From NCBI RefSeq assembly GCF_900116365.1, contig NZ_FPAG01000005.1, positions 1 through 64,000 on the forward strand: a stretch of DNA of 64,000 nt. The letters run 5' to 3'. The notes below the pieces were generated by a model. It made no database searches. It was not told the DNA's origin and saw nothing but the letters and a program-made list of their open reading frames with translations. Origin of the DNA: Zhouia amylolytica. GTDB taxonomy: Bacteria > Bacteroidota > Bacteroidia > Flavobacteriales > Flavobacteriaceae. Below, in pieces: positions 1 to 64,000 of the stretch (position 1 is the first letter of the stretch; every line of letters starts with the position of its first letter). A program made the translations under genes and the position numbers.

Positions 1-277
1 GCAGGAACCGTAAATGTAGGATCGGTAGAATCCTGTACAGTTATGATTTGATCTTGCTCCGTTGTATTTCCACAATCGTCAGTTAGCGTCCAGGTACGAG
101 TTATAACAGAAGCATTAGCACAAGCCCCTGCAGCTACACTATCAGAATAAGTAGCATCCAAGGTAGTATCACAATTATCAGCTTCATCAGTAACATCACC
201 TGTTAATGAAAGGTCCGTTTCATCGTCATCACACTCGATAGTGATATCGGCAGGAACCGTAAATGTAGGATCGGTAG
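1..277 (-). repeat. Near-identical DNA repeat in adjacent HYR units (249 bp period)
   Basis: The 28 bases at 1-28 recur exactly at 250-277, a period of 249 bases or 83 codons. They encode the same stretch (DSTDPTFTVPA or DTTDPTFTVPA) at the boundary of neighbouring HYR units. Nucleotide identity this close suggests recent unit duplication or gene conversion inside the adhesin gene. Confidence 0.75.
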
Positions 278-1835
278 TATCTTCAATCGTGAATGTAGTC
301 TCATACCATGATGTATTATTACAATTATCTGTAGCATTAAAACGAATATGACGTACTAGAGTACCTCCACAGTTATCAGTAGTGCTTAAGACTACCCATG
401 ACCAGGAAACATCATCATCACAAGCATCGGTGGCAGTAGCACCTCCATTAGACATTAACCATGCATTATAAGCAGCGGTATTTCCACTACCATCACATTC
501 AACAACTTCAGGACCACCACCGGTAATCACTGGTGGGATGGTATCATCAATGTTGATAAGTTGAGTGTCAAAAGCAGTGGCGCCACAATTATCTGTTATA
601 GTAAATGTTCTGGTAACAACAATCGGACAAGTGCCACTAATTTCATCTTTATAAGTAATTAGTGCTACATTATCTTCAACGAAAGAACCTCCTTCTGCTG
701 TATATTGAGCTTCTGTAATTGTTGCAGAAGTTGGGCTGTATGGTAACGCCGTTAAACCTCCGTTTGTAATGTCATCGGTGTCACAGCCTTCTACATCCTT
801 ATCAGTAGGTGCAGTAATAATCGGATCTGTGTTGTCTGAAACGTTGATTTCATAGGAGTTAGTATATTCACATCCTCTACTATCTGTAACAACTAAGTCA
901 TAAGTTCCAGCTTCTAGATCAATTAGGTCTTCATCTGATGAAGTAAACCCATTCGGTCCTGTCCAGTTATAAGAATATGTTTCGTCTCCACCTGAGGCGG
1001 TAATGCTAATACTTCCGTCAGCATTGCCAGAGCATAATACATTTGATTTGCTATCTAAAATTGCAGAAACTGAAGGATAAACAGTAACAGTGTATGTTTG
1101 GGTATCTACTAAACCATCAAAGTCCGTAATGGTTAAGGTTACGGTATAATCTCCTGTACTTCCATAGATATGAGACGGAGAATCTTCAATTGATGTATTT
1201 CCATCTCCAAAATTCCAACTATATGTATAATCTTCATCATTTTCACCTCCGGTAGTTAAATCTGTAAAGTCAACTTGCAAAGAATTACAAGGATTTATAT
1301 AGCTGAAATTTGCAACTAAAGGAGCATCGACCTCAAAACCAGGAACATCATTGAAACATTTACCTTTACTATTTGCAGGGCCACATGGATCTGCGGTTGT
1401 TTCCCAATTTAACAGTATATTGGTTACTTCTATTTTATCACCGCAGGTATAATCAATTTGAAATAGTTGAATTGAAGTATTGGTAGGTATTACCTGTTGA
1501 TTATAAAAGCAATCATTATAATTATTAATAGTTACTATATCATTAATCTCTAGGTTGAATTGGACGTTTAAAGAGTAACGATCTGCATTCGTGTTTTTTG
1601 TGAATGAGGCATACAAATAAGCTGATTGCGGTGTTCCAGGTGTGCAGGTTGTAGTAATAGGATTGCCGTTAATATCTCCAATATAGAAATTATTAACAGT
1701 AAAATCATTAGAATTACAACCACCTTGCGAGTACCCAATTCCAATATTCACCAACAGCATAAAGGCCAACAATAACAATTTGTTGACAACATTATACTTT
1801 GGCATTTTTGAGAGTAGAAATTTTTTCAAATCCAT
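1..1835 (-). CDS. Secreted PKD/HYR-repeat adhesin (5' part, runs off the window start)
   Basis: The reading frame is open from the ATG at 1835 to base 1, so the gene continues beyond the window. It begins with a hydrophobic export signal ending near GIGYSQ, then a domain of about 130 residues with several cysteines, a PKD domain (motif WNFGDGN), and at least three Ig-like HYR-type repeats of about 83 residues (motifs ITDNCG, ATDNCNN, LTDDCGN; repeated DPTFTVPA). Such proteins in Flavobacteriaceae are usually large cell-surface adhesins exported by the type IX system, with the sorting signal at the C-terminus, which is not visible here. A second in-frame ATG at 1805 would give a more compact signal peptide, so the exact start is uncertain. 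No particular ligand can be assigned. Confidence 0.85.
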   Translation of the reverse strand, partial: MDLKKFLLSKMPKYNVVNKLLLLAFMLLVNIGIGYSQGGCNSNDFTVNNFYIGDINGNPITTTCTPGTPQSAYLYASFTKNTNADRYSLNVQFNLEINDIVTINNYNDCFYNQQVIPTNTSIQLFQIDYTCGDKIEVTNILLNWETTADPCGPANSKGKCFNDVPGFEVDAPLVANFSYINPCNSLQVDFTDLTTGGENDEDYTYSWNFGDGNTSIEDSPSHIYGSTGDYTVTLTITDFDGLVDTQTYTVTVYPSVSAILDSKSNVLCSGNADGSISITASGGDETYSYNWTGPNGFTSSDEDLIDLEAGTYDLVVTDSRGCEYTNSYEINVSDNTDPIITAPTDKDVEGCDTDDITNGGLTALPYSPTSATITEAQYTAEGGSFVEDNVALITYKDEISGTCPIVVTRTFTITDNCGATAFDTQLINIDDTIPPVITGGGPEVVECDGSGNTAAYNAWLMSNGGATATDACDDDVSWSWVVLSTTDNCGGTLVRHIRFNATDNCNNTSWYETTFTIEDTTDPTFTVPADITIECDDDETDLSLTGDVTDEADNCDTTLDATYSDSVAAGACANASVITRTWTLTDDCGNTTEQDQIITVQDSTDPTFTVP

Positions 1836-2349
1836 CGTTTTTAGGTTATATCTAAAACATGAAAATGTAGGGTCGATACGGAGTTATCCCATACCAACAT
1901 CAAAGCCTTAGCTTATGCTACACTTCTTCTGCTTATCGTAAAATTTTCAGGTAAATAAAAAAGTTGCGGTATGATACCGTGTCGATCATCGTTCGTAGTC
2001 TTATGAACTACATCATCTGAATGGATGTTTGTACTCGAATAGTACAAGAGTTTAGAGTAAAAATGTTTCATGGGCCTAATAATTTTAAATTTCTTTGCCC
2101 ACAGCAACATGCTAGCTATCAATCAATGTTTGTATGGGTCACTAGCAAAAAATATTAAAGTGTTGTATCTTTAATACCAGGTTAAGTTAAGATGATTTGA
2201 ATTTGGGATTCAGGAATTATCCTAGCACAAAGGAAGATTTAAACGCCACTCAACACAAAAATAAATGTTAAAATACCTGCTTTTGTCGATAAGCGTACAC
2301 CCCAAAACACTTCATCGGTAAAAGCGGTTATTTTAACGACTCGAAAAAT
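1836..2349. other. Intergenic region between the adhesin and the sixA-like gene
   Basis: This 514-base divergent spacer must hold the promoters for the adhesin (minus) and the phosphatase gene (plus). A TACATTTT box on the minus strand near 1867-1874 resembles the -7 element TAnnTTTG, but no well-spaced TTG lies upstream. No RNA gene or convincing small gene was seen; a 69-codon minus frame here has no recognisable features. Confidence 0.4.
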
Positions 2350-2838
2350 ATGAAAAAGCTAGTTTTAATGCGTCATGGGAAATCATCGTGGGAATACGAT
2401 GTTGAAGATATCGAACGACCACTTAAAAAAAGAGGGATGAAAGACACGCAACGGGTGGCAAATCAATATGTTAAATTGGAAGGCCTTCCTCAGCATATTT
2501 TTTCAAGTCCGGCGAATCGTGCATTATCAACTTGCAAGCTTTTCATGGAAACTGCTGATGTGCCGAAAAAGAAACTTACCGTTGTCGATAAACTTTATGA
2601 TTTTGGAGGAAATTCGGTAATCAGTTATATCAAATCCCTCGATAAATCATTAGATCATATTATGATCTTTGGTCATAACCATGCTTTTACTTCCATCGCT
2701 AATATTTTTGGAAATCGCTTTATCGATAACCTACCCACCGCGGGCTTGGTGGTACTTAAATTTGATGTCGATTCCTGGAAGGATATCGATAAAGGAACCA
2801 CCGAACTCCTTATTATCCCTAAAAAACTTAGAAAATAA
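2350..2838 (+). CDS. sixA: SixA-like histidine phosphatase
   Basis: The 162-residue product belongs to the histidine phosphatase (phosphoglycerate mutase-like) superfamily. The phosphate-binding RHG motif is at residues 8-10, a conserved arginine lies in SSPANRA (R57), and a second histidine in the FGHNH motif (H109). Short single-domain members of this length resemble SixA, which removes phosphate from phosphohistidine, although the substrate here is unknown. The start is the ATG directly preceding MKKLVLMRHGK. The last 35 codons including the stop are found a second time at 3639-3743 with only synonymous differences, so this gene's 3' end looks like a recombination or integration target. 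It is likely monocistronic. Confidence 0.85.
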   Translation: MKKLVLMRHGKSSWEYDVEDIERPLKKRGMKDTQRVANQYVKLEGLPQHIFSSPANRALSTCKLFMETADVPKKKLTVVDKLYDFGGNSVISYIKSLDKSLDHIMIFGHNHAFTSIANIFGNRFIDNLPTAGLVVLKFDVDSWKDIDKGTTELLIIPKKLRK

Positions 2839-3638
2839 AAATAAGAATTGTTGGATGATGTGGGATAATATTTTTAGTCTATAACTTAGATCATTATTGC
2901 TTGTTTCGTTTTTTAAATCCTTTCAGAAGTAAATATGTTCTTTTTTTCATTGCCAAATGCTTTGCATTCATGAATACCATATAAAACAGTAATTATTACA
3001 TGAATAAAAAAAGAACCAAAAAAGTCTAGCCTTGTCTTTTCGACGACCTCATTGAAGTTCGAATGTTAAATTAAACGAACTCGCCCCGCTAGGGCGTGAC
3101 TCAAACAGCGTTTAATTCTTAACACATTTCTTACTTATGAGGTGCCCGCCTGCAAAGGACTATGGCGGGTTTGGGATATGGTTTACTCTTGAAACCTCAT
3201 AACAACGTAACATGATAACAGTGTAACTCCATAACACCATAACAACGTTAAGTAAAAAACTTTAGTTCAAAATTTTCACATTTAAAACTCTGCCTTTAGT
3301 TTGTGGTATATCTGTTTGATATATTATTGTATAGTTATTTTTCTAGATAGAATGGTATTCCCGTCGGCAGTATAAATGGATTTAATCCGTTAAAAATGGT
3401 TGAAGCCTTGGAGGCCATTTAGGATTAAATTCATGGTTTTGCGATAGCAGGGCCGAACGTCCCGAATATCGGAAAAAAGGTATTGTGTGCCTTTTTATTG
3501 AAGGAGCCAGCTGGCGTCTGGAAGAATGGTGCGATAGCAAAAATACCTCTCGACGGGCATCCTTTCTTTTGGTTCGTTTTCTTTGGATGAGCAAAGAAAA
3601 TGAATGAAGTGAAAAAGGGATTAAACTTTAATAATATT
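2839..3638. other. Non-coding 800-base segment between two copies of the sixA 3' end
   Basis: No believable gene was found. It contains a segment near 3003-3030 reading aaaaaagaaccaaaaaagt on the plus strand and, near 3560-3600, a similar one on the minus strand (aaaacgaaccaaaagaaagg), so the same short intergenic repeat seems to occur in opposite orientations. A hairpin with arms CCCGCC and GGCGGG lies at about 3148-3172. It is followed by a loose array of cataac-type units (about 3198-3247). The ten bases tgcgatagca occur at 3440-3449 and 3530-3539. An apparent 111-codon minus frame here is an accident of this repeat material. Confidence 0.5.
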
Positions 3639-3743
3639 CCCACCGCGGGCTTGGTAGTCCTGAAATTTGATGTCGATTCCTGGAAAGATATCGATAAAGG
3701 AACCACCGAACTCCTTATCATCCCTAAAAAGCTCAGAAAGTAG
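3639..3743 (+). pseudogene. Duplicated sixA 3' end (35 codons with stop)
   Basis: This stretch encodes the same residues as the last 34 codons of the gene at 2350-2838, from PTAGLV to KKLRK, followed by a stop (TAG instead of TAA). I count nine base differences in 105, all at third codon positions and all silent. There is no start codon or upstream homology; similarity begins abruptly at CCCACC. The pattern is not that of a decaying duplicate. It fits either an exchange with a diverged allele or the displaced gene end left when an element integrated and brought its own copy of the 3' end. Confidence 0.8.
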
Positions 3744-3770
3744 TTGTCAAAAACGGAATTAATCACTTTG

Positions 3771-3872
3771 ACGTCATTGCGAGGAAGGCAAGGCCTGACG
3801 AAGTAATCTTTTCAAATGGAGTAAGATCCTATTCAAGAGACTGCCACACTTTTGTCCAGACTCGCAGTGAAG
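3771..3872. repeat. Intergenic palindromic repeat, copy A
   Basis: It starts acgtcattgcgagg and ends agactcgcagtga, whose reverse complement resembles the start, so the element is a long imperfect palindrome. It has the form of the widespread bacterial hairpin repeat with arms like TCATTGCGAGG...GACGAAG. It shares gacgaagtaatcttttcaa (3797-3815) exactly with the copy at 14608-14700, in the same orientation, and is followed by the cataac array. Confidence 0.7.
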
Positions 3873-3879
3873 AAACAAC

Positions 3880-4000
3880 ATAACATCTTAACTCCATAAC
3901 TCCATAACCCCATAACTTCATAACATCTTAATGCTATAACCCCATAACTCCATAACCCCATAACTCCATAACCCCATAACCCCATAACACCATAACAACA
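3880..4000. repeat. Short tandem array of cataac-type units
   Basis: About a dozen units of roughly 9 bases (cataacccc, cataactcc, cataacatc) run in tandem up to the end of the AraC-type gene. Units vary in one to three bases. Shorter runs of the same unit occur at about 3198-3247 and 14701-14725, each time just after a hairpin-like element. No coding potential and no CRISPR-like repeat-spacer structure were seen. Confidence 0.8.
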
Positions 4001-4008
4001 TCACAGCA

Positions 4009-4884
4009 CTACTTATTCCTGTATGCACGAGGCGATAACCCGATATATTTTTTAAATACCCTCGAAAAATATAACTGATCCTGAAATCCGGTCTTAAGAC
4101 TAATTTCTTTTATGCTTAAATCGGTATAGCTAAGAAATTCACAGGCCTTCTGAATCTTCTTTAAATTAAAATAATACATTAACGAATGACCTGTAGCTTG
4201 TTTGAAGTAATTGAACAGGTGCGAACGGGAGTAATTAAATGCTTTCGCAATATCTTCGGCAGTTAAAGGCTGATCAATATTAGCCATTAAAAAATCAACA
4301 ATATCATTTCTTAAATTTTGTCCCTGTTCTAACGCCACACCTTTTATGTGATCGAAAAAGATAAAATCAGAAACAAACTTATAAGTAAGGATACATGCAT
4401 ACCTTAATTGTGCTTCAGAAAAATTAGTGTCTGCCAAACTAAATAGTTGTTCAAACAGATCAACGCTTTTCATTTGATAACCCACATGAAAAGCCTTATT
4501 GACTCTTTCTTCATGAGTACGTAACAAGGAATCTGAAGAAGAACCATTAAAATGAAGCCAGTAGATACTCCAGGGTTTTTTAATATCAGCTCCGTAACGA
4601 TGGGGGATGTTTTTAGGAATTATAAAATACATACCCGGATGGATCTCGTGATGGGTGTCATTTAACTCAATCCAACCACTACCTGAAGTACAATAAATAA
4701 AGATATGTTCTTCAGATCCCTTTTTGCGATATCTTTGGTGGTAATGAGCGTTTGGGTAATACCCCAAATCCCCAAAATGAAAGGGACTACTAACGGCATC
4801 CGTTTGCAACCATTTTTTAAGTTTTTTGGGCATGGCTACGATCTGTTGCCCAGGAAAACCTTCTTTTATAGTAATATTGTCCAT
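4009..4884 (-). CDS. AraC-family transcriptional regulator
   Basis: The 291-residue protein has an N-terminal cupin-type sensing domain (about 25-150, with HEIHPGMYFIIPKNIPHRYG) and a C-terminal AraC double helix-turn-helix (about 190-291, ending with SLKTGFQDQLYFSRVFKKYIG and LSPRAYR). AraC proteins of this form bind a sugar or sugar derivative through the cupin domain and activate nearby transport and degradation genes. It is transcribed away from the sugar porter gene, with 142 bases between them. That position and family make it the probable activator of the operon at 5027-14501; the inducer cannot be told from sequence. Confidence 0.93.
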   Translation of the reverse strand: MDNITIKEGFPGQQIVAMPKKLKKWLQTDAVSSPFHFGDLGYYPNAHYHQRYRKKGSEEHIFIYCTSGSGWIELNDTHHEIHPGMYFIIPKNIPHRYGADIKKPWSIYWLHFNGSSSDSLLRTHEERVNKAFHVGYQMKSVDLFEQLFSLADTNFSEAQLRYACILTYKFVSDFIFFDHIKGVALEQGQNLRNDIVDFLMANIDQPLTAEDIAKAFNYSRSHLFNYFKQATGHSLMYYFNLKKIQKACEFLSYTDLSIKEISLKTGFQDQLYFSRVFKKYIGLSPRAYRNK

Positions 4885-5026
4885 ATTTACCCTTTTCTTA
4901 TCTATATCAAAATTAACAATAAAACCTACTTTTATAATCTCAAAAAGGGATATAATAATTTTTTAGTTTTATGTGTCTCTTATTTTATAGCATATAAATA
5001 TCTATATTTTTAATAATATAAGTCTA
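4885..5026. promoter_or_regulatory. Divergent control region of the carbohydrate locus
   Basis: These 142 very AT-rich bases separate the AraC-type regulator from the porter operon and must contain both promoters and probably the regulator's operator. TATATTTTT near 5001-5010 resembles the -7 box for the plus direction. I could not identify a clear AraC direct repeat by eye. Confidence 0.5.
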
Positions 5027-6406
5027 ATGAACCAGTTTAAATACAATAATAGATACTTACTCTCCATCGTTTTTATTTCCGCCCTGGGCGGCTTTTTATT
5101 CGGTTATGATTGGGTTGTAATCGGAGGGGCCAAACCCTTTTATGAAGTATATTTTAATATAGTAGATTTTCCTTCGCTACAAGGATGGGGAATGAGTAGT
5201 GCCCTGGTAGGGTGTGTCTTTGGAGCAATGGTCTCCGGAGTTATTTCAGATCGATTGGGTAGAAAGAAACCTTTACAGATTGCTGCTGTTTTATTTCTGT
5301 TATCCGCATTAGGAACGGGATGGGCTCATAATTTTAATTTCTTTATAATTTACAGAATTATCGGGGGGGTGGGAATTGGTATTGCATCAACCCTTTCACC
5401 GTTATATATCGCAGAAGTTTCCCCGGCTAAATACAGAGGACGATTTGTAGCCATTAATCAACTTACGATCGTTATTGGGATCCTGGCGGCACAAATTGTA
5501 AACTGGATCATAGCGAAAAATGAAATCAGTGATCAGGCAATGCTTTGGAATCAGCAGACAGGCTGGAGAATTATGTTTTGGGCTGAACTGGTGCCTGCTA
5601 TGTTGTTTTTTGGCTTTCTTTTTATGGTGCCCGAAACTCCACGGTTTTTAGTAAAGTCCAACTTCACCGAAAAGGCTCTGAAAGTATTGAAAAAAATAGG
5701 AAATGAAGCCTATGCGGCTAAAGAACTGGCATTAATAAAAGGTACGCTGCAAACCGATCATAAATCTGTAGGTATCAAGAAAAAGGAACTCAAAAAACTC
5801 TACCCTATTCTTATTGTAGGCATCGTACTATCCGTATTCCAGCAATGGTGCGGAATTAATATCATCTTCAACTATGCCGATGAGATTTTTACCACCGCTG
5901 GCTATAGTGTAGGGGATATGCTATTTAATATTGTGATCACCGGTAGCATCAACCTGATTTTCACCTTTGTTGCCATGGGGACTGTAGATAGTTGGGGAAG
6001 AAGAAAACTAATGCTGTTTGGTGCCCTCGGATTGGCCGTTGTGTATGTTGCCTTGGGTGCAGCGTATTATTTTAATTTTCAAGGCTGGCCAATATTACTG
6101 TTAGTGCTCATCGCCATCGCTATCTATGCCATGACCCTGGCTCCGGTTACCTGGGTGGTCATTTCAGAAATTTTCCCTAACCGCATCAGGGGAGTAGCCA
6201 TGTCTGTAGCTACCTTTTCCCTGTGGACAGCTTCCTTTGTGTTAACCTATACCTTCCCGCTTTTAAACGCATTCCTCGGAGCCTCCGGAACCTTTTGGTG
6301 CTATAGTGGTATCTGTATCTTGGGATTTATATTCATCTATAAAAAATTACCGGATACAAAAGGAAAATCACTCGAAGAAATTGAAGAAGAATTGATAAAT
6401 AATTAA
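5027..6406 (+). CDS. Sugar porter family MFS transporter
   Basis: The 459-residue inner-membrane protein has the hallmarks of the sugar porter family: GGFLFGYDWVVIGGA at the first helix, DRLGRKK between helices 2 and 3, PETPRFLV after helix 6, QQWCGINII in helix 7, WGRRKL in the second half and PDTKGKSLEEIE at the C-terminus. Twelve membrane segments are expected. Such porters import monosaccharides by proton symport or facilitated diffusion. It is first in an operon with the sulfatase gene 8 bases downstream. In the absence of a SusC/SusD pair it is the only evident uptake system in this locus, so its substrate should be the sugar released by the GH2 enzyme and sulfatase (inference). Confidence 0.94.
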   Translation: MNQFKYNNRYLLSIVFISALGGFLFGYDWVVIGGAKPFYEVYFNIVDFPSLQGWGMSSALVGCVFGAMVSGVISDRLGRKKPLQIAAVLFLLSALGTGWAHNFNFFIIYRIIGGVGIGIASTLSPLYIAEVSPAKYRGRFVAINQLTIVIGILAAQIVNWIIAKNEISDQAMLWNQQTGWRIMFWAELVPAMLFFGFLFMVPETPRFLVKSNFTEKALKVLKKIGNEAYAAKELALIKGTLQTDHKSVGIKKKELKKLYPILIVGIVLSVFQQWCGINIIFNYADEIFTTAGYSVGDMLFNIVITGSINLIFTFVAMGTVDSWGRRKLMLFGALGLAVVYVALGAAYYFNFQGWPILLLVLIAIAIYAMTLAPVTWVVISEIFPNRIRGVAMSVATFSLWTASFVLTYTFPLLNAFLGASGTFWCYSGICILGFIFIYKKLPDTKGKSLEEIEEELINN

Positions 6407-6414
6407 AGAGACCT

Positions 6415-7875
6415 ATGTTTTTTAAACCGATAAAAATAGCCGTATTACTTAGTTTGACGTTCATGGCATGCAGTGAAAAAATGCCGGTAAAAGACGACCG
6501 TCCTAATATTCTTCTGATCATTACCGACGATCAGGGGTATGCAGATTATAGCGCCTATGATGGAGCTCCCGATGCCATAACCCCTCATATGGATCAAATT
6601 GCTCAAAAGGGGATCCGTTTTACCGATGGATACGCAACCGCACCTGTTTGTAATGCTTCGCGTCAGGGAATTATAACAGGAGCCTATCAGGAGCGATGGG
6701 GAACCTATTATTATGGCGGTAAGATCTTTTCTGAAAGTCAATATACCATCCCTGAATTATTAGGAAAGCAGGGGTATCGATGCGTTAAAATCGGAAAGAC
6801 ACATTATGCTGATATACTGGATAATAATGCTAAGATTAAAAATCCGCTGGAGTATCGTGAATTCCCATTGAACCATGGTTATGAAGAATTCTTAGGCTTC
6901 TGTGCACATCGTCACGATTATTTTAAACTAAAAGCCTCCGACGATTGGGTAGAAAACCCTGACGATGATAGGATGTCACAGTTCGGCCCGCTATGGAGAA
7001 ATAAAGAAAAGGAAGATTTTAACGGGTATACTACCGATATATTTGGAGACGAAGCCGTAAGGCAAATAGAAAAGAAAGACAAAAGACCTTTCTTTATGGA
7101 GCTATCCTTTAATGCGGTCCACCATCCAATTTATCAGGCGCCCGATAAGTATCTTAAGCAATTCGGCGTCGAAAAGTTTCCTGAATGGAATCCGGAAGAA
7201 GAATCGTTTTTAGATTACCATGCACGCACATGCTGGCGCATGGAAGAGGATCCTGATGGTCGTAAACGATACCTGGCGAATTTAGCCTGTTTAGATGATA
7301 ATATAGGGAAAGTACTGCAGGCGCTTGATAGAACGGGAAAACTTGAGAACACCCTGATATTTTTTATTTCCGATAATGGAGGTTCTCAAAATACCTATGC
7401 CGATAATGGTGCCTTAAACGGACATAAATATATTCTTAGGGAAGGAGGCATCCGTACCCCTTTTACCATGAGTTGGCCAAAAAGAATAAAAAGCAATCAG
7501 GTTATTAGTACGCCGGTTTCACACATGGATATTATGCCTACTTGTTTGGCAGCAGCTGGTTCGATAGCCACAGATAGCCTCATATTCGACGGGAAAAATC
7601 TTTTTGATTTAACGGAATCCAAACCTCAGGTATTTCACGAAACCCTGGTTTGGGATACCGGTAATGAATGGGCCATTCGCAAGGGTGATTGGAAATTACA
7701 TGTCGTAAAAAAGGACAATCATTTCAGAAGTATCCACCTCGATAAAGGAACCTACCTGTATAATTTAAAAAATGACCTTGGAGAGACCACCAATCTCGCA
7801 GCCGAGCACCCTGAAAAAATAAAGGAACTCACAGCCAATTATCAAGATTGGAAAGAAGAAATATCTCAAAAATAG
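6415..7875 (+). CDS. Sulfatase, lipoprotein-type
   Basis: The 486-residue protein starts with a lipoprotein signal (lipobox FMAC, C19), so it is probably anchored in the periplasm or at the cell surface. Metal-binding DD is at 38-39 (ITDDQG). The sulfatase signature CNASRQGIITG starts at C79, the residue that would be oxidised to formylglycine; it matches C-X-[PA]-S-R with alanine in the third place. Further family motifs are GKTHY and FISDNGG. It should remove sulfate esters from a carbohydrate. An anaerobic or aerobic formylglycine-generating enzyme is required and is not in this window. It lies 57 bases before the DUF5107 gene. Confidence 0.93.
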   Translation: MFFKPIKIAVLLSLTFMACSEKMPVKDDRPNILLIITDDQGYADYSAYDGAPDAITPHMDQIAQKGIRFTDGYATAPVCNASRQGIITGAYQERWGTYYYGGKIFSESQYTIPELLGKQGYRCVKIGKTHYADILDNNAKIKNPLEYREFPLNHGYEEFLGFCAHRHDYFKLKASDDWVENPDDDRMSQFGPLWRNKEKEDFNGYTTDIFGDEAVRQIEKKDKRPFFMELSFNAVHHPIYQAPDKYLKQFGVEKFPEWNPEEESFLDYHARTCWRMEEDPDGRKRYLANLACLDDNIGKVLQALDRTGKLENTLIFFISDNGGSQNTYADNGALNGHKYILREGGIRTPFTMSWPKRIKSNQVISTPVSHMDIMPTCLAAAGSIATDSLIFDGKNLFDLTESKPQVFHETLVWDTGNEWAIRKGDWKLHVVKKDNHFRSIHLDKGTYLYNLKNDLGETTNLAAEHPEKIKELTANYQDWKEEISQK

Positions 7876-7932
7876 TGCATAGTTGATCTTAAAATCAACC
7901 AAAGAATTTAATACCAATAGCTACAATTAATT

Positions 7933-10900
7933 ATGAGTAAGGTTAAAGCCTGGAAAGATGTTGTAATAATACCTACCTATGAAGTAGGGGTGCCAGAAAA
8001 ATATCCGGTTTTTTTAGATAAACGAGTATATCAAGCCAGTAGTGGTGTAGTATACCCAAATCCGGTGATCGAATCTATAAGTGACGAAAAAACCTTCAAA
8101 GAGTGGGAGGTGGTGTTTATCGAAAATGATTATGTGAAAATAATGATCATTCCAGCCCTTGGAGGAAGAATTCAAATGGCTTATGATAAAGTAAGAGAAC
8201 GCCATTTTGTATATTATAATCAAGTGATTAAGCCTGCATTAGTAGGCTTAACGGGGCCGTGGATTTCAGGAGGTATTGAGTTTAACTGGCCTCAACACCA
8301 CCGTCCGAGCACTTATGATCCCACCGACTTTAATATAGAAGAAAATAAAGATGGCAGTATCACCGTATGGGTAAGTGAACTGGAACGCATGTTCAGAACC
8401 AAAGGGATGGCTGGTTTTACCTTATACCCCGATAAAGCATACCTGGAAATAAAAGCACAGCTGTATAATCGCACGCCTCATCCGCAAACCTTTTTATGGT
8501 GGGCCAACCCGGCAGTTGCAGTAAACGATCATTACCAGTCAGTATTTCCACCCGATGTGCATGCCGTTTTTGACCATGGTAAACGTGATGTTTCAGAATT
8601 TCCTATTGCTAAAGGGGAATACTATAAGGTGGATTATGCGCCTGGTACAGACATTTCAAAATATAAAAATATCCCGGTACCCACGTCTTACATGGCTATT
8701 ACCTCCAAGTACGATTTTGTGGGTGGGTACGAGAATGATACCAAAGGAGGTTTATTACATATAGCCGATCACCACATATCACCAGGAAAAAAACAGTGGA
8801 CCTGGGGAAATGGCGATTTCGGACATGCATGGGATAGGAACCTAACCGATGAAGACGGCCCCTATATCGAGCTTATGTGCGGTGTTTATACCGATAATCA
8901 ACCCGATTTTTCATGGTTACATCCCTATGAAGAAAAAAGCTTTAAGCAATACTTCATGCCATATTACAATGTGGGAGTTGTTAAAAATGCCACCAAAGAA
9001 GCGCTGCTGAATCTGGAGCATAAGGATTCAGAAGCCTTGCTGAAAATTCATGTGACTTCCGTATATAAGAATAGTAGCGTTATCCTGCGCAATTCTGAAT
9101 CTATACTGTTTGAAGAAACCTTAGAATTGAGTCCGCAAAATGGCTTTGAAAAAAGTATCCCCCTGGGTAATTCAGCCTATGAAACACTTACGGCTACCTT
9201 ATATGATGCAAAAGGAAAAGTATTGGTTTCATGGTCGCCGGAGGTGCATACAAATGTTGATATTCCCGAACCGGCCAAAGCAGCGAAACAACCTGAAGAA
9301 ATTAAGAGCATCGAGCAGTTATACTTACGTGGATTACACCTCGAACAATACCGCCATGCTACTTATGACCCAACTAAGTATTACCTCGAAGCCCTTGCTC
9401 GTGAACCGGGAGATGTACGATGTAATAATGCCATGGGGTTATGGAATCTTAAACACGCCAAATTCAAAGAAGCATTAACGTATTTCGACAAGGCCATAGA
9501 AACCTTAACCGAGCGCAACCCAAATCCATACGATGGGGAACCTTATTTTAATAAAGGACTCGCACTAAAATTCCTGGGAAAAAAGGAAGAGGCTTATGCA
9601 GCCTTTTTTAAAGCCTGTTGGAATGCCGCCTGGCAAGATGCAGGATATTTTAACCTGGCGCAAATAGATTGTTCAAATGGCAATCTTGAAAAGGCGCTGG
9701 AATTGGTTGGTAAAGCACTTATTAAAAATTGGCACAACCACAAAGCAAGGCATTTAAAAGTACTTCTGTTAAGAAAAATGGGGCAAAACGAAGAAGCCAT
9801 GCAGTTAGTCAATGAATCCCTGGCGATCGACAACTTTAATTTTGGCATACACTATGAGAAATACTTGTTAAGTGGGAAGCAGGAAGACTTGATAACCTTC
9901 AAAGAATTAATACGCGATAATCCACATAATTATATCGAGTATTCTTTAGACTACGCTCAGGCAGGACAGTTTGAAGAAGCTATAGCTCTTTTGGATGTTC
10001 ACGTCGACGGAAAAGATGCCGTTTACCCTATGATAGCCTATTTTTCAGGATGGTACCTTGAACAGCAAGGACAATTAGAACAAGCATTAAAACAGTATCA
10101 AAAAGCATCCATGATGCCTGGGGATTATTGTTTTCCAAATCGTTTAGAAGAAGTTGTTGTGTTGCAATCGGCCATACGACAAAATACATCCGATGCTCAG
10201 GCTCCTTATTATCTGGGGAATTTCTGGTATGCATTTAAACAATATAAAGAGGCTCAAAGTTGTTGGGAGCTTTCCGTTAAATTAAGCGATGATAATCCAA
10301 TTTGTCATCGAAACCTGGCTTTGTTGTATTTTAATAAAACCGACCAGAGGGACTTGGCAAGAACCCATTTAGAACGTGCCTTCGAATTAGATAATCGGGA
10401 AGCCAGACTGTTAATGGAGTTGGATCAATTGTATAAAAAATTAAATGTACCGGTAAAGGATCGTCTGCAACTGTTATCTTCTAATTTCGAATTAACTGAA
10501 ATGAGAGACGATTTATACCTGGAGTGGATTACCTTAAATAATTTCAAAGGAGATTATGAGAAGGCTTTTGCTGATATTAAATCGCGTCAATTTCATCCAT
10601 GGGAAGGAGGAGAAGGTAAAGTGCCTTTTCAGCACATTACCATACACGTTGAACTCGCTAAGGAGTCCATAAAGCGGGGAGGATACGATGAGGCTGTATC
10701 TTTCCTTGAGGCAGCTCAGGTATATCCCTATAACCTTGGCGAAGGAAAACTGTTCGGAGCTCAGGAGAATGATATTTTTTATTGGCTGGGATGTGCCTAT
10801 GAGAAATTGGGAGAACTAACCAAAGCTGAACAATACTGGACTAAAGCATCAAAAGGATTAAGTGACCCGAGTCCGGCGATGTTCTATAACGATCAACAGC

Positions 10901-11256
10901 CCGATAAGATTTTTTATCAAGGCCTGGCATTATTAAAATTAGGTGATAAACAGGAGGCAAACCGCAGATTTAAGAATCTGATTTCGTATGGTGAAATGCA
11001 TATGGATGATGATGTTAAATTAGACTATTTTGCCATCTCTCTTCCAGACCTTTTAATTTGGGAAGAGGACCTGAGTAAACGAAATCAAATTCATTGTTAC
11101 TATTTGATCGGGTTAGGTCAATTAGGACTGGGTAATTATAAACTGGCTGAAGCAGCATTAAATAAGGCTTTAAACTTCGACCGTTATCATATGCCAGCCC
11201 ATATCCATCTTAATATGGTTCACGATAATATTCAAAAAACAGACGTAGAAAAATAA
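7933..11256 (+). CDS. DUF5107 and TPR-repeat protein
   Basis: The 1107-residue protein begins with a DUF5107 region (about 1-360), with features of the galactose mutarotase-like fold such as GGRIQMAYDK, PALVGLTGPWISGGIEFNWPQ-type segments, and many conserved aromatic and histidine residues. From about 460 to the end it is a series of tetratricopeptide repeats (for example ALTYFDKAIETL, ALKQYQKASMMP, AEAALNKALNFD). No signal peptide is visible, so it is predicted to be cytoplasmic. Proteins with this architecture are common in polysaccharide-use loci of Bacteroidota, which suggests a carbohydrate-processing role, but I know of no firmly established reaction and assign none. The GH2 gene follows after 11 bases. 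Confidence 0.88.
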   Translation: MSKVKAWKDVVIIPTYEVGVPEKYPVFLDKRVYQASSGVVYPNPVIESISDEKTFKEWEVVFIENDYVKIMIIPALGGRIQMAYDKVRERHFVYYNQVIKPALVGLTGPWISGGIEFNWPQHHRPSTYDPTDFNIEENKDGSITVWVSELERMFRTKGMAGFTLYPDKAYLEIKAQLYNRTPHPQTFLWWANPAVAVNDHYQSVFPPDVHAVFDHGKRDVSEFPIAKGEYYKVDYAPGTDISKYKNIPVPTSYMAITSKYDFVGGYENDTKGGLLHIADHHISPGKKQWTWGNGDFGHAWDRNLTDEDGPYIELMCGVYTDNQPDFSWLHPYEEKSFKQYFMPYYNVGVVKNATKEALLNLEHKDSEALLKIHVTSVYKNSSVILRNSESILFEETLELSPQNGFEKSIPLGNSAYETLTATLYDAKGKVLVSWSPEVHTNVDIPEPAKAAKQPEEIKSIEQLYLRGLHLEQYRHATYDPTKYYLEALAREPGDVRCNNAMGLWNLKHAKFKEALTYFDKAIETLTERNPNPYDGEPYFNKGLALKFLGKKEEAYAAFFKACWNAAWQDAGYFNLAQIDCSNGNLEKALELVGKALIKNWHNHKARHLKVLLLRKMGQNEEAMQLVNESLAIDNFNFGIHYEKYLLSGKQEDLITFKELIRDNPHNYIEYSLDYAQAGQFEEAIALLDVHVDGKDAVYPMIAYFSGWYLEQQGQLEQALKQYQKASMMPGDYCFPNRLEEVVVLQSAIRQNTSDAQAPYYLGNFWYAFKQYKEAQSCWELSVKLSDDNPICHRNLALLYFNKTDQRDLARTHLERAFELDNREARLLMELDQLYKKLNVPVKDRLQLLSSNFELTEMRDDLYLEWITLNNFKGDYEKAFADIKSRQFHPWEGGEGKVPFQHITIHVELAKESIKRGGYDEAVSFLEAAQVYPYNLGEGKLFGAQENDIFYWLGCAYEKLGELTKAEQYWTKASKGLSDPSPAMFYNDQQPDKIFYQGLALLKLGDKQEANRRFKNLISYGEMHMDDDVKLDYFAISLPDLLIWEEDLSKRNQIHCYYLIGLGQLGLGNYKLAEAALNKALNFDRYHMPAHIHLNMVHDNIQKTDVEK

Positions 11257-11267
11257 TTAGATTAAGT

Positions 11268-14200
11268 ATGTTTAAAAACATTGTTTTATTCACAGTATTA
11301 GTATGCAATCTGACATTTCTGCAAGCTCAGGAAAATGTGCTCGACCTTTCAGGTGACTGGCATGTCAGCCTGAGTGAAGAGCGGCCGGAGATTGAAAATA
11401 CAACCGATTATAAAAAGGAAGGGATAATCAGATTGCCTTCCTCATTAACACAACAAGGCTATGGTCTGAAAACGAAAGGGTCCGATTTTGGAGTGCTGAC
11501 TCCAACCCATAAATATTTGGGTGTAGCCACCTTCGAACGAAGCATCGAGATTCCCAAAGATTGGAAGAACAAGGAGTTTCAGATTTTTTTAGAACGGGTG
11601 CTTTGGCAGTCGAAAGTATATGTGGATGGAGTGGAGTTAAGCACTCAGGATGCCCTTGGGACACCGCATATTCATAACATAGGAATACTTACTCCAGGGA
11701 AACACCAACTTAAAATAGAGGTTAATAATGATATGATCCATAATATCGGAGATAAAGGACATGCCTATGGTGCCTATACTCAAAGCATCTGGAATGGAAT
11801 TGTAGGAAGAATGGAACTCATGGCACACGACCCTACTCATATCACTGCACTCCGCACATATCCCTTGCTGGAGAGTGATCAGTTACGTGTAGAATTGGAT
11901 ATCACGGCAGCCAGAAAAGAAAAAGGGAAACTGTTTATAGATATCAGTGAGTTAGGCCATAAAGATGTGGTTAAATCTTTAGAGGTATCCTATAAACTGG
12001 AAGAAGGAAGCCATAAAAAAGAAGTGGTGCTTGATTTAAATGGAGCACTTAAAAAATGGAATGAATTTGACCCCACGGTCTATATACTAAATGCCTGCCT
12101 TAAAACAAAAAGGTTTGATGACAGCCGGGAAACTGAATTTGGATACCTTAAAATAGGCCATAACGGAACCAATATTCTTATTAATGATACTCCGGTTTTT
12201 TTACGAGGAAACCTCGATTGTGTACACTTTCCGCAAACAGGCTATCCGTCAGCCAAAGTAGAAGATTGGGAGCGCATATTTAAAATATATAAAGATTACG
12301 GACTGAATCATGCAAGGTTTCATTCCTGGTGTCCGCCGGAAGTAGCTTTTAAAGCAGCCAACCGGGTAGGGATTTATTTGCAGGCAGAGGCCTCAATTTG
12401 GATAGATTGGTGGATGAGTGTGGATAATACAGACCGCGGACGTCCTGAAATGAATACCAAAGGGTTCCCACAAGGACTGGGGAAAGACCCGAAACGCGAT
12501 CAGTTTGTAATCGAAGAAATGAATCGCGTAGTCGATTATTATGGAAACCACCCGTCCTTTACCATGTTTTGTATTGGTAATGAGTTGGGTAACTCCGATT
12601 TTGATGTGATGAAAACGTGGGTGAAGGATTTGAAAGAAAAAGATAACCGACGACTGTATTCAGTTTCAACAGCCAGAAAGATTACGGAGGTAGACGACTA
12701 TATGGCTACCCATTACATACAAAAAGTAGGTAGAACAAGAGGGTTGAATGGACCTCATACGGATTGGGATTTTGAGAAAGTATATAGCCAAATGGATATT
12801 CCTATCATTGCTCATGAAATAGGACAATGGCCGGTATATCCGTCCTGGAGTGAAATAGATACTTATAAAGGTGTTTTGAAGGCCAGAAACTTTCAAGAGT
12901 TTAAGGCAATGGCTGAAAAAAATGGAATAGCCGATCAGGCAGATGATTTTAAAATGGCTTCCGGAGCCCTGAATCAAATCATGTATAAATATGAAACGGA
13001 ATCATTCTTAAGAACAAAAAGCTGCGCAGGAGTACAGTTGTTGAGCATGCAGGATTATCAGGGACAAGGCGAAGCTTTAATCGGTTGGTTGGATGCGAAT
13101 TGGAATAGTAAGGGGATAACAACACCTCAAAAGTTCAAAGAACATTTCAATGAAACGGTACCCTTGCTGCGCATGAAAAAGATGGTGTGGACCTCTAATG
13201 AAACCTTTGAAGGCGCTATTCAATTATCGCACTATGGACAGTTTCCAATAAAAGAAGGACACCTTGTTGCTAATATAACAACAGCATCGGGCAAGCTTCT
13301 GAAAACCAAAGAGTGGAAGTTAGAAGACCTTGAAATAGGAAGCCTTACAGATGTCGGTAACCTATCTATGTCTTTAAAAAATATAAACAAACCACAACAA
13401 CTTAACATTGCAGTAAGTCTGAAAGGAACAGCGTTTAAAAATGAATGGGATATATGGGTGTATCCTCCTGAGGTACCGGAAGCAGACCATAAAGAAGTTA
13501 TTGTTTCACAAATGCTGGATGATGAAACTCTGGAAGCCCTGAAGAAAGGAAAGGACGTTTTGTTAATTGCCAATAATTTGGGTACCGACGCTACCAGTGT
13601 CGATCTGTCTTTCTATCCGCTTTACTGGTCTTTAACTTTTTTCCCCGGACAAGGTAAAACAAGTATTGGTCTGCTATTGAAAGATAAGCACCCTGCATTT
13701 AAGGAATTTGTGACCGATTTTCATAGTGATTGGCAGTGGGAAACCATTATGAATGGATCTAAAGGATTTATCCTGAATGATACTCCAAAAACATATAAAC
13801 CTATAGCACAGGTAGTGGACGATTTTCATAGAAACAATAAAGAAGGTGCTATTTTTGAATTTAAAGTAGGGAAAGGTAATTTACTGGTATGTGGATTTAA
13901 TGTAGCAAACAGCGAATTACCGGTGGCAAAACAACTTTTATATAGCCTCAAATCTTATGTTGCATCGGACGACTTTAAGCCAGCAACCGCTATTGAAGAA
14001 ATTGCATTGAAAGAACTATTTCCTTTTATCCCGGAAGCAGATGATGTAGCTGTAAAGGGAGCATTCAAGAATGCTGTTCTTCAGGTTAATGCAGCCGAAA
14101 ATTTAAAGGCTTTGAATGAAAGTGTAGCCTGGGAAATAGTTAACGATGAGATTCTGGTTCAAAAGGAGGTGTCTTATAATGTAAAAGCCGATGGATCCTG

Positions 14201-14501
14201 GAAAGATGATGAAGGAACAGCCTGGCACGGAAAAGAAATTACAGTTACCTTAAAATGCCCTGAAGGGATGTTAGGTAGTTTTTATGTGCTGTTTGATGAT
14301 TGGAATAAGCAGGGCCGTGAAGGGATCCTGGAGTTTGAAGGCCGTAAAGTACAGTTAGGAGCTCATAGTGCTAATGGAGGTCAATGGGTAAAGTTTCATG
14401 TAATGAGAGAAGATAGTAATGATGGAAAACTGATTTTAAAGGCAAAAGCAACCAAAAGTAACAATCTGATGATTCGTGAAATAGTACTGGAAAAGGAATA
14501 A
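11268..14501 (+). CDS. Glycoside hydrolase family 2 enzyme, exported
   Basis: The 1077-residue protein has a signal peptide (cleavage probably after FLQAQ). A GH2 sugar-binding jelly roll follows (about 25-190, LDLSGDWHVSL and VYVDGVELS), then an immunoglobulin-like domain and a TIM barrel (about 300-620). The likely acid/base is E439 in CIGNELG and the likely nucleophile E517 in HEIGQWPVYP. A long C-terminal region contains a segment (about 720-930) with TDFHSDWQW and VDDFHR motifs seen in other Bacteroidota GH2 proteins, then a beta-rich end. GH2 enzymes cut beta-galactosides, beta-glucuronides, beta-mannosides and related bonds; specificity cannot be read from this sequence. It is the last gene of the porter-sulfatase-DUF5107-GH2 operon. 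Confidence 0.9.
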   Translation: MFKNIVLFTVLVCNLTFLQAQENVLDLSGDWHVSLSEERPEIENTTDYKKEGIIRLPSSLTQQGYGLKTKGSDFGVLTPTHKYLGVATFERSIEIPKDWKNKEFQIFLERVLWQSKVYVDGVELSTQDALGTPHIHNIGILTPGKHQLKIEVNNDMIHNIGDKGHAYGAYTQSIWNGIVGRMELMAHDPTHITALRTYPLLESDQLRVELDITAARKEKGKLFIDISELGHKDVVKSLEVSYKLEEGSHKKEVVLDLNGALKKWNEFDPTVYILNACLKTKRFDDSRETEFGYLKIGHNGTNILINDTPVFLRGNLDCVHFPQTGYPSAKVEDWERIFKIYKDYGLNHARFHSWCPPEVAFKAANRVGIYLQAEASIWIDWWMSVDNTDRGRPEMNTKGFPQGLGKDPKRDQFVIEEMNRVVDYYGNHPSFTMFCIGNELGNSDFDVMKTWVKDLKEKDNRRLYSVSTARKITEVDDYMATHYIQKVGRTRGLNGPHTDWDFEKVYSQMDIPIIAHEIGQWPVYPSWSEIDTYKGVLKARNFQEFKAMAEKNGIADQADDFKMASGALNQIMYKYETESFLRTKSCAGVQLLSMQDYQGQGEALIGWLDANWNSKGITTPQKFKEHFNETVPLLRMKKMVWTSNETFEGAIQLSHYGQFPIKEGHLVANITTASGKLLKTKEWKLEDLEIGSLTDVGNLSMSLKNINKPQQLNIAVSLKGTAFKNEWDIWVYPPEVPEADHKEVIVSQMLDDETLEALKKGKDVLLIANNLGTDATSVDLSFYPLYWSLTFFPGQGKTSIGLLLKDKHPAFKEFVTDFHSDWQWETIMNGSKGFILNDTPKTYKPIAQVVDDFHRNNKEGAIFEFKVGKGNLLVCGFNVANSELPVAKQLLYSLKSYVASDDFKPATAIEEIALKELFPFIPEADDVAVKGAFKNAVLQVNAAENLKALNESVAWEIVNDEILVQKEVSYNVKADGSWKDDEGTAWHGKEITVTLKCPEGMLGSFYVLFDDWNKQGREGILEFEGRKVQLGAHSANGGQWVKFHVMREDSNDGKLILKAKATKSNNLMIREIVLEKE

Positions 14502-14502
14502 T

Positions 14503-14518
14503 AGTATTTCGAAATACT
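14503..14518. repeat. Perfect 16-base palindrome after the GH2 gene
   Basis: AGTATTTCGAAATACT starts two bases after the stop codon of the GH2 gene and is a perfect dyad. It could be a transcript 3' structure element or a protein-binding site. Confidence 0.5.
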
Positions 14519-14534
14519 TTATGATGGATAACAT

Positions 14535-14572
14535 GCCCGTGCAAAACTATGTTTCGCACGGGTTTTGTTTTT
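14535..14572 (+). terminator. Rho-independent terminator of the carbohydrate operon
   Basis: The arms CCCGTGC (14536-14542) and GCACGGG (14556-14562) form a GC-rich stem followed by ttttgttttt. It lies 34 bases after the GH2 stop codon and in the expected orientation. Confidence 0.85.
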
Positions 14573-14607
14573 ATGTAAGATTAGAGCATCATTCGTAAGG
14601 TTATAAT

Positions 14608-14725
14608 TGGAGGACAAAGCCCGACGAAGTAATCTTTTCAATTGGAACACGAACCTATACGAGAGACTGCTATGCTTTTACAAAGCTCCTACCGACGAAA
14701 CATCATAACATCTTAACCCCATAAC
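14608..14725. repeat. Intergenic repeat, copy B, with short cataac run
   Basis: It resembles copy A at 3771-3872 over about 115 bases in the same orientation: gacgaagtaatcttttcaa (14623-14641) is identical, then cctat, gagactgc, cttttac and finally gaaacatcataacatcttaac. The two copies bracket the AraC-porter-sulfatase-DUF5107-GH2 locus. Confidence 0.75.
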
Positions 14726-14740
14726 AGCACAACAAATAAA

Positions 14741-15151
14741 TCACTCCCCCTCCAAATCTGAAATACGTTTTTCTAAAAACAACTTTAACTCTTTTAAGGT
14801 TGCATTACTTTCTTTCAATGCTTCATTAGCCTCTTTTAATGCTGCAATCCGTTCCTCTAAAACAGTTATTTTTTCCCGCAATTGATATTCAGACGAATCT
14901 TCAGCAATAGGATGTAGATCATCCGGAGTTTGAGGTTTAAACATGGGACCTTTCCCCATAAGAATCCACGAAGGATTGTAATTGGGATAATTTTCAACCA
15001 GCGCTGCGAGCCATTTGGTTTGAATGTCAGTTTTATTTTTCAGAGCTCTGGAAAGCACTCCCTTACTCGCACCTATCTGCTTCTCAAGCGCAGAGATCGT
15101 AATCCCTTCGTTTTGAGCAATCAAACCGAAAACTGTTAAAATTGTACTCAT
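14741..15151 (-). CDS. XRE-like helix-turn-helix regulator with C-terminal coiled coil
   Basis: The 136-residue protein has a predicted helix-turn-helix (about 1-65: ISALEKQIGASKGVLSRAL) resembling XRE/phage-repressor type DNA-binding domains found in Bacteroidota, and the WILMGKGPM segment typical of that group. Residues 90-136 form a clear coiled coil with heptad leucines and repeated ALKE/TLKE units, likely used for oligomerisation. It is transcribed away from the HEPN gene at 15656, which makes it a candidate regulator of that gene or of itself. The ATG start is preceded by no strong ribosome-binding site, as usual in this phylum. Confidence 0.8.
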   Translation of the reverse strand: MSTILTVFGLIAQNEGITISALEKQIGASKGVLSRALKNKTDIQTKWLAALVENYPNYNPSWILMGKGPMFKPQTPDDLHPIAEDSSEYQLREKITVLEERIAALKEANEALKESNATLKELKLFLEKRISDLEGE

Positions 15152-15655
15152 ACAGTGAAATTAATCAACATTTACCCATTATAGGTGAAAATTATCATTT
15201 ATATTTGCTTATAAATACATCAATAAAACGATAATAAATCTACAAAAAAATAAAGAAATAGCAGTGGTATTTGTGAAGATAAAGATTACAATATGTGCTA
15301 TAGCTTAAAATAGTAGAAGGAAATAATATAAGATAATGGTTATGGGAATGACGTTTTAGCATTTATTCATTCCGGTTTTTAATAATTCTAAGCCAATCCT
15401 TTTGGCATTTGTCCCATAACAGACGATTACATTTTTTATGGTATCCGGCCATACAACGATTCACATCTTATTAAATAAGGTTTACGATCCTTAATGTGTT
15501 TCATTGAGTAATACATCTGTATAGTTGCTCATCTAAACCTCTTAAAAATCAGGGTATAAATTTATTTCGTGATCGTAACCTATGGTATAAAAGCACCCCG
15601 AAATAGAGGGGTCGCATGCTTAAAAATAAATAGAATCATAAATAAAAAGGAAACC
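15152..15655. other. Divergent intergenic region between the XRE and HEPN genes
   Basis: These 504 bases contain a TATATTTG box on the plus strand at 15200-15207 without a matching TTG at the usual distance, and a small hairpin CCCC-gaaataga-GGGG at about 15596-15611. I see no gene. A GTG at 15569 would extend the HEPN gene by 29 codons, but the extension looks non-coding. Confidence 0.45.
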
Positions 15656-16789
15656 ATGGAAAATCAAATCGTCAGCAAAATCACCGGTCTACTCGAGGTA
15701 CAATGCATTTATCTATCTGAATTAATAATAAGAAAGGCCCGCCGGCCTTTGTACGTGATTATCCTTGCGGGAAACTGCTCCTCCTTAACCCGGGAACTGG
15801 CCACTATGGTGGCTAAAATATTTCAGGAAGGAACCACAGCTTTATATCGAATATTCTCTTTGGAATATGCCAGTCAGCAACTAAAAGATCACAATCTCTT
15901 TTTTATGGAGCATTGTAGGTCCGAATGTCTTAAATTTTCCAGTTCTGGAGAAAAGTCAGGGATTGTAGCATATGCAATGACCCAATATGCTTTTGAGAAC
16001 CAATTGAAAAGGCATCAAGGAGAAAGTAATAAAATTGAAGCTTTTAAAAGTGGTGCCGAATTTTTTCGGAAAAATCAAAACCATGCGCAGGCTGCTTTTA
16101 TGTATCATCAGTATATAGAACTTTGGTATCGCTATTTGGCCCTTTCCTTTATGGGCAAGGAGCGTAAAAGTCATAGTATAAAAGAACTTCAGGTTTATTT
16201 GAAAGCCTTTATACCTGAATTAGGAACTCTTTTTAATAGTGATACGGAAGAAGATCAGATAGTGTTAAAGCTCTTAGATGAAGCTTATGTTTCCGTACGC
16301 TATAAGAGTAATTATCACGTAAGCCAAGATCAGTTAATAGCCATCCAACGCAAGGCCAATACCTTACATGAGTTGGCCAATGAATTATTTCAGGAGGGCC
16401 AGGACAGGTGTCTTGGTTTTCTCGAAAATCAAGTTCATGAATCAGATTTTAAATCAAGGAATGTATTGGAAGATCGAAACTTTTTGAAAACGATTAAATC
16501 CTTGGTTAAAGAACATTATCACATGCTTGATCCCCATCCACATCGCAATGAATTATTTCGGTTCCGGGTAAATACAAAAGGTTACCTCGAGACTTCCTTT
16601 ATGATCGCCAGTTTACTCAAGGTTTGTGCCTTGGCTTTAGACGGGCAAGACGATACGAATATCATGGTAAATAATGCAGGAGGTGATGTCAAAGAGGTGC
16701 TGACCCTCATATTGAATCTCATGCCTTACGAAGAAATGAGATTTCTCGACAAGATGCGATCCGTAATAAAGGAGGAGAAAGTTAAATAA
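15656..16789 (+). CDS. HEPN-domain protein with N-terminal nucleotidyltransferase-like region
   Basis: I start the protein at the ATG at 15656, preceded by aaaagga, giving 377 residues; a GTG at 15569 is less likely. Residues about 20-100 (LYVIILAGNCSSLTRELATM) look like a divergent nucleotidyltransferase-like domain. About 130-265 is a HEPN domain of the Bacteroidota type: AAFMYHQYIELWYRYLAL, HSIKELQVYL and LLDEAYVSVRYKSNYHVS. Residues about 294-377 form an extra module that is also found alone in the next gene. HEPN proteins paired with nucleotidyltransferase domains are often nucleases or their partners in toxin-antitoxin or defence systems, but the canonical R-X4-6-H motif is not clear here, so activity is uncertain. 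The small gene at 16828 follows after 38 bases. Confidence 0.75.
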   Translation: MENQIVSKITGLLEVQCIYLSELIIRKARRPLYVIILAGNCSSLTRELATMVAKIFQEGTTALYRIFSLEYASQQLKDHNLFFMEHCRSECLKFSSSGEKSGIVAYAMTQYAFENQLKRHQGESNKIEAFKSGAEFFRKNQNHAQAAFMYHQYIELWYRYLALSFMGKERKSHSIKELQVYLKAFIPELGTLFNSDTEEDQIVLKLLDEAYVSVRYKSNYHVSQDQLIAIQRKANTLHELANELFQEGQDRCLGFLENQVHESDFKSRNVLEDRNFLKTIKSLVKEHYHMLDPHPHRNELFRFRVNTKGYLETSFMIASLLKVCALALDGQDDTNIMVNNAGGDVKEVLTLILNLMPYEEMRFLDKMRSVIKEEKVK

Positions 16790-16827
16790 TATTAAAAAAT
16801 TGCAATAATAATATAAATAGTCATTTT

Positions 16828-17157
16828 ATGAATACGAACGAAGAACAGCTGATTAAGGACTTAAAGCGGCATGCCAAAGACCATACTCCTACCTTGCAAC
16901 CCCATTCCTTTTTTAATGACCGATTTCAGGTAACCTGTTTTTATGTGAAAAACCATGAGGACTTGCTATTATCCGTTAGATCATTATTATACCTCTGTAA
17001 ACGAATCTTGGATCCGGAAGATGATATGGAGAAAGCACCAGAATGGATCGAAAAGGATTATATACGCCAGGCACTATCCATAGCCAATCGTTTAATGCCC
17101 TTGGGAGATGAAGCCTTATTGGATCATATAAATAGTTTTTATCAAAAAGAAAATTAA
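16828..17157 (+). CDS. Small protein resembling the C-terminal module of the upstream HEPN protein
   Basis: The 109-residue protein is unnamed. Its residues about 25-105 can be aligned by eye with residues 294-377 of the preceding gene: FRFRVNTKGY against DRFQVTCFYV, MIASLLKVCALALDGQDD against SVRSLLYLCKRILDPEDD, and VLTLILNLMPYEE against ALSIANRLMPLGD, each ending in an acidic/lysine tail. It is predicted to be helical and soluble. The shared module suggests that the small protein may bind the HEPN protein or compete for its partner (inference). The gene lies 38 bases downstream on the same strand, so co-transcription is likely. Confidence 0.7.
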   Translation: MNTNEEQLIKDLKRHAKDHTPTLQPHSFFNDRFQVTCFYVKNHEDLLLSVRSLLYLCKRILDPEDDMEKAPEWIEKDYIRQALSIANRLMPLGDEALLDHINSFYQKEN

Positions 17158-17197
17158 TCCTTAAATCTTAATAATATGATATTCTACCGTAATTAAG

Positions 17198-17285
17198 AGG
17201 AGGACCATAGCGCTATGGAGTAATCGCATTACCGTATGTGGATCTTTTTCAAGAGATTCCCACGCATTTTCAAGGCTCGCATAGG
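17198..17285. repeat. Intergenic repeat, copy C (diverged)
   Basis: gaggaggaccat, gtaatc, ggatcttt, ttcaagagattcccacgc, and aaggctcgcat align in order with copy A (gaggaaggcaag, gtaatc, agatccta, ttcaagagactgccacac, agactcgcag). It is in the same orientation as copies A and B but more diverged and lacks the cataac array. Confidence 0.55.
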
Positions 17286-17474
17286 CATAACTGCATATCT
17301 GGATTACAGGACTGCAAAAAAAGTCACTTGTAGCCATTATTGCACCTTTTTGCCGCCATGTTTAAAACGATCTATTTCTTATTAAAATGTTTATTTAAAG
17401 GGTGTTTGGACTTTAAATCTACCTGGAAAAACCCTCATTTTAGGGTGGTTTCCTTAATAGTTCAAGCATAGTTG

Positions 17475-17507
17475 AAGTATGGATAAAGTATGGATAAAGT
17501 ATGAGTA
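17475..17507. repeat. Three tandem 11-base units
   Basis: aagtatggata, aagtatggata and aagtatgagta stand head to tail. The first two are identical and the third differs at two positions. Function unknown; this could be a protein-binding array upstream of ppk1 or simple slippage. Confidence 0.7.
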
Positions 17508-17705
17508 GGTTTATATATGTTTAAATAGATACAAAAAGTTTCACATCACTTCCTCAAAAAACACGTGATAAATACCAAATCAAACTTTGTTCATCAACAT
17601 TAATCTGTTAACTTTAATGCGCAATAGATTTTCTAGGGCATTATCCTGTTAATAGATCAATCCAACTAACAATATCAAGTCATAGATAGAATTCACTTAT
17701 TATAT

Positions 17706-19814
17706 ATGAATACAGTACAGAAACAATATGTAAACCGGGAAATAAGCTGGTTGCAATTCAATGCGCGCGTACTGCAAGAGGCTGCTGATGAGTCTGTTCC
17801 TTTAATTGACAGACTTCGTTTTGTAGGTATATTTTCCAATAATCTCGATGAGTTTTTTAAAGTTCGTTATGCTACGGTAAAACGAATCGCCCAAGCCGGT
17901 AAAACAGGTAAGAGCGTATTGGGTGGAGCAAACGCCAAGGAACTCCTGGATGAAATCACTCAGATAGTAATCAAGCAACAATCGGAGAGTCTGTCAATTT
18001 TAAGACGTATAGAATCGCTGTTGATCGAAGAGAATATCTATATGATTAATGAAAAGGATGTGACTCAAAGACAAGGTGAATTTCTAAAGAGCTACTTCTT
18101 AGAGAAAGTTAGCCCCGCCTTAGTCACCATCATTTTAAATGACCTCGATAAAATACCGCTCCTAAAGGACAGTGCAGGTTATCTGGCTGTTAAAATGGTT
18201 ATGAAAACTAAAAGTGAAGCCAAAGGAGTCGGACGATTTTTCACCAATGTAACCAATGAAGTGCAATACGCTCTTATTGAAATACCACGCACGGTTGACA
18301 GGTTTGTGGTTTTACCCAATGAGGGTGATAAAAGTTATATTATTTTCCTGGATGACCTTATTCGGTACAACCTGGGAAGTATATTCAGCATCTTTGACTA
18401 TGAATCGCTATCGGCACACATGATAAAAATTACCCGTGATGCCGAACTGGATATCGATAATGATTTGTCGAAGAGTTTTATTGAAAAAATTTCCTCCAGC
18501 GTACGTGATCGAAGAATAAGTGAGCCGGTACGCTTTGTATACGATGATCACATTGAAAAAGATACACTCAAGTTTCTTAAAGATAAAATGGGAATCGAAG
18601 AAACAGATAGTGTGATTCCCGGAGGACGCTATCACAACCGTCGCGATTTTATGAACTTTCCAAGTTTGGGTAGAACCGATTTAATGTATAAGCGATATCC
18701 GCCACTACCCATTGTTGGATTGAGTATGGAAGGTAGTTTGCTGGAACAAATAGGTAAAAAGGATTACCTGCTTTATGCACCTTACCATACCTTTTCGTAT
18801 ATCATCAGGTTGTTAAGGGAAGCAGCCTTAGACCCAAAAGTTAAAGCGATTAAGATTACTGTTTACCGTCTTGCTGAAAACTCCCAAATAGCCAGCTCCT
18901 TAATTAATGCGGTTAAGAATGGTAAAGAGGTAACGGTACAAATTGAGTTACAGGCCCGGTTTGATGAAGAAGCTAATATTCAATATGCCGAACAATTACA
19001 GCAAGAAGGAATAAAGCTTATATTCGGGGTGCAAGGGTTAAAAGTGCACTCTAAAATATGCCTGATAGAACGAGAAGATGCAGGAAAACTTATGCGCTAT
19101 GGGTTTATTAGTACAGGAAATTTTAATGAGTCTACAGCAAAACTGTATACCGACTATACACTGTTTACAGCGAACCAACCCATCTTAAAGGAGGTTGCGA
19201 AAGTGTTTAATTTCTTTGATACCAATTACAAAGTTCATAAATACAAACATCTGATTGTTTCGCCGCACTATACCAAAAGTGTATTCTCGAAATTAATTAA
19301 GCAGGAGATCGATAATGCAAAAGCAGGTAAGGAAGCATTCATCAAAGTAAAGATGAATAGTTTTACCAGTTACAAAATGGTTGACCGACTTTATGAAGCC
19401 AGTCAGGCCGGTGTGAAAATTCAACTTATCGTTAGAGGAACCTGCTGTTTGGTTCCGGGAATTGAAGGCCTGAGTGATAATATAGAAGCCATCAGTATCG
19501 TTGATAAATATTTAGAGCACCCCAGATTGTTTATCTTTGGCAATGGAGGTGATCCGAAAGTGTATATTTCTTCAGCCGATTGGATGACCCGTAATTTAGA
19601 TTACCGGGTTGAGGTCGGATGCCCGATATATGATGAAGATATAAAACAAGAGCTGATAGACACCTTTAATATCAGTTGGAGTGATAATGTAAAAGCCAGA
19701 GTACACTCTATAAAACAAGATAATGCATATCGATCCAACAAAATGGTGAAGGTGAGATCGCAAGTCGCTACCTATGAGTATTATTTAAAAAAAATGACTC
19801 ATATAGAGAACTGA
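17706..19814 (+). CDS. ppk1: Polyphosphate kinase 1
   Basis: The 702-residue protein has the full PPK1 architecture: N-terminal domain starting NREISWLQFNARVLQEA with SNNLDEFFKVRY, a head domain, and two C-terminal phospholipase D-like halves. The catalytic histidine is in LKVHSKICLIERE, and FISTGNFNESTAKLYTDYTLF is the family signature. Other PPK1 hallmarks are YHTFSYIIRLLREAALDPKV and KITVYRLAENS. It makes polyphosphate reversibly from ATP through a phosphohistidine. The exopolyphosphatase gene follows after 97 bases on the same strand, an arrangement that joins synthesis and breakdown of polyphosphate. Confidence 0.97.
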   Translation: MNTVQKQYVNREISWLQFNARVLQEAADESVPLIDRLRFVGIFSNNLDEFFKVRYATVKRIAQAGKTGKSVLGGANAKELLDEITQIVIKQQSESLSILRRIESLLIEENIYMINEKDVTQRQGEFLKSYFLEKVSPALVTIILNDLDKIPLLKDSAGYLAVKMVMKTKSEAKGVGRFFTNVTNEVQYALIEIPRTVDRFVVLPNEGDKSYIIFLDDLIRYNLGSIFSIFDYESLSAHMIKITRDAELDIDNDLSKSFIEKISSSVRDRRISEPVRFVYDDHIEKDTLKFLKDKMGIEETDSVIPGGRYHNRRDFMNFPSLGRTDLMYKRYPPLPIVGLSMEGSLLEQIGKKDYLLYAPYHTFSYIIRLLREAALDPKVKAIKITVYRLAENSQIASSLINAVKNGKEVTVQIELQARFDEEANIQYAEQLQQEGIKLIFGVQGLKVHSKICLIEREDAGKLMRYGFISTGNFNESTAKLYTDYTLFTANQPILKEVAKVFNFFDTNYKVHKYKHLIVSPHYTKSVFSKLIKQEIDNAKAGKEAFIKVKMNSFTSYKMVDRLYEASQAGVKIQLIVRGTCCLVPGIEGLSDNIEAISIVDKYLEHPRLFIFGNGGDPKVYISSADWMTRNLDYRVEVGCPIYDEDIKQELIDTFNISWSDNVKARVHSIKQDNAYRSNKMVKVRSQVATYEYYLKKMTHIEN

Positions 19815-19911
19815 TAAAAGATATATTGTATCTTCTAAAATAGAAATGAAAATTAAGACCCGAATGAATTAAGTGTTGAAGCTTAATTTCAATAAATAAA
19901 ATTGTAAGCGA

Positions 19912-20820
19912 ATGAAAATCCGAAAATTTGCCGCCATAGATATAGGATCGAATGCTATTAGATTATTAATACATAACGTTATTGAAGACGAGGGTAAAGA
20001 AACGCAATTTAAAAAGAGCTCTTTGGTGAGGGTGCCTATTCGTTTAGGACAGGATTCTTTTACTGTCGGAGAGATATCAAAAAACAATGCTACCCGAATG
20101 GTGGAGGCCATGAAGGCTTTTAAGCTGTTAATGAAGGTGCACAATGTCGAAAAATATATGGCTTGTGCGACGTCAGCTATGCGAGAAGCCAACAATGGAA
20201 ATGAACTGGTCGAAGCCATTCAACAAAAATCAGGAATTGAAATTGAAATTATAGATGGTAAAAAGGAAGCAGCCATTATTGCCTCAACCGACCTTCATTT
20301 ATTGATAGAAAAAGATAAAACATACCTTTATGTAGATGTAGGAGGAGGGAGTACAGAGTTTACTATTTTCAACCAAGGGCGAGTGTTGGCCTCCAAATCG
20401 TATAAAATAGGGACAGTTCGCCTGTTAAATGAAATGATCACGGAAGAAATCTGGAGGGATATAGAAAAATGGATTAAAAAGAATACGAAGGATTATAAGA
20501 AGGTAGAAATAATAGGTTCCGGAGGTAATATCAATAAACTGTTTAAAATGAGTGGACGTAAACCGGGAACACCTCTTTCGTATATCTTTTTAAATGCTCA
20601 GTATCAGTTCTTGAAAGAATTAAGCTATGAAGAGCGTATTTCCGAATTAGGATTGAATCCCGATAGGGCGGATGTGATTATTCCGGCAACTCGTATTTAC
20701 CTGAATGCCTCAAAATGGAGTGGTGCCAAAAAAATACATGTACCTAAAATAGGACTATCGGATGGTATAATAAAACTGCTTTATAGTTTAGAGAAGGACA
20801 AGGAATTGGCACTATTGTAG
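19912..20820 (+). CDS. ppx: Ppx/GppA-type exopolyphosphatase
   Basis: The 302-residue protein belongs to the ASKHA-fold Ppx/GppA family. Phosphate-binding motifs are DIGSNAIRLLI (about 7-17) and DVGGGSTEFTIF (about 140-151); GSGGNINKL and the C-terminal IGLSDGIIKLL are further family marks. It has only the N-terminal catalytic region, without the long C-terminal HD-like domain of E. coli Ppx, as in many short bacterial members. It probably removes terminal phosphates from polyphosphate or hydrolyses pppGpp; the position after ppk1 favours polyphosphate. A strong terminator follows 60 bases downstream. Confidence 0.93.
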   Translation: MKIRKFAAIDIGSNAIRLLIHNVIEDEGKETQFKKSSLVRVPIRLGQDSFTVGEISKNNATRMVEAMKAFKLLMKVHNVEKYMACATSAMREANNGNELVEAIQQKSGIEIEIIDGKKEAAIIASTDLHLLIEKDKTYLYVDVGGGSTEFTIFNQGRVLASKSYKIGTVRLLNEMITEEIWRDIEKWIKKNTKDYKKVEIIGSGGNINKLFKMSGRKPGTPLSYIFLNAQYQFLKELSYEERISELGLNPDRADVIIPATRIYLNASKWSGAKKIHVPKIGLSDGIIKLLYSLEKDKELALL

Positions 20821-20880
20821 TCAATTAAATTTAGCAGATCCAAAAACATTGAGATACCAATTATACTAAAAGCTAAATAG

Positions 20881-20930
20881 AAAGAGGCGATCTTAAGCAG
20901 CGTAAAACTGCAGGGAGATCGCCTCTTTTA
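20881..20930 (+). terminator. Strong terminator after ppx
   Basis: Arms AAAGAGGCGATCT (20881-20893) and AGATCGCCTCTTT (20916-20928) form a 13-base-pair stem, with an inner GCAG/CTGC pair in the loop, followed by taattttta. It ends the ppk1-ppx transcript and may also work for miaE in the other direction. Confidence 0.85.
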
Positions 20931-21076
20931 ATTTTTATACCTAACCGATTCCTTTCAAGCTTTTTGATGTTATAAGCATTTGTGAATGAACGTGTCACTC
21001 AACTAATATTGCCAGGGTAGTGATAAAGTATAATATGGTTATGGTGATTTAAACTTTCATACTCATTTAAAGCCGT

Positions 21077-21658
21077 TTAACCATGCATGGTTGCATCTTT
21101 GCTCAGTTCTTGCATGATTTTAGCTTCAAACTCCAATAAGTCTTGCCATTTTTGGTCTACTTCTTCACGATCCCCATACTTGCGGGCAAAACCTAAAAAC
21201 ATGGTATAGTGGTTTGCCTCACTGGCCATAAGGTTTCTATAAAACTCAGAGAGTTCCCGATCGTTAAGTTCTTCAGATAGTAGGCGGAAACGTTCACAAC
21301 TTCTCGCTTCGATAAGCGCAGCATATAATAAACGATGCACTAATTGAGTGGTTCTGTTTCCTCCTTTAGGGAAAAATTTCATCAAGCGGTTTACGTATTC
21401 ATCTTTACGATCTCTACCCAAAACCCATCCGCGCGCTATAATTTTGTCGTGAACCATTTTAAAATGGCTGATTTCTTCTTTTACCAAGGCAGTCATCTCC
21501 TGTACCAATTCAGTGTATTCGGGAAACTGTACAATTAGTGATATAGCTGTACTGGTTGCCTTTTGTTCGCAATAGGCATGATCTGTTAAAATTTCTTCAA
21601 TATTCTTCTCGACAATATTTACCCAGCGGGGATCTGTTGGAAGTTTTAAACCGAGCAT
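21077..21658 (-). CDS. miaE: tRNA 2-methylthio-N6-isopentenyladenosine hydroxylase
   Basis: The 193-residue protein is a ferritin-like di-iron oxygenase of the MiaE family. The iron ligands are in EEISHF, EARSCERF and EANHYTMF, and the N-terminus LPTDPRWVNIVEKNIEEILTDH is typical. MiaE hydroxylates the isopentenyl group of ms2i6A at tRNA position 37. It stands alone, transcribed toward ppx, with 256 bases between their ends. The length agrees with the family. Confidence 0.93.
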   Translation of the reverse strand: MLGLKLPTDPRWVNIVEKNIEEILTDHAYCEQKATSTAISLIVQFPEYTELVQEMTALVKEEISHFKMVHDKIIARGWVLGRDRKDEYVNRLMKFFPKGGNRTTQLVHRLLYAALIEARSCERFRLLSEELNDRELSEFYRNLMASEANHYTMFLGFARKYGDREEVDQKWQDLLEFEAKIMQELSKDATMHG

Positions 21659-22006
21659 TGTTATGTGTGATTTTAATTAAAATGTTTTTAAAGTTCTTAT
21701 GCTGAGAGTTTTATATCGATAAATATATTTCTTTATCGAGGATTTAAACCTCCGAGCTTCATCAAAACTTACCTTAGCACCATATAATAAGGCAAAAATA
21801 ATGTTTTTAAAAACATTTTAGCCAATACTCGCAATAACGAATTCCCCTGTCTTGATTGATTAGTAGCAAAATGTAATTGAGATTATTGAATATCGATTGC
21901 TCAATTATATTTTAGGCTTACTTATGATTTGTATTTGGTTAGGCAAAAAATGATATGTAAAAGTATTGTTTAAAATTAAATAGAATACGAACCAAAAACA
22001 TTTCGA
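21659..22006. other. Divergent intergenic region between miaE and eboE
   Basis: These 348 AT-rich bases hold no recognisable gene. A weak plus-strand promoter candidate is TTG, 17 bases, then TATATTTT near 21883-21911, with one mismatch in the -7 box. It would leave a leader of about 90 bases before eboE. Confidence 0.35.
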
Positions 22007-23206
22007 ATGCTAATTAACGATAAATATCATTTGTCTTATAGCACCAATATTCATCCTGGAGAAGGGTGGAAGGGTACCTTTAAGAATCTGGCCGAGTATA
22101 TTCCTTCGATTAAATCCAGTATTTCTGAAGACAAACCTTTTGGTATAGGTTTAACTCTGACTAATTTAGCCAGTCAAGAACTCAATAAAAATTATAATCT
22201 CATTTTTTTTAAAGAATGGTTGGAATCAAACAACCTTTATGTTCATACGATTAATGGTTACCTGTATGGTGGCGAAGCATATTCCGCTATAAAAGATGCT
22301 GTGCATTTACCAGATTGGACCACCAAAGAGCGGTTTAAATATACCAAGAGACTCATTGCGCAACTGGCACTCTTATTGCCTGAAAATATGAATGGTAGTA
22401 TAACTACCTCTCCGTTGAGTTATAAACATTGGCATACTTCAGATGCTTTGTTGGAGAATAGTTATAAATCCTCTGCCAAGAATCTGGCTAAAACCATCCT
22501 GGAGTTATATAAAGTTGAGCTTAAAACCGGGAAATATATTCATTTAGATCTCGAACCGGAGCCAGATACACTTATTGAAAATAGTAATGAGGTTATCGAC
22601 TTTTTTAGAGGATATTTAGCGCCCATAGCTGTTAATTACCTGGTAAAAAAATTAAAGACCAGTGAAGAAATAGCCGAGTATATGGTTTATCGTTATATCA
22701 ACATATGTTATGACGTGTGTCACTTCTCATTAGTTTATGAAGAACCAGAACTAACTTTCAAAAGGTTTAAGCAAACAGGAATCAAAGTGGGTAAAGTACA
22801 GTTGAGCTCCGCTTTGAAAGTCGTTTTTGAAGAGCACAGGAACGATTTGATTATTCAGAATTTGTTCGCACTAAAAAATTCAGATTTTTTACATCAGGTT
22901 CGTGAAAAAATAGGGGATCAGGTAGTGAAATATCATGACTTTCATATGATTTTAAACAAGAAACAATTGATTAATGAAATTAGGGCACAATTCCATGTTC
23001 CTGTTTTTATAGATAAATTCGGCGCACTGAATTCAACACAGGATCAACTCATAAAAGTGATCAAGTGTCTTAAAGAGCAATCTATTACCGATCATATTGA
23101 AGTTGAAACTTATACCTGGGAAATATTACCTGAGGATTTACGAAAAGATTTAAAAGGTTCTATTGTTCGGGAATTGTGTTGGGTGAAAGAACAACTGAAG
23201 AGTTGA
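22007..23206 (+). CDS. eboE: EboE-like metabolite traffic protein
   Basis: The 399-residue protein starts with the EboE signature LSYSTNIHPGEGWKGTF and continues with KPFGIGLTL, YLYGGEAYSAIKDAVHLPDWTT and SPLSYKHW. A TIM-barrel sugar-isomerase-like fold is known for the family; HLDLEPEPDTL and NICYDVCHFSLVYEEPE provide likely metal ligands. EboE belongs to the eboABCDEF set that moves precursors of scytonemin or similar secondary metabolites to the periplasm in cyanobacteria and some algae-associated bacteria. None of the other ebo genes is next to it here. Its stop codon abuts the stop of dnaX on the opposite strand with no bases between. Confidence 0.85.
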   Translation: MLINDKYHLSYSTNIHPGEGWKGTFKNLAEYIPSIKSSISEDKPFGIGLTLTNLASQELNKNYNLIFFKEWLESNNLYVHTINGYLYGGEAYSAIKDAVHLPDWTTKERFKYTKRLIAQLALLLPENMNGSITTSPLSYKHWHTSDALLENSYKSSAKNLAKTILELYKVELKTGKYIHLDLEPEPDTLIENSNEVIDFFRGYLAPIAVNYLVKKLKTSEEIAEYMVYRYINICYDVCHFSLVYEEPELTFKRFKQTGIKVGKVQLSSALKVVFEEHRNDLIIQNLFALKNSDFLHQVREKIGDQVVKYHDFHMILNKKQLINEIRAQFHVPVFIDKFGALNSTQDQLIKVIKCLKEQSITDHIEVETYTWEILPEDLRKDLKGSIVRELCWVKEQLKS

Positions 23207-23917
23207 TTAAAAATCGAGGTCAAAAGACTTTCGAAGTGTCTCAACATGAGGATTCTTTTCAACTAATTTCTGATACTTTTCCTGTGGAGTAAAAGCATAT
23301 TGTTTGGCCGCAACTTCATTTACAACGATATGAAGCTTGATATCATAATTGTTTAGTTTCTTTTTCAGGTAGGTCATTAATGGATATTGATCCCGTTCTA
23401 CCTCTTTTTTCATAGTATCATTAGGTAACTCAATACTAATAGTGAAATCTTCTTTTAACTTTGGAATATCAGATGATAATGAAGACGCTAAAAGTTTTTT
23501 CCCTTCTTTGTCGATTTTCAACACATATTTTTTCCAGTATTCCTGTAAGGTTGATTCCTCAAATGGATCGCTTGGTAAGTTTTCCTCATCAACAACAACA
23601 TCCTGTTTCTTTAACTCGTGCTCCTTTTTTGCTTTTATACTGGATAGAGATAGTCCGGAAACTTTTTTGTCGAGATTTTTTAATTTTATTTTAGGAGCGG
23701 GCTTTGTTGCCTTTTCTGTTACTGTAGCCGTCGAAACTTCGGAAACGTTAGATGTAGTTTCATCAGAAGATGTAACCTGAGTAGTAGTTGCTGAAGGTTT
23801 TTCGTGATCTAATCTTTTTTCAAGAACCTCAGGTTCAGCACTGTGGAAGTAAGTTGCTGGAATTATGAAACGTTTACCATTTTTTTTTTTTTTCTCCATC
23901 AAAATTGATAGAGGCAA
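23207..23917 (-). CDS. dnaX: DnaX tau-specific C-terminal frame (reached by slippage)
   Basis: This frame holds the C-terminal part of the DNA polymerase III tau subunit. Residues downstream of the A14 tract form a charged, low-complexity linker and a conserved end (about 110-236, with YWKKYVLKIDKEGKKLLA and YPLMTYLKKKLNNYDIKLHI) that would contact the polymerase core. It has no good start codon of its own; the apparent ATGs lie within or just before the end of the upstream frame. It should be made only as a fusion with the gamma part when one A is lost or two are added at the tract, by transcriptional slippage, or after a +1 ribosomal shift. An assembly error in the 14-base homopolymer is the alternative. 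Confidence 0.8.
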   Translation of the reverse strand: MPLSILMEKKKKNGKRFIIPATYFHSAEPEVLEKRLDHEKPSATTTQVTSSDETTSNVSEVSTATVTEKATKPAPKIKLKNLDKKVSGLSLSSIKAKKEHELKKQDVVVDEENLPSDPFEESTLQEYWKKYVLKIDKEGKKLLASSLSSDIPKLKEDFTISIELPNDTMKKEVERDQYPLMTYLKKKLNNYDIKLHIVVNEVAAKQYAFTPQEKYQKLVEKNPHVETLRKSFDLDF

Positions 23918-24953
23918 GTTCCATTAAGCAAAGTTCCACCAGCAGTCGCTGATTTTTACTGGTCTTGTAATTCAGATCACACTCGTTGGTTAGTTTGATG
24001 CATTGCATCAAAAACGGAATGGAGGTTTTTTGGCTTTGCTCTAAATACTTTTGTTTTGCCTCTTCACCAACTTCAAGGAGTTCAATGGTAGCTTGATTCT
24101 TACAAACCATCAGGTCTCTGAAATGCGAGGCAAGTCCGGCTATAAAATGGTGGCCATCAAAACCATGAGAAAGTGACTCGTTAAACTGAATTAGTAATTC
24201 CGGAATATTATTAGATAATATATAATCAGTAACCTTGAAATAAGTATCGTAGTCTAAAACATTTAGGTTTTCGGTTACAGCTTGTCTCGTTAAGGTTGTT
24301 CCTGAAAAACTTACTACTCTGTCAAAAATTGACAGCGCATCCCGCATTGCACCATCTGCCTTTTGGGCAATGATATGTAAAGCATCATCTTCTGCCTGTA
24401 TACCTTGATTTTCAGCTATATATCTTAAATATTCCTTGGCGTCTGTAACCGTTATTCGTTTAAAATCAAATATCTGGCAACGTGAAAGAATAGTAGGAAT
24501 GATCTTGTGTTTTTCAGTAGTAGCAAGAATAAATATAGCATGCTTTGGCGGTTCTTCCAGCGTCTTTAAAAAAGCATTAAAGGCAGCCTGAGATAACATA
24601 TGCACCTCATCGATGATATAAACCTTGTACTTTCCTACTTGTGGCGGAATTCGAACCTGATCAATTAAATTACGGATATCATCTACAGAGTTGTTGGAGG
24701 CAGCATCGAGCTCAAAAATGTTAAAAGCAAAATCTTCGTCTTCACTTTGAGAGCCATCTTGATTGATCATCTTTGCCAGAATACGGGCACAAGTCGTTTT
24801 ACCAACCCCTCTTGGACCACAAAATAATAAAGCCTGAGCTAAATGATTATGTTCTATGGCGTTTTTGAGTGTGTTCGTAATCGCTTGTTGTCCAACAACA
24901 TCCTTGAATGTTTTGGGGCGATATTTTCTAGCCGATACTATAAAATGTTCCAA
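23874..24953 (-). CDS. dnaX: DNA polymerase III gamma/tau subunit, gamma frame
   Basis: The 359-residue frame encodes the clamp-loader ATPase: Walker A GPRGVGKT (46-53), IDEVHMLS, the sensor/arginine finger region LSRCQIFDF, and the collar domain. The four zinc-binding cysteines between Walker A and the following helix in E. coli DnaX are missing, as appears normal in Flavobacteriaceae. The frame ends in EKKKKW and a stop, directly after a run of 14 adenines on the coding strand. This gives a short gamma-like protein, while slippage in the tract joins it to the frame at 23207-23917 to give full tau. Confidence 0.93.
   Translation of the reverse strand: MEHFIVSARKYRPKTFKDVVGQQAITNTLKNAIEHNHLAQALLFCGPRGVGKTTCARILAKMINQDGSQSEDEDFAFNIFELDAASNNSVDDIRNLIDQVRIPPQVGKYKVYIIDEVHMLSQAAFNAFLKTLEEPPKHAIFILATTEKHKIIPTILSRCQIFDFKRITVTDAKEYLRYIAENQGIQAEDDALHIIAQKADGAMRDALSIFDRVVSFSGTTLTRQAVTENLNVLDYDTYFKVTDYILSNNIPELLIQFNESLSHGFDGHHFIAGLASHFRDLMVCKNQATIELLEVGEEAKQKYLEQSQKTSIPFLMQCIKLTNECDLNYKTSKNQRLLVELCLMELASINFDGEKKKKW
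23880..23893 (-). other. A14 slippage tract in dnaX
   Basis: The plus strand shows 14 consecutive T, so the dnaX message has A14 within GATGGAG-A14-TGG. With 14 A the frame stops two codons later; with 13, 10 or 16 A it would continue into the tau region. Thermus thermophilus dnaX is known to use an A9 tract for transcriptional slippage, and E. coli uses ribosomal frameshifting at AAAAAAG. Confidence 0.85.
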
Positions 24954-25003
24954 CTTTGATTGTAATTTATTGAACCCGTAAAATGAGGTTTTTCAACGAG
25001 AAA

Positions 25004-25011
25004 CAAAGTTA
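25004..25011 (-). promoter_or_regulatory. -7 box upstream of dnaX
   Basis: TAACTTTG on the minus strand fits TAnnTTTG exactly. It lies 51 bases before the dnaX start. No TTG is found at the best distance, so only the -7 element is supported. Confidence 0.45.
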
Positions 25012-25216
25012 AAAATTGAATCCAAAATTTAATAATTCCAATCCATATTTTACCATAAGTTATTAACATCAGAAAAGACTTGAAAAGTTTAGTAATTGTG
25101 GCTTATTAATTAAATTTATAAAAGAGATTGATATTACCCCGATACTTTTCTGAATGGTCATTGAGAATACTTTAAACCAATTCCTGAAATTTAAATTAAT
25201 AAGTCCAAAAAAGAAG

Positions 25217-25224
25217 TACCTTTG
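25217..25224 (+). promoter_or_regulatory. -7 promoter box of the RNase P RNA gene
   Basis: TACCTTTG fits the Bacteroidota -7 consensus TAnnTTTG exactly and ends five bases before the predicted 5' end of rnpB. The region 20 bases upstream is AT-rich without a clear TTG. Confidence 0.7.
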
Positions 25225-25228
25225 TGTC

Positions 25229-25517
25229 GCAGACTATCTTATCGCTGTCTCATTGAGATGGAGGAAAGTCCGGACACCATAGCGCGGCATAGCGGGTAAC
25301 ACCCGTCATCTACTTCGGTAGATAGGACCAGTGCAACAGAAAGAATGTACAGGTAAGGCTGTAGTGAAATCAGGTAAACTCTATGTGGTGCAACGCCAAG
25401 TAAACCAGCGCTTGAGGATCGCGCGTCCAATGTTGGAGGGTAGGCGGTTAAAGCTTTTTGGTAACAAAAAGTTCAGATAAATGATAAGACTCGACAGAAT
25501 CCGGCTTACAGGTCTGC
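25229..25517 (+). ncRNA. rnpB: RNase P RNA
   Basis: The sequence contains the conserved core of bacterial class A RNase P RNA: GAGGAAAGTCCGGACACC near the 5' end, the ACAGAAA element, and GACAGAATCCGGCTTACAG near the 3' end. The ends pair to form helix P1: GCAGAC (25229-25234) with GTCTGC (25512-25517), and this fixes the boundaries. It is the catalytic RNA that removes tRNA 5' leaders. A terminator hairpin follows 20 bases downstream. Confidence 0.97.
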
Positions 25518-25536
25518 TTTTTTTGTGAATTAAATT

Positions 25537-25561
25537 AAAAATCCCTCTCAGAGGGATTTTT
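25537..25561. terminator. Bidirectional terminator between rnpB and the 25563 gene
   Basis: AAAAATCCCTC (25537-25547) pairs with GAGGGATTTTT (25551-25561) around a 3-base loop, with T runs on both sides when read in either direction. It serves rnpB on the plus strand and the gene ending at 25563 on the minus strand. Confidence 0.9.
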
Positions 25562-25562
25562 T

Positions 25563-26315
25563 TTATTGCGGCATATAAGATAGATCGCTCCGTATATAAC
25601 CACTAACTTCTTCGAAATGAATTGCCGTTTTCATCACCTTTTCAAATAGAGCTTTTCCTTCTTCCCCCATTAATTTCATCGTCTCAGCATCCTGTTGCTC
25701 AAAACTAATGGCATCTTTGGCAGCTACTGCAACCATGAAGTAGGTTTTCATATTACCAAACCCACTTCGATACAGACGGTAATGTTGTTTTATGCCTTTA
25801 TTCTTATACATGGCTTTAATCTCTTTGGCTAATGCGGTGGCTTTTTCAACATCAGATGGTTTAATTTGCCAATAATAGAATCTTCTGTATGGTTGCCCTT
25901 CAGGAGTCTGGGTCATACCATCCGGCATATAAGATAGTTCGTGATCGAGATGAAGGATATAACCGCCGTGCTCGTCATAACATTTATTGATTCTGTGAAA
26001 CAGTTCATTCAGGGCATTTTCTCCCATTTTTTCAGATAATGTAGCAAATGTATTTCGATCCATATCCGCCATCTTATCAATTTTGGTTACATGAAGATAC
26101 CTGAAATCATTCGTTGCCACAGAGAGCCATTTTGCATCCGGAATATTATGTTTTTTTAAATTGCTTACCAGTTCTTTTATGGCATTCTCGTAAGTAATGG
26201 CCATATTAGGGATTACTATATCCTCGTGTATTCGATAAGTTTCAACAGTGCTTCCATTTTGTGCAATTGAAGAAAAAGGAAGCATGATGATTAATAAAAT
26301 GATTAGCTTTTTCAT
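25563..26315 (-). CDS. Exported protein with two similar halves, unknown function
   Basis: I do not recognise this 250-residue protein. It has a signal peptide (MKKLIILLIIMLPFSSIAQ). The mature part seems to be two related domains of about 105 residues: the first ends GYILHLDHELSYMP (about 140) and the second ends SGYIRSDLSYMP (248), each preceded by a helix-rich segment beginning with a YR/YY strand. The size and pattern would fit two fused dimeric alpha-beta barrel domains, but that is a guess. It follows the NTF2-like lipoprotein gene after 18 bases on the same strand, so the two are probably co-transcribed and act in the periplasm. Confidence 0.75.
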   Translation of the reverse strand: MKKLIILLIIMLPFSSIAQNGSTVETYRIHEDIVIPNMAITYENAIKELVSNLKKHNIPDAKWLSVATNDFRYLHVTKIDKMADMDRNTFATLSEKMGENALNELFHRINKCYDEHGGYILHLDHELSYMPDGMTQTPEGQPYRRFYYWQIKPSDVEKATALAKEIKAMYKNKGIKQHYRLYRSGFGNMKTYFMVAVAAKDAISFEQQDAETMKLMGEEGKALFEKVMKTAIHFEEVSGYIRSDLSYMPQ

Positions 26316-26333
26316 GATTATAAAGTGGTTTGA

Positions 26334-26837
26334 TTAATTCGTGTTAGTGGTGTCCATTTGCATTCTGGATTTTTTCAATGCCTGATATATAGGTAAATGA
26401 TTCCAATACCCAAATTCTTTAATTATTTTGCCGTCTTTGATCATTGCAGTAATATGATAAGGAACTTCAACTTTCTCACCTGTGTTTTTAAAAGTTGCGC
26501 TCCAGGTAGCCCACATATTAATCCAGTGGTCACCATCATCTTCAACAATCATTTCATAATAAATAGAATCTTTAGGACTGTAGGTGGATACGTCCTTTAG
26601 TCCATCTTTGAAGCGCATGATCATTTCGTCTACTGTAATAGCTTCTGTGCTATTGTGATATATTTTTGCAGTATCGACGTAATTAGCCCTAAAGGCTTCC
26701 CAATTTCCTGAATAATAACTTTCGGTATTGGATTTTGCAAGATCTATTTCAGGCGCACTGCTGAAATATTGTTTTGGTTCTTGTTCGCATGCCAGTAATA
26801 AAACAAACATGACTACGAACACATGAATAGTTTTCAT
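26334..26837 (-). CDS. NTF2-like (SnoaL/DUF4440-type) lipoprotein
   Basis: The 167-residue protein has a lipoprotein signal with lipobox LLLAC (C17). The rest fits the NTF2-like cone fold: an N-terminal helix with YYSGNWEAFRANYVDTAKIYHN, DEMIMRFKDGL, then strands WINMWATWSATFKNTG and VPYHITAMIKDGKIIKEFGYWN. Such proteins are binding proteins or small-molecule enzymes, and no catalytic residues are clear. It is probably the first gene of a two-gene operon with the exported protein downstream, 18 bases away. Confidence 0.82.
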   Translation of the reverse strand: MKTIHVFVVMFVLLLACEQEPKQYFSSAPEIDLAKSNTESYYSGNWEAFRANYVDTAKIYHNSTEAITVDEMIMRFKDGLKDVSTYSPKDSIYYEMIVEDDGDHWINMWATWSATFKNTGEKVEVPYHITAMIKDGKIIKEFGYWNHLPIYQALKKSRMQMDTTNTN

Positions 26838-26990
26838 AATAGTTGTTGTTTGGTTTTAATAAAATTCTAGCAGAAAGAAGTACCGTTTATGGTAGAAATA
26901 CCATGGGGTAGAATCAGTTAGTTAGACTATGTCTAAGATACTGAAAATAAATAATATATGCTATTTTTTTGCTCTTGGTATTATTAGGCT

Positions 26991-27533
26991 TTAAGCGGGA
27001 AGTTCAAAGAAACTAAACGTACTGCCGCCATATGATTTTAAATAACTGAAATTAGGAAGTTGGCTCAAATCAGTATGTTTAGAGTGCTCTATGATGAGCA
27101 TACCATCTTCCGAAAGTAAGTTCTTTGAAAATACTAATTCTGAAATTCTGGCAAATTCTTCAGTAGGGAAGTTGTATGGCGGGTCAGCAAAAATGATGTC
27201 TGCTTTTTCACTTGTTTTTTCTAAGAATCTATAAACATCACTCTTAATGGGTCTTATTGGAAAGTCGAGTTCTCTGGCCGTTTTGCTGATAAACTGAATG
27301 CAACCAGAATTCCCATCGACGCTGGTTATGTGTATCGCTCCTCTACTGGCAAATTCATAACTGATATTTCCTGTGCCGGCGAAAAGGTCTAAAACGGTGA
27401 GCTCATCAAAATAATAATTATTATTTAGAATATTGAATAAGGCTTCTTTCGCAAAATCGGTAGTTGGACGTACGGGAAGCTTCTTAGGAGCTATTAGTCT
27501 TTTTCCTTTATGTTTACCTGAAATAATTCGCAT
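26991..27533 (-). CDS. rsmD: 16S rRNA guanine-N2 methyltransferase RsmD
   Basis: The 180-residue protein begins MRIISGKHKGKRL, typical of RsmD, with the SAM-binding motif LDLFAGTGN (48-56) and the catalytic DPPY (117-120). RsmD methylates G966 in 16S rRNA during 30S assembly. Its ATG follows directly on the stop codon of the DUF3822 gene with no gap, so the two are translationally linked. Confidence 0.95.
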   Translation of the reverse strand: MRIISGKHKGKRLIAPKKLPVRPTTDFAKEALFNILNNNYYFDELTVLDLFAGTGNISYEFASRGAIHITSVDGNSGCIQFISKTARELDFPIRPIKSDVYRFLEKTSEKADIIFADPPYNFPTEEFARISELVFSKNLLSEDGMLIIEHSKHTDLSQLPNFSYLKSYGGSTFSFFELPA

Positions 27534-28364
27534 CTAAAAACTATTGAGAAGTATAAAGTGTCTATGATTAGCTATCGGTGCAAGACTATCGTTTATAGTA
27601 TAGTCAATATAGCTATTTCCGAACTCAACATATTTTATATATTTATAAGTTATATCAAATAACTCACTGTCTTTTTGGATGTCTCCCAGAAGGTATAGCG
27701 TAAAATGCGCCGGATTTAATTGAAGCTGCTCAGCCGTGAAAAGAATGTAGTAAATGAAATCTTCTTTTGTTTGATAGGTATATCTGTTATAGAGAATTAA
27801 TTTAGAATTTTTTGAAATGACAATTTCAAAATGACCGTTATGTACGTTCACAAACATAACTGAGTCCAAAGTTTTAGGAGCTTTATGTAATAGGTTCTCC
27901 ACTAAAATTGAGGCAGTATGCTTAAATTCAAATTCTCCTATGCTGTCAAAGATAAAGTTGTTTACGTTAGTAAAAGGGACATAAACGTTTACCATTGAAG
28001 CAGTTTTAAGCTCATCGTAAGCAATAAAATCAGTCGCTAATATTTTGACATTGTATTTTAAATAATTAGCTAAATGATTTTCATTAAATAAATCTTTTGG
28101 GACGAACGAAGAAAGCTCATTATTATGAATAAGCGTTATTTTGTCGTAAGCTGTTTCGCTGAGTTTGTGTTCCTGAATGAAGGGATCTAATTGATCAATT
28201 AGTTCTTCAGGAGAAGAAATTTGCTCAAAAGACTTATGGGCTAAGCTTTCAATAGTCTTGTGTAGCGTATCAAGGATACAAAAAGAAAGTCCACTCAAGC
28301 TAACCTGAATGGACAGTTCTTTATAAGTTGTGGTAAGTATATTATTTGTCTTTCTTAGAGTCAT
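27534..28364 (-). CDS. DUF3822 family protein
   Basis: I take the ATG at 28364 (MTLRKTNNIL, 276 residues) rather than the GTG at 28400, because the region from TLRK on is what DUF3822 proteins share. The family has an actin/Hsp70-like look (LSIQVSLSGLSFCILD at the start, FVNVHNGHFEIVISKNSKLILYNRY in the middle) but no established function. It is nearly always next to rsmD in Bacteroidota, as here, which hints at a role linked to rRNA modification or ribosome assembly (inference). The start overlaps the end of the upstream gene by 23 bases. Confidence 0.85.
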   Translation of the reverse strand: MTLRKTNNILTTTYKELSIQVSLSGLSFCILDTLHKTIESLAHKSFEQISSPEELIDQLDPFIQEHKLSETAYDKITLIHNNELSSFVPKDLFNENHLANYLKYNVKILATDFIAYDELKTASMVNVYVPFTNVNNFIFDSIGEFEFKHTASILVENLLHKAPKTLDSVMFVNVHNGHFEIVISKNSKLILYNRYTYQTKEDFIYYILFTAEQLQLNPAHFTLYLLGDIQKDSELFDITYKYIKYVEFGNSYIDYTINDSLAPIANHRHFILLNSF

Positions 28365-28992
28365 AAATTGTAGGCCAGTTACCACTGGTACTAACTTCAC
28401 TTAATGATCCAACAATAATTTCAGGTCCGTTAATATCATCAACTGAAATCACTTGACTTTCTTTTGTAACAAGATCTTTAGGCTGATCGTGTAATACTAC
28501 ACTCTTAGCTACTTTTGCTTCAAATACAGAAGCTTGATATCCACTCTGTTCTAATACATCAACCTTAAGGTCGAATTTCTCATTATTAGCAGCATGAGGA
28601 ACATTCATTAAAGTTTTGTATCTGTCAGAATTTTTGAATAAAGAGTCTTTTACAGATTTAGTTCCCAGGGTATCAATGATCACAACCTCTTTAAGCATAT
28701 CGATACGATAAGTTTCGTCGTATGCCATGTAAGATGAATCTCTTTGCTGAGTTATGGTGAATTTAGCAGTGTCAACAAATTGAATTAATTTATCAAAGCT
28801 GCCCGTATAACTTCCATTTACTGTGAGATAGGCTTCCTCAGCGTTTCTAATATCTTTTAATTTTGCAATTACGTCAGCGTAACGTTTCTTTTTTACTTTT
28901 TCAAATTTTATTGGTCCATTGATTGAATTATAAATCATGTAAGCAAAAAAGAAGCTTAACAACCAAAAAACAATTTTTAATACGGTCTTCAT
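28342..28992 (-). CDS. Pilin-like membrane-anchored protein, unknown function
   Basis: The 216-residue protein has one N-terminal membrane segment (LKIVFWLLSFFFAYMIYNSI) and then a helix with AKLKDIRNAEEAYLTVNGSYTGSFDKLIQFV, a pattern common in pseudopilin-like proteins of Bacteroidota. The rest is predicted to be outside the cytoplasm. It lacks a recognisable prepilin peptidase site, so it may not be a true pilin. It is the first gene of a three-gene operon with DUF3822 and rsmD and has its own well-formed promoter. Confidence 0.75.
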   Translation of the reverse strand: MKTVLKIVFWLLSFFFAYMIYNSINGPIKFEKVKKKRYADVIAKLKDIRNAEEAYLTVNGSYTGSFDKLIQFVDTAKFTITQQRDSSYMAYDETYRIDMLKEVVIIDTLGTKSVKDSLFKNSDRYKTLMNVPHAANNEKFDLKVDVLEQSGYQASVFEAKVAKSVVLHDQPKDLVTKESQVISVDDINGPEIIVGSLSEVSTSGNWPTIYDSKKDK

Positions 28993-29028
28993 CTTTTTTA
29001 TTAAGTTAATTTTTGTGAGCGGTTAACG

Positions 29029-29056
29029 CAAATCTACAATTTTTTTTTATTCACAA
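29029..29056 (-). promoter_or_regulatory. Promoter of the 28992-DUF3822-rsmD operon
   Basis: On the minus strand, TTG (29056-29054), 17 bases, then TAGATTTG (29036-29029) fits the Bacteroidota -33/-7 consensus. It overlaps in the spacer with the facing promoter of the helicase gene. Confidence 0.75.
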
Positions 29057-29062
29057 AAGTAT

Positions 29063-29090
29063 TTGCCCTTAAAAATCATCCCTAACTTTG
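29063..29090 (+). promoter_or_regulatory. Promoter of the RecD-like helicase gene
   Basis: TTG (29063-29065), 17 bases, then TAACTTTG (29083-29090) fits the consensus and places the transcript start about 13 bases before the ATG at 29110. Confidence 0.75.
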
Positions 29091-29109
29091 GCTCACAAAC
29101 CCTTTCTTT

Positions 29110-30534
29110 ATGAATGCAATTAAATTTTATAAACTGTTAAAGGAAAAATTCCCTCATGAACCCACTCATGTTCAAAGTGTTGTGCTTCAGCAACTCTCTG
29201 AGTTTATATTTTCAACAGACAAGAATGGGGTGTTTTTATTGAAGGGATATGCGGGAACTGGAAAAACAACAATCATTGCAGCTATTGTTAAAAATTTGTG
29301 GCACACCATGAAAAAAGTGGTTTTGTTGGCTCCAACCGGAAGAGCGGCAAAGGTTATTACCAGCTATTCTCAAATAACAGCTTACACCATTCATAAACAT
29401 ATATATTTTCCGAAGAAATCTAAAGGTGATGGTATTCGTTTTGTTTTAGCTCCCAATAAGCATAGGGATACGATTTTTATCGTAGACGAAGCTTCCATGA
29501 TCCCAGATGCTCCGACAGATTCTAAACTATTTGAAAATGGGTCTTTGTTAGATGACCTTATTCAATATGTGTATTCCGGGCATAACTGTAAGTTGGTTCT
29601 CATAGGAGATACAGCGCAGTTACCTCCGGTTAATCTTGAAATAAGCCCTGCGCTTAGCGAAGACACTTTATCGCTTAACTATAATAAAGAGGTCATTAAA
29701 ATGGAGTTGAATGAAGTAATGCGACAACAACTCGATTCAGGAATTCTTTATAATGCAACTGCCCTCAGAGAGCATATGGATAATGGTTTTTATAATGATT
29801 TCAAGTTTAACTTAAATGGATTTTCTGATATCGTCAGACTGATTGATGGTTACGAAATTCAAGATGCCATTAATCAATCTTATAGTGAAAATGGTAAAGA
29901 AGAAACGGCAATTATTGTAAGATCAAATAAAAGGGCAAATCTTTATAATCAACAAATTAGAGGTCGTATTTTGTTTTTAGAAAATGAGCTGGCCGCAGGT
30001 GATTTCCTTATGGTAGTTAAGAATAACTATTTTTGGATTAAGGCCTCCAGTAAGGCAGGTTTTATTGCCAATGGTGATATAATAGAAATCCTTGAAATTT
30101 TTGCTATTAAGGAGTTGTATGGCTTTAAGTTTGCCGAAGTTAAAGTTCAGATGGTTGATTACCCTGATATGAAACCCTTTGAAACTGTATTGTTACTTGA
30201 TACTATTACTGCAGAAACTCCTGCATTATCCTATGATGATTCTAATCGATTATATCAGGAGGTAATGAAAGATTATCAGAATGAATCCTCCAATTACCGA
30301 AAGTTTTTACAGGTGAAGAATAATAAATACTTTAATGCATTACAGGTTAAATTTTCGTATGCTATTACCTGTCATAAAAGTCAAGGTGGTCAGTGGGATA
30401 CTGTCTTTATTGAACAGCCCTATGCGCCTAATGGGATAGATAAAGATTATTTAAGGTGGTTGTATACTGCCGTAACCAGAGCAAAGAATAGATTATATCT
30501 TATTGGTTTTAAAAATGAGTTTTTTGAGGATTAA
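29110..30534 (+). CDS. RecD-like ATP-dependent DNA helicase
   Basis: The 474-residue superfamily 1 helicase has Walker A GYAGTGKTTII (K52), motif Ia LAPTGRAAKVI, Walker B FIVDEASMI, motif III LIGDTAQLPPV, and at the end the UvrD_C_2 region with TCHKSQGGQWDTVFIEQ and RWLYTAVTRAKNRLYLIG. It lacks the N-terminal domains of RecD2 and matches the short AAA/RecD-like helicases of Bacteroidota. It probably acts 5' to 3' in DNA repair or replication restart. The gene ends 10 bases from the convergent DUF1611 gene. Confidence 0.92.
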   Translation: MNAIKFYKLLKEKFPHEPTHVQSVVLQQLSEFIFSTDKNGVFLLKGYAGTGKTTIIAAIVKNLWHTMKKVVLLAPTGRAAKVITSYSQITAYTIHKHIYFPKKSKGDGIRFVLAPNKHRDTIFIVDEASMIPDAPTDSKLFENGSLLDDLIQYVYSGHNCKLVLIGDTAQLPPVNLEISPALSEDTLSLNYNKEVIKMELNEVMRQQLDSGILYNATALREHMDNGFYNDFKFNLNGFSDIVRLIDGYEIQDAINQSYSENGKEETAIIVRSNKRANLYNQQIRGRILFLENELAAGDFLMVVKNNYFWIKASSKAGFIANGDIIEILEIFAIKELYGFKFAEVKVQMVDYPDMKPFETVLLLDTITAETPALSYDDSNRLYQEVMKDYQNESSNYRKFLQVKNNKYFNALQVKFSYAITCHKSQGGQWDTVFIEQPYAPNGIDKDYLRWLYTAVTRAKNRLYLIGFKNEFFED

Positions 30535-30544
30535 GAATAATAAT

Positions 30545-31567
30545 CTATTTTAAATTTAGCTCAAGTAAATTATTTAATATTCGTTTTAAGTCAGGCTGTG
30601 TATTTGGATCCATAAGATTTAAAGCTGTGACATCGCATAGGTTTTCAACGAGCTCCCTTCCTCCCAGTGTATTGGTTGAAATACCTGTAACAATATCAGG
30701 TTTCATATTAAATGCCTTCATTAAACCATATACGGCATAAGGGTCTGAGGCACTTAAAATATTGCATTTTACATGCTTTTTAATTGCCTGAAATGCAATT
30801 TCACCATTATAAGGTTCTAAAGGAGAGGCTCCAATTTCTATAACAGCGACATCTGGATTTTCGTGACTCATCCGGCTTTTTAAATAATTCATTTTATCTT
30901 TAAAAAGTCCAGATCCACAAATAGAGGAGGGAAGTCCTGCATCTACAAAATCAATAATTGTATCTGCACCAACATCTTTAATAGCTAAAATGTCTTTATA
31001 GCGTCCCGCTCCTGCTATTTTTGCTCCAAGAACTTTTAAGCCATTTTCTTTGAAAATCTTGGTTACAATTCTAGCTGAAGTTGTTTTACCAGCTGACATT
31101 GAAGTGCCGGTAAATAAAACAACAGGGATATTAAACTCTTTTGTGGAAACGGGTTTAATAAAATCATTCATCACAATCTTATGATGGTTGCGACTGAGAT
31201 GCCCAAGATATTCCATGGTAATCAATGCACTCATAAACATAGACCTGGAAGTGAGTTTACCCAATAAACCACCGGAGGTTAAAACATGCATGATCCCATC
31301 ATCAGTAACTTCTTTCCAACTTCCTGTGGCCTCTAAGGTGGCATGCCTTAATCCCAGGGCTCCAATTAACACTTCTCCGCCCATTACACCCCTCATTCGT
31401 CCATTTGTTAGTTCAAGCTGCGCAGAGGGTTTTCCAATATCTATGATCTTACAGGCTACATAATCACCGGTTTCCCAAGGATCTTTATTAAGCTTTGTTA
31501 CTGAATAATTTTTTTCGGAAAGATCAGAGATTCTCGTGAGGGAAGTATATATATGTGTTGAGTTCAT
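30545..31567 (-). CDS. DUF1611 family P-loop protein
   Basis: The 340-residue protein has an N-terminal Rossmann-like part (about 1-140) and a P-loop region GTSMSAGKTT (154-163). Related DUF1611 proteins usually sit beside amino-acid racemase/epimerase or deacylase genes, and from memory one member (DgcN) was described as a D-glutamate N-acetyltransferase; I could not check this. Here the partner is an M20 amidohydrolase whose stop overlaps this start by 4 bases (31564-31567). The pair may make or remove N-acyl groups on an amino acid such as D-glutamate (inference). No signal peptide, so cytoplasmic. Confidence 0.85.
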   Translation of the reverse strand: MNSTHIYTSLTRISDLSEKNYSVTKLNKDPWETGDYVACKIIDIGKPSAQLELTNGRMRGVMGGEVLIGALGLRHATLEATGSWKEVTDDGIMHVLTSGGLLGKLTSRSMFMSALITMEYLGHLSRNHHKIVMNDFIKPVSTKEFNIPVVLFTGTSMSAGKTTSARIVTKIFKENGLKVLGAKIAGAGRYKDILAIKDVGADTIIDFVDAGLPSSICGSGLFKDKMNYLKSRMSHENPDVAVIEIGASPLEPYNGEIAFQAIKKHVKCNILSASDPYAVYGLMKAFNMKPDIVTGISTNTLGGRELVENLCDVTALNLMDPNTQPDLKRILNNLLELNLK

Positions 31568-32748
31568 CGTTGTAGTGGTTTTAGGTTTAACGGTTTATCT
31601 AAAATGAGGAGGGTTAGTAGTAAGGTGCGCTCCATCATTTTTTCTTTTAATATAAATTCATGTTGAGCATGTGCTCCATCTCCTGTGGTCCCGAGTCCAT
31701 CCAGAGTAGCAGTGTGTAAACTTGTAGTATTTCCGTCTGATCCTCCTCCAGCAGTGGCATCCTTCAGGTTCATATTCATAAGCTTGGCCTTTGACAATGC
31801 CAAATTCCATAGGGTTTCATTGCGTTTCGTTTTTTCCATAGGTTGCCTTCCGATTTTCCCATGAATTTCCAGGGTTGTATCTGGTATCGTAGGTTTTAAA
31901 CTGTGAATTTTATCACTAATAAATTTACCATCCTTTTGATTGAGTACCCTAACGTCAATAACAGCAGTACTTTCAGGAGCAACCACATTAGGAGAAATAC
32001 CACCAGTAATGGTGCCTACATTTACTGTAATGCCTTTTTCAGCATCATTCATAGCATAAAGTTTTTGAATCTGATGAGAAAGTTCGACAATTGCATTCAC
32101 CCCTTTTTCAGGCTCAAGCCCCGCATGTGCGGCCTTTCCTTTTACTGTTATAGTAAATCTTCCAATACCTTTTCGAGCTGTTTTTAATTTACCCTGTAAT
32201 CCTAAAGGTGGTTCCAGAATATAGGCCCGGTCAGCAATGATTGCTAGCTTTTTAATTATGGATGTTGATTCTTTACTGCCTGTTTCTTCGTCTGAATTAA
32301 TCAATATAACCGGGGTAACTGAGGGAGCCAATTTTAAATGATGCAGTGCTTTAATTGCGAATATTATTTGTGTTAAGCCAGCCTTCATATCATAAACTCC
32401 AGGTCCCGATAGTTTTTCCCTGGTGTCGGTCATTGGCATCGATTTAATGGTGTTTAGGCCCCAGACGGTATCACAGTGACCAATGAGCAGTTGAATGGGG
32501 ATATTTTTTTTTCGTTGTTTTGGTCGGGCAAATAAATATCCACCGGATTTATTACCCGGATTTCGAAAAGTATAGTAATCGAGCGTTTCTAATTCTTGTC
32601 TTAGTAGCTCCATAATCTTATCAATGGCTGGTTTAGAACCTGTGGGAGATTCGGTTTTCACTAATAGTTTTAGGTAGGATAAGGCTTCTTCTTGCTTTGA
32701 ATCTAAGAAGGTTTTAATCTCAGCAACTATTTGATTTACTGAATTCAT
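31564..32748 (-). CDS. M20 family metallopeptidase, carboxypeptidase G2-like
   Basis: The 394-residue protein shows the M20 di-zinc site: GHCDTVWG (H at about 91), GPGVYDMKAGLTQ, NSDEETGSKES (catalytic and ligand glutamates), and the C-terminal histidine in GLGTTGDGAHAQHEF. The lid domain contains the GKAAHAGLEPEKGVNA motif. CPG2-like members remove a glutamate or an acyl group from amide-linked substrates. There is no signal peptide. Start and stop overlap both neighbours by 4 bases (32745-32748 and 31564-31567), so it is the centre of a three-gene operon. Confidence 0.92.
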   Translation of the reverse strand: MNSVNQIVAEIKTFLDSKQEEALSYLKLLVKTESPTGSKPAIDKIMELLRQELETLDYYTFRNPGNKSGGYLFARPKQRKKNIPIQLLIGHCDTVWGLNTIKSMPMTDTREKLSGPGVYDMKAGLTQIIFAIKALHHLKLAPSVTPVILINSDEETGSKESTSIIKKLAIIADRAYILEPPLGLQGKLKTARKGIGRFTITVKGKAAHAGLEPEKGVNAIVELSHQIQKLYAMNDAEKGITVNVGTITGGISPNVVAPESTAVIDVRVLNQKDGKFISDKIHSLKPTIPDTTLEIHGKIGRQPMEKTKRNETLWNLALSKAKLMNMNLKDATAGGGSDGNTTSLHTATLDGLGTTGDGAHAQHEFILKEKMMERTLLLTLLILDKPLNLKPLQR

Positions 32749-33356
32749 CGTTTGAAGCCTTTAGGGAAAGGGAAGTTAAACGTCTCTGTAACCTTTGCAA
32801 ACCTGCCAGGTGCAATATAAACCAGGAGGCCATGATCTTTTAGCTGAGATTGCTGGTCTTTTTCGGATTCTATGAGGTAGTTCTCATTTACCGAAGCATG
32901 AGTTATTATTCCTGAGATTATACTGTTTTCTCCAAAACCATCAATTATTTTAAAAAGTTTACATTCTAACCTTAGATAAGAATCTTTTAGAATCAGTGCG
33001 TCAATATGGTCAGATTTTAATGTAGGTAAAGCATTAATTATATTCTCTGATTTTGACGTGATTTGATCTCTTGGAAATGCCGATAAAGAGGCTATGGTAA
33101 CGCTTTCAGGTAAAAGGAAGCTTACAGTGAATGTTTTGGAAACTTTTACATTTCTATAAGTTGCATGCTTTGGCGTACATACAAAACCAAAATAATTTTG
33201 GAATCCCAATGGCGTAATCATATGTTTAGGAGCCATATCATAGCCATCATTTTCTTTAGTTCCAATAACTACCAGCGGGGCTGCTATAAAAGTTTTATCC
33301 CAAATTGGAAATCCAATATCCAAAGAAACGTAATTATGATTCTTGTTTAATTTCAT
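32745..33356 (-). CDS. Flavin reductase-like FMN-binding protein
   Basis: The 203-residue protein has the flavin reductase-like split-barrel fold: PLVVIGTKENDGYDMAPKHMITPLGF at the start, CTPKHATYRNV and FTVSFLLPES, then SKSENIINALPTLKSDHIDALILKDSYLRLECKL. Proteins of this type bind FMN and reduce it or transfer electrons. It is first in the operon with the M20 and DUF1611 genes. Its role there is unknown; reductive or oxidative handling of an amino acid is one possibility (inference). Confidence 0.85.
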   Translation of the reverse strand: MKLNKNHNYVSLDIGFPIWDKTFIAAPLVVIGTKENDGYDMAPKHMITPLGFQNYFGFVCTPKHATYRNVKVSKTFTVSFLLPESVTIASLSAFPRDQITSKSENIINALPTLKSDHIDALILKDSYLRLECKLFKIIDGFGENSIISGIITHASVNENYLIESEKDQQSQLKDHGLLVYIAPGRFAKVTETFNFPFPKGFKR

Positions 33357-33539
33357 ATCGCTACATTAATAGTTTAAATTACTGATTTTCAACCTGAAAA
33401 AGATTGATAATTATCATGTGTATGTTAGTGTTATTGTTGGTGTTACGTTATGAGTTTACGGCTTATTCTAATCAGAAATGAGTTATTTCGTTGTTCAAAT
33501 AATTAGTATATTTATTGAAGATGTTCTTAAAGTTTAAAT

Positions 33540-34106
33540 ATGAATGTAGAAACTATAATTAGTATTTGTTTGGGTATAGGACTAGCGGCCAGTGTAGGCT
33601 TTAGGGTGTTTTTACCTTTATTTGTTCTTAGTTTAGTTTCGTATTTAGGGGTTTGGGATTTAAATGATAGTTGGCAATGGTTGAGTTCAATTCCCGCATT
33701 TATTACTTTGGGAGTAGCCATGTTGTTTGAAGTGTTCGCCTATTATATTCCTTTTGTTGATAATTTGCTGGATACTATAGCAATCCCCCTCGCAGCTGTT
33801 GCCGGAACAGCAGTTGTGGTATCAACAGCTTCAGATTTAGATCCGCTAATTACCTGGTCATTGGCAATCATTGCTGGGGGAGGAACTGCATCGGCAATAA
33901 AAGGGTTGTCATCAACGACTCGATTAGCTTCATCAACTTCAACAGCGGGATTAGGAAATACTGTAGTAGCAACCATAGAAACGGGTGGATCAATAGTGAT
34001 GTCTTTACTATCTGTTTTTTTACCGGTTGTTTCCTTTATTATAGTATTAATGATTCTTTACTTTTTATATAAGATTTCGAAAAAGTTCAAAACTTCTAAA
34101 AATTGA
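33540..34106 (+). CDS. DUF4126 family membrane protein
   Basis: The 188-residue protein has several hydrophobic segments: about 5-35, 45-75, 80-105, 110-125 and 155-180. Its sequence pattern (GFRVFLPLFVLSLVSYLG, VDNLLDTIAIPLAAVAGT, GGGTASAIKGLSSTTRL) matches DUF4126, a family of inner-membrane proteins of unknown function found across bacteria. The tail is basic (KISKKFKTSKN). It stands alone, transcribed from its own AT-rich upstream region toward kdsB. Confidence 0.88.
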   Translation: MNVETIISICLGIGLAASVGFRVFLPLFVLSLVSYLGVWDLNDSWQWLSSIPAFITLGVAMLFEVFAYYIPFVDNLLDTIAIPLAAVAGTAVVVSTASDLDPLITWSLAIIAGGGTASAIKGLSSTTRLASSTSTAGLGNTVVATIETGGSIVMSLLSVFLPVVSFIIVLMILYFLYKISKKFKTSKN

Positions 34107-34127
34107 TTTTTCATTTAGAAGCTGTAT
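34093..34127 (+). terminator. Possible weak terminator at the end of the DUF4126 gene
   Basis: CTTCTAAA (34093-34100) pairs with TTTAGAAG (34114-34121) around a loop holding the stop codon, followed by ctgtattttt. The stem is AT-rich, so it is only a weak candidate. Confidence 0.4.
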
Positions 34128-34231
34128 TTTTGAAGATTAAATGTTTCAGTGAAATTATGTATAACTGAAATGTAGTGTTCTTGATTGTATTTGGAATTCT
34201 CAACGATTCTGAATGAGAAAAAAATATATAG

Positions 34232-34960
34232 ATGAAAATTATTTCAATGATACCGGCCAGATATGCAGCCTCCCGCTTTCCGGCTAAATTAATGCAAGAT
34301 TTAGGAGGGAAATCAGTCATCCTTAGAACATATGAAGCCACCTTGAAAACAGGGCTCTTTGATGATGTTTATGTGGTAACTGACAGTGATGTTATTTTTG
34401 AAGAGATCACAACAAATGGAGGGAAAGCTATAATGAGCCTAAAAGAACACGAATGTGGCAGTGATCGTATAGCTGAGGCAGTTGAAAATATGGATGTCGA
34501 TATTGTTGTTAATGTTCAAGGCGATGAACCTTTTACTGAAAAAGAAAGCCTAAGAAAGGTGTTGGAGGTCTTTAATGATGATCATCATAAAGAAATAGAT
34601 TTAGCATCCCTGATGACACCACTTTCCGATTGGGAAGATATTTCCAATCCAAACAATGTAAAAGTGATTGTCGATAATCGGGATTTCGCTCTTTATTTTT
34701 CAAGATCACCAATACCTTATCCCAGAGATAAGGAAGCCGGAGCTAAATATTATAAGCATAAAGGAATATATGCTTTTAGAAAACAGGCCTTGATTGAATT
34801 TCCGAAAATGAAGATGATGCCTTTAGAAGCAACAGAAAAAATTGAAGCAATAAGGTTTTTAGAGCATGGTAAAAGAATAAAAATGGTGGAAACCTCAGTA
34901 ACAGGAATAGAGATTGATACCCCCGAGGATTTAGAAAAGGCATTGAAGGTATGGAAATAA
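34232..34960 (+). CDS. kdsB: 3-deoxy-manno-octulosonate cytidylyltransferase
   Basis: The 242-residue protein has the KdsB nucleotide-binding start [21 protein letters not shown], then [36 protein letters not shown] and [10 protein letters not shown], followed by the conserved [10 protein letters not shown] and [11 protein letters not shown]. It activates Kdo with CTP for lipopolysaccharide core synthesis. The next gene starts 10 bases inside its 3' end, which points to translational coupling. Confidence 0.97.
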
Positions 34961-35649
34961 AATTTGATAATATAAAGGTAATTGGATTTGACGCAGATGA
35001 TACCCTGTGGGTAAATGAAACTTATTTTAGAGATACAGAACATAAATTTGCCAGACTTCTTGCCAGCTACGAAACGGAAAACAAAATTGATCAGGAATTA
35101 TTCAAGATGGAGATGAAAAATCTTTCGCTCTATGGGTATGGAGTAAAAGGTTTTGTGCTTTCAATGATAGAAAGTGCCATTGACTTGTCTAATGGGAAAA
35201 TTACCGTAGATACAATTTCTAAAATCCTTGATCTTGGGAAGGAAATGATAGAGAAACCTGTGGAGTTATTAGATGGTGTAGAAGAAGTTCTTAAACAGCT
35301 GAGTAAAAGTTATCGATTACTTTTGCTAACCAAAGGGGATCTTTTGGATCAAGAACGAAAGCTTGAAAAGTCCGGACTCTCGGAGTACTTTCATCATATT
35401 GAAGTTTTGAGTGACAAAAAAGAATCAAATTATAGCAACCTTTTGGAACATCTTGAGGTTGAGCATGAAGAATTTTTAATGATTGGCAACTCGTTGAAGT
35501 CTGATATTTTGCCTATTATTAATATTGGTGGGAATGCAATTCATGTTCCCTTTCATACCACTTGGGTGCATGAAATGGTGCATGAAGCGGATGATAATGG
35601 AGGGTATAAAAAGGTAAACAACATTAAAGAGGTACTGGAGATATTGTAA
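34951..35649 (+). CDS. HAD-superfamily hydrolase
   Basis: The 232-residue protein has the HAD motif FDADDTLW with nucleophile D14 and acid D16, a helical cap (about 22-115), motif II LLTKGD, and motif [19 protein letters not shown]. It resembles YjjG-like phosphatases rather than the small capless KdsC. It overlaps kdsB by 10 bases and its stop codon overlaps the next start (TAATG). Substrate unknown; it could dephosphorylate a sugar or nucleotide. Confidence 0.9.
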
Positions 35650-36278
35650 TGGTTAAAAAACTGGACATCACCAATTGGAATCGAAAAGCACATTTTAATT
35701 TCTATAAAAATTTTGATGAGCCTTTTTTTGGGCTCACTTTCGAGGTAGAGGTTAGCAATGCATATAAACATTGTAAAAAGGAAGCGTATTCATTTTTTAT
35801 CTATTACTTATACGCTGCTCTTGAAGCTGCAAATAATATCCCTGAATTCAAACATAGAATTCAGGATGATGAGGTTTTAGAATATGATAAAGTTAATGCC
35901 TCACCTACAATTAATCGGGATAATGGAACATTTGGGTTTTCTTATATGGATTATAAGGATGATTTTAAGGGGTTTTATGAGGAGGCTATAAAGGAGGTGG
36001 ATAGGGTAAGGAAAGCAAATGATTTGGTTCCTGCCAATGATGCGAGTAATACGATTCATTTCTCAGCAATACCCTGGGTGAAATTTACTGCTGTTTCTCA
36101 TGCCAGAAATTATAAGTTCAGTGATTCCATTCCAAAAATATCTTTCGGAAAGGTTTATAAAAAAGAAGATAATATGTTTATGCCTGTATCGGTTCATGTT
36201 CACCATGCGTTAATGGATGGTTATCATGTAGGTCTATTCTGTGAGTATTTTCAAAAAAACTTAAATAAAGAGTTTTAA
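35649..36278 (+). CDS. CatA-like acetyltransferase
   Basis: The 209-residue protein is in the chloramphenicol acetyltransferase type A family: N-terminal NWNRKAHFNFYKNFDEPFFG, IPEFKHRI, and the active site HHALMDG with H185/H186 and D190. The length matches trimeric CATs (about 210-220). Many members in Flavobacteriaceae are not drug-resistance genes. Its place between envelope-type genes favours an acyl transfer in cell-envelope metabolism (inference). It overlaps the HAD gene by one base. Confidence 0.9.
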   Translation: MVKKLDITNWNRKAHFNFYKNFDEPFFGLTFEVEVSNAYKHCKKEAYSFFIYYLYAALEAANNIPEFKHRIQDDEVLEYDKVNASPTINRDNGTFGFSYMDYKDDFKGFYEEAIKEVDRVRKANDLVPANDASNTIHFSAIPWVKFTAVSHARNYKFSDSIPKISFGKVYKKEDNMFMPVSVHVHHALMDGYHVGLFCEYFQKNLNKEF

Positions 36279-36300
36279 TCAAATAAGATAAAAGTATCCT

Positions 36301-36843
36301 ATGAGAGCAATTTCGAGATTCATTTTTTTTAAACTAATGAAATGGAATATTTCAGGTGAATTCCCAGCTCTTAAGAAGTATGTTATTATTGTAATACCGC
36401 ATACTAGTTGGCATGACTTTTACATTGGTGTATTGGTGCGAAGTATTTCTGGTTTTAAAATGAATTTTGTTGCGAAAAAAGAACTTTTTAAACCGCCGTT
36501 TGGTTGGTATTTTAAAGCGGTAGGAGGAGCAGAGCTTGATAGAACCTCCGGACAAAATAAAGTAGAGAGTATTGCCAGAATGTTTAAGGAACGCGATGAG
36601 TTCAGGTTGGCAATTGCTCCGGAAGGTACCCGAAAGAAAGTAGAGAAGTTGAAAACAGGATTTTACTATATTGCCAAAGAGGCAAATGTGCCTATTGTTA
36701 TGACAGCCTTAGATTTTGGAAAGAAACAGGTGAAGATTTCGAATCCTTTTTATCCGACAGAGGATAGGGAAGCCGATTTTACAATCATAAAGAATTTTTA
36801 TAAAGGCGTTAAGGGTAAGGTGCCTGAAAACAGTTTTGAATAA
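36301..36843 (+). CDS. Lysophospholipid acyltransferase family protein
   Basis: The 180-residue protein has the PlsC motif HTSWHD (H34 and D39, the HX4D site) and PEGTR (107-111), with a short N-terminal hydrophobic stretch. It is shorter than typical PlsC (about 240), as in the mini-acyltransferases of Bacteroidota. It would add an acyl chain to a lysophospholipid or a related lipid. It is the last gene of the kdsB-HAD-CatA-PlsC group, 22 bases after the CatA-like gene, and ends at a terminator. Confidence 0.9.
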   Translation: MRAISRFIFFKLMKWNISGEFPALKKYVIIVIPHTSWHDFYIGVLVRSISGFKMNFVAKKELFKPPFGWYFKAVGGAELDRTSGQNKVESIARMFKERDEFRLAIAPEGTRKKVEKLKTGFYYIAKEANVPIVMTALDFGKKQVKISNPFYPTEDREADFTIIKNFYKGVKGKVPENSFE

Positions 36844-36870
36844 AAAAAAGCCGCTTTTTGCGGCTTTTTT
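36843..36870. terminator. Bidirectional terminator between the PlsC-like gene and yebC
   Basis: GCCGC (36850-36854), a TTTTT loop and GCGGC (36860-36864) with an A run before and a T run after. It serves the convergent genes ending at 36843 and 36874. Confidence 0.9.
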
Positions 36871-36873
36871 AAT

Positions 36874-37599
36874 TTAAGAATCTTCTGTTGAAGATGACAT
36901 GGAGTGATATACGTTTTGTACATCATCATCATCTTCTATTAATCCGATAAGTTTTTCTACTTCGGCAGTGTCTTCTTGCGATAATTCTTTAGTAACCTGA
37001 GGAATTCGCTCAAAGCCAGAGGAAAGGATTTCAAGACCTCTTGCTTCCAATTCTTTTTGGATGGCTCCAAAACTCTCAAATGGTCCATAAATTAATATTC
37101 CATCATCTTCAGCAAAAATTTCTTCTACTCCGAAATCAATCATGTCCAACTCTAGTTCTTCCAGATCTATACCTTCTTGTGGAATTTTGAAATGGCATTT
37201 ATGATCAAACATAAACTCCACCGATCCGGAAGTACCCAAAGTACCATTACATTTATTAAAATAACTTCTAACGTTTGCTACAGTCCTGTTGTTATTATCT
37301 GTAGCTGTCTCAATTATAACAGCAATACCATGTGGAGCATACCCTTCAAATAAAACTTCTTTATAATGATCAGTGTCCTTATCAGAAGCTCTTTTGATAG
37401 CTCTTTCAACATTGTCTTTAGGCATGTTTGCAGCCTTTGCATTTTGAATTGCTGCTCTTAATCTGGAATTGGTTTCCGGATTTGGGCCACCTTCTTTAAC
37501 AGCCATGGCAATATCTTTACCAATTCGCGTAAAGGTTTTTGCCATACTGGCCCAACGTTTAAATTTTCTCTCTTTCCTAAACTCGAAAGCTCTTCCCAT
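36874..37599 (-). CDS. yebC: YebC/PmpR family regulator
   Basis: The 241-residue protein begins MGRAFEFRKERKFKRWASMAKTFTRIGKDI and contains NMPKDNVERAIKRA, EGYAPHGIAVIIE and TDNNNRTVANVRSYFNK, all YebC marks, and an acidic tail. YebC-type proteins are transcription regulators, and some promote translation of proline-rich stretches. Length fits the family. The MGRAFE start is the Bacteroidota form of the usual MAGHSKW. Confidence 0.95.
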   Translation of the reverse strand: MGRAFEFRKERKFKRWASMAKTFTRIGKDIAMAVKEGGPNPETNSRLRAAIQNAKAANMPKDNVERAIKRASDKDTDHYKEVLFEGYAPHGIAVIIETATDNNNRTVANVRSYFNKCNGTLGTSGSVEFMFDHKCHFKIPQEGIDLEELELDMIDFGVEEIFAEDDGILIYGPFESFGAIQKELEARGLEILSSGFERIPQVTKELSQEDTAEVEKLIGLIEDDDDVQNVYHSMSSSTEDS

Positions 37600-37768
37600 A
37601 GAATAGTGTTATTTAAAAACAAAATTACATTAAAATTTCTTCAATGAAAATTATGCGAATAATATTGAAAAAAAAATCTGCATTTTTAAAAAAAGCGTAG
37701 AAATGGATTAATTACATCGCTGTTTTTGGTATTTGATTTTGAGATAATGTCCGATGATTATATAAAAT

Positions 37769-38056
37769 TTACTCTCCTTTAATGATGTTTTCAATTGAGG
37801 TAGCCATTTTAATATCTTTTTCGGTAACTCCTCCTGCATCATGAGTGAAAAGTTTTATGGAAAGATTGTTGTAAACGTTGCTCCAATCCGGATGATGGTT
37901 TTGTGCTTCGGCCTCGAATGCAATTCTAGTCATCATAGCAAAAGCATCTCTAAAACTTTTAAAGTCAAGGGAGGTGTGTAAGGCACCATCAATATAGTCC
38001 CAATACTCTAATTCCTGAAGTTTGATTTTTATAAGGTCTTCTGAAAGGATACTCAT
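37769..38056 (-). CDS. phhB: 4a-hydroxytetrahydrobiopterin dehydratase
   Basis: The 95-residue protein has the PCD signature: H54-H55-P56-D-W, N at about 60, H72 and D81 (EAQNHHPDWSNVYNNLSIKL, FTHDAGGVTEKD). It recycles the pterin cofactor of aromatic amino acid hydroxylases, and in other bacteria may also serve molybdopterin. No hydroxylase gene is next to it here. Confidence 0.92.
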   Translation of the reverse strand: MSILSEDLIKIKLQELEYWDYIDGALHTSLDFKSFRDAFAMMTRIAFEAEAQNHHPDWSNVYNNLSIKLFTHDAGGVTEKDIKMATSIENIIKGE

Positions 38057-38261
38057 GGTTTTAAGTTTAATTGGTTATTAAGATAAAGTTAAACAAATTG
38101 ATGAGAATTAAAACATCGATTTTGTAGTTCGTCCAACGAAGTGTTTTTAAGCAAGGTATTTTAGTGATTTGAAAATCATTAAATAAGAATTGAAGACACT
38201 TTCATAATAGGTGAAATCCCCATATTTAGGTATAAGCTAAACATTTAACAGGCTAAATATT

Positions 38262-39089
38262 TTATATTGATTTATATTCATCAATGACATCGTTGTATGA
38301 ATATTGTAAATAGTTAGGAAGTTTATTGTCTTTAGGAAGTACAGCCAGATAACGATCGAAATTAGAGGTATATACATTTTTGTAAATGACATTTCCATAT
38401 CCATGTTTCTCAATCATTTCTTTTACGAATTCATCATGATGAACAAGATCATAACTTCCTAAATGATATATTCCTTTTCTTTTGCGATTAATCATATAAT
38501 GAATTTGCCTGGTAATATTGTCTACAGAAGCAACGTTCATAATTAAGTCTGGAAAAACTTCATAAGGTTCCTTTTGTTGAATAGAAGATTTTAACTCTTT
38601 TACTCTAGGTGAAGTGCTACCAAAAACCATGGGTAACCGAGCTATTACGTACTTGTTTTCTGGTAATCGCATTAACATATTCTCAATCTTAATTTTTAAG
38701 CGGCCGTATTTACTAAGAGATAATGTTTTGTCGTATTCATAGGAAGGATAATTACTAAAGGCATCAAAAACATTTGCAGAGGAGAAAAAGAATATTTTAC
38801 ATTTGGTAAGTCGGATGTAATCCGTAATATCCTCATGGGTTTCTATCAATGCTTCGAAATCACCCCTTAAAGCTGAAACAATTACTTGAGGTTTTACTTT
38901 TTCTAAAACATCATAGATGTCATCGTGTTCAATGTCAAAATGAAAATAATGTTTGTTATCTGAATATATCCTTCCGGTGTGATAGGTTCCATAGGTATCA
39001 TAATAGTGGCAGAGCTCTTTATATAGAGCTTGTCCCAAAAAGCCACTGGCTCCCAATATTAATATTCTAGTAGACTTCTTTTTTTTCAT
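38262..39089 (-). CDS. NAD(P)-dependent SDR / sugar-nucleotide reductase-like protein
   Basis: The 275-residue protein starts with a Rossmann motif GASGFLGQALYKEL and has FFSSANVFD and PSYEYDKTLSLSKYGRLKIKIE, similar to dTDP-4-dehydrorhamnose reductases (RmlD-like). The YxxxK pair appears as Y148-GRLK. The substrate is not evident. It lies downstream of gcvT on the same strand, with a 9-bp inverted repeat just before its start codon. Confidence 0.82.
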   Translation of the reverse strand: MKKKKSTRILILGASGFLGQALYKELCHYYDTYGTYHTGRIYSDNKHYFHFDIEHDDIYDVLEKVKPQVIVSALRGDFEALIETHEDITDYIRLTKCKIFFFSSANVFDAFSNYPSYEYDKTLSLSKYGRLKIKIENMLMRLPENKYVIARLPMVFGSTSPRVKELKSSIQQKEPYEVFPDLIMNVASVDNITRQIHYMINRKRKGIYHLGSYDLVHHDEFVKEMIEKHGYGNVIYKNVYTSNFDRYLAVLPKDNKLPNYLQYSYNDVIDEYKSI

Positions 39090-39096
39090 ATAATAA

Positions 39097-39129
39097 ACCC
39101 CGGTACCTTATAAATAACAATACCGGGGT
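39097..39129 (-). terminator. Inverted repeat between gcvT and the SDR gene
   Basis: ACCCCGGTA (39097-39105) and TACCGGGGT (39121-39129) form a 9-bp stem with a 15-base loop. On the minus strand it follows gcvT by about 90 bases and ends 8 bases before the SDR start codon, with only a weak T-rich tail (tttattat). It may end the gcvT transcript or mask the SDR start. Confidence 0.55.
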
Positions 39130-39216
39130 CTATATCGTATGTGTTATGAGAAATTTAACGAATTCCCCGGATATCTTTACAGTTGTTTTTTAAAAAGTAA
39201 TTCACTTAATATAAAG

Positions 39217-40302
39217 TTAATTCTTATAAAAAGGTAACTTGACAACTTTAGCCGGAATTGCTTTTTTTCTGATTTGGATGTTGATAGTTTGATCAACCTT
39301 AGAGAGTTCAGTTGGAACATACCCTAATCCGATTCCTTTTCCCAGAGAAGGGGATTGGGTTCCGCTTGTAACTTTACCTACTATATTTCCAGCTTCATTT
39401 ACAATATCATATCCTTGTCTGGGTATCCCTCTTTCCGTGAGTTCGAAGGCGATTAATTTTCTTTCTGCACCTGCTTCTTTTTGAGCTTTTAAGGCATCAG
39501 CATTTACAAAATCTTTAGTGAATTTGGTAATCCAACCCAAACCGGCTTCAATAGGTGAGGTAGAGTCGTCAATATCATTGCCATATAAACAATATCCCAT
39601 TTCCAGACGAAGAGTGTCGCGTGCAGCCAATCCGATTGGTTTAATGCCATAGTCTTTACCAGCTTCAAAAACTTTTTCCCAGACATCTTTAGCATCTTCA
39701 TTTTTACAATAGATTTCGAAACCACCACTACCAGTATATCCTGTAGCAGAGATAATCACGTTGTCTCTCCCAGCAAACTGGTCGACAGCAAAGTGATAAA
39801 ATTTAATAGCGGAAAGGTCTACCTCAGTTAACGATTGCATGGCTTCAACAGCCTTAGGACCTTGAATTGCCAGTAATGAATATTCATCTGAAAGATTTTT
39901 CATTTCAGCACCAAATTCTTCATTGTATTTAGAAATCCAATTCCAGTCTTTGTCTATATTAGAAGCATTAACCACCAATAGGTAGCTTTCTTCTTTCATC
40001 TTATAAATAATTAAATCGTCTACAATACCACCATTTTCATTAGGAAGACATGAATACTGAGCACGACCCACAGTTAATTTGGAAGCATCATTCGAAGTTA
40101 CTTTTTGAATAAGGTCTAGCGCTTTTGGCCCTTCAATTAAAAACTCACCCATATGACTAACGTCAAAGACACCAACACCATTCCTAACAGTTTCATGTTC
40201 AATGTTTACCCCCTCATACTGAACAGGCATGTTATATCCAGCAAAAGGAACCATTTTAGCTCCTAAAGCAATATGTACATCGGTTAAAGCAGTATTCTTC
40301 AT
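39217..40302 (-). CDS. gcvT: Aminomethyltransferase (glycine cleavage T protein)
   Basis: The 361-residue protein has the GcvT pattern: [58 protein letters not shown], and [18 protein letters not shown] in the tetrahydrofolate-binding part. It releases ammonia and forms methylene-THF in the glycine cleavage system. The other gcv genes are not near, as is common in this phylum. I see no glycine riboswitch upstream. Confidence 0.97.
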
Positions 40303-40408
40303 TTAGTTAATTTTGATTATTCTATCAATTATAGATCTGTTATTTATGTATTTGGCTGCTAAATTATTTAAAAAATAAGGAGTTTTAAAGGAAAGTGAGA
40401 AGAATAAA

Positions 40409-40435
40409 AAAACACTGCTGAAAAAGCAGTGTTTT
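40409..40435 (-). terminator. Terminator after the peroxiredoxin-like gene
   Basis: AAAACACTGCT (40409-40419) and AGCAGTGTTTT (40425-40435) form an 11-bp stem. On the minus strand it lies 24 bases after the stop codon of the gene at 40459-41103 and is followed by ttttattc. Confidence 0.9.
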
Positions 40436-40458
40436 CCTTGGAATATGATGATCGAACA

Positions 40459-41103
40459 TTACTGAGGTAAATTAGCTAAAATTTCCTTTACAGATGCTCT
40501 ATTTCTATAATCTGGATCAAACTGTCGATATACAATTTTTCCTTTTGTATTAATAATGTAGGTTGCAGGGACAGGTAAAATAGCCTGATTGGATGCATTC
40601 GTTTCTGAGATAGAAGTGTTTAGACCTTTGAGAACTTTACCTTGATAATCTTCCGTAACATTAAAGTCTACGTCAAAAGCTTTCATAATCTTAGCGTCCG
40701 TGTCGGAAATAATTAAAAAATCGGTTTCATTTTTCTCCATAGTTTTGCCAATGTTTTCATAATCTTGTGGAGTGATAGCTATTATTTTAGCTCCTCTTTT
40801 TTCTATTTCACTTGCATTTTTAGCAAAATCGGCCAGATATCGATTACAAATCGGACACCAATATCCACGGTAGAAGATTATAACAATGGGTTGTTCTGTA
40901 TAAAGGTCTTTTAAAGTTGTTTTCGAGCCATCAGGCATGGTAAGGGTTATTTGAGGTGCATCATTCCCTAAAGCCAAACCCATTGGCGCATCAACAGCTT
41001 CCATCCCATATTTATCGTACTTTATGTTTTGAGCATTAAGCTGTTTTGAGTTAAAGGATATAGCGACAAAAGCGATCAACATCCACAATAATTTGTATTT
41101 CAT
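40459..41103 (-). CDS. Exported peroxiredoxin-like / thioredoxin-fold protein
   Basis: The 214-residue protein has a signal peptide (to about LNAQ, residue 25) and an AhpC/TSA-type fold. The redox site is YRGYWCPICNRYL with C83 and C86. IFYRG and the cis-proline region LPVPATYIINTKGKIVYR are typical of peroxiredoxin-like proteins with a CxxC motif. It should act in the periplasm as a peroxidase or disulfide reductase. It follows thrC after 61 bases but has its own terminator, and probably its own promoter. Confidence 0.88.
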   Translation of the reverse strand: MKYKLLWMLIAFVAISFNSKQLNAQNIKYDKYGMEAVDAPMGLALGNDAPQITLTMPDGSKTTLKDLYTEQPIVIIFYRGYWCPICNRYLADFAKNASEIEKRGAKIIAITPQDYENIGKTMEKNETDFLIISDTDAKIMKAFDVDFNVTEDYQGKVLKGLNTSISETNASNQAILPVPATYIINTKGKIVYRQFDPDYRNRASVKEILANLPQ

Positions 41104-41164
41104 AATTAAAAATTTATAGTTGTCCTACCTTTGTCGCTAACGCTAATCATGCATTACATAAAAT

Positions 41165-42463
41165 TTATCTGTTTAATAGGTAATTTTTTAAATCATGATA
41201 ATTCCCTATTGGTATACTTGTCTTTTTCTTGTTCATGACGGATTTAATTTGTTCCGGGATATCTATTTTTATATCCAATGTTGTTTCTACGATATCTAAA
41301 AACTTAACAGGGTGAGCTGTTTCCAGAAAAACTCCTAATGTATTATTAAGGGTCTCTTTAAGTTGTTTTTTTAAGCCAAGATACCCAACAGCGCCATGAG
41401 GATCTGCAATATATTTAGAAGACTCATAAATTTCCATCATCGTTGATTTGGTTTCTTCATCGGTGAAACTATAAGATGAGAACATTGATTTTAAATGTTC
41501 AAAATCGTTATTCATTAAATGCTGAATTCTAATAAAATTACTGGGATTACCTACATCCATGGCATTTGATATGGTTTGTATAGATGGTTTAGCTTGGTAG
41601 TTACCACTCTCCAGATATTTAGGAACTGTATCATTCACATTTGTTGCTGCAACAAAGTGTTTAACAGGGAGGCCTAATTTATTGGCCATAATTCCTGCAC
41701 AAATATTACCGAAATTACCGCTTGGTACTGAAAATACTATTTCCTTCTGATGTTTTTTTAATTGTTTGTACGCAAAGAAAAAGTAAAACATTTGAGGTAG
41801 CCATCGGGCAACATTTATTGAATTAGCAGAGGTTAGATTTTCACCTTTTAATGAGTCATCTAAAAAAGCTGCTTTTACCATTTCCTGACAATCATCAAAA
41901 ACTCCATTTACCTCTAAGGCCGTGATATTTCTGCCTAAGGTGGTTAGCTGTCTTTCTTGTATATCACTTACTTTTCCACTAGGATAAAGTATTACAACAC
42001 GGACTCCTTCGACTCCTAAAAATCCACTGGCAACAGCACCTCCGGTATCACCAGAGGTTGCGACAAGAACGGTTACGTTTTGTTCATTGCTTTTACGATT
42101 AAAGTAGCCAAGGCAACGAGCCATGAATCGTGCTCCAACATCTTTAAAGGCCATGGTAGGACCGTGAAAAAGCTCTAATGAATAAACATTTTCTTCTACT
42201 TTTTCAATTGGAAAATCGAAGCATAAAGTTTCATTGATGATTTCTTGAAGTGCTGTTTGTGGAATATCATCTCCTACGAACTGTTTGATAACCTCGAAGG
42301 CTATTTCTTCATTTGAGTAATTTTCTATATTGCTAATAAAATCGGACGAAAGTGGTGTGATTTTCTCTGGGAAATAAAGTCCTTTGTCTGGTGCTAAGCC
42401 TTTTATGACTGCTTCTTTGAAAGAAACCTTTGGAGCTTTCTTGTTTAAACTATAATAGTTCAT
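41165..42463 (-). CDS. thrC: Threonine synthase
   Basis: The 432-residue protein is the long, E. coli-type threonine synthase: LELFHGPTMAFKDVGARFMAR with the PLP-binding lysine in AFKD, LVATSGDTGGAVASGF, SVPSGNFGNICAGIMA and DPHGAVGYLGL. It converts homoserine phosphate to threonine. It is the last of thrABC, 20 bases after thrB. Confidence 0.97.
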   Translation of the reverse strand: MNYYSLNKKAPKVSFKEAVIKGLAPDKGLYFPEKITPLSSDFISNIENYSNEEIAFEVIKQFVGDDIPQTALQEIINETLCFDFPIEKVEENVYSLELFHGPTMAFKDVGARFMARCLGYFNRKSNEQNVTVLVATSGDTGGAVASGFLGVEGVRVVILYPSGKVSDIQERQLTTLGRNITALEVNGVFDDCQEMVKAAFLDDSLKGENLTSANSINVARWLPQMFYFFFAYKQLKKHQKEIVFSVPSGNFGNICAGIMANKLGLPVKHFVAATNVNDTVPKYLESGNYQAKPSIQTISNAMDVGNPSNFIRIQHLMNNDFEHLKSMFSSYSFTDEETKSTMMEIYESSKYIADPHGAVGYLGLKKQLKETLNNTLGVFLETAHPVKFLDIVETTLDIKIDIPEQIKSVMNKKKTSIPIGNYHDLKNYLLNR

Positions 42464-42483
42464 TATTAAATTCTCGTTAATGG

Positions 42484-43410
42484 TTAGTTTTTTATTTGTT
42501 TAATTCCTTTGGTATTAATTTTCGAGATATGAACATCATAATCCACTCCATACTTATCATAGATTTTGCTCATTGCTTCACCTACTTTTTTCGCGCTATT
42601 TAATCCTTTACACAGGGCGAATATAGATGGTCCGGAGCCTGAGATACCGCATCCTAATGCTCCGGCTTTAATTGTCACTTCTTTCACCTCATTAAATCCT
42701 GGAATTAACAGACTTCTTAGGGGTTCTACGATCTCATCGTGTAAGCTACGAGAAATAAGGTCGTAATCCTCTGTGTATAAACCGCTTATAAGGCCAGCTA
42801 AATTTCCCCATTGCACAATGGCCTTTTTTAAGGGTATATTTTGCTTCAATACAGATCTTGAATCGGCAGTTTTTACTTCAATTTGCGGATGAACAACAGT
42901 TGCATAAAGTTCAGAAGGTGTGTTTATCGGAATAACATCCAACGGATGGTAACTTCTTACCAGTGTAAAACCACCAAAAAGGGCAGGGGCTACATTATCA
43001 GCGTGAGCTGCACCACTTGCTAATGCCTCTCCTTTCATAGCAAATTCAACCAATTTGGTTAAGCCAAAAGGCTTACCTAATAATTCATTGATGCCATATA
43101 CCGCACCGGCAGCACTTGCAGCACTGCTACCAATGCCACTTCCCGGTTTAATTCTTTTATGGATCTCTATTTCAAACCCATATGCTGAAGTTGTATTTTT
43201 CAGAAGCTCCATGGCTGCAACCCCGGCAACATTCTTTTCAACTTCTTTGGGCAGTTCTTGACCAGTAATTTTAGTAATCGATATTCCTTTTTTTTGGGTG
43301 GTACGAATTATCATTTCGTCACCCACACTATCCAAGCATAGACCAAGCACATCAAACCCACATGAAACATTAGCTATTGTGGCCGGACAGAATATTTTTA
43401 TTTCTCTCAT
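42484..43410 (-). CDS. thrB: Homoserine kinase
   Basis: The 308-residue GHMP kinase has the ATP-binding motif KPGSGIGSSAASAAGAV, the N-terminal FCPATIANVSCGFDVLGLCLD, and the third motif GALGCGISGSGPSIFAL. It phosphorylates homoserine. It lies 2 bases after thrA and 20 bases before thrC, so it is in the operon. Confidence 0.97.
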   Translation of the reverse strand: MREIKIFCPATIANVSCGFDVLGLCLDSVGDEMIIRTTQKKGISITKITGQELPKEVEKNVAGVAAMELLKNTTSAYGFEIEIHKRIKPGSGIGSSAASAAGAVYGINELLGKPFGLTKLVEFAMKGEALASGAAHADNVAPALFGGFTLVRSYHPLDVIPINTPSELYATVVHPQIEVKTADSRSVLKQNIPLKKAIVQWGNLAGLISGLYTEDYDLISRSLHDEIVEPLRSLLIPGFNEVKEVTIKAGALGCGISGSGPSIFALCKGLNSAKKVGEAMSKIYDKYGVDYDVHISKINTKGIKQIKN

Positions 43411-43412
43411 AT

Positions 43413-45860
43413 CTAAAAGTTTCCGATTCTTATGATATCTGCAAATATTCCTGATGCTGTAACATCGGCACCTGCACCAGCACCCTTTATAAGCAAAGGT
43501 TGCTCTACATATCGTTCGGTAAAAAATAAAACAATATTATCTTTTCCTTCCAGATTGTAAAATGGATGCCCTTCAGGAATCTCCTGAAGCCCAACTTTGG
43601 CCTTGCCATTTTCAAACTGAGCAACATATTTTAACCTGCAATTTTTGGAAGCGGCTTTCTCAAAAATAGAATCAAAGTGTTTTTTGTTTTGAACCAATGA
43701 GGTGTAAAAGTCATCTACATTATCCGTATCGAGGCATTCTTGAGGAAGAAATGATTCATTCTCAATGTCTTCCAATTCCATTTTATAACCGCTTTCTCTG
43801 GCAAGTATCAAAATCTTTCTCATCACATCGATTCCACTTAAATCGATTTTCGGATCAGGCTCCGTATATCCCTCTTCCTGAGCTTGTTTTACTACATTCT
43901 CAAAATTTGTTGTGTTATCAAAATTATTAAAAACAAAATTAAGACTACCCGACAAGACCGCTTGGATTTTGGTTACTTTGTCACCAGAAGCAATTAAGTT
44001 TTTAAGTGTGTCAATTATAGGAAGACCTGCTCCTACGTTGGTTTCGAAAAGAAATGGAGCATTATACTTTCTTGACAGGTCTTTTAGTTGTAAATAGTTA
44101 CTATATACAGATGAACTGGCAATCTTATTACATGTAACAACAGAAACACTATTTCTCAGGTATTCACCATAAGTGTTGGACACTAATTCAGTAGCAGTAT
44201 TGTCGACAAAAATGCTGTTGCGTAAATTTAATTCGTTCACTTTTTTAACAAATGTTTGGACGTCTGCTTGTTCGCCATTTTGAAGCTGCTCCTGCCATTT
44301 TGATAAGCTGATTCCTCCCTGGTCGAAAACCATTTTTCTAGAGTTGGATAAGGCTATGACTCTAACATTTAGCTTCATTTGTTCTTTTAAGAACTTTCTT
44401 TGTTGTTCTATTTGTTTTAGAAATTTAGCGCCAACATTTCCAACTCCCATTACAAATAAATTTAATTGTTTAATGTTGTCTTCGAAAAACTTCTCATGTA
44501 ATGTATTTAAGGCTTTTTTTACATCTTTTAATTCAATTACGGCAGAGATGTTTCTTTCTGATGCTCCCTGGGCTATAGCCCTTATGTTTACATTATTCTT
44601 ACCTAACGAACTAAACATTCTGCCACTGAGTCCTTGGTGACTTTTCATGTTGTCTCCAACCAGGGCCACAATCGCCAGGTCTTTTTCTACTATTAAAGGT
44701 TTTATCTTTCCTAATGATATTTCATAAGCGAAGGCTTCGTTTATAAGTGTTTCAGCTTTATATATGTCATCCTGCGATACACCAAGACAAATGGAGTGCT
44801 CGGAAGAAGCCTGGGTTATGAGAACCACATTAACCTCTCCATTAGACAATACTTCAAAGAGTTTTTTTGAAACACCAGGAATTCCAACCATGCCACTGCC
44901 CTCTAAAGAGAGTAATGCGATATTTTCAATATGACTTATACCACGAACTGCCCTTTTGGTTCCATTAGAATTTTTAGTGATAAGTGTCCCTTTAGCTTCT
45001 GGGTTAAATGTATTTTTAATATGCATAGGTATCCCTTTGGCCAGCACAGGTTGAATGGTTGGAGGATATAATACTTTTGCACCAAAGTGAGAAAGCTCCA
45101 TTGCTTCTTCATAAGATATTTCATTAATAGCAACGGCTTGATGAACAAGTTTAGGGTTTGCTGTGTACATACCACTCACATCAGTCCATATCTCTAACTT
45201 TTCGGCTTCGATTGCAGCAGCTATTATAGACGCAGTATAGTCGGAACCTCCTCTTCCTAAGGTTGTAGAGTTTCCTTCTCGAGATGAAGCTACAAAACCA
45301 GGAACTACAACAACATCATAGGAAACCGTTCCGAAATAGGTTTCACACAATTGATTTGTGGTTGAGAAATCAACGATACCTTTACCGAAATTTTCAGTGG
45401 TAATTATTAGGGTTCTGGCATCTTTAAAAACGCTATATAGCTTTTCAGATTCGAAATATTCATTAATAATAAAAGAAGAAAGTAATTCTCCGTAACTTAC
45501 TATTTTATCAGATAGTTTAGGAGTAATTTCACCAATGAGGAAAGCCCCTTCTAATAAAGTTTCTAATATATTGAATTCTCTTTTTACAGCACTTAATACT
45601 TTACTCTGCTGTGCAACAGGGATTAAATCTTTAATAGATTCCAGATGCCTTCTTTCAATTTCTTGTAGTAAATCGGTGTATTTTTCGTCTTGCTGAGATG
45701 CTAATTGTGCTGTTTCTATGAGTAGATCAGTAACCCCTCCAAGTGCAGAAACTACGACTACTATCTTTTGATCTTTAACGGCATTTTGAACGATGTTCTT
45801 TACCTTTTTTATATTTTCTGCATTTGCAACAGAAGTTCCTCCAAATTTAAGTACTTTCAT
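43413..45860 (-). CDS. thrA: Bifunctional aspartate kinase / homoserine dehydrogenase
   Basis: The 815-residue fusion has an aspartokinase (1-about 290, KFGGTSVANAENI, STTLGRGGSDYTASIIAAA), two ACT domains (about 300-455, VGDNMKSHQGLSGRMFSSL) and a homoserine dehydrogenase (about 465-815, MGVGNVGAKFL, PFLFETNVGAGLPII, DLSGIDVMRKILILARE). It carries the first and third steps from aspartate to threonine, and the ACT domains suggest feedback by threonine. Expression is likely controlled by the Thr/Ile-rich leader peptide 103 bases upstream. Confidence 0.97.
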   Translation of the reverse strand: MKVLKFGGTSVANAENIKKVKNIVQNAVKDQKIVVVVSALGGVTDLLIETAQLASQQDEKYTDLLQEIERRHLESIKDLIPVAQQSKVLSAVKREFNILETLLEGAFLIGEITPKLSDKIVSYGELLSSFIINEYFESEKLYSVFKDARTLIITTENFGKGIVDFSTTNQLCETYFGTVSYDVVVVPGFVASSREGNSTTLGRGGSDYTASIIAAAIEAEKLEIWTDVSGMYTANPKLVHQAVAINEISYEEAMELSHFGAKVLYPPTIQPVLAKGIPMHIKNTFNPEAKGTLITKNSNGTKRAVRGISHIENIALLSLEGSGMVGIPGVSKKLFEVLSNGEVNVVLITQASSEHSICLGVSQDDIYKAETLINEAFAYEISLGKIKPLIVEKDLAIVALVGDNMKSHQGLSGRMFSSLGKNNVNIRAIAQGASERNISAVIELKDVKKALNTLHEKFFEDNIKQLNLFVMGVGNVGAKFLKQIEQQRKFLKEQMKLNVRVIALSNSRKMVFDQGGISLSKWQEQLQNGEQADVQTFVKKVNELNLRNSIFVDNTATELVSNTYGEYLRNSVSVVTCNKIASSSVYSNYLQLKDLSRKYNAPFLFETNVGAGLPIIDTLKNLIASGDKVTKIQAVLSGSLNFVFNNFDNTTNFENVVKQAQEEGYTEPDPKIDLSGIDVMRKILILARESGYKMELEDIENESFLPQECLDTDNVDDFYTSLVQNKKHFDSIFEKAASKNCRLKYVAQFENGKAKVGLQEIPEGHPFYNLEGKDNIVLFFTERYVEQPLLIKGAGAGADVTASGIFADIIRIGNF

Positions 45861-45904
45861 TTTGTTTGTTTAAAGTAGTTGATTTATATGGATATAGTTA
45901 ATTT

Positions 45905-45972
45905 ATTTGATGTTGATAAATATCAAATAGGGTATACGGATAATATGTGAATAAAGAGCCCCCTTACGGGGT
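45905..45972 (-). promoter_or_regulatory. Candidate attenuator structures between thrL and thrA
   Basis: On the minus strand a short hairpin CCCC-GTAA-GGGG spans the leader stop codon (UAA in its loop, about 45961-45972) and is followed by ctctttatt. A second stem pairs ATTTGAT (45928-45922) with ATCAAAT (45911-45905). AGGG near the first hairpin could instead pair with CCCT just before the second stem, so alternative folds are possible. Confidence 0.5.
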
Positions 45973-46065
45973 AATAATTGTAGTAGAAGTGCCAATAATC
46001 GAAATAGCAATACGACCGATGCCTGTGCCGGTTGTAATAGTTGCTATGTGATTAAAGTTTTGCAT
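45964..46065 (-). CDS. thrL: Threonine-operon leader peptide
   Basis: A 33-codon frame starts at the ATG at 46065, about 12-14 bases after the predicted transcript start, and ends 103 bases before thrA. It holds eight threonine and nine isoleucine codons, over half of its residues (for example IATITTGTG and STTIITP). This is the composition of an attenuation leader for the threonine/isoleucine pathway, as in E. coli thrL, though unrelated in sequence. A ribosome short of charged tRNA-Thr or tRNA-Ile would stall here and alter downstream RNA folding. The downstream hairpins are weak, so the exact mechanism is open. Confidence 0.85.
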   Translation of the reverse strand: MQNFNHIATITTGTGIGRIAISIIGTSTTIITP

Positions 46066-46083
46066 AACTGAATAATAACAGTT

Positions 46084-46113
46084 CAAATGTAGTATTTTTA
46101 CTTGTACAAACAA
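46084..46113 (-). promoter_or_regulatory. Promoter of the thr operon
   Basis: On the minus strand, TTG (46113-46111), 19 bases, then TACATTTG (46091-46084) is a perfect match to the Bacteroidota consensus. It places the transcript start near 46078, about 12 bases before the leader ATG. Confidence 0.8.
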
Positions 46114-46167
46114 TAGATCAACTAGATTATTGTCAAATTAATAATTTTTCCATTTAAATATTAAAAT

Positions 46168-47700
46168 ATGAAGATTTTTGCTGCCGATCATGTTTATGCC
46201 GCTGATGAATTCACAATTAAAAGTCAGAACATATCAAGTAATGAATTAATGGAGCGTGCTTCCAATCAGGTCTTTAAGTGGTTAGATTTGCGATTACAAG
46301 GCGCAAAAGCGAAGCTCCATGTGTTTTCCGGAGTGGGCAATAATGGAGGTGATGGTTTGGTTATTGCGCGATTGTTGCTGGAAAAGGGGTATGATGTTAT
46401 TGTTCATATAGTTAATTTTAGTGATAATAGGTCTAGAGATTTTTTGATAAATCTCGATCGACTGAAACAATTAAAATATTGGCCGGAAGCAATTAATACT
46501 GATTCGGCTTACCCTGAAATATCGACAGATGCCATAGTTATTGATTGTATATTCGGAATTGGATTGAATCGTTCGCCGGAAGATTGGGTAGGAGGTCTAA
46601 TAGCTCATATTAATAGTTCAAAAGCGTTTGTGTTGTCTGTGGATATTCCATCAGGTCTTTATTTAGATAGAGTGCCTGATCGCAAAGACTTCGTTATTCA
46701 GGCAAATCATACCTTGACTTTTCAAGTTCCGAAATTAGTGTTCTTTTTACCTGAAACAGGAGTATATACGAATCAATGGGAATTATTGAATATAGGATTG
46801 GATATGAATTTCCTGAGTAGTATTGAAACCATGATGTATTTAATAGGGAAACATGAAGTACTCCCGTTGTATATTCCTCGTCAAAAATTTTCTCATAAGG
46901 GAACTTATGGTCATGCTCTAATTATAGGAGGTAGTTATGGGAAAATTGGAGCTCCATTAATGACTTCAGAGGCCTGTTTGAACACAGGAGCAGGTTTGGT
47001 AACAGCATTTATACCCAAATGCGGTTATACAATATTTCAAACATCTTTTCCTGAGGCTATGGTCATAGCAGATAGTAATGAGGAAAGTATTACTAACATA
47101 AAATATGAAATTACTCCGAATGTAATAGCTATTGGACCTGGTCTTGGAACCAACACTACAACAATAAACGCCTTTGCAGACTTCTTAAAAGGAAATAAAG
47201 TCCCCTTAGTTATTGATGCAGATGGATTAAATATTTTGGCAGAATTTCCTGAACTCATAAAATTGATTCCACCTAAATCTGTATTAACACCGCATCCAAA
47301 GGAATTACAACGGTTAATAGGTGAGTGGAATGATGATTTTGACAAGCTTGAAATGGTAAAACGCTTTAGCAAGAATAATGATTTGATAATTGTAGTTAAG
47401 GGGGCTCATACCATAACCGTTTATCAAAATCAGTTATATATAAATAACAATGGTAATCCCGGAATGGCTACTGCTGGTAGTGGGGATGTGTTAACAGGGA
47501 TGATTACAGGTTTAATAGCTCAGGGCTATAATCATTTGAATGCAGCAGTTTTTGGAGTATACCTACATGGGAAAGCAGGTGATCTTGGCGTTGAGAAAAC
47601 CGGTTATCAAGCCTTGACAGCAACAACAATTATAGATTTTATCGGAGACGCTTTTCTAGATTTATTTATAAAAGAGGAACCAAAAAAGGAAGGAGAATAA
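46168..47700 (+). CDS. nnr: Bifunctional NAD(P)HX epimerase / dehydratase
   Basis: The 510-residue fusion has an N-terminal epimerase (about 1-215, GVGNNGGDGLVIARLL, VDIPSGL) and a C-terminal ADP-dependent dehydratase (about 225-505, HKGTYGHALIIGGSYGKIGAP, NGNPGMATAGSGDVLTGMI). It repairs hydrated NAD(P)H. Length matches full fused members such as E. coli YjeF. It is divergent from the thr operon and ends at a terminator. Confidence 0.95.
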   Translation: MKIFAADHVYAADEFTIKSQNISSNELMERASNQVFKWLDLRLQGAKAKLHVFSGVGNNGGDGLVIARLLLEKGYDVIVHIVNFSDNRSRDFLINLDRLKQLKYWPEAINTDSAYPEISTDAIVIDCIFGIGLNRSPEDWVGGLIAHINSSKAFVLSVDIPSGLYLDRVPDRKDFVIQANHTLTFQVPKLVFFLPETGVYTNQWELLNIGLDMNFLSSIETMMYLIGKHEVLPLYIPRQKFSHKGTYGHALIIGGSYGKIGAPLMTSEACLNTGAGLVTAFIPKCGYTIFQTSFPEAMVIADSNEESITNIKYEITPNVIAIGPGLGTNTTTINAFADFLKGNKVPLVIDADGLNILAEFPELIKLIPPKSVLTPHPKELQRLIGEWNDDFDKLEMVKRFSKNNDLIIVVKGAHTITVYQNQLYINNNGNPGMATAGSGDVLTGMITGLIAQGYNHLNAAVFGVYLHGKAGDLGVEKTGYQALTATTIIDFIGDAFLDLFIKEEPKKEGE

Positions 47701-47728
47701 AAAAGCCGCTTAAAGCGGCTTTTTTTAT
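47701..47728. terminator. Bidirectional terminator after nnr
   Basis: GCCGCT (47705-47710) pairs with AGCGGC (47714-47719), flanked by an A run and a T run. It stands between nnr and the convergent TlpA-like gene ending at 47725. Confidence 0.88.
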
Positions 47729-49074
47729 AACAATGTATTCAATGTTTCTTTTAATTTTGGATTTGATGGTCTTGGAGCATCAGCAGAAATAATATTTCCA
47801 TCAGGGTCTATAAGGATGAATCTAGGAATTCCTGTTATGGCATAATTTTTAACAAAGTCAGAACTCCAGTCTTTATCAGCAAAAAGCTGAACACCTTTTA
47901 GTTCTTTGTCAGCAACCATTTGTTTCCACTTTTCTTTATCTGCAGCTTTATCTACAGAGATACTAACGAACTCTATATCTTTACCATGGTATTCTTTTTC
48001 AACTTCTTTTAAGAATGGGATTTCTCTTTTACATGGTCCACACCAGGTAGCCCAAACGTCTACATAAACATATTTGCCTTTTAAATCTTCCAATGAAGTG
48101 GTTCCGCCTTTATAGTTCTCGTAACCATCAAATGAAGGAGAAGGGTTCCCTTTCGCCAATTTTTGAATGGTAGTATATTTCTTTTCTAACTTCTGCTTAA
48201 ACTCTTCATTTGAAGATGCATCCATGATAGCCAGGTATAATTCTTCAGAATTTTCATTCGATGGAGAAATTCTGTAAGAAAGCATTTGAGCTAGGTCATT
48301 TTTAATCGATTTAGCTTCGATAGAGGTAAGAACATCAGCAATTGTTGTTGTAGAATCTAATGTAGCTATCTTTTCATTATAATGAGATTTTACCAGGTTT
48401 TGATAACCTGCAAAATTATTATAATCCGCTTCATTGTTGAAATCAAGCTCCGCTAATTCCGCTTCAAAGCCCTCTGAAGGTACAAAGTCATTGTTTTTAG
48501 TAAGATAACGATGCGCATTAGTATAAGTAGCTAACTTTGATAAATAATCGTAATTGATATTCTTGGTTTCAAGGGCTACGAAATCTTCATCAAGATTTTG
48601 TGCTTCACCTAAAGACTTAGCAATTTTGTCTTTGTCTTCTTGAATTTTAGCTTTAAACGCTTCCTCTTCTAATTTATACAGCTCTTGTGGTGCAATAGCC
48701 TCTTTTTCTTCAATTAAAAATTTACTTGCCAAAAAGTTACTGTTTTCTGCTCCATTCCCGGTGTAGGTAATAGTTTCATCAAATTCTTTGGTATCTAAAG
48801 TAACATTTATATTGTAACCCGGTTCAAGATAGATAGTGGTTGATTCTCTTCCTTCAGCAAGGGAATAATATCCAGAATTTACTCTAAGGGTATCTGCAAA
48901 AGTACCATCTTCTTTTAGGGCGATAGCTTTCGAAAAATCATTTCCTTTAATAACAACTTCTTTTGCGGTGGCATTGTCAATTTTACCTTGAATCAAGGTA
49001 TAATCAACTTTTTGTTCCTTTTGACAGCTTATAATTGCACTTGCAATAACTGCTGAAAATAAAATTTTCTTCAT
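47725..49074 (-). CDS. TlpA-family thiol-disulfide lipoprotein with DUF4369-like N-terminus
   Basis: The 449-residue protein has a lipoprotein signal (lipobox ISC, C17), a beta-rich N-terminal domain like DUF4369 (about 25-110), a helical middle, and a C-terminal thioredoxin domain with WATWCGPCKREIPF (C345 and C348) and the cis-proline ITGIPRFILID. It should act in the periplasm in disulfide exchange or cytochrome maturation. This architecture is abundant in Bacteroidota. Confidence 0.9.
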   Translation of the reverse strand: MKKILFSAVIASAIISCQKEQKVDYTLIQGKIDNATAKEVVIKGNDFSKAIALKEDGTFADTLRVNSGYYSLAEGRESTTIYLEPGYNINVTLDTKEFDETITYTGNGAENSNFLASKFLIEEKEAIAPQELYKLEEEAFKAKIQEDKDKIAKSLGEAQNLDEDFVALETKNINYDYLSKLATYTNAHRYLTKNNDFVPSEGFEAELAELDFNNEADYNNFAGYQNLVKSHYNEKIATLDSTTTIADVLTSIEAKSIKNDLAQMLSYRISPSNENSEELYLAIMDASSNEEFKQKLEKKYTTIQKLAKGNPSPSFDGYENYKGGTTSLEDLKGKYVYVDVWATWCGPCKREIPFLKEVEKEYHGKDIEFVSISVDKAADKEKWKQMVADKELKGVQLFADKDWSSDFVKNYAITGIPRFILIDPDGNIISADAPRPSNPKLKETLNTLL

Positions 49075-49197
49075 TTTTAGGATTTAATTAGTTTTTGGTA
49101 AATGTAATAATATTCCGAAAACAAAAAAATAATTGAATTTCAGCTTGTTTAATTTATTGTGAATACAGAATTTTGACGCACCGATATTCTTTTAGAA

Positions 49198-50709
49198 ATG
49201 AAAAAAACACATTACATAAGCGCTGATATTTTTGATCTTCAAAAAATAATGGAGATTACTGAGAATAATTTAAATTTAAAGCTTTCGGAAGAGGCAAGGC
49301 TAAACATACAAAAGTGCCGTGGCTATCTGGATGAAAAATTGAGTTCTTCTTCAAAGCCATTTTATGGAATCAATACAGGTTTTGGTTCATTGTGTAATGT
49401 TAAAATTTCTGGAGAACATTTAAGTAAGTTGCAGGAAAATTTAGTTATGTCTCATGCCTGTGGTACTGGAGATAAGGTCCCTGTTGAGGTGGTGAAACTT
49501 ATGTTGTTACTTAAGATACAATCATTGAGCTATGGTCATAGCGGAGTTCAACTACAAACAGTTGAGCGGTTGATTGATTTATACAATAATGATATTATCC
49601 CGGTTGTATATACTCAGGGATCCTTAGGGGCTTCTGGTGATTTGGCACCTTTGGCTCATTTGGCATTACCATTATTGGGGAAGGGAGAAGTTTATGTCAA
49701 TGGAACTATTAAAACTAGTGCAGAGGTCTTAAAACATAATGATTGGGAGCCAATTCAGTTAAAGGCCAAAGAAGGTTTGGCCCTGTTAAATGGTACTCAA
49801 TTTATGAATGCTTATGGGGTGTATTGTGTTTTAAAAAGTTATAAATTATCGTATTTAGCAGATTTAATCGGTGCACTGTCTATTGATGCGTTTGATTGTC
49901 GTGTGGAACCTTTCAATAAGCTAATTCATTTAATACGTCCACATAGGGGTCAGGTAAAAACAGCAGAACGTGTATTGGCATTTTTAGAGGATAGCGAAAT
50001 TGCCGATAAGGATAAAAAGCAAGTACAAGATCCATATTCTTTTAGATGTATTCCTCAAGTGCATGGGGCTTCAAAAGATACTTTAGCATTTGTTAGAAAG
50101 GTTTTCAAAACTGAGATGAACTCTGTTACTGACAATCCAAATATTTTCAGTGAGGAGGACGAAATTATTTCAGGAGGTAATTTTCATGGTCAGCCATTAG
50201 CTCTTGCTTTGGATTATTTAGGTATAGCCATGGCGGAAATCGGGAATATTTCAGAGCGAAGAACTTATCAATTAATTTCTGGACAACGTGGTTTACCTGC
50301 ATTTTTGGTAAACGATCCTGGTTTAAATTCAGGATTGATGATTCCTCAATATACGGCAGCTAGTATCGTTAGTCAGAATAAACAACTGGCTTCACCTGCT
50401 AGTGTAGATAGTATCGTTTCTTCTAATGGACAGGAAGATCATGTTAGTATGGGGGCTAATGCGGCTACAAAATGTCTTAAGATTGTAGATAATGTAGAAA
50501 GAATATTAGCAATTGAACTTTTGAATGCTTCTCAGGCATTAGAATTCAAACGTCCGTTAACATCTTCAAAAGCTATTGAAGATTTGGTTGGAGCATATAG
50601 AACAGAAGTGCCTTTTATTAATGAAGATCGAATCTTGCATGACGATATTGAAAAATCAATAGTTTTTATCGATAACTTTAAGCTGACTGAAACGATGCTG
50701 TGTGATTAG
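49198..50709 (+). CDS. hutH: Histidine ammonia-lyase
   Basis: The 503-residue protein has the MIO-forming triad A145-S146-G147 in GSLGASGDLAPLAH, and YGINTGFGSL, LNGTQFMNAYG, QDPYSFRCIPQVHGA, and SGNFHGQPLALALD. It removes ammonia from histidine to give urocanate. No other hut gene is next to it. Its last 32 bases overlap the 3' end of the convergent gene at 50678-51070. Confidence 0.95.
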   Translation: MKKTHYISADIFDLQKIMEITENNLNLKLSEEARLNIQKCRGYLDEKLSSSSKPFYGINTGFGSLCNVKISGEHLSKLQENLVMSHACGTGDKVPVEVVKLMLLLKIQSLSYGHSGVQLQTVERLIDLYNNDIIPVVYTQGSLGASGDLAPLAHLALPLLGKGEVYVNGTIKTSAEVLKHNDWEPIQLKAKEGLALLNGTQFMNAYGVYCVLKSYKLSYLADLIGALSIDAFDCRVEPFNKLIHLIRPHRGQVKTAERVLAFLEDSEIADKDKKQVQDPYSFRCIPQVHGASKDTLAFVRKVFKTEMNSVTDNPNIFSEEDEIISGGNFHGQPLALALDYLGIAMAEIGNISERRTYQLISGQRGLPAFLVNDPGLNSGLMIPQYTAASIVSQNKQLASPASVDSIVSSNGQEDHVSMGANAATKCLKIVDNVERILAIELLNASQALEFKRPLTSSKAIEDLVGAYRTEVPFINEDRILHDDIEKSIVFIDNFKLTETMLCD

Positions 50710-51070
50710 CAATCTGGTGATCCATCCAGGCTTTTGCTTTTTCAAAAGATTCAAAATATTTAAAAGGTTTATCAAAAAACATTTTTTCGACTGCTGCACT
50801 CATTTTTTGAGCAGGACTCTTGACAACGATGGCTATTGCGACCAGATTTGGAGCCATTTTCGTTACTGAATAGATTCGTGGATCTAAAGAATATGAGTTT
50901 AACCGATTAGAGATATAACCAAATGGTTTTTTTCCGAATGCTTCAAGGGAGTATTGATATAGTGTTAGTACTTGATCTCGTTTGAAAACTTCTCCTTCAT
51001 TTATAACGCCTACGGCATAGTTTTCATAGATGTCCACTTCACCAAAATCAAAAACAAATTTCTTTACCAT
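50678..51070 (-). CDS. Small SpoIIAA/STAS-like protein, paralogue of the next gene
   Basis: The 130-residue protein is similar to the one at 51149-51532: GEVDIYENYAVGVINEG against GSVEVFENYMIANLNEG, NRLNSYSLDPRIYS against CRKNSYAVDPTLYT, and EKMFFDKPFKYFESFEKAKAWM against ERLFFDKPMMLFESVTDATDWA. The size and the end pattern (ERxFFDxPxxxFES...A..W) fit a SpoIIAA/STAS-like fold. Function unknown. Its 3' end overlaps that of hutH by 32 bases. Confidence 0.75.
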   Translation of the reverse strand: MVKKFVFDFGEVDIYENYAVGVINEGEVFKRDQVLTLYQYSLEAFGKKPFGYISNRLNSYSLDPRIYSVTKMAPNLVAIAIVVKSPAQKMSAAVEKMFFDKPFKYFESFEKAKAWMDHQIANHTASFQSA

Positions 51071-51148
51071 AAATACGGGGGATATAATTATGGTGTAAAA
51101 TTATTGTTAAGAAAATGGTTCGGGAAAAATAAACCATCAAATACATGA

Positions 51149-51532
51149 TTATCCGATGATTAACTCAGCCCAATCTGTGGCATCCGTGACGCTTTCAAAA
51201 AGCATCATTGGTTTGTCAAAGAAAAGTCTTTCAACGTTTAAATTGTTTCTGTCAACTATTTTGTCGGAAACAATGGCAATTCCTTTCAAGGTAGGTATTT
51301 CAGCTACTTTTGTATATAAGGTAGGGTCAACTGCATATGAGTTTTTTCTGCAAGTTATATAGATGAATTCCTGGGTGCTGAAGTGTATGTCTGCGATATA
51401 GATTAGCTCAATAGCGGTGTCAATGGTGAGGGTTATCCCTTCGTTTAAATTAGCTATCATGTAATTTTCAAAGACCTCGACGGAGCCTATATCAACCTTA
51501 TATTTTTTTATAAGTTCACTATCTCTTTCCAT
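51149..51532 (-). CDS. Small SpoIIAA/STAS-like protein, paralogue
   Basis: I start at the ATG at 51532 (127 residues, MERDSELIKKYKVDIGSV). A GTG at 51556 could extend it, but the base run TATCTTTG on the minus strand (51563-51556) is a perfect -7 promoter box that overlaps that GTG, so transcription should start inside the extension. The protein shares about 110 residues of clear similarity with the next gene downstream (50678-51070), with the same order of motifs. A SpoIIAA/STAS-like fold is likely. Function unknown. Confidence 0.75.
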   Translation of the reverse strand: MERDSELIKKYKVDIGSVEVFENYMIANLNEGITLTIDTAIELIYIADIHFSTQEFIYITCRKNSYAVDPTLYTKVAEIPTLKGIAIVSDKIVDRNNLNVERLFFDKPMMLFESVTDATDWAELIIG

Positions 51533-51555
51533 GTGGTTGGGTAATTGGGTAATCA

Positions 51556-51563
51556 CAAAGATA
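51556..51563 (-). promoter_or_regulatory. -7 promoter box of the 51532 gene
   Basis: TATCTTTG on the minus strand fits TAnnTTTG exactly and lies 24 bases before the ATG at 51532. No TTG is seen at the best distance upstream. Confidence 0.5.
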
Positions 51564-51611
51564 CTAATTACCTATTGGTTTAGAGATAGTGAAGTTTGAG
51601 AATTTAAAATT

Positions 51612-52988
51612 TTATGAATGTTTCCAGTTCAAATTTCTTTCAATCGATTTGATCATTAGTGATGCAATATCTTTTTCGCTAGCTGTTTCAATTCCCTCCA
51701 GTCCGGGAGAAGAATTAACTTCTAGTAATAAAGGCCCTTTTGAAGATCTAATTATGTCAACTCCCGCAACATGTAGTCCCATGGCTTTGGTTGCTTTAAT
51801 TGCCAGTTTACGCTCTTCGGCGGTTATTTTAACCACTGAGGTTGTTCCGCCTAAGTGAACATTTGCTCTAAATTCTCCCGGAGGAGCTGTTCTTTGCATG
51901 GAGGCTACTACTTTACCGTCTATTACAAAACAACGGATATCTTTCCCTTCTGCTTCTTTAACGAACTCTTGAACAAGGATGTTAGCGTTTAGGCTTTTGA
52001 ATGCATTAATTACACTTTCTGCAGCTTTTTTAGTTTCGGCCAGTACAACACCTTTACCTTGAGTTCCTTCTAAAAGTTTAATTATCAAAGGGGATCCACC
52101 AACCATTTTAATAAGGTCATTGGTGTCTAAAGGTGAATTTGCGAAACCGGTGGTAGGGATGTCAATCCCACTATTCAACAATAGTTGAAGAGAGTATAGT
52201 TTATCTCTTGATTTACTTATCGCAGAAGCTTTATTTAGACATAAAACACCCAAATTTTCAAATTGTGTTGTCAGGGCACAACCGTAATAGGTGAGGCTTG
52301 GTCTGATACGAGGAATTATAGCATCAAGTTCGTTTAGGATCAGTCCACCTCTGTAATGGATTTCCGGAGCTTCTGCATTCAATTTAATATAGCATTGTCT
52401 GATATTATAAAAGTCTACAGTATGGCCAAGCCTTTCAGCAGCTTCCATTATACGACGGTTGCTGTACAAGTTAGGATTGCTGGCAAGAAGCCCTATTTTA
52501 AGTCCGGTTTTTTCATTGGTGTTTGTGTTGTAAGCCTTATCAATTTCTTCATCAGTCATTTCACCCAGAAGAAATCCTTGTTCCGGATCTACCAGCATTC
52601 TTCCCATCATGGCTTCTCTTCCCAGAAGCATTCGGTATCCCATGGAGTCTCTGTTGGTAAGAGTAACCTCTATATCGGTACTGAAATCATTTGACTTCAG
52701 GGTGGTTCTTATAACAAATCTGTTCTCTTTATTTCCTGTTGAGCTTTTAACAATACGCTTGTCTATGACTTTGGCAGTACAATGTGTGTGTTTTTTTCCA
52801 TTGTATTGAATAGGGAATACATCGAATGAAACCCAGGTTTCATGTCCTTTTTTAAAAGGTTCAATGTTTACTGCGTGAAGAGAAGAGGTTTTGGCACCAC
52901 TATCTATTCGTGCTTTAACAGCTGGAATATCAAGATCTGGCAGTGAAAACCATTCTTCGCTACCTACAATAATTTTATCGTCTACCAT
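51612..52988 (-). CDS. rimK: RimK-family ligase fused to a RimB-like protease domain
   Basis: The 458-residue protein has two parts. Residues 1-about 145 resemble the ATP-dependent zinc protease/RimB family, a retropepsin-like fold with the DSG motif in ARIDSGAKTSSLHA and LLGREAMMGRMLVDP. Residues about 163-458 are an ATP-grasp RimK ligase: LTYYGCALTTQFENLGV, GSPLIIKLLEGTQGKGVVLAE, VQEFVKEAEGKDIRCFVIDGKVVASM, and GPLLLEVNSSPGLEGIE. RimK adds glutamates to the C-terminus of ribosomal protein S6; in E. coli, RimB is encoded separately in the same operon. The start is the ATG at 52988. Confidence 0.92.
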   Translation of the reverse strand: MVDDKIIVGSEEWFSLPDLDIPAVKARIDSGAKTSSLHAVNIEPFKKGHETWVSFDVFPIQYNGKKHTHCTAKVIDKRIVKSSTGNKENRFVIRTTLKSNDFSTDIEVTLTNRDSMGYRMLLGREAMMGRMLVDPEQGFLLGEMTDEEIDKAYNTNTNEKTGLKIGLLASNPNLYSNRRIMEAAERLGHTVDFYNIRQCYIKLNAEAPEIHYRGGLILNELDAIIPRIRPSLTYYGCALTTQFENLGVLCLNKASAISKSRDKLYSLQLLLNSGIDIPTTGFANSPLDTNDLIKMVGGSPLIIKLLEGTQGKGVVLAETKKAAESVINAFKSLNANILVQEFVKEAEGKDIRCFVIDGKVVASMQRTAPPGEFRANVHLGGTTSVVKITAEERKLAIKATKAMGLHVAGVDIIRSSKGPLLLEVNSSPGLEGIETASEKDIASLMIKSIERNLNWKHS

Positions 52989-53060
52989 GATTAGTTTTTT
53001 ATGTTACGAATTTATGAAAGATACCTTTAGTAATTTTATTTCCTTTAAAATAAAAATAAA

Positions 53061-53093
53061 AAAAAGTGTATCAAATTTTGATACACTTTTTTA
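53061..53093. terminator. Bidirectional terminator after clpC
   Basis: GTGTATC (53066-53072) pairs with GATACAC (53080-53086), extended by flanking A and T runs on both sides. It ends clpC on the minus strand. Confidence 0.88.
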
Positions 53094-53113
53094 GTATAAA
53101 GATTATATTTTTT

Positions 53114-55669
53114 TTAAGATTCTGATTCTGTCGGTTTCTCCGATTTTTTGATCTTTATTGTTAATTCATCTTTCTTTTTGTCAAGATCCATAAAAATGGT
53201 ATCTCCATCACTTAGTTTGGAAGTTATAATTTCTTCTGCCAGTGCATCCTCAATATATTTCTGGATTGCTCTTTTTAAAGGACGAGCTCCATATTGCTTG
53301 TCGAAGCCTTTATCAGCGATATAATCTTTGGCTTTGTCGCTAAGGGTGAGCGTATAGCCCAAATCTTTGATTCTTTCAAACAATTTCTCTAATTCAATAT
53401 CAATGATCTTGTTGATGTCTTCTTTTTCTAAAGGATTAAAGACTACAACATCATCAACTCTGTTTAGAAATTCAGGAGCAAAGGCTTTTTTAAGGGCATT
53501 TTCAATGACACTTCTCGCGTGATCATCTGCCTGAGCCAATTTAGCAGAGGTTCCAAATCCGACACCTTGACCAAAATCTTTTAATTGTCGAGCTCCAATA
53601 TTCGACGTCATAATGATAATAGTATTTCTAAAATCGATTTTTCGACCAAGACTATCTGTAAGTGAACCATCATCTAATACCTGTAACAGCATATTAAAGA
53701 CGTCCGGATGGGCTTTTTCAACCTCGTCCAACAGAATAACAGCATACGGTTTTCTCCTAACTTTTTCGGTAAGTTGGCCTCCTTCTTCATACCCGACATA
53801 TCCCGGAGGTGCACCGATCAATCTCGATACAGCAAATTTCTCCATATATTCACTCATGTCAATTCTAATTAAAGAATCTTCAGAGTCAAATAATTGAGAG
53901 GCAAGGACTTTAGCTAATTGTGTTTTACCAACACCCGTTTGTCCAAGGAAAATAAAAGATCCTATAGGTTTATTAGGGTCTTTTAATCCTGCTCTGTTAC
54001 GTTGAATGGCTTTAACAACTTTACCAACTGCTTCATCCTGACCAATAACCTTACCTTTGATTAAATCAGGTAATTTAGCAAGTTTGGTGCTTTCTGCCTG
54101 TGCTATTCTGTTTACAGGAATACCACTCATCATTGAAACTACATCTGCTACATTTTCTTCGGTAACAGTTTCTTTATGTAGTTTACTTTCTTCTTCCCAT
54201 TTTTCCTGAGCGATTAAGAGTTCTTTTTCAATACGTTTTTCATCATCCCGTAATTTTGCAGCCTCTTCATATTTTTGCTTTTTAACAACTGAATTTTTAA
54301 GATCTTTTACTTCTTCAAGTTGTTTCTCAAGGTCAAGAATTTGTTTAGGCACTTCCATGTTGGTGATATGTACACGCGACCCTGCTTCATCCAAAGCATC
54401 AATAGCTTTGTCTGGTAAGAATCGATCGGTAAGATATCGGTTCGTTAATTTTACACAGGCATTTATAGCATCGTCTGTGTACATTACGTTGTGATGTTCT
54501 TCGTATTTACCTTTAATATTATTAAGAATTTCAACGGTTTCTTCTACTGTGGTGGGTTCAACCATTACCTTTTGAAATCTTCGTTCAAGGGCTCCGTCTT
54601 TTTCGATATACTGTCTGTATTCGTCTAAAGTAGTAGCTCCTATACATTGTATTTCTCCCCTTGCCAATGCAGGTTTGAACATATTGGATGCGTCTAAACT
54701 TCCGGTGGCACCACCAGCACCCACTATAGTATGAATTTCATCAATAAAAAGAATGATATCATCATTTTTTTCGAGTTCATTCATAACCGCTTTCATGCGT
54801 TCTTCGAATTGTCCTCGGTATTTGGTGCCAGCAACCAAAGAGGCGAGATCAAGGGTAACTACTCTTTTATTATAAAGCACTCGAGATACTTTTCTTTTTA
54901 CAATTCGTAAAGCAAGTCCTTCTGCTATGGCACTTTTACCAACTCCTGGCTCTCCAATGAGTAAGGGGTTGTTTTTCTTCCTTCTGCTAAGAATCTGAGA
55001 AACACGTTCAATTTCCTTTTGTCTACCTACTACCGGATCTAATTTATCTTCTTCAGCCAGTTGTGTAAGGTCTCGTCCAAAATTATCCAGAACAGGAGTC
55101 TTAGACTTCTTACTGGATTTTGAACCGCCAGGGCTATTAAACGGATTGTCTCTTGAATCTTCTGCTGAACCGGGATCATCTGGGTAAGATTCTGCCGATG
55201 GAGCATCTATATAATCGTCGTCGCTTATAATCATTTGCTTAAATTGGTCTTTAACCCCATCATAATCTACTTGAAGTTTGTTAAGCAGCTTAGTTGTGGG
55301 GTCATTTTCGTTTCTTAAAATGCATAATAAGAGGTGAGCGGTATTTATCGAAGAACTTTGAAATAATTTAGCCTCTAAAAATGTGGTCTTTAGAGCTCTT
55401 TCAGCTTGCCTGGTTAAATGCAGGTTCTTCTTAAAATTAGGAGCGCCATCGGCATTTGGATTAGCCGGGCTCAATATCTCTACTTTTCTTCTTAAATGAT
55501 CCAGGTCTATATTTAAGGCATTAAGGATATTTATGGCCTTCCCGCTACCGTCTCTCAATAAACCAAGCACAAGATGTTCTGTACCAATAAAGTCGTGCCC
55601 TAAACGAAGTGCTTCCTCTTTACTGTATGTGATCACATCTTTTACTCTTGGTGAAAAATTGTCATCCAT
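53114..55669 (-). CDS. clpC: ATP-dependent Clp protease ATP-binding subunit ClpC
   Basis: The 851-residue AAA+ unfoldase has two N-terminal Clp repeats (1-about 150), a glycine- and serine-rich linker, a first AAA module (Walker A lysine at about 245, GEPGVGKS), a middle domain with a UVR-like stretch ([21 protein letters not shown]), and a second AAA module (Walker A lysine at about 582, GQTGVGKT). It unfolds proteins for ClpP. Length and layout fit ClpC. The acidic/serine C-terminal tail has no obvious signal. Confidence 0.96.
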
Positions 55670-55865
55670 AATTCTTTCTCCTTTACTTCTTTAAAAATAA
55701 TTAAAATCTACAACAAAAAGGCAAAAACCATACCTTAATACTTGCAGCCATAGCTAATAGACGAAAAAATAATTCAAAATCAAAGAAAATTAACGACATC
55801 TTATCAACGTCTACACTCTTAAAAACTGTTAATAAATTATATGAAAAAAGGTGGGTTAAAAACTC

Positions 55866-55894
55866 TTGCGTACTATATAAAATGCGTATATTGG
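55866..55894 (+). promoter_or_regulatory. Candidate gyrA promoter
   Basis: TTG (55866-55868), 18 bases, then TATATTGG (55887-55894), which matches TAnnTTTG at seven of eight positions. It lies 39 bases before the gyrA ATG. Confidence 0.5.
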
Positions 55895-55933
55895 CTCGAT
55901 TTGTAAACTATCGAAAAATAAAAACAAATTAAT

Positions 55934-58483
55934 ATGGCAGAAGGAGAAAAACTGATTCCTATTAATATTGAAGATGAAATGAAATCGGCCTACATCGATT
56001 ATTCGATGTCAGTCATTGTGTCACGTGCTTTACCTGATGTACGTGATGGATTAAAGCCGGTACACAGAAGGGTGTTGTTTGGAATGCATGAATTAGGAGT
56101 CAGATCCAATACAGCTTATAAGAAATCCGCAAGAATTGTTGGGGAGGTACTAGGTAAGTATCACCCACACGGAGATTCTTCGGTATACGATACTATGGTG
56201 AGGATGGCGCAGCATTGGAGTTTGCGCTATATGTTAGTAGACGGACAGGGTAACTTTGGATCAGTTGATGGTGATAGTCCGGCAGCAATGCGTTATACGG
56301 AAGCCAGAATGCGTAAGATTTCTGAAGACATGTTGGCAGATATCGACAAAGAGACAGTTGACCATCAACTCAACTTTGATGATACCTTAAAAGAGCCCAA
56401 AGTTCTCCCTACGCGAATTCCAAACTTGTTAGTCAATGGTGCTTCCGGTATTGCCGTGGGGATGGCCACCAATATGCCTCCTCATAACCTTACAGAGGTT
56501 ATTAATGGTACCATCGCCTATATAGATGACAGGGACATAGAAATTGATGGATTGATGGAGCACATAAAAGCTCCGGACTTTCCAACAGGAGGTATAATCT
56601 ATGGATATGATGGAGTTCGTGAGGCTTTTAAGACCGGTAGGGGACGTGTCGTTCTGAGGGCTAAAGCTGAAATCGAGGAGGTTAACGGTAAAGAATGTAT
56701 TGTTGTTACTGAGATTCCTTATCAGGTGAACAAGGCGGAAATGATTAAAAAGACTGCCGATTTAGTTAATGACAAAAAGATTGAAGGTATTTCGAATATC
56801 CGTGATGAGTCGGATAGAAAGGGAATGCGTATCGTTTATATTTTAAAGCGCGATGCAGTGCCTAATATTGTATTGAATACCTTATTCAAATATACAGCCC
56901 TGCAATCTTCATTTAGCGTTAATAATATTGCCTTGGTAAACGGTCGTCCTGAAATGTTGAATTTGAAGGACCTTATTAAGCACTTTGTGAACCACCGTCA
57001 TGAGGTTGTAGTAAGAAGGACTGAATATGAATTGCGCAAAGCAGAAGAAAGAGCCCATATTTTAGAAGGACTCATAATAGCATCTGATAACATCGATGAG
57101 GTAATTAGTATTATCCGTGGATCTTCTAATGCAGATGAAGCTCGTACGAAATTAATGGATCGCTTTAAGTTGTCTGAAATTCAGGCTAAGGCGATTGTAG
57201 AGATGCGTTTGAGACAATTAACGGGTCTGGAGCAGGATAAGTTACGTGCTGAATATGATGAAATCAAGAAATTGATTGAGGACTTAAAAGATATTCTAGC
57301 CAGAGAAGAGCGTAGAATGGACGTCATAAAAGAGGAACTTATTGAAGTAAGAGATAGGTATGGAGATGAGCGTCGTTCTGAAATCAATTATGCAGGAGGA
57401 AACTTTAGCATTGAGGATATGATTGCCGATGAGCAGGTGGTTATAACGATTTCTCATGCTGGGTATATAAAACGTACACCGCTTACAGAATATAAAACTC
57501 AAAACCGTGGAGGTGTAGGTCAAAAAGGTTCTTCAACGAGAAATGAGGATTTTCTGGAACATCTTTTTGTCGGTACCAATCACCAATACATGTTATTCTT
57601 TACTCAAAAAGGTAAATGTTTTTGGTTGCGTGTATTTGAGATTCCTGAAGGTTCAAAAATTTCCAAAGGTAGAGCGATTCAAAACCTTATAAATATAGAA
57701 CAGGACGACAAGGTAAAGGCTTTTATTTGTACCAAAGATTTAAAAGATGAGGACTATATTAATAGTCATTATGTCATCATGGCAACAAAAAAAGGGATCG
57801 TTAAGAAAACTTCACTTGAACAGTATTCCCGACCTCGTCAGAATGGTATTAATGCTATCACTGTAAGAGAGGATGACGAATTACTAGAAGCTAAATTAAC
57901 GACTGGGAACAGTCAAATTATGCTGGCTACCAAATCTGGTAAAGCTATTCGATTCGAAGAAGGAAAAACGCGTCCGATGGGTAGAAATGCATCTGGTGTA
58001 AGAGGTATCACCCTGGCAGATGATAATGATGAGGTAATCGGGATGATCTCTGTCCATAATATGGAAGAGAATATACTCGTGGTTTCTGAAAACGGATATG
58101 GTAAGCGTACTTACCTGGATGATCCTGATGATGGTGAAGCGGTTTATCGTATGACTAACAGAGGTGGTAAGGGAGTTAAAACCATGTCCATAAGTAGTAA
58201 AACAGGAGAATTGGTTGCCATTAAGAATGTTTCTGACGAGGATGATTTAATGATTATTAATAAATCAGGACTTACTATTCGAATGGCAGTAGAGGATCTT
58301 AGAGTTATGGGAAGAGCCACGCAGGGTGTTCGACTTATTAATATTAAAGGGAATGATTCGATTGCTGCTGTTGCTAAAGTAATGAAGGAAGAAGATGATA
58401 TTCAGGATTTAAATGATATCGAAGTAGAGGAGAATGGTACAGAAGTTGATGAATCTACTAACGAATCAAGCAACGAATCATAA
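55934..58483 (+). CDS. gyrA: DNA gyrase subunit A
   Basis: The 849-residue protein has the catalytic tyrosine Y121 in [43 protein letters not shown] (quinolone-resistance region, with S at the usual serine 83 position), and six C-terminal beta-propeller blades with the GyrA box [11 protein letters not shown]-type motif ([12 protein letters not shown]). It makes negative supercoils with GyrB. The last 30 residues are acidic and rich in glutamate, aspartate and serine, with a repeated TNES/SNES end. Confidence 0.97.
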
Positions 58484-58596
58484 CGTTTATTATTGTTGTT
58501 TTTAAATAAATAAGTTTTATTTTAATCCATACGATGATTTAAATCGTAAATAATTAAAAGAATTAATACATTAAAACCATAGAAAATTTTAGACTG

Positions 58597-59877
58597 ATGA
58601 AAAAACAAGTTTTAGTTGTTTCAACGTTATTAATTACTGCTTTTTCTTTTGCTCAAAAGAACGAATTAAAGGATGCTGATAAAGCATTAAAAGGAGGAGA
58701 TGTAGCGGGAGCTAAGGCAGCGATTGAGGCAGCAAGTCCGCTAATGGCTAATGCAGATGATAAGTACAAAGCTGAATTTTATTTCTTAAAAGGAAAGACT
58801 TATTTCGACATGGCTCAAAAGGGGATGGATGCTACCAATTCTTTTAAAACTTCTTTAGAGTCTTTCAATGAGTTGATTGAGTTTGAAAAGTCTTATAAGC
58901 AAAAGTATACTGATGAAGCAAAAGAAGTTATGGCTCAAATGTCAGGAGCTTTAGTTAATTCGGCTGTAGAAGATAATAAGCAAAACAATTATGCATCGGC
59001 TGCTGATAAGTTATATATGGCCTATCAGTTAGATAAAGAAAATAATAAGGATTACCTTTATTTTGCAGCTTCCAGTGCCGTAAACGGAGGTGATTATGAT
59101 ACCGCTTTGGATTACTACACTCAATTAAAGGATATAGGTTATACTGGAGTTTCTACTCAATACGTAGCTACTAATGTAGAAACCGGAGAAGAAGAGGTTT
59201 TTAGTAGTAAACAGCAACGTGATTTAATGATTAAAGCAAACTCACATAATAACCCTGCTGAGAAAGTTACGGAATCAAGGTTGCCTGAGATTGTAAAAAA
59301 CATCGCGTTGATTTACACTCAAAAGGGAGATACTGAAAAAGCTATTGAGGCTATTCAGGATGCTCGCGCAGCGAATCCAGACGACATTAACTTGTTGCTT
59401 ACTGAGGCTAACTTATACATAAAGATGGATGATAAGGTGAAGTTTCAAAACCTTATGGAAGAAGCGATTCAGAAAGATCCTAATAACCCATCATTATACT
59501 ATAATCTTGGTGTAATTACTGCAGAGCAGGGAGATGCTGAGAAAGCTAAGGAATATTATAAAAAATCGTTGGCTTTAGATCCTGAGAATGAAAACACGAA
59601 TTTAAATATGGCTTCACTTATCTTATCTGGAGAGCAGGATATCGTTGACCAAATGAACAGTTTGGGTACTTCATCTGCTGATAACAAGAAGTATGATGAA
59701 TTGAAGTCACAAAGAGAGGATATTCATAGATCATCTATTCCTTATTTAGAGAAGGTGTTAGAGATTAATCCTGAAAATCCTGATGCGATCAGAACTTTGA
59801 TGAATATATACAGAGGTTTGGGAGAATCAGCTAAGTTTAAAGAGATGCAAGCTAAATTAGAAAGCATTCAACAGTAA
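58597..59877 (+). CDS. Exported TPR-repeat protein
   Basis: The 426-residue protein has a signal peptide (cleavage after SFAQ, residue 20) and then a series of TPR-like helices: about 25-130, 135-180, and clear repeats at about 230-360 (IALIYTQKGDTEKAIEAIQDARAANPDD, SLYYNLGVITAEQGDAEKAKEYYKKSLALDPEN). It acts in the periplasm or at the outer membrane as a scaffold; function unknown. It follows gyrA after 113 bases and ends at a terminator. Confidence 0.88.
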   Translation: MKKQVLVVSTLLITAFSFAQKNELKDADKALKGGDVAGAKAAIEAASPLMANADDKYKAEFYFLKGKTYFDMAQKGMDATNSFKTSLESFNELIEFEKSYKQKYTDEAKEVMAQMSGALVNSAVEDNKQNNYASAADKLYMAYQLDKENNKDYLYFAASSAVNGGDYDTALDYYTQLKDIGYTGVSTQYVATNVETGEEEVFSSKQQRDLMIKANSHNNPAEKVTESRLPEIVKNIALIYTQKGDTEKAIEAIQDARAANPDDINLLLTEANLYIKMDDKVKFQNLMEEAIQKDPNNPSLYYNLGVITAEQGDAEKAKEYYKKSLALDPENENTNLNMASLILSGEQDIVDQMNSLGTSSADNKKYDELKSQREDIHRSSIPYLEKVLEINPENPDAIRTLMNIYRGLGESAKFKEMQAKLESIQQ

Positions 59878-59903
59878 TCTTTCTTAAGCTAACATATAAA
59901 AAT

Positions 59904-59936
59904 AAAAAAGCCTTGAAACGAATTCAAGGCTTTTTT
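59904..59936. terminator. Bidirectional terminator after the TPR gene
   Basis: AAAAAAGCCTTGAA (59904-59917) pairs with TTCAAGGCTTTTTT (59923-59936). It stands between the convergent TPR and NlpC/P60 genes. Confidence 0.92.
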
Positions 59937-59964
59937 ATTTTTATAAATTAATAAGGGATATTCC

Positions 59965-60717
59965 TTAAATCACCTTCTTGATTACTCTTAATTTATGTGA
60001 GTGTTTTTTGGTGTCTACATTAAAGATGCCAGAATGATCTATTCGATCGATTCTAACCTTACCATGAGCATGAATAATATAGTTATCAGACATCATGATG
60101 CCTACATGAACAATGTTGCCTTCATCGTTGTCAAAAAAGGCTAAATCGCCAGCTTCAGATTCTTCAATGAAGCTTAGCGCTTCACCTTGTTTTGCTTGTT
60201 GAGAAGCATCTCTAAAAAGTTTATAGCCATTAAGTTTATAAACCATTTGAGTAAAACCTGAACAGTCAATTCCAAATGGAGTTTTACCACCCCACATATA
60301 GGGTGAGTTCATGTACATATATGCAGTTTCTATAATCTTGTCTTTAGGCCTTATGCCACCCATTATTTGTCCGTCGTATGAAAAATCCAGGATGGCATTT
60401 CCACTGATACTGGAACCTAATGGAATGGTTAATAGTTCCTGAGTGTCATCCTTTGTAACGAATTCAACCAGATCTCCTGATAATTCCAGTTCCTGCTGCT
60501 CTAAGTTTTTATATTGTTCCTCAGAAATTAGCAGAAATTGTTTGTTATCAATCCATCCTTCATACCTGTCAAAGGCCAAGCGAATTTTACTCCAATTTTT
60601 TCTTTGTTCTAAGACTTTAAAGTGTTCTCCGTATAGTACCTGAGAAACCAATTCACTTTTATCGCTGGCTTCAGAGCGCAGCGGGACAATACTCAAATGA
60701 CAGATTCCGAATTGCAT
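59965..60717 (-). CDS. NlpC/P60 (C40) peptidase with SH3 domains
   Basis: The 250-residue protein has N-terminal bacterial SH3-like regions (about 5-65 and 70-125) and a C-terminal NlpC/P60 domain with catalytic C152 in GIDCSGF and H204 in IVHVGIM. The last catalytic residue is probably H in IIHAHGKVRI. Such enzymes cut D-Glu-containing cell-wall peptides. No signal peptide is visible; the MQFGICHLSIVPLR start is common for this group in Bacteroidota, so it may recycle muropeptides in the cytoplasm or use another export route. Confidence 0.9.
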   Translation of the reverse strand: MQFGICHLSIVPLRSEASDKSELVSQVLYGEHFKVLEQRKNWSKIRLAFDRYEGWIDNKQFLLISEEQYKNLEQQELELSGDLVEFVTKDDTQELLTIPLGSSISGNAILDFSYDGQIMGGIRPKDKIIETAYMYMNSPYMWGGKTPFGIDCSGFTQMVYKLNGYKLFRDASQQAKQGEALSFIEESEAGDLAFFDNDEGNIVHVGIMMSDNYIIHAHGKVRIDRIDHSGIFNVDTKKHSHKLRVIKKVI

Positions 60718-60744
60718 TAATATTTAGTCTGTATTACGATATAA

Positions 60745-60785
60745 AAATGACCCGAGGCATACTATTTTGTACTATCGGGTCATTT
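60745..60785 (-). terminator. Terminator after the thiolase gene
   Basis: AAATGACCCGA (60745-60755) pairs with TCGGGTCATTT (60775-60785). On the minus strand it follows the thiolase stop and is followed by tttatatcg. Confidence 0.85.
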
Positions 60786-60796
60786 AGTTATTTTTT

Positions 60797-61975
60797 TTAA
60801 CTTCTTTCTATAACCATAGCTGAGGCTCCGCCACCACCATTACATATGGCAGCCGCACCTATTTTAGCATTGTTTTGTTCAAGAACATTCAGAAGGGTGA
60901 TCAGGATTCTGACTCCAGAACATCCCAACGGATGTCCCAAAGAAACTGCTCCACCGTTAACGTTTACCTTATCTTCGGAAAGTTCTAATATTTTCATGTT
61001 AGCCAAACCAACCACCGAAAAAGCTTCATTGAATTCAAAATAATCCACATCACTTAATGATTTACCGGCTTTATTTAAAGCTTTAGGGAGTGCTTTTGCA
61101 GGTGCCGTAGTAAACCATTTAGGTTCTTGGGCAGCGTCTGCATGGCTAAGAATGGTAGCTAATGGGGTAAGACCAAGTTCTTTTGCTTTGTTTTCAGACA
61201 TGAGTACAACCGCACCAGCTCCATCATTAATTGTTGAGGCGTTAGCGGCTGTTACGGTACCTTCTTTGGTAAATGCCGGACGTAGTTTAGCAACTTTGTC
61301 TAAAAAGACATTTTTGAATTCTTCATCTTCTTTTACGATGATAGGGTCGCCTTTTCTTTGTGGTACCTCTACAGGTACTACTTCATTATCAAATTTACCT
61401 TCACTCCAAGCCTTTGCAGAACGTTTGTAGGATTGAATGGCGAAAGCATCTTGTTCTTCTCTGCTGATCTTGTATTCCAGGGCGCATTCATCTGCACATA
61501 CTCCCATTGCATTTTTATCATAGGCATCTACCAAGCCATCTTTTTGCATTCCATCTTCCATGGAGGCAGGGCCAAATTTTGTTCCTTTACGCATGTAGAC
61601 ATAATGAGGGATTAAACTCATATTTTCCATTCCTCCAGCAACAATTATATCAGCATCACCTAAGGCAATTGCCTGTGCTCCTTGCATCACAGCTTTCATT
61701 CCGCTTGAACATACTTTATTTACCGTTGTACACGGAACGGTGTTTGGAATTCCAGCGTATATAGCGGCTTGTCTTGCTGGTGCCTGACCTTCTCCGGCCT
61801 GGACTACATTTCCCATTAAAACTTCATCAACTGATGCAGGATCTAATTTTATTTTTTCTAAAGCTCCTTTAATAGCAATAGAACCCAATTTTGGAGCGGG
61901 GATACTTGAAAGAGCACCCATGAAACTCCCTACAGGGGTTCTTGCTGCGGAAACAATTACTACTTTATTTGCCAT
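60797..61975 (-). CDS. Acetyl-CoA C-acyltransferase (thiolase)
   Basis: The 392-residue protein has the thiolase active sites: C89 in NKVCSSGMKAVMQGAQ, the NEAF motif (FEFNEAFSVVG) and CNGGGGASAMVIE near the end. It could make acetoacetyl-CoA or work in fatty-acid breakdown; the sequence alone does not choose between atoB- and fadA-type activity. It is probably transcribed alone. Confidence 0.93.
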   Translation of the reverse strand: MANKVVIVSAARTPVGSFMGALSSIPAPKLGSIAIKGALEKIKLDPASVDEVLMGNVVQAGEGQAPARQAAIYAGIPNTVPCTTVNKVCSSGMKAVMQGAQAIALGDADIIVAGGMENMSLIPHYVYMRKGTKFGPASMEDGMQKDGLVDAYDKNAMGVCADECALEYKISREEQDAFAIQSYKRSAKAWSEGKFDNEVVPVEVPQRKGDPIIVKEDEEFKNVFLDKVAKLRPAFTKEGTVTAANASTINDGAGAVVLMSENKAKELGLTPLATILSHADAAQEPKWFTTAPAKALPKALNKAGKSLSDVDYFEFNEAFSVVGLANMKILELSEDKVNVNGGAVSLGHPLGCSGVRILITLLNVLEQNNAKIGAAAICNGGGGASAMVIERS

Positions 61976-62128
61976 TTTGTTAGTTTTTAGTATTGCGAAT
62001 TTAGTTATTTTGAAAAGATAATCATAGAAGCAATGGGTTTTTAAAGGTTAATGCTCTGTTTTGGTATTTTCTGAGCTCATTTTAGACTTACTTGGTTGTA
62101 AAAAGGGATCTGTATAAAAAAAAATGTG

Positions 62129-62136
62129 TAGGTTTG
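62129..62136 (+). promoter_or_regulatory. -7 promoter box of the 7TM-HD gene
   Basis: TAGGTTTG fits TAnnTTTG exactly and lies 17 bases before the ATG at 62154. No TTG is found at the best distance. Confidence 0.45.
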
Positions 62137-62153
62137 AATATCAATTATGCCCT

Positions 62154-64000
62154 ATGAAACAGTTTCTGAGTAGAATTTATAAGAATCAATCTAACATATA
62201 TAAAGTTTCGTTGTTTCTTCTTGTCATTGCCTTGATTGTATACCTTTTTCCTAAAGGAGGTAAGTTTAAGTATGACTTTCAAAAGGGTAAGATCTGGCAA
62301 TATGAGACACTTTATGCTCCCTTTGATTTTGCTATTTATAAGACTGATGAGGAATTAAATAGAGAAAAGGATTCGTTAAAGAGCAAACAAGTTAATTTTT
62401 ATCGTTTTGATTCAAAGGTAAAAGAGACGGTAATTGAGCAGTATCAGCAAAAGTTTTCAACCTATTTTCCTGATTCATTATATAGTGGTAACACCAAGAA
62501 GCGTCTTAAGGCTGATGGTTTAGAGATCTTAAATGAAATTTACAATAGGGGTGTTGTTCAAACGGAGGTCGATAACGATCCTGAAGATGTTGTTAATTTG
62601 GTTAGAGGAAATGAGCAAAGTCCTATGTTTTATGGGGATCTCATTCAATTGAGTCAAATTCAGAAAAGGATATCTTCTATTTTAGAGCGCAAGAATGCTT
62701 CTCAATATTTCGGGACTTTTTACAATTTATTTTTTGATGATTTAAAGCCCAATGTGTTTTTCGATGAAGCCCTGACCAATAAGGTTTTAGAGGAGGAGTT
62801 GAAGTCAATTGTGGGAACCAGGGGGCATGTAGAAAAAGGAAAGCGAATCATCGCCAAGGGTGAGGTTGTAGAAGGCGAAAGATATAATATGCTTTATTCA
62901 TTACGAAAGGAATATGAATCTCAGTTGTGGAGTGAAAGCAATTACAACTGGATTTTATTCGGGTATATTCTATTGGTTTCGATTACCTTTTTGATGTTGA
63001 TTTTATTTCTTTATAAATATCGACCATTGGTATATGAAAATAATAATAAGGTCACTTTTATTGTCTTTAATGTGTTGTTAATGATCTTTTTAACAACCCT
63101 GGCTTTAAATTACAATGTGGGCTTTATTTATGTAGTGCCGATGTGTATTCTACCCTTAATTTTAAAGGCATTTTTTGATCCGCGGCTGGGATTATTTACA
63201 CATGTTATAACTGTTCTGTTATTAGGTTTTATAGTTCCGAACGGATTTGAATACGTGTTTTTACAAATTATTGCTGGTATTATAACCATTCAAACCATTA
63301 CCGATTTACACAAGCGAGCAAATTTATTTATTTCGGTGGCGCAGATCACTTTAATTTATATACTCGGATATTTTGGACTTTATATTATTCAGGAAGGACA
63401 TATCAAGAATATCGAATGGCAAACCTTCGGAATCTTTATTTTGAATGGTTTGGCAACCTTAGCTGCTTTTCCGTTAATATATATCTATGAGAAATTATTT
63501 GGATTGGTTTCTGACGTATCCTTACTGGAGTTAACGGATACGAACTCACCGTTATTAAAGGAGTTGGCAGAAAAGGCGCCCGGTACTTTTCATCATTCTT
63601 TACAGGTAGCTAATCTGGCTGAAGCTGTAGCTAACGAGATCGGGGCGAATGCCATGTTGGTTAGGGTAGGGGCTTTGTACCATGATCTTGGTAAAATGAA
63701 TAATCCAATGTATTTCACGGAAAATCAAACTACCAGTGTGAACCCACATAATGAGTTGGCACCGAAGGAAAGTGCACAGGTGATAATAGATCACGTTATT
63801 GACGGGATTGAAATTGCCAAAAAGAACAAATTACCAGATCGTATTATAGATTTTATCAGAACGCACCACGGAACCTCTTTGGTTTATTATTTTTATATGA
63901 AAGAGAAAGAGTCGGCTGAAGAGATTAATGAGGATGATTTCAGGTATCCGGGTCCCATTCCATTTTCAAAGGAGACTGCAATATTGATGATGACAGATTC
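62154..64000 (+). CDS. 7TM-HD family phosphohydrolase, PgpH-like (3' end outside)
   Basis: The frame is open from the ATG at 62154 to the end of the window (615 codons and two bases). Order: one N-terminal membrane segment (about 17-35), an extracytoplasmic domain (about 36-265), a block of seven membrane segments (about 265-450), and a cytoplasmic HD domain with H480-H481 (FHHSLQVANLAEA) and H510-D511 (YHDLGKM), then THHGTS. PgpH-like proteins of this form hydrolyse cyclic di-AMP in Listeria and related bacteria. Whether this one does is inference. Confidence 0.92.
   Translation, partial: MKQFLSRIYKNQSNIYKVSLFLLVIALIVYLFPKGGKFKYDFQKGKIWQYETLYAPFDFAIYKTDEELNREKDSLKSKQVNFYRFDSKVKETVIEQYQQKFSTYFPDSLYSGNTKKRLKADGLEILNEIYNRGVVQTEVDNDPEDVVNLVRGNEQSPMFYGDLIQLSQIQKRISSILERKNASQYFGTFYNLFFDDLKPNVFFDEALTNKVLEEELKSIVGTRGHVEKGKRIIAKGEVVEGERYNMLYSLRKEYESQLWSESNYNWILFGYILLVSITFLMLILFLYKYRPLVYENNNKVTFIVFNVLLMIFLTTLALNYNVGFIYVVPMCILPLILKAFFDPRLGLFTHVITVLLLGFIVPNGFEYVFLQIIAGIITIQTITDLHKRANLFISVAQITLIYILGYFGLYIIQEGHIKNIEWQTFGIFILNGLATLAAFPLIYIYEKLFGLVSDVSLLELTDTNSPLLKELAEKAPGTFHHSLQVANLAEAVANEIGANAMLVRVGALYHDLGKMNNPMYFTENQTTSVNPHNELAPKESAQVIIDHVIDGIEIAKKNKLPDRIIDFIRTHHGTSLVYYFYMKEKESAEEINEDDFRYPGPIPFSKETAILMMTD

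Follow-up and report, generated by a model that had tools for sequence, protein, structure and literature searches.

A silently diverged second 3′ end of sixA in a rearranged sixA-ppk1 interval of Zhouia amylolytica, possibly left at a recombination junction

The window, that is, the whole stretch of 64,000 nucleotides analysed here, contains an intact sixA-like gene whose 3′ end occurs a second time downstream, ahead of two gene blocks (termed M2 and M1), ppk1, and a ppx-like gene. The copy of the 3′ end within the gene is termed copy A and the downstream one copy B.

2350-2838, plus strand: sixA-like phosphohistidine phosphatase gene, intact, 162 aa (Pfam His_Phos_1, E 6.7e-9)
2734-2838, plus strand: copy A, comprising the final 34 sixA codons and the stop (pairwise alignment)
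2839-3638: interval between copies A and B, 591 of whose 800 bases match dispersed repeats of the source genome or the congener
3008-3172: repeat with two counterparts following the congener's ppx-like gene (locus L070, 17424-17587 and 17802-17967), at about 91.5% identity
3193-3250, plus strand: 8-bp tandem array of the AACNNNAT type, about 7 units
3346-3608, plus strand: mosaic dispersed repeat carrying an extra segment of about 80 bases past 3449, with GCGATAGCA at its boundaries
3639-3743, plus strand: copy B, an orphan sixA 3′ end with nine silent differences from copy A
3783-3908 and 14609-14733: a repeat common to both places, 77% identical over 126 bases, flanking M2 on either side
3874-4005, plus strand: 8-bp tandem array of the AACNNNAT kind, about 16 units
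4009-14501: block M2, encoding an AraC regulator (minus strand), a sugar transporter, a sulfatase, a DUF5107/TPR protein and a GH2-like protein (Pfam; gene order identical in the congener)
near 14699-14739: partial array of the AACNNNAT kind, the third of the arrays that surround M2
14741-17157: block M1, encoding a repressor-like HTH protein (minus strand), a HEPN-domain protein and a 109-aa protein (Pfam, PHROG)
17706-19814, plus strand: ppk1 (Pfam; synteny)
19912-20820, plus strand: a gene that we take to be ppx-like (synteny), which with ppk1 makes up the usual downstream partners of sixA

The SixA protein matches the histidine phosphatase branch 1 domain and carries the RHG motif (MRHGKSSW), presumably the catalytic motif. 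It is 77% identical to SixA of the congener (G001), a distant species and the only one in the genus comparison. A search of genome contigs for relatives returned nothing with the window protein alone as the query and 568 confirmed relatives with an alignment as the query. Among the best 80 of the 568, ppk1 lies no more than 150 bases from the end of sixA in 73; in six of the seven exceptions a ppx-like gene comes next and no ppk1 is within reach, and in the seventh two other genes separate sixA from ppk1. Inspection of these seven by eye, from ORF starts only, recognised no integrase. As in this Flavobacteriaceae neighbourhood, sixA, ppk1, and the ppx-like gene follow one another in that order here, whereas the two genomes of the genus have M1 and M2 lying between sixA and ppk1. 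At the other edge of the locus, the contig opens within a repetitive gene that resembles one for a surface protein (1-1835 of the window). Contig C15 ends in a gene of similar appearance (285007-286467, in locus L158), and by eye the two contigs may adjoin across a repeat gap.

Copies A and B align gaplessly over 105 bases (34 codons and the stop) at a spacing of 905 bases, and all nine differences between them are silent third-position changes, including that of the stop from TAA to TAG, with no amino-acid change. The silent-only duplication described in the first-pass annotation is therefore borne out. The two copies are the sole matches to the sixA end in the whole 3.89-Mb genome; no homology between them extends beyond the stop codon (anchored score 0), and sixA similarity upstream of copy B's first repeated codon is not significant (p ~0.29 against random placements in the interval). 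If single mutations are placed randomly on copy A, with transitions weighted twofold, 25.7% would be silent, giving nine silent changes out of nine a chance of about 5e-6. With the stop excluded, 23.5 silent sites carry eight differences and 78.5 replacement sites carry none, corresponding to a dS of about 0.45 and a dN of 0. The further claim that copy B is not a neutrally decaying duplicate thus holds as well. Judged from these substitution counts, nearly all of the divergence arose inside working sixA genes, and the lineage of copy B was probably a related one. Replacement divergence has a 95% upper bound of 0.038 per site, about 8% of dS, from which we infer that copy B was orphaned recently; it is now probably without function.

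Codon identity between copies A and B (25/33) exceeds the 42-58% found for genes compared with the congener, which places the source lineage of copy B much nearer than the congener. The divergence of copy B hence carries both features looked for at a recombination junction, the mark of coding constraint and a size smaller than the congener distance. Copy A shares 15 of 26 silent codons with the congener and copy B 13 of 26, and codon usage over the nine differing codons favours copy A by a summed log ratio of 4.6; both of these sequence-based measures are too weak to tell which copy is native.

The second end appears to be confined to the source genome. When 397 family genomes, drawn from a larger group, were searched with a profile of the final 34 residues, 341 gave a match; two copies were found solely in the source genome and one in each of the others, with a few first-look candidates left unscored in two genomes. 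None of these 340 others thus has a second sixA end, in a search that would miss ends sharing far fewer than 34 codons. Full-length SixA was matched in 140 of 149 family genomes searched, with two matches in the source genome alone.

The interval between the copies consists mostly of repeats. The 591 matching bases include a match of 3561-3630 to contig C8 that is marginal on alignment, and the other 209 bases have no repeat match. To the left of copy B, up to 30 bases from it, the DNA is dispersed repeat and not element genes, and three tested ORFs in or overlapping the interval have no Pfam or PHROG match. These repeats also occur elsewhere in the source genome or the congener, and the proposal of an integrated element surviving as these 800 bases finds no support. 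The identity of the 3008-3172 repeat to its congener copies stands against 68-79% for most other matching DNA of the region between the two genomes, which suggests recent movement or function. The 3346-3608 repeat is an intergenic mosaic with GCGATAGCA at the joins between its modules and an inverted repeat at its end, and has copies on contigs C6, C10, and C13 (loci L008-L026); its extra segment of about 80 bases is absent from the repeat copies that can be aligned across 3449. A search of 1800-4100 for RNA families gave one microRNA match, far under the gathering score, and no credible Rfam match for 3346-3608; no tRNA gene was found in the 64-kb window. Among plasmid records, 3340-3640 matched one, over 68 query bases of the hairpin part.

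Downstream of copy B, the order of genes differs from that in the congener. The congener order is sixA-M1-M2-ppk1, whereas the order in the window is sixA-(copy B)-M2-M1-ppk1 (4009-17157, corresponding to 620-13746 of L070); the congener counterparts of the M1 HTH and HEPN genes thus lie across M2, on its other side. Because the two blocks stand in opposite order in the two genomes, copy B sits at an arrangement breakpoint; its distance to M2 is 265 bases. Within M2, the GH2 gene has a match in 122 of 299 family genomes, and in the two best matches outside the genus GH2 and sixA are on different contigs. Within M1, the HTH protein matches a transcriptional regulator in PHROG, the 109-aa protein has no Pfam or PHROG match, and none of the three proteins has a PADLOC match. 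The HEPN-domain protein is 45% identical to that of the congener, compared with 91% for ppk1.

An array follows each sixA end in the window, 355 bases past copy A and 130 bases past copy B, and the congener sixA is followed by an array-like stretch. Strict four-unit arrays occur in the 64-kb window exclusively in the region of 3193-3250 and 3874-4005. The exact three-unit pattern has 3 occurrences in the source genome; the congener has 12, of which 9 fall at 2,818,202-2,890,984, within 74 kb downstream of its sixA. Among 97 other relatives, two have one three-unit match each, with only A or T at the variable positions. In addition, looser array-like stretches occupy the gaps flanking M1 and M2 in the congener, and other gaps of the region contain more arrays. 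By association alone, the arrays are candidates for exchange points; they may be bystanders, as several other congener gaps have them.

The account that we favour, with about even confidence, derives copy B from the sixA allele of a closely related lineage: the 3′ end of that allele, cut short, would have stayed behind at a recombination junction in the rearranged sixA-ppk1 stretch, beside the catabolic block M2. DNA carrying a sixA end, an 8-bp array, and M2 would have been joined downstream of the resident sixA; the join would have spared the resident gene and removed most of the incoming one. Homology may have guided the joining on one side and illegitimate recombination that on the other, or a duplicated region may have collapsed by deletion. 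Such a capture is the simplest reading because a recently orphaned, silently diverged gene end lies at a breakpoint of block order, close to M2 and beside an array. The mechanism, the donor lineage, and the arrival of M2 with copy B are what we infer; the composition of M2 is ordinary and thus gives no sign of such an arrival. Among the genomes searched, none has sixA directly followed by M2 or carries the donor allele. All told, we class the duplicated end as an ordinary scar of recombination within an interval that has been rearranged.

Two other explanations persist because silent sites leave the native copy undecided and the comparison includes no close relative. The first, which was also the proposal of the first-pass annotation, is a scar like that of prophage e14, in which an element integrated site-specifically into the 3′ end of sixA, supplied copy A, displaced the native end as copy B, and was later deleted to 800 bases. 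The geometry is the expected one, with an intact target gene, a displaced duplicate reaching from within the coding region to the stop, and silent differences only. Identical runs of 17, 23, and 32 bases between the copies could house a crossover core, although as such they are indistinguishable from conserved coding sequence. A nearby recombinase and element-specific DNA were looked for and not found. The genome has seven tyrosine recombinase matches, of which the nearest on the contig (PF00589) starts at 75,647, 72 kb away rather than beside sixA, and its sole resolvase match (PF00239) lies at position 150,741 of the contig; no recombinase match falls within 64 kb of sixA on the downstream side, the contig starting 2.3 kb upstream of the gene. 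The repeat content of the interval and the single sixA end of the other family genomes also speak against such a scar. A strain with the site empty or occupied did not turn up, the nearest genome compared being the distant congener.

Viral contigs likewise yielded no second sixA end. A full-length SixA profile found no relative there, in a search that is weak for short ends, its search patterns lying upstream of the duplicated end. With an end-only profile, 113 stretches fit a pattern and none was confirmed, a weak test in which the 34-residue query needed E 1e-3; a degenerate DNA pattern of the sixA end gave no match. In excerpts of PMC3516476 and PMC3032704, the words SixA and attachment site are used in unrelated contexts. 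Together, the family and viral searches and the recombinase positions speak against recurrent use of sixA as an attachment site, and less so against one past event whose element has been lost; the idea of sixA as a protein-coding attachment site is accordingly not supported. Of the gene-end replacement originally proposed, the divergence within functional sixA, probably in a related lineage, stands on the silent-only changes, while the integration scar is not supported, with no recombinase match beside sixA on the known side and an interval made up mostly of dispersed repeats. Overall, an e14-like event at this locus seems unlikely.

A similarly improbable explanation is an old paralogue, a complete tandem second sixA that stayed under selection until its silent sites had diverged and was then lost except for its end. 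The lack of any replacement change at the observed dS would suit two working genes, but double matches are absent both from the 340 other genomes with a sixA end and from the 139 others with full-length SixA, and no significant sixA remains were detected upstream of copy B. Decidedly doubtful is the idea that the sixA-ppk1 interval is a shuffling locus, at which genus-specific 8-bp arrays would exchange blocks (M1, M2, and the congener's variable downstream region) and copy B would record one exchange with another lineage. An assembly chimera of two strains is very unlikely: the divergence of the copies is of between-strain size and dispersed repeats flank copy B, but the assembly is listed as 99.99% complete and 0.11% contaminated in 17 contigs, and a chimera alone would not cut the second gene short within its coding sequence. 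Translation of copy B, from an ATG at 3600 that opens a 47-aa frame running to 3743 with the SixA C-terminus at its end, can be practically dismissed, as its first 13 codons do not resemble sixA significantly, the frame has no Pfam or PHROG match, a second end is confined to the source genome, and the piece is without the N-terminal RHG region.

If copy B does mark a recombination junction, a silent-only duplicate of a gene end can mimic a phage attachment scar without a phage, and the replacement-to-silent ratio combined with synteny can separate decay from a recent capture. Flavobacterial exchange of catabolic blocks could then be studied at the array-rich sixA-ppk1 interval. The known system closest in appearance is e14 in Escherichia coli, where, according to PMC6379469, the prophage supplies the end of icd and displaces a 163-bp end; one conservative Asp/Glu replacement is mentioned there. 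As in that description, sixA is intact and a second, displaced copy of its end lies downstream. In contrast to e14, the sixA locus has no prophage or nearby integrase, its interval is mostly dispersed repeats, and the second end is seen in none of the 340 other matching genomes. Truncated gene copies also occur at junctions of homology-facilitated illegitimate recombination or of collapsed duplications. Like such junctions, the sixA locus pairs an intact gene with a truncated, related allele and adjoins a block that differs in order; it differs from them in that the donor and a one-step origin are, for copy B, reconstructed rather than observed.
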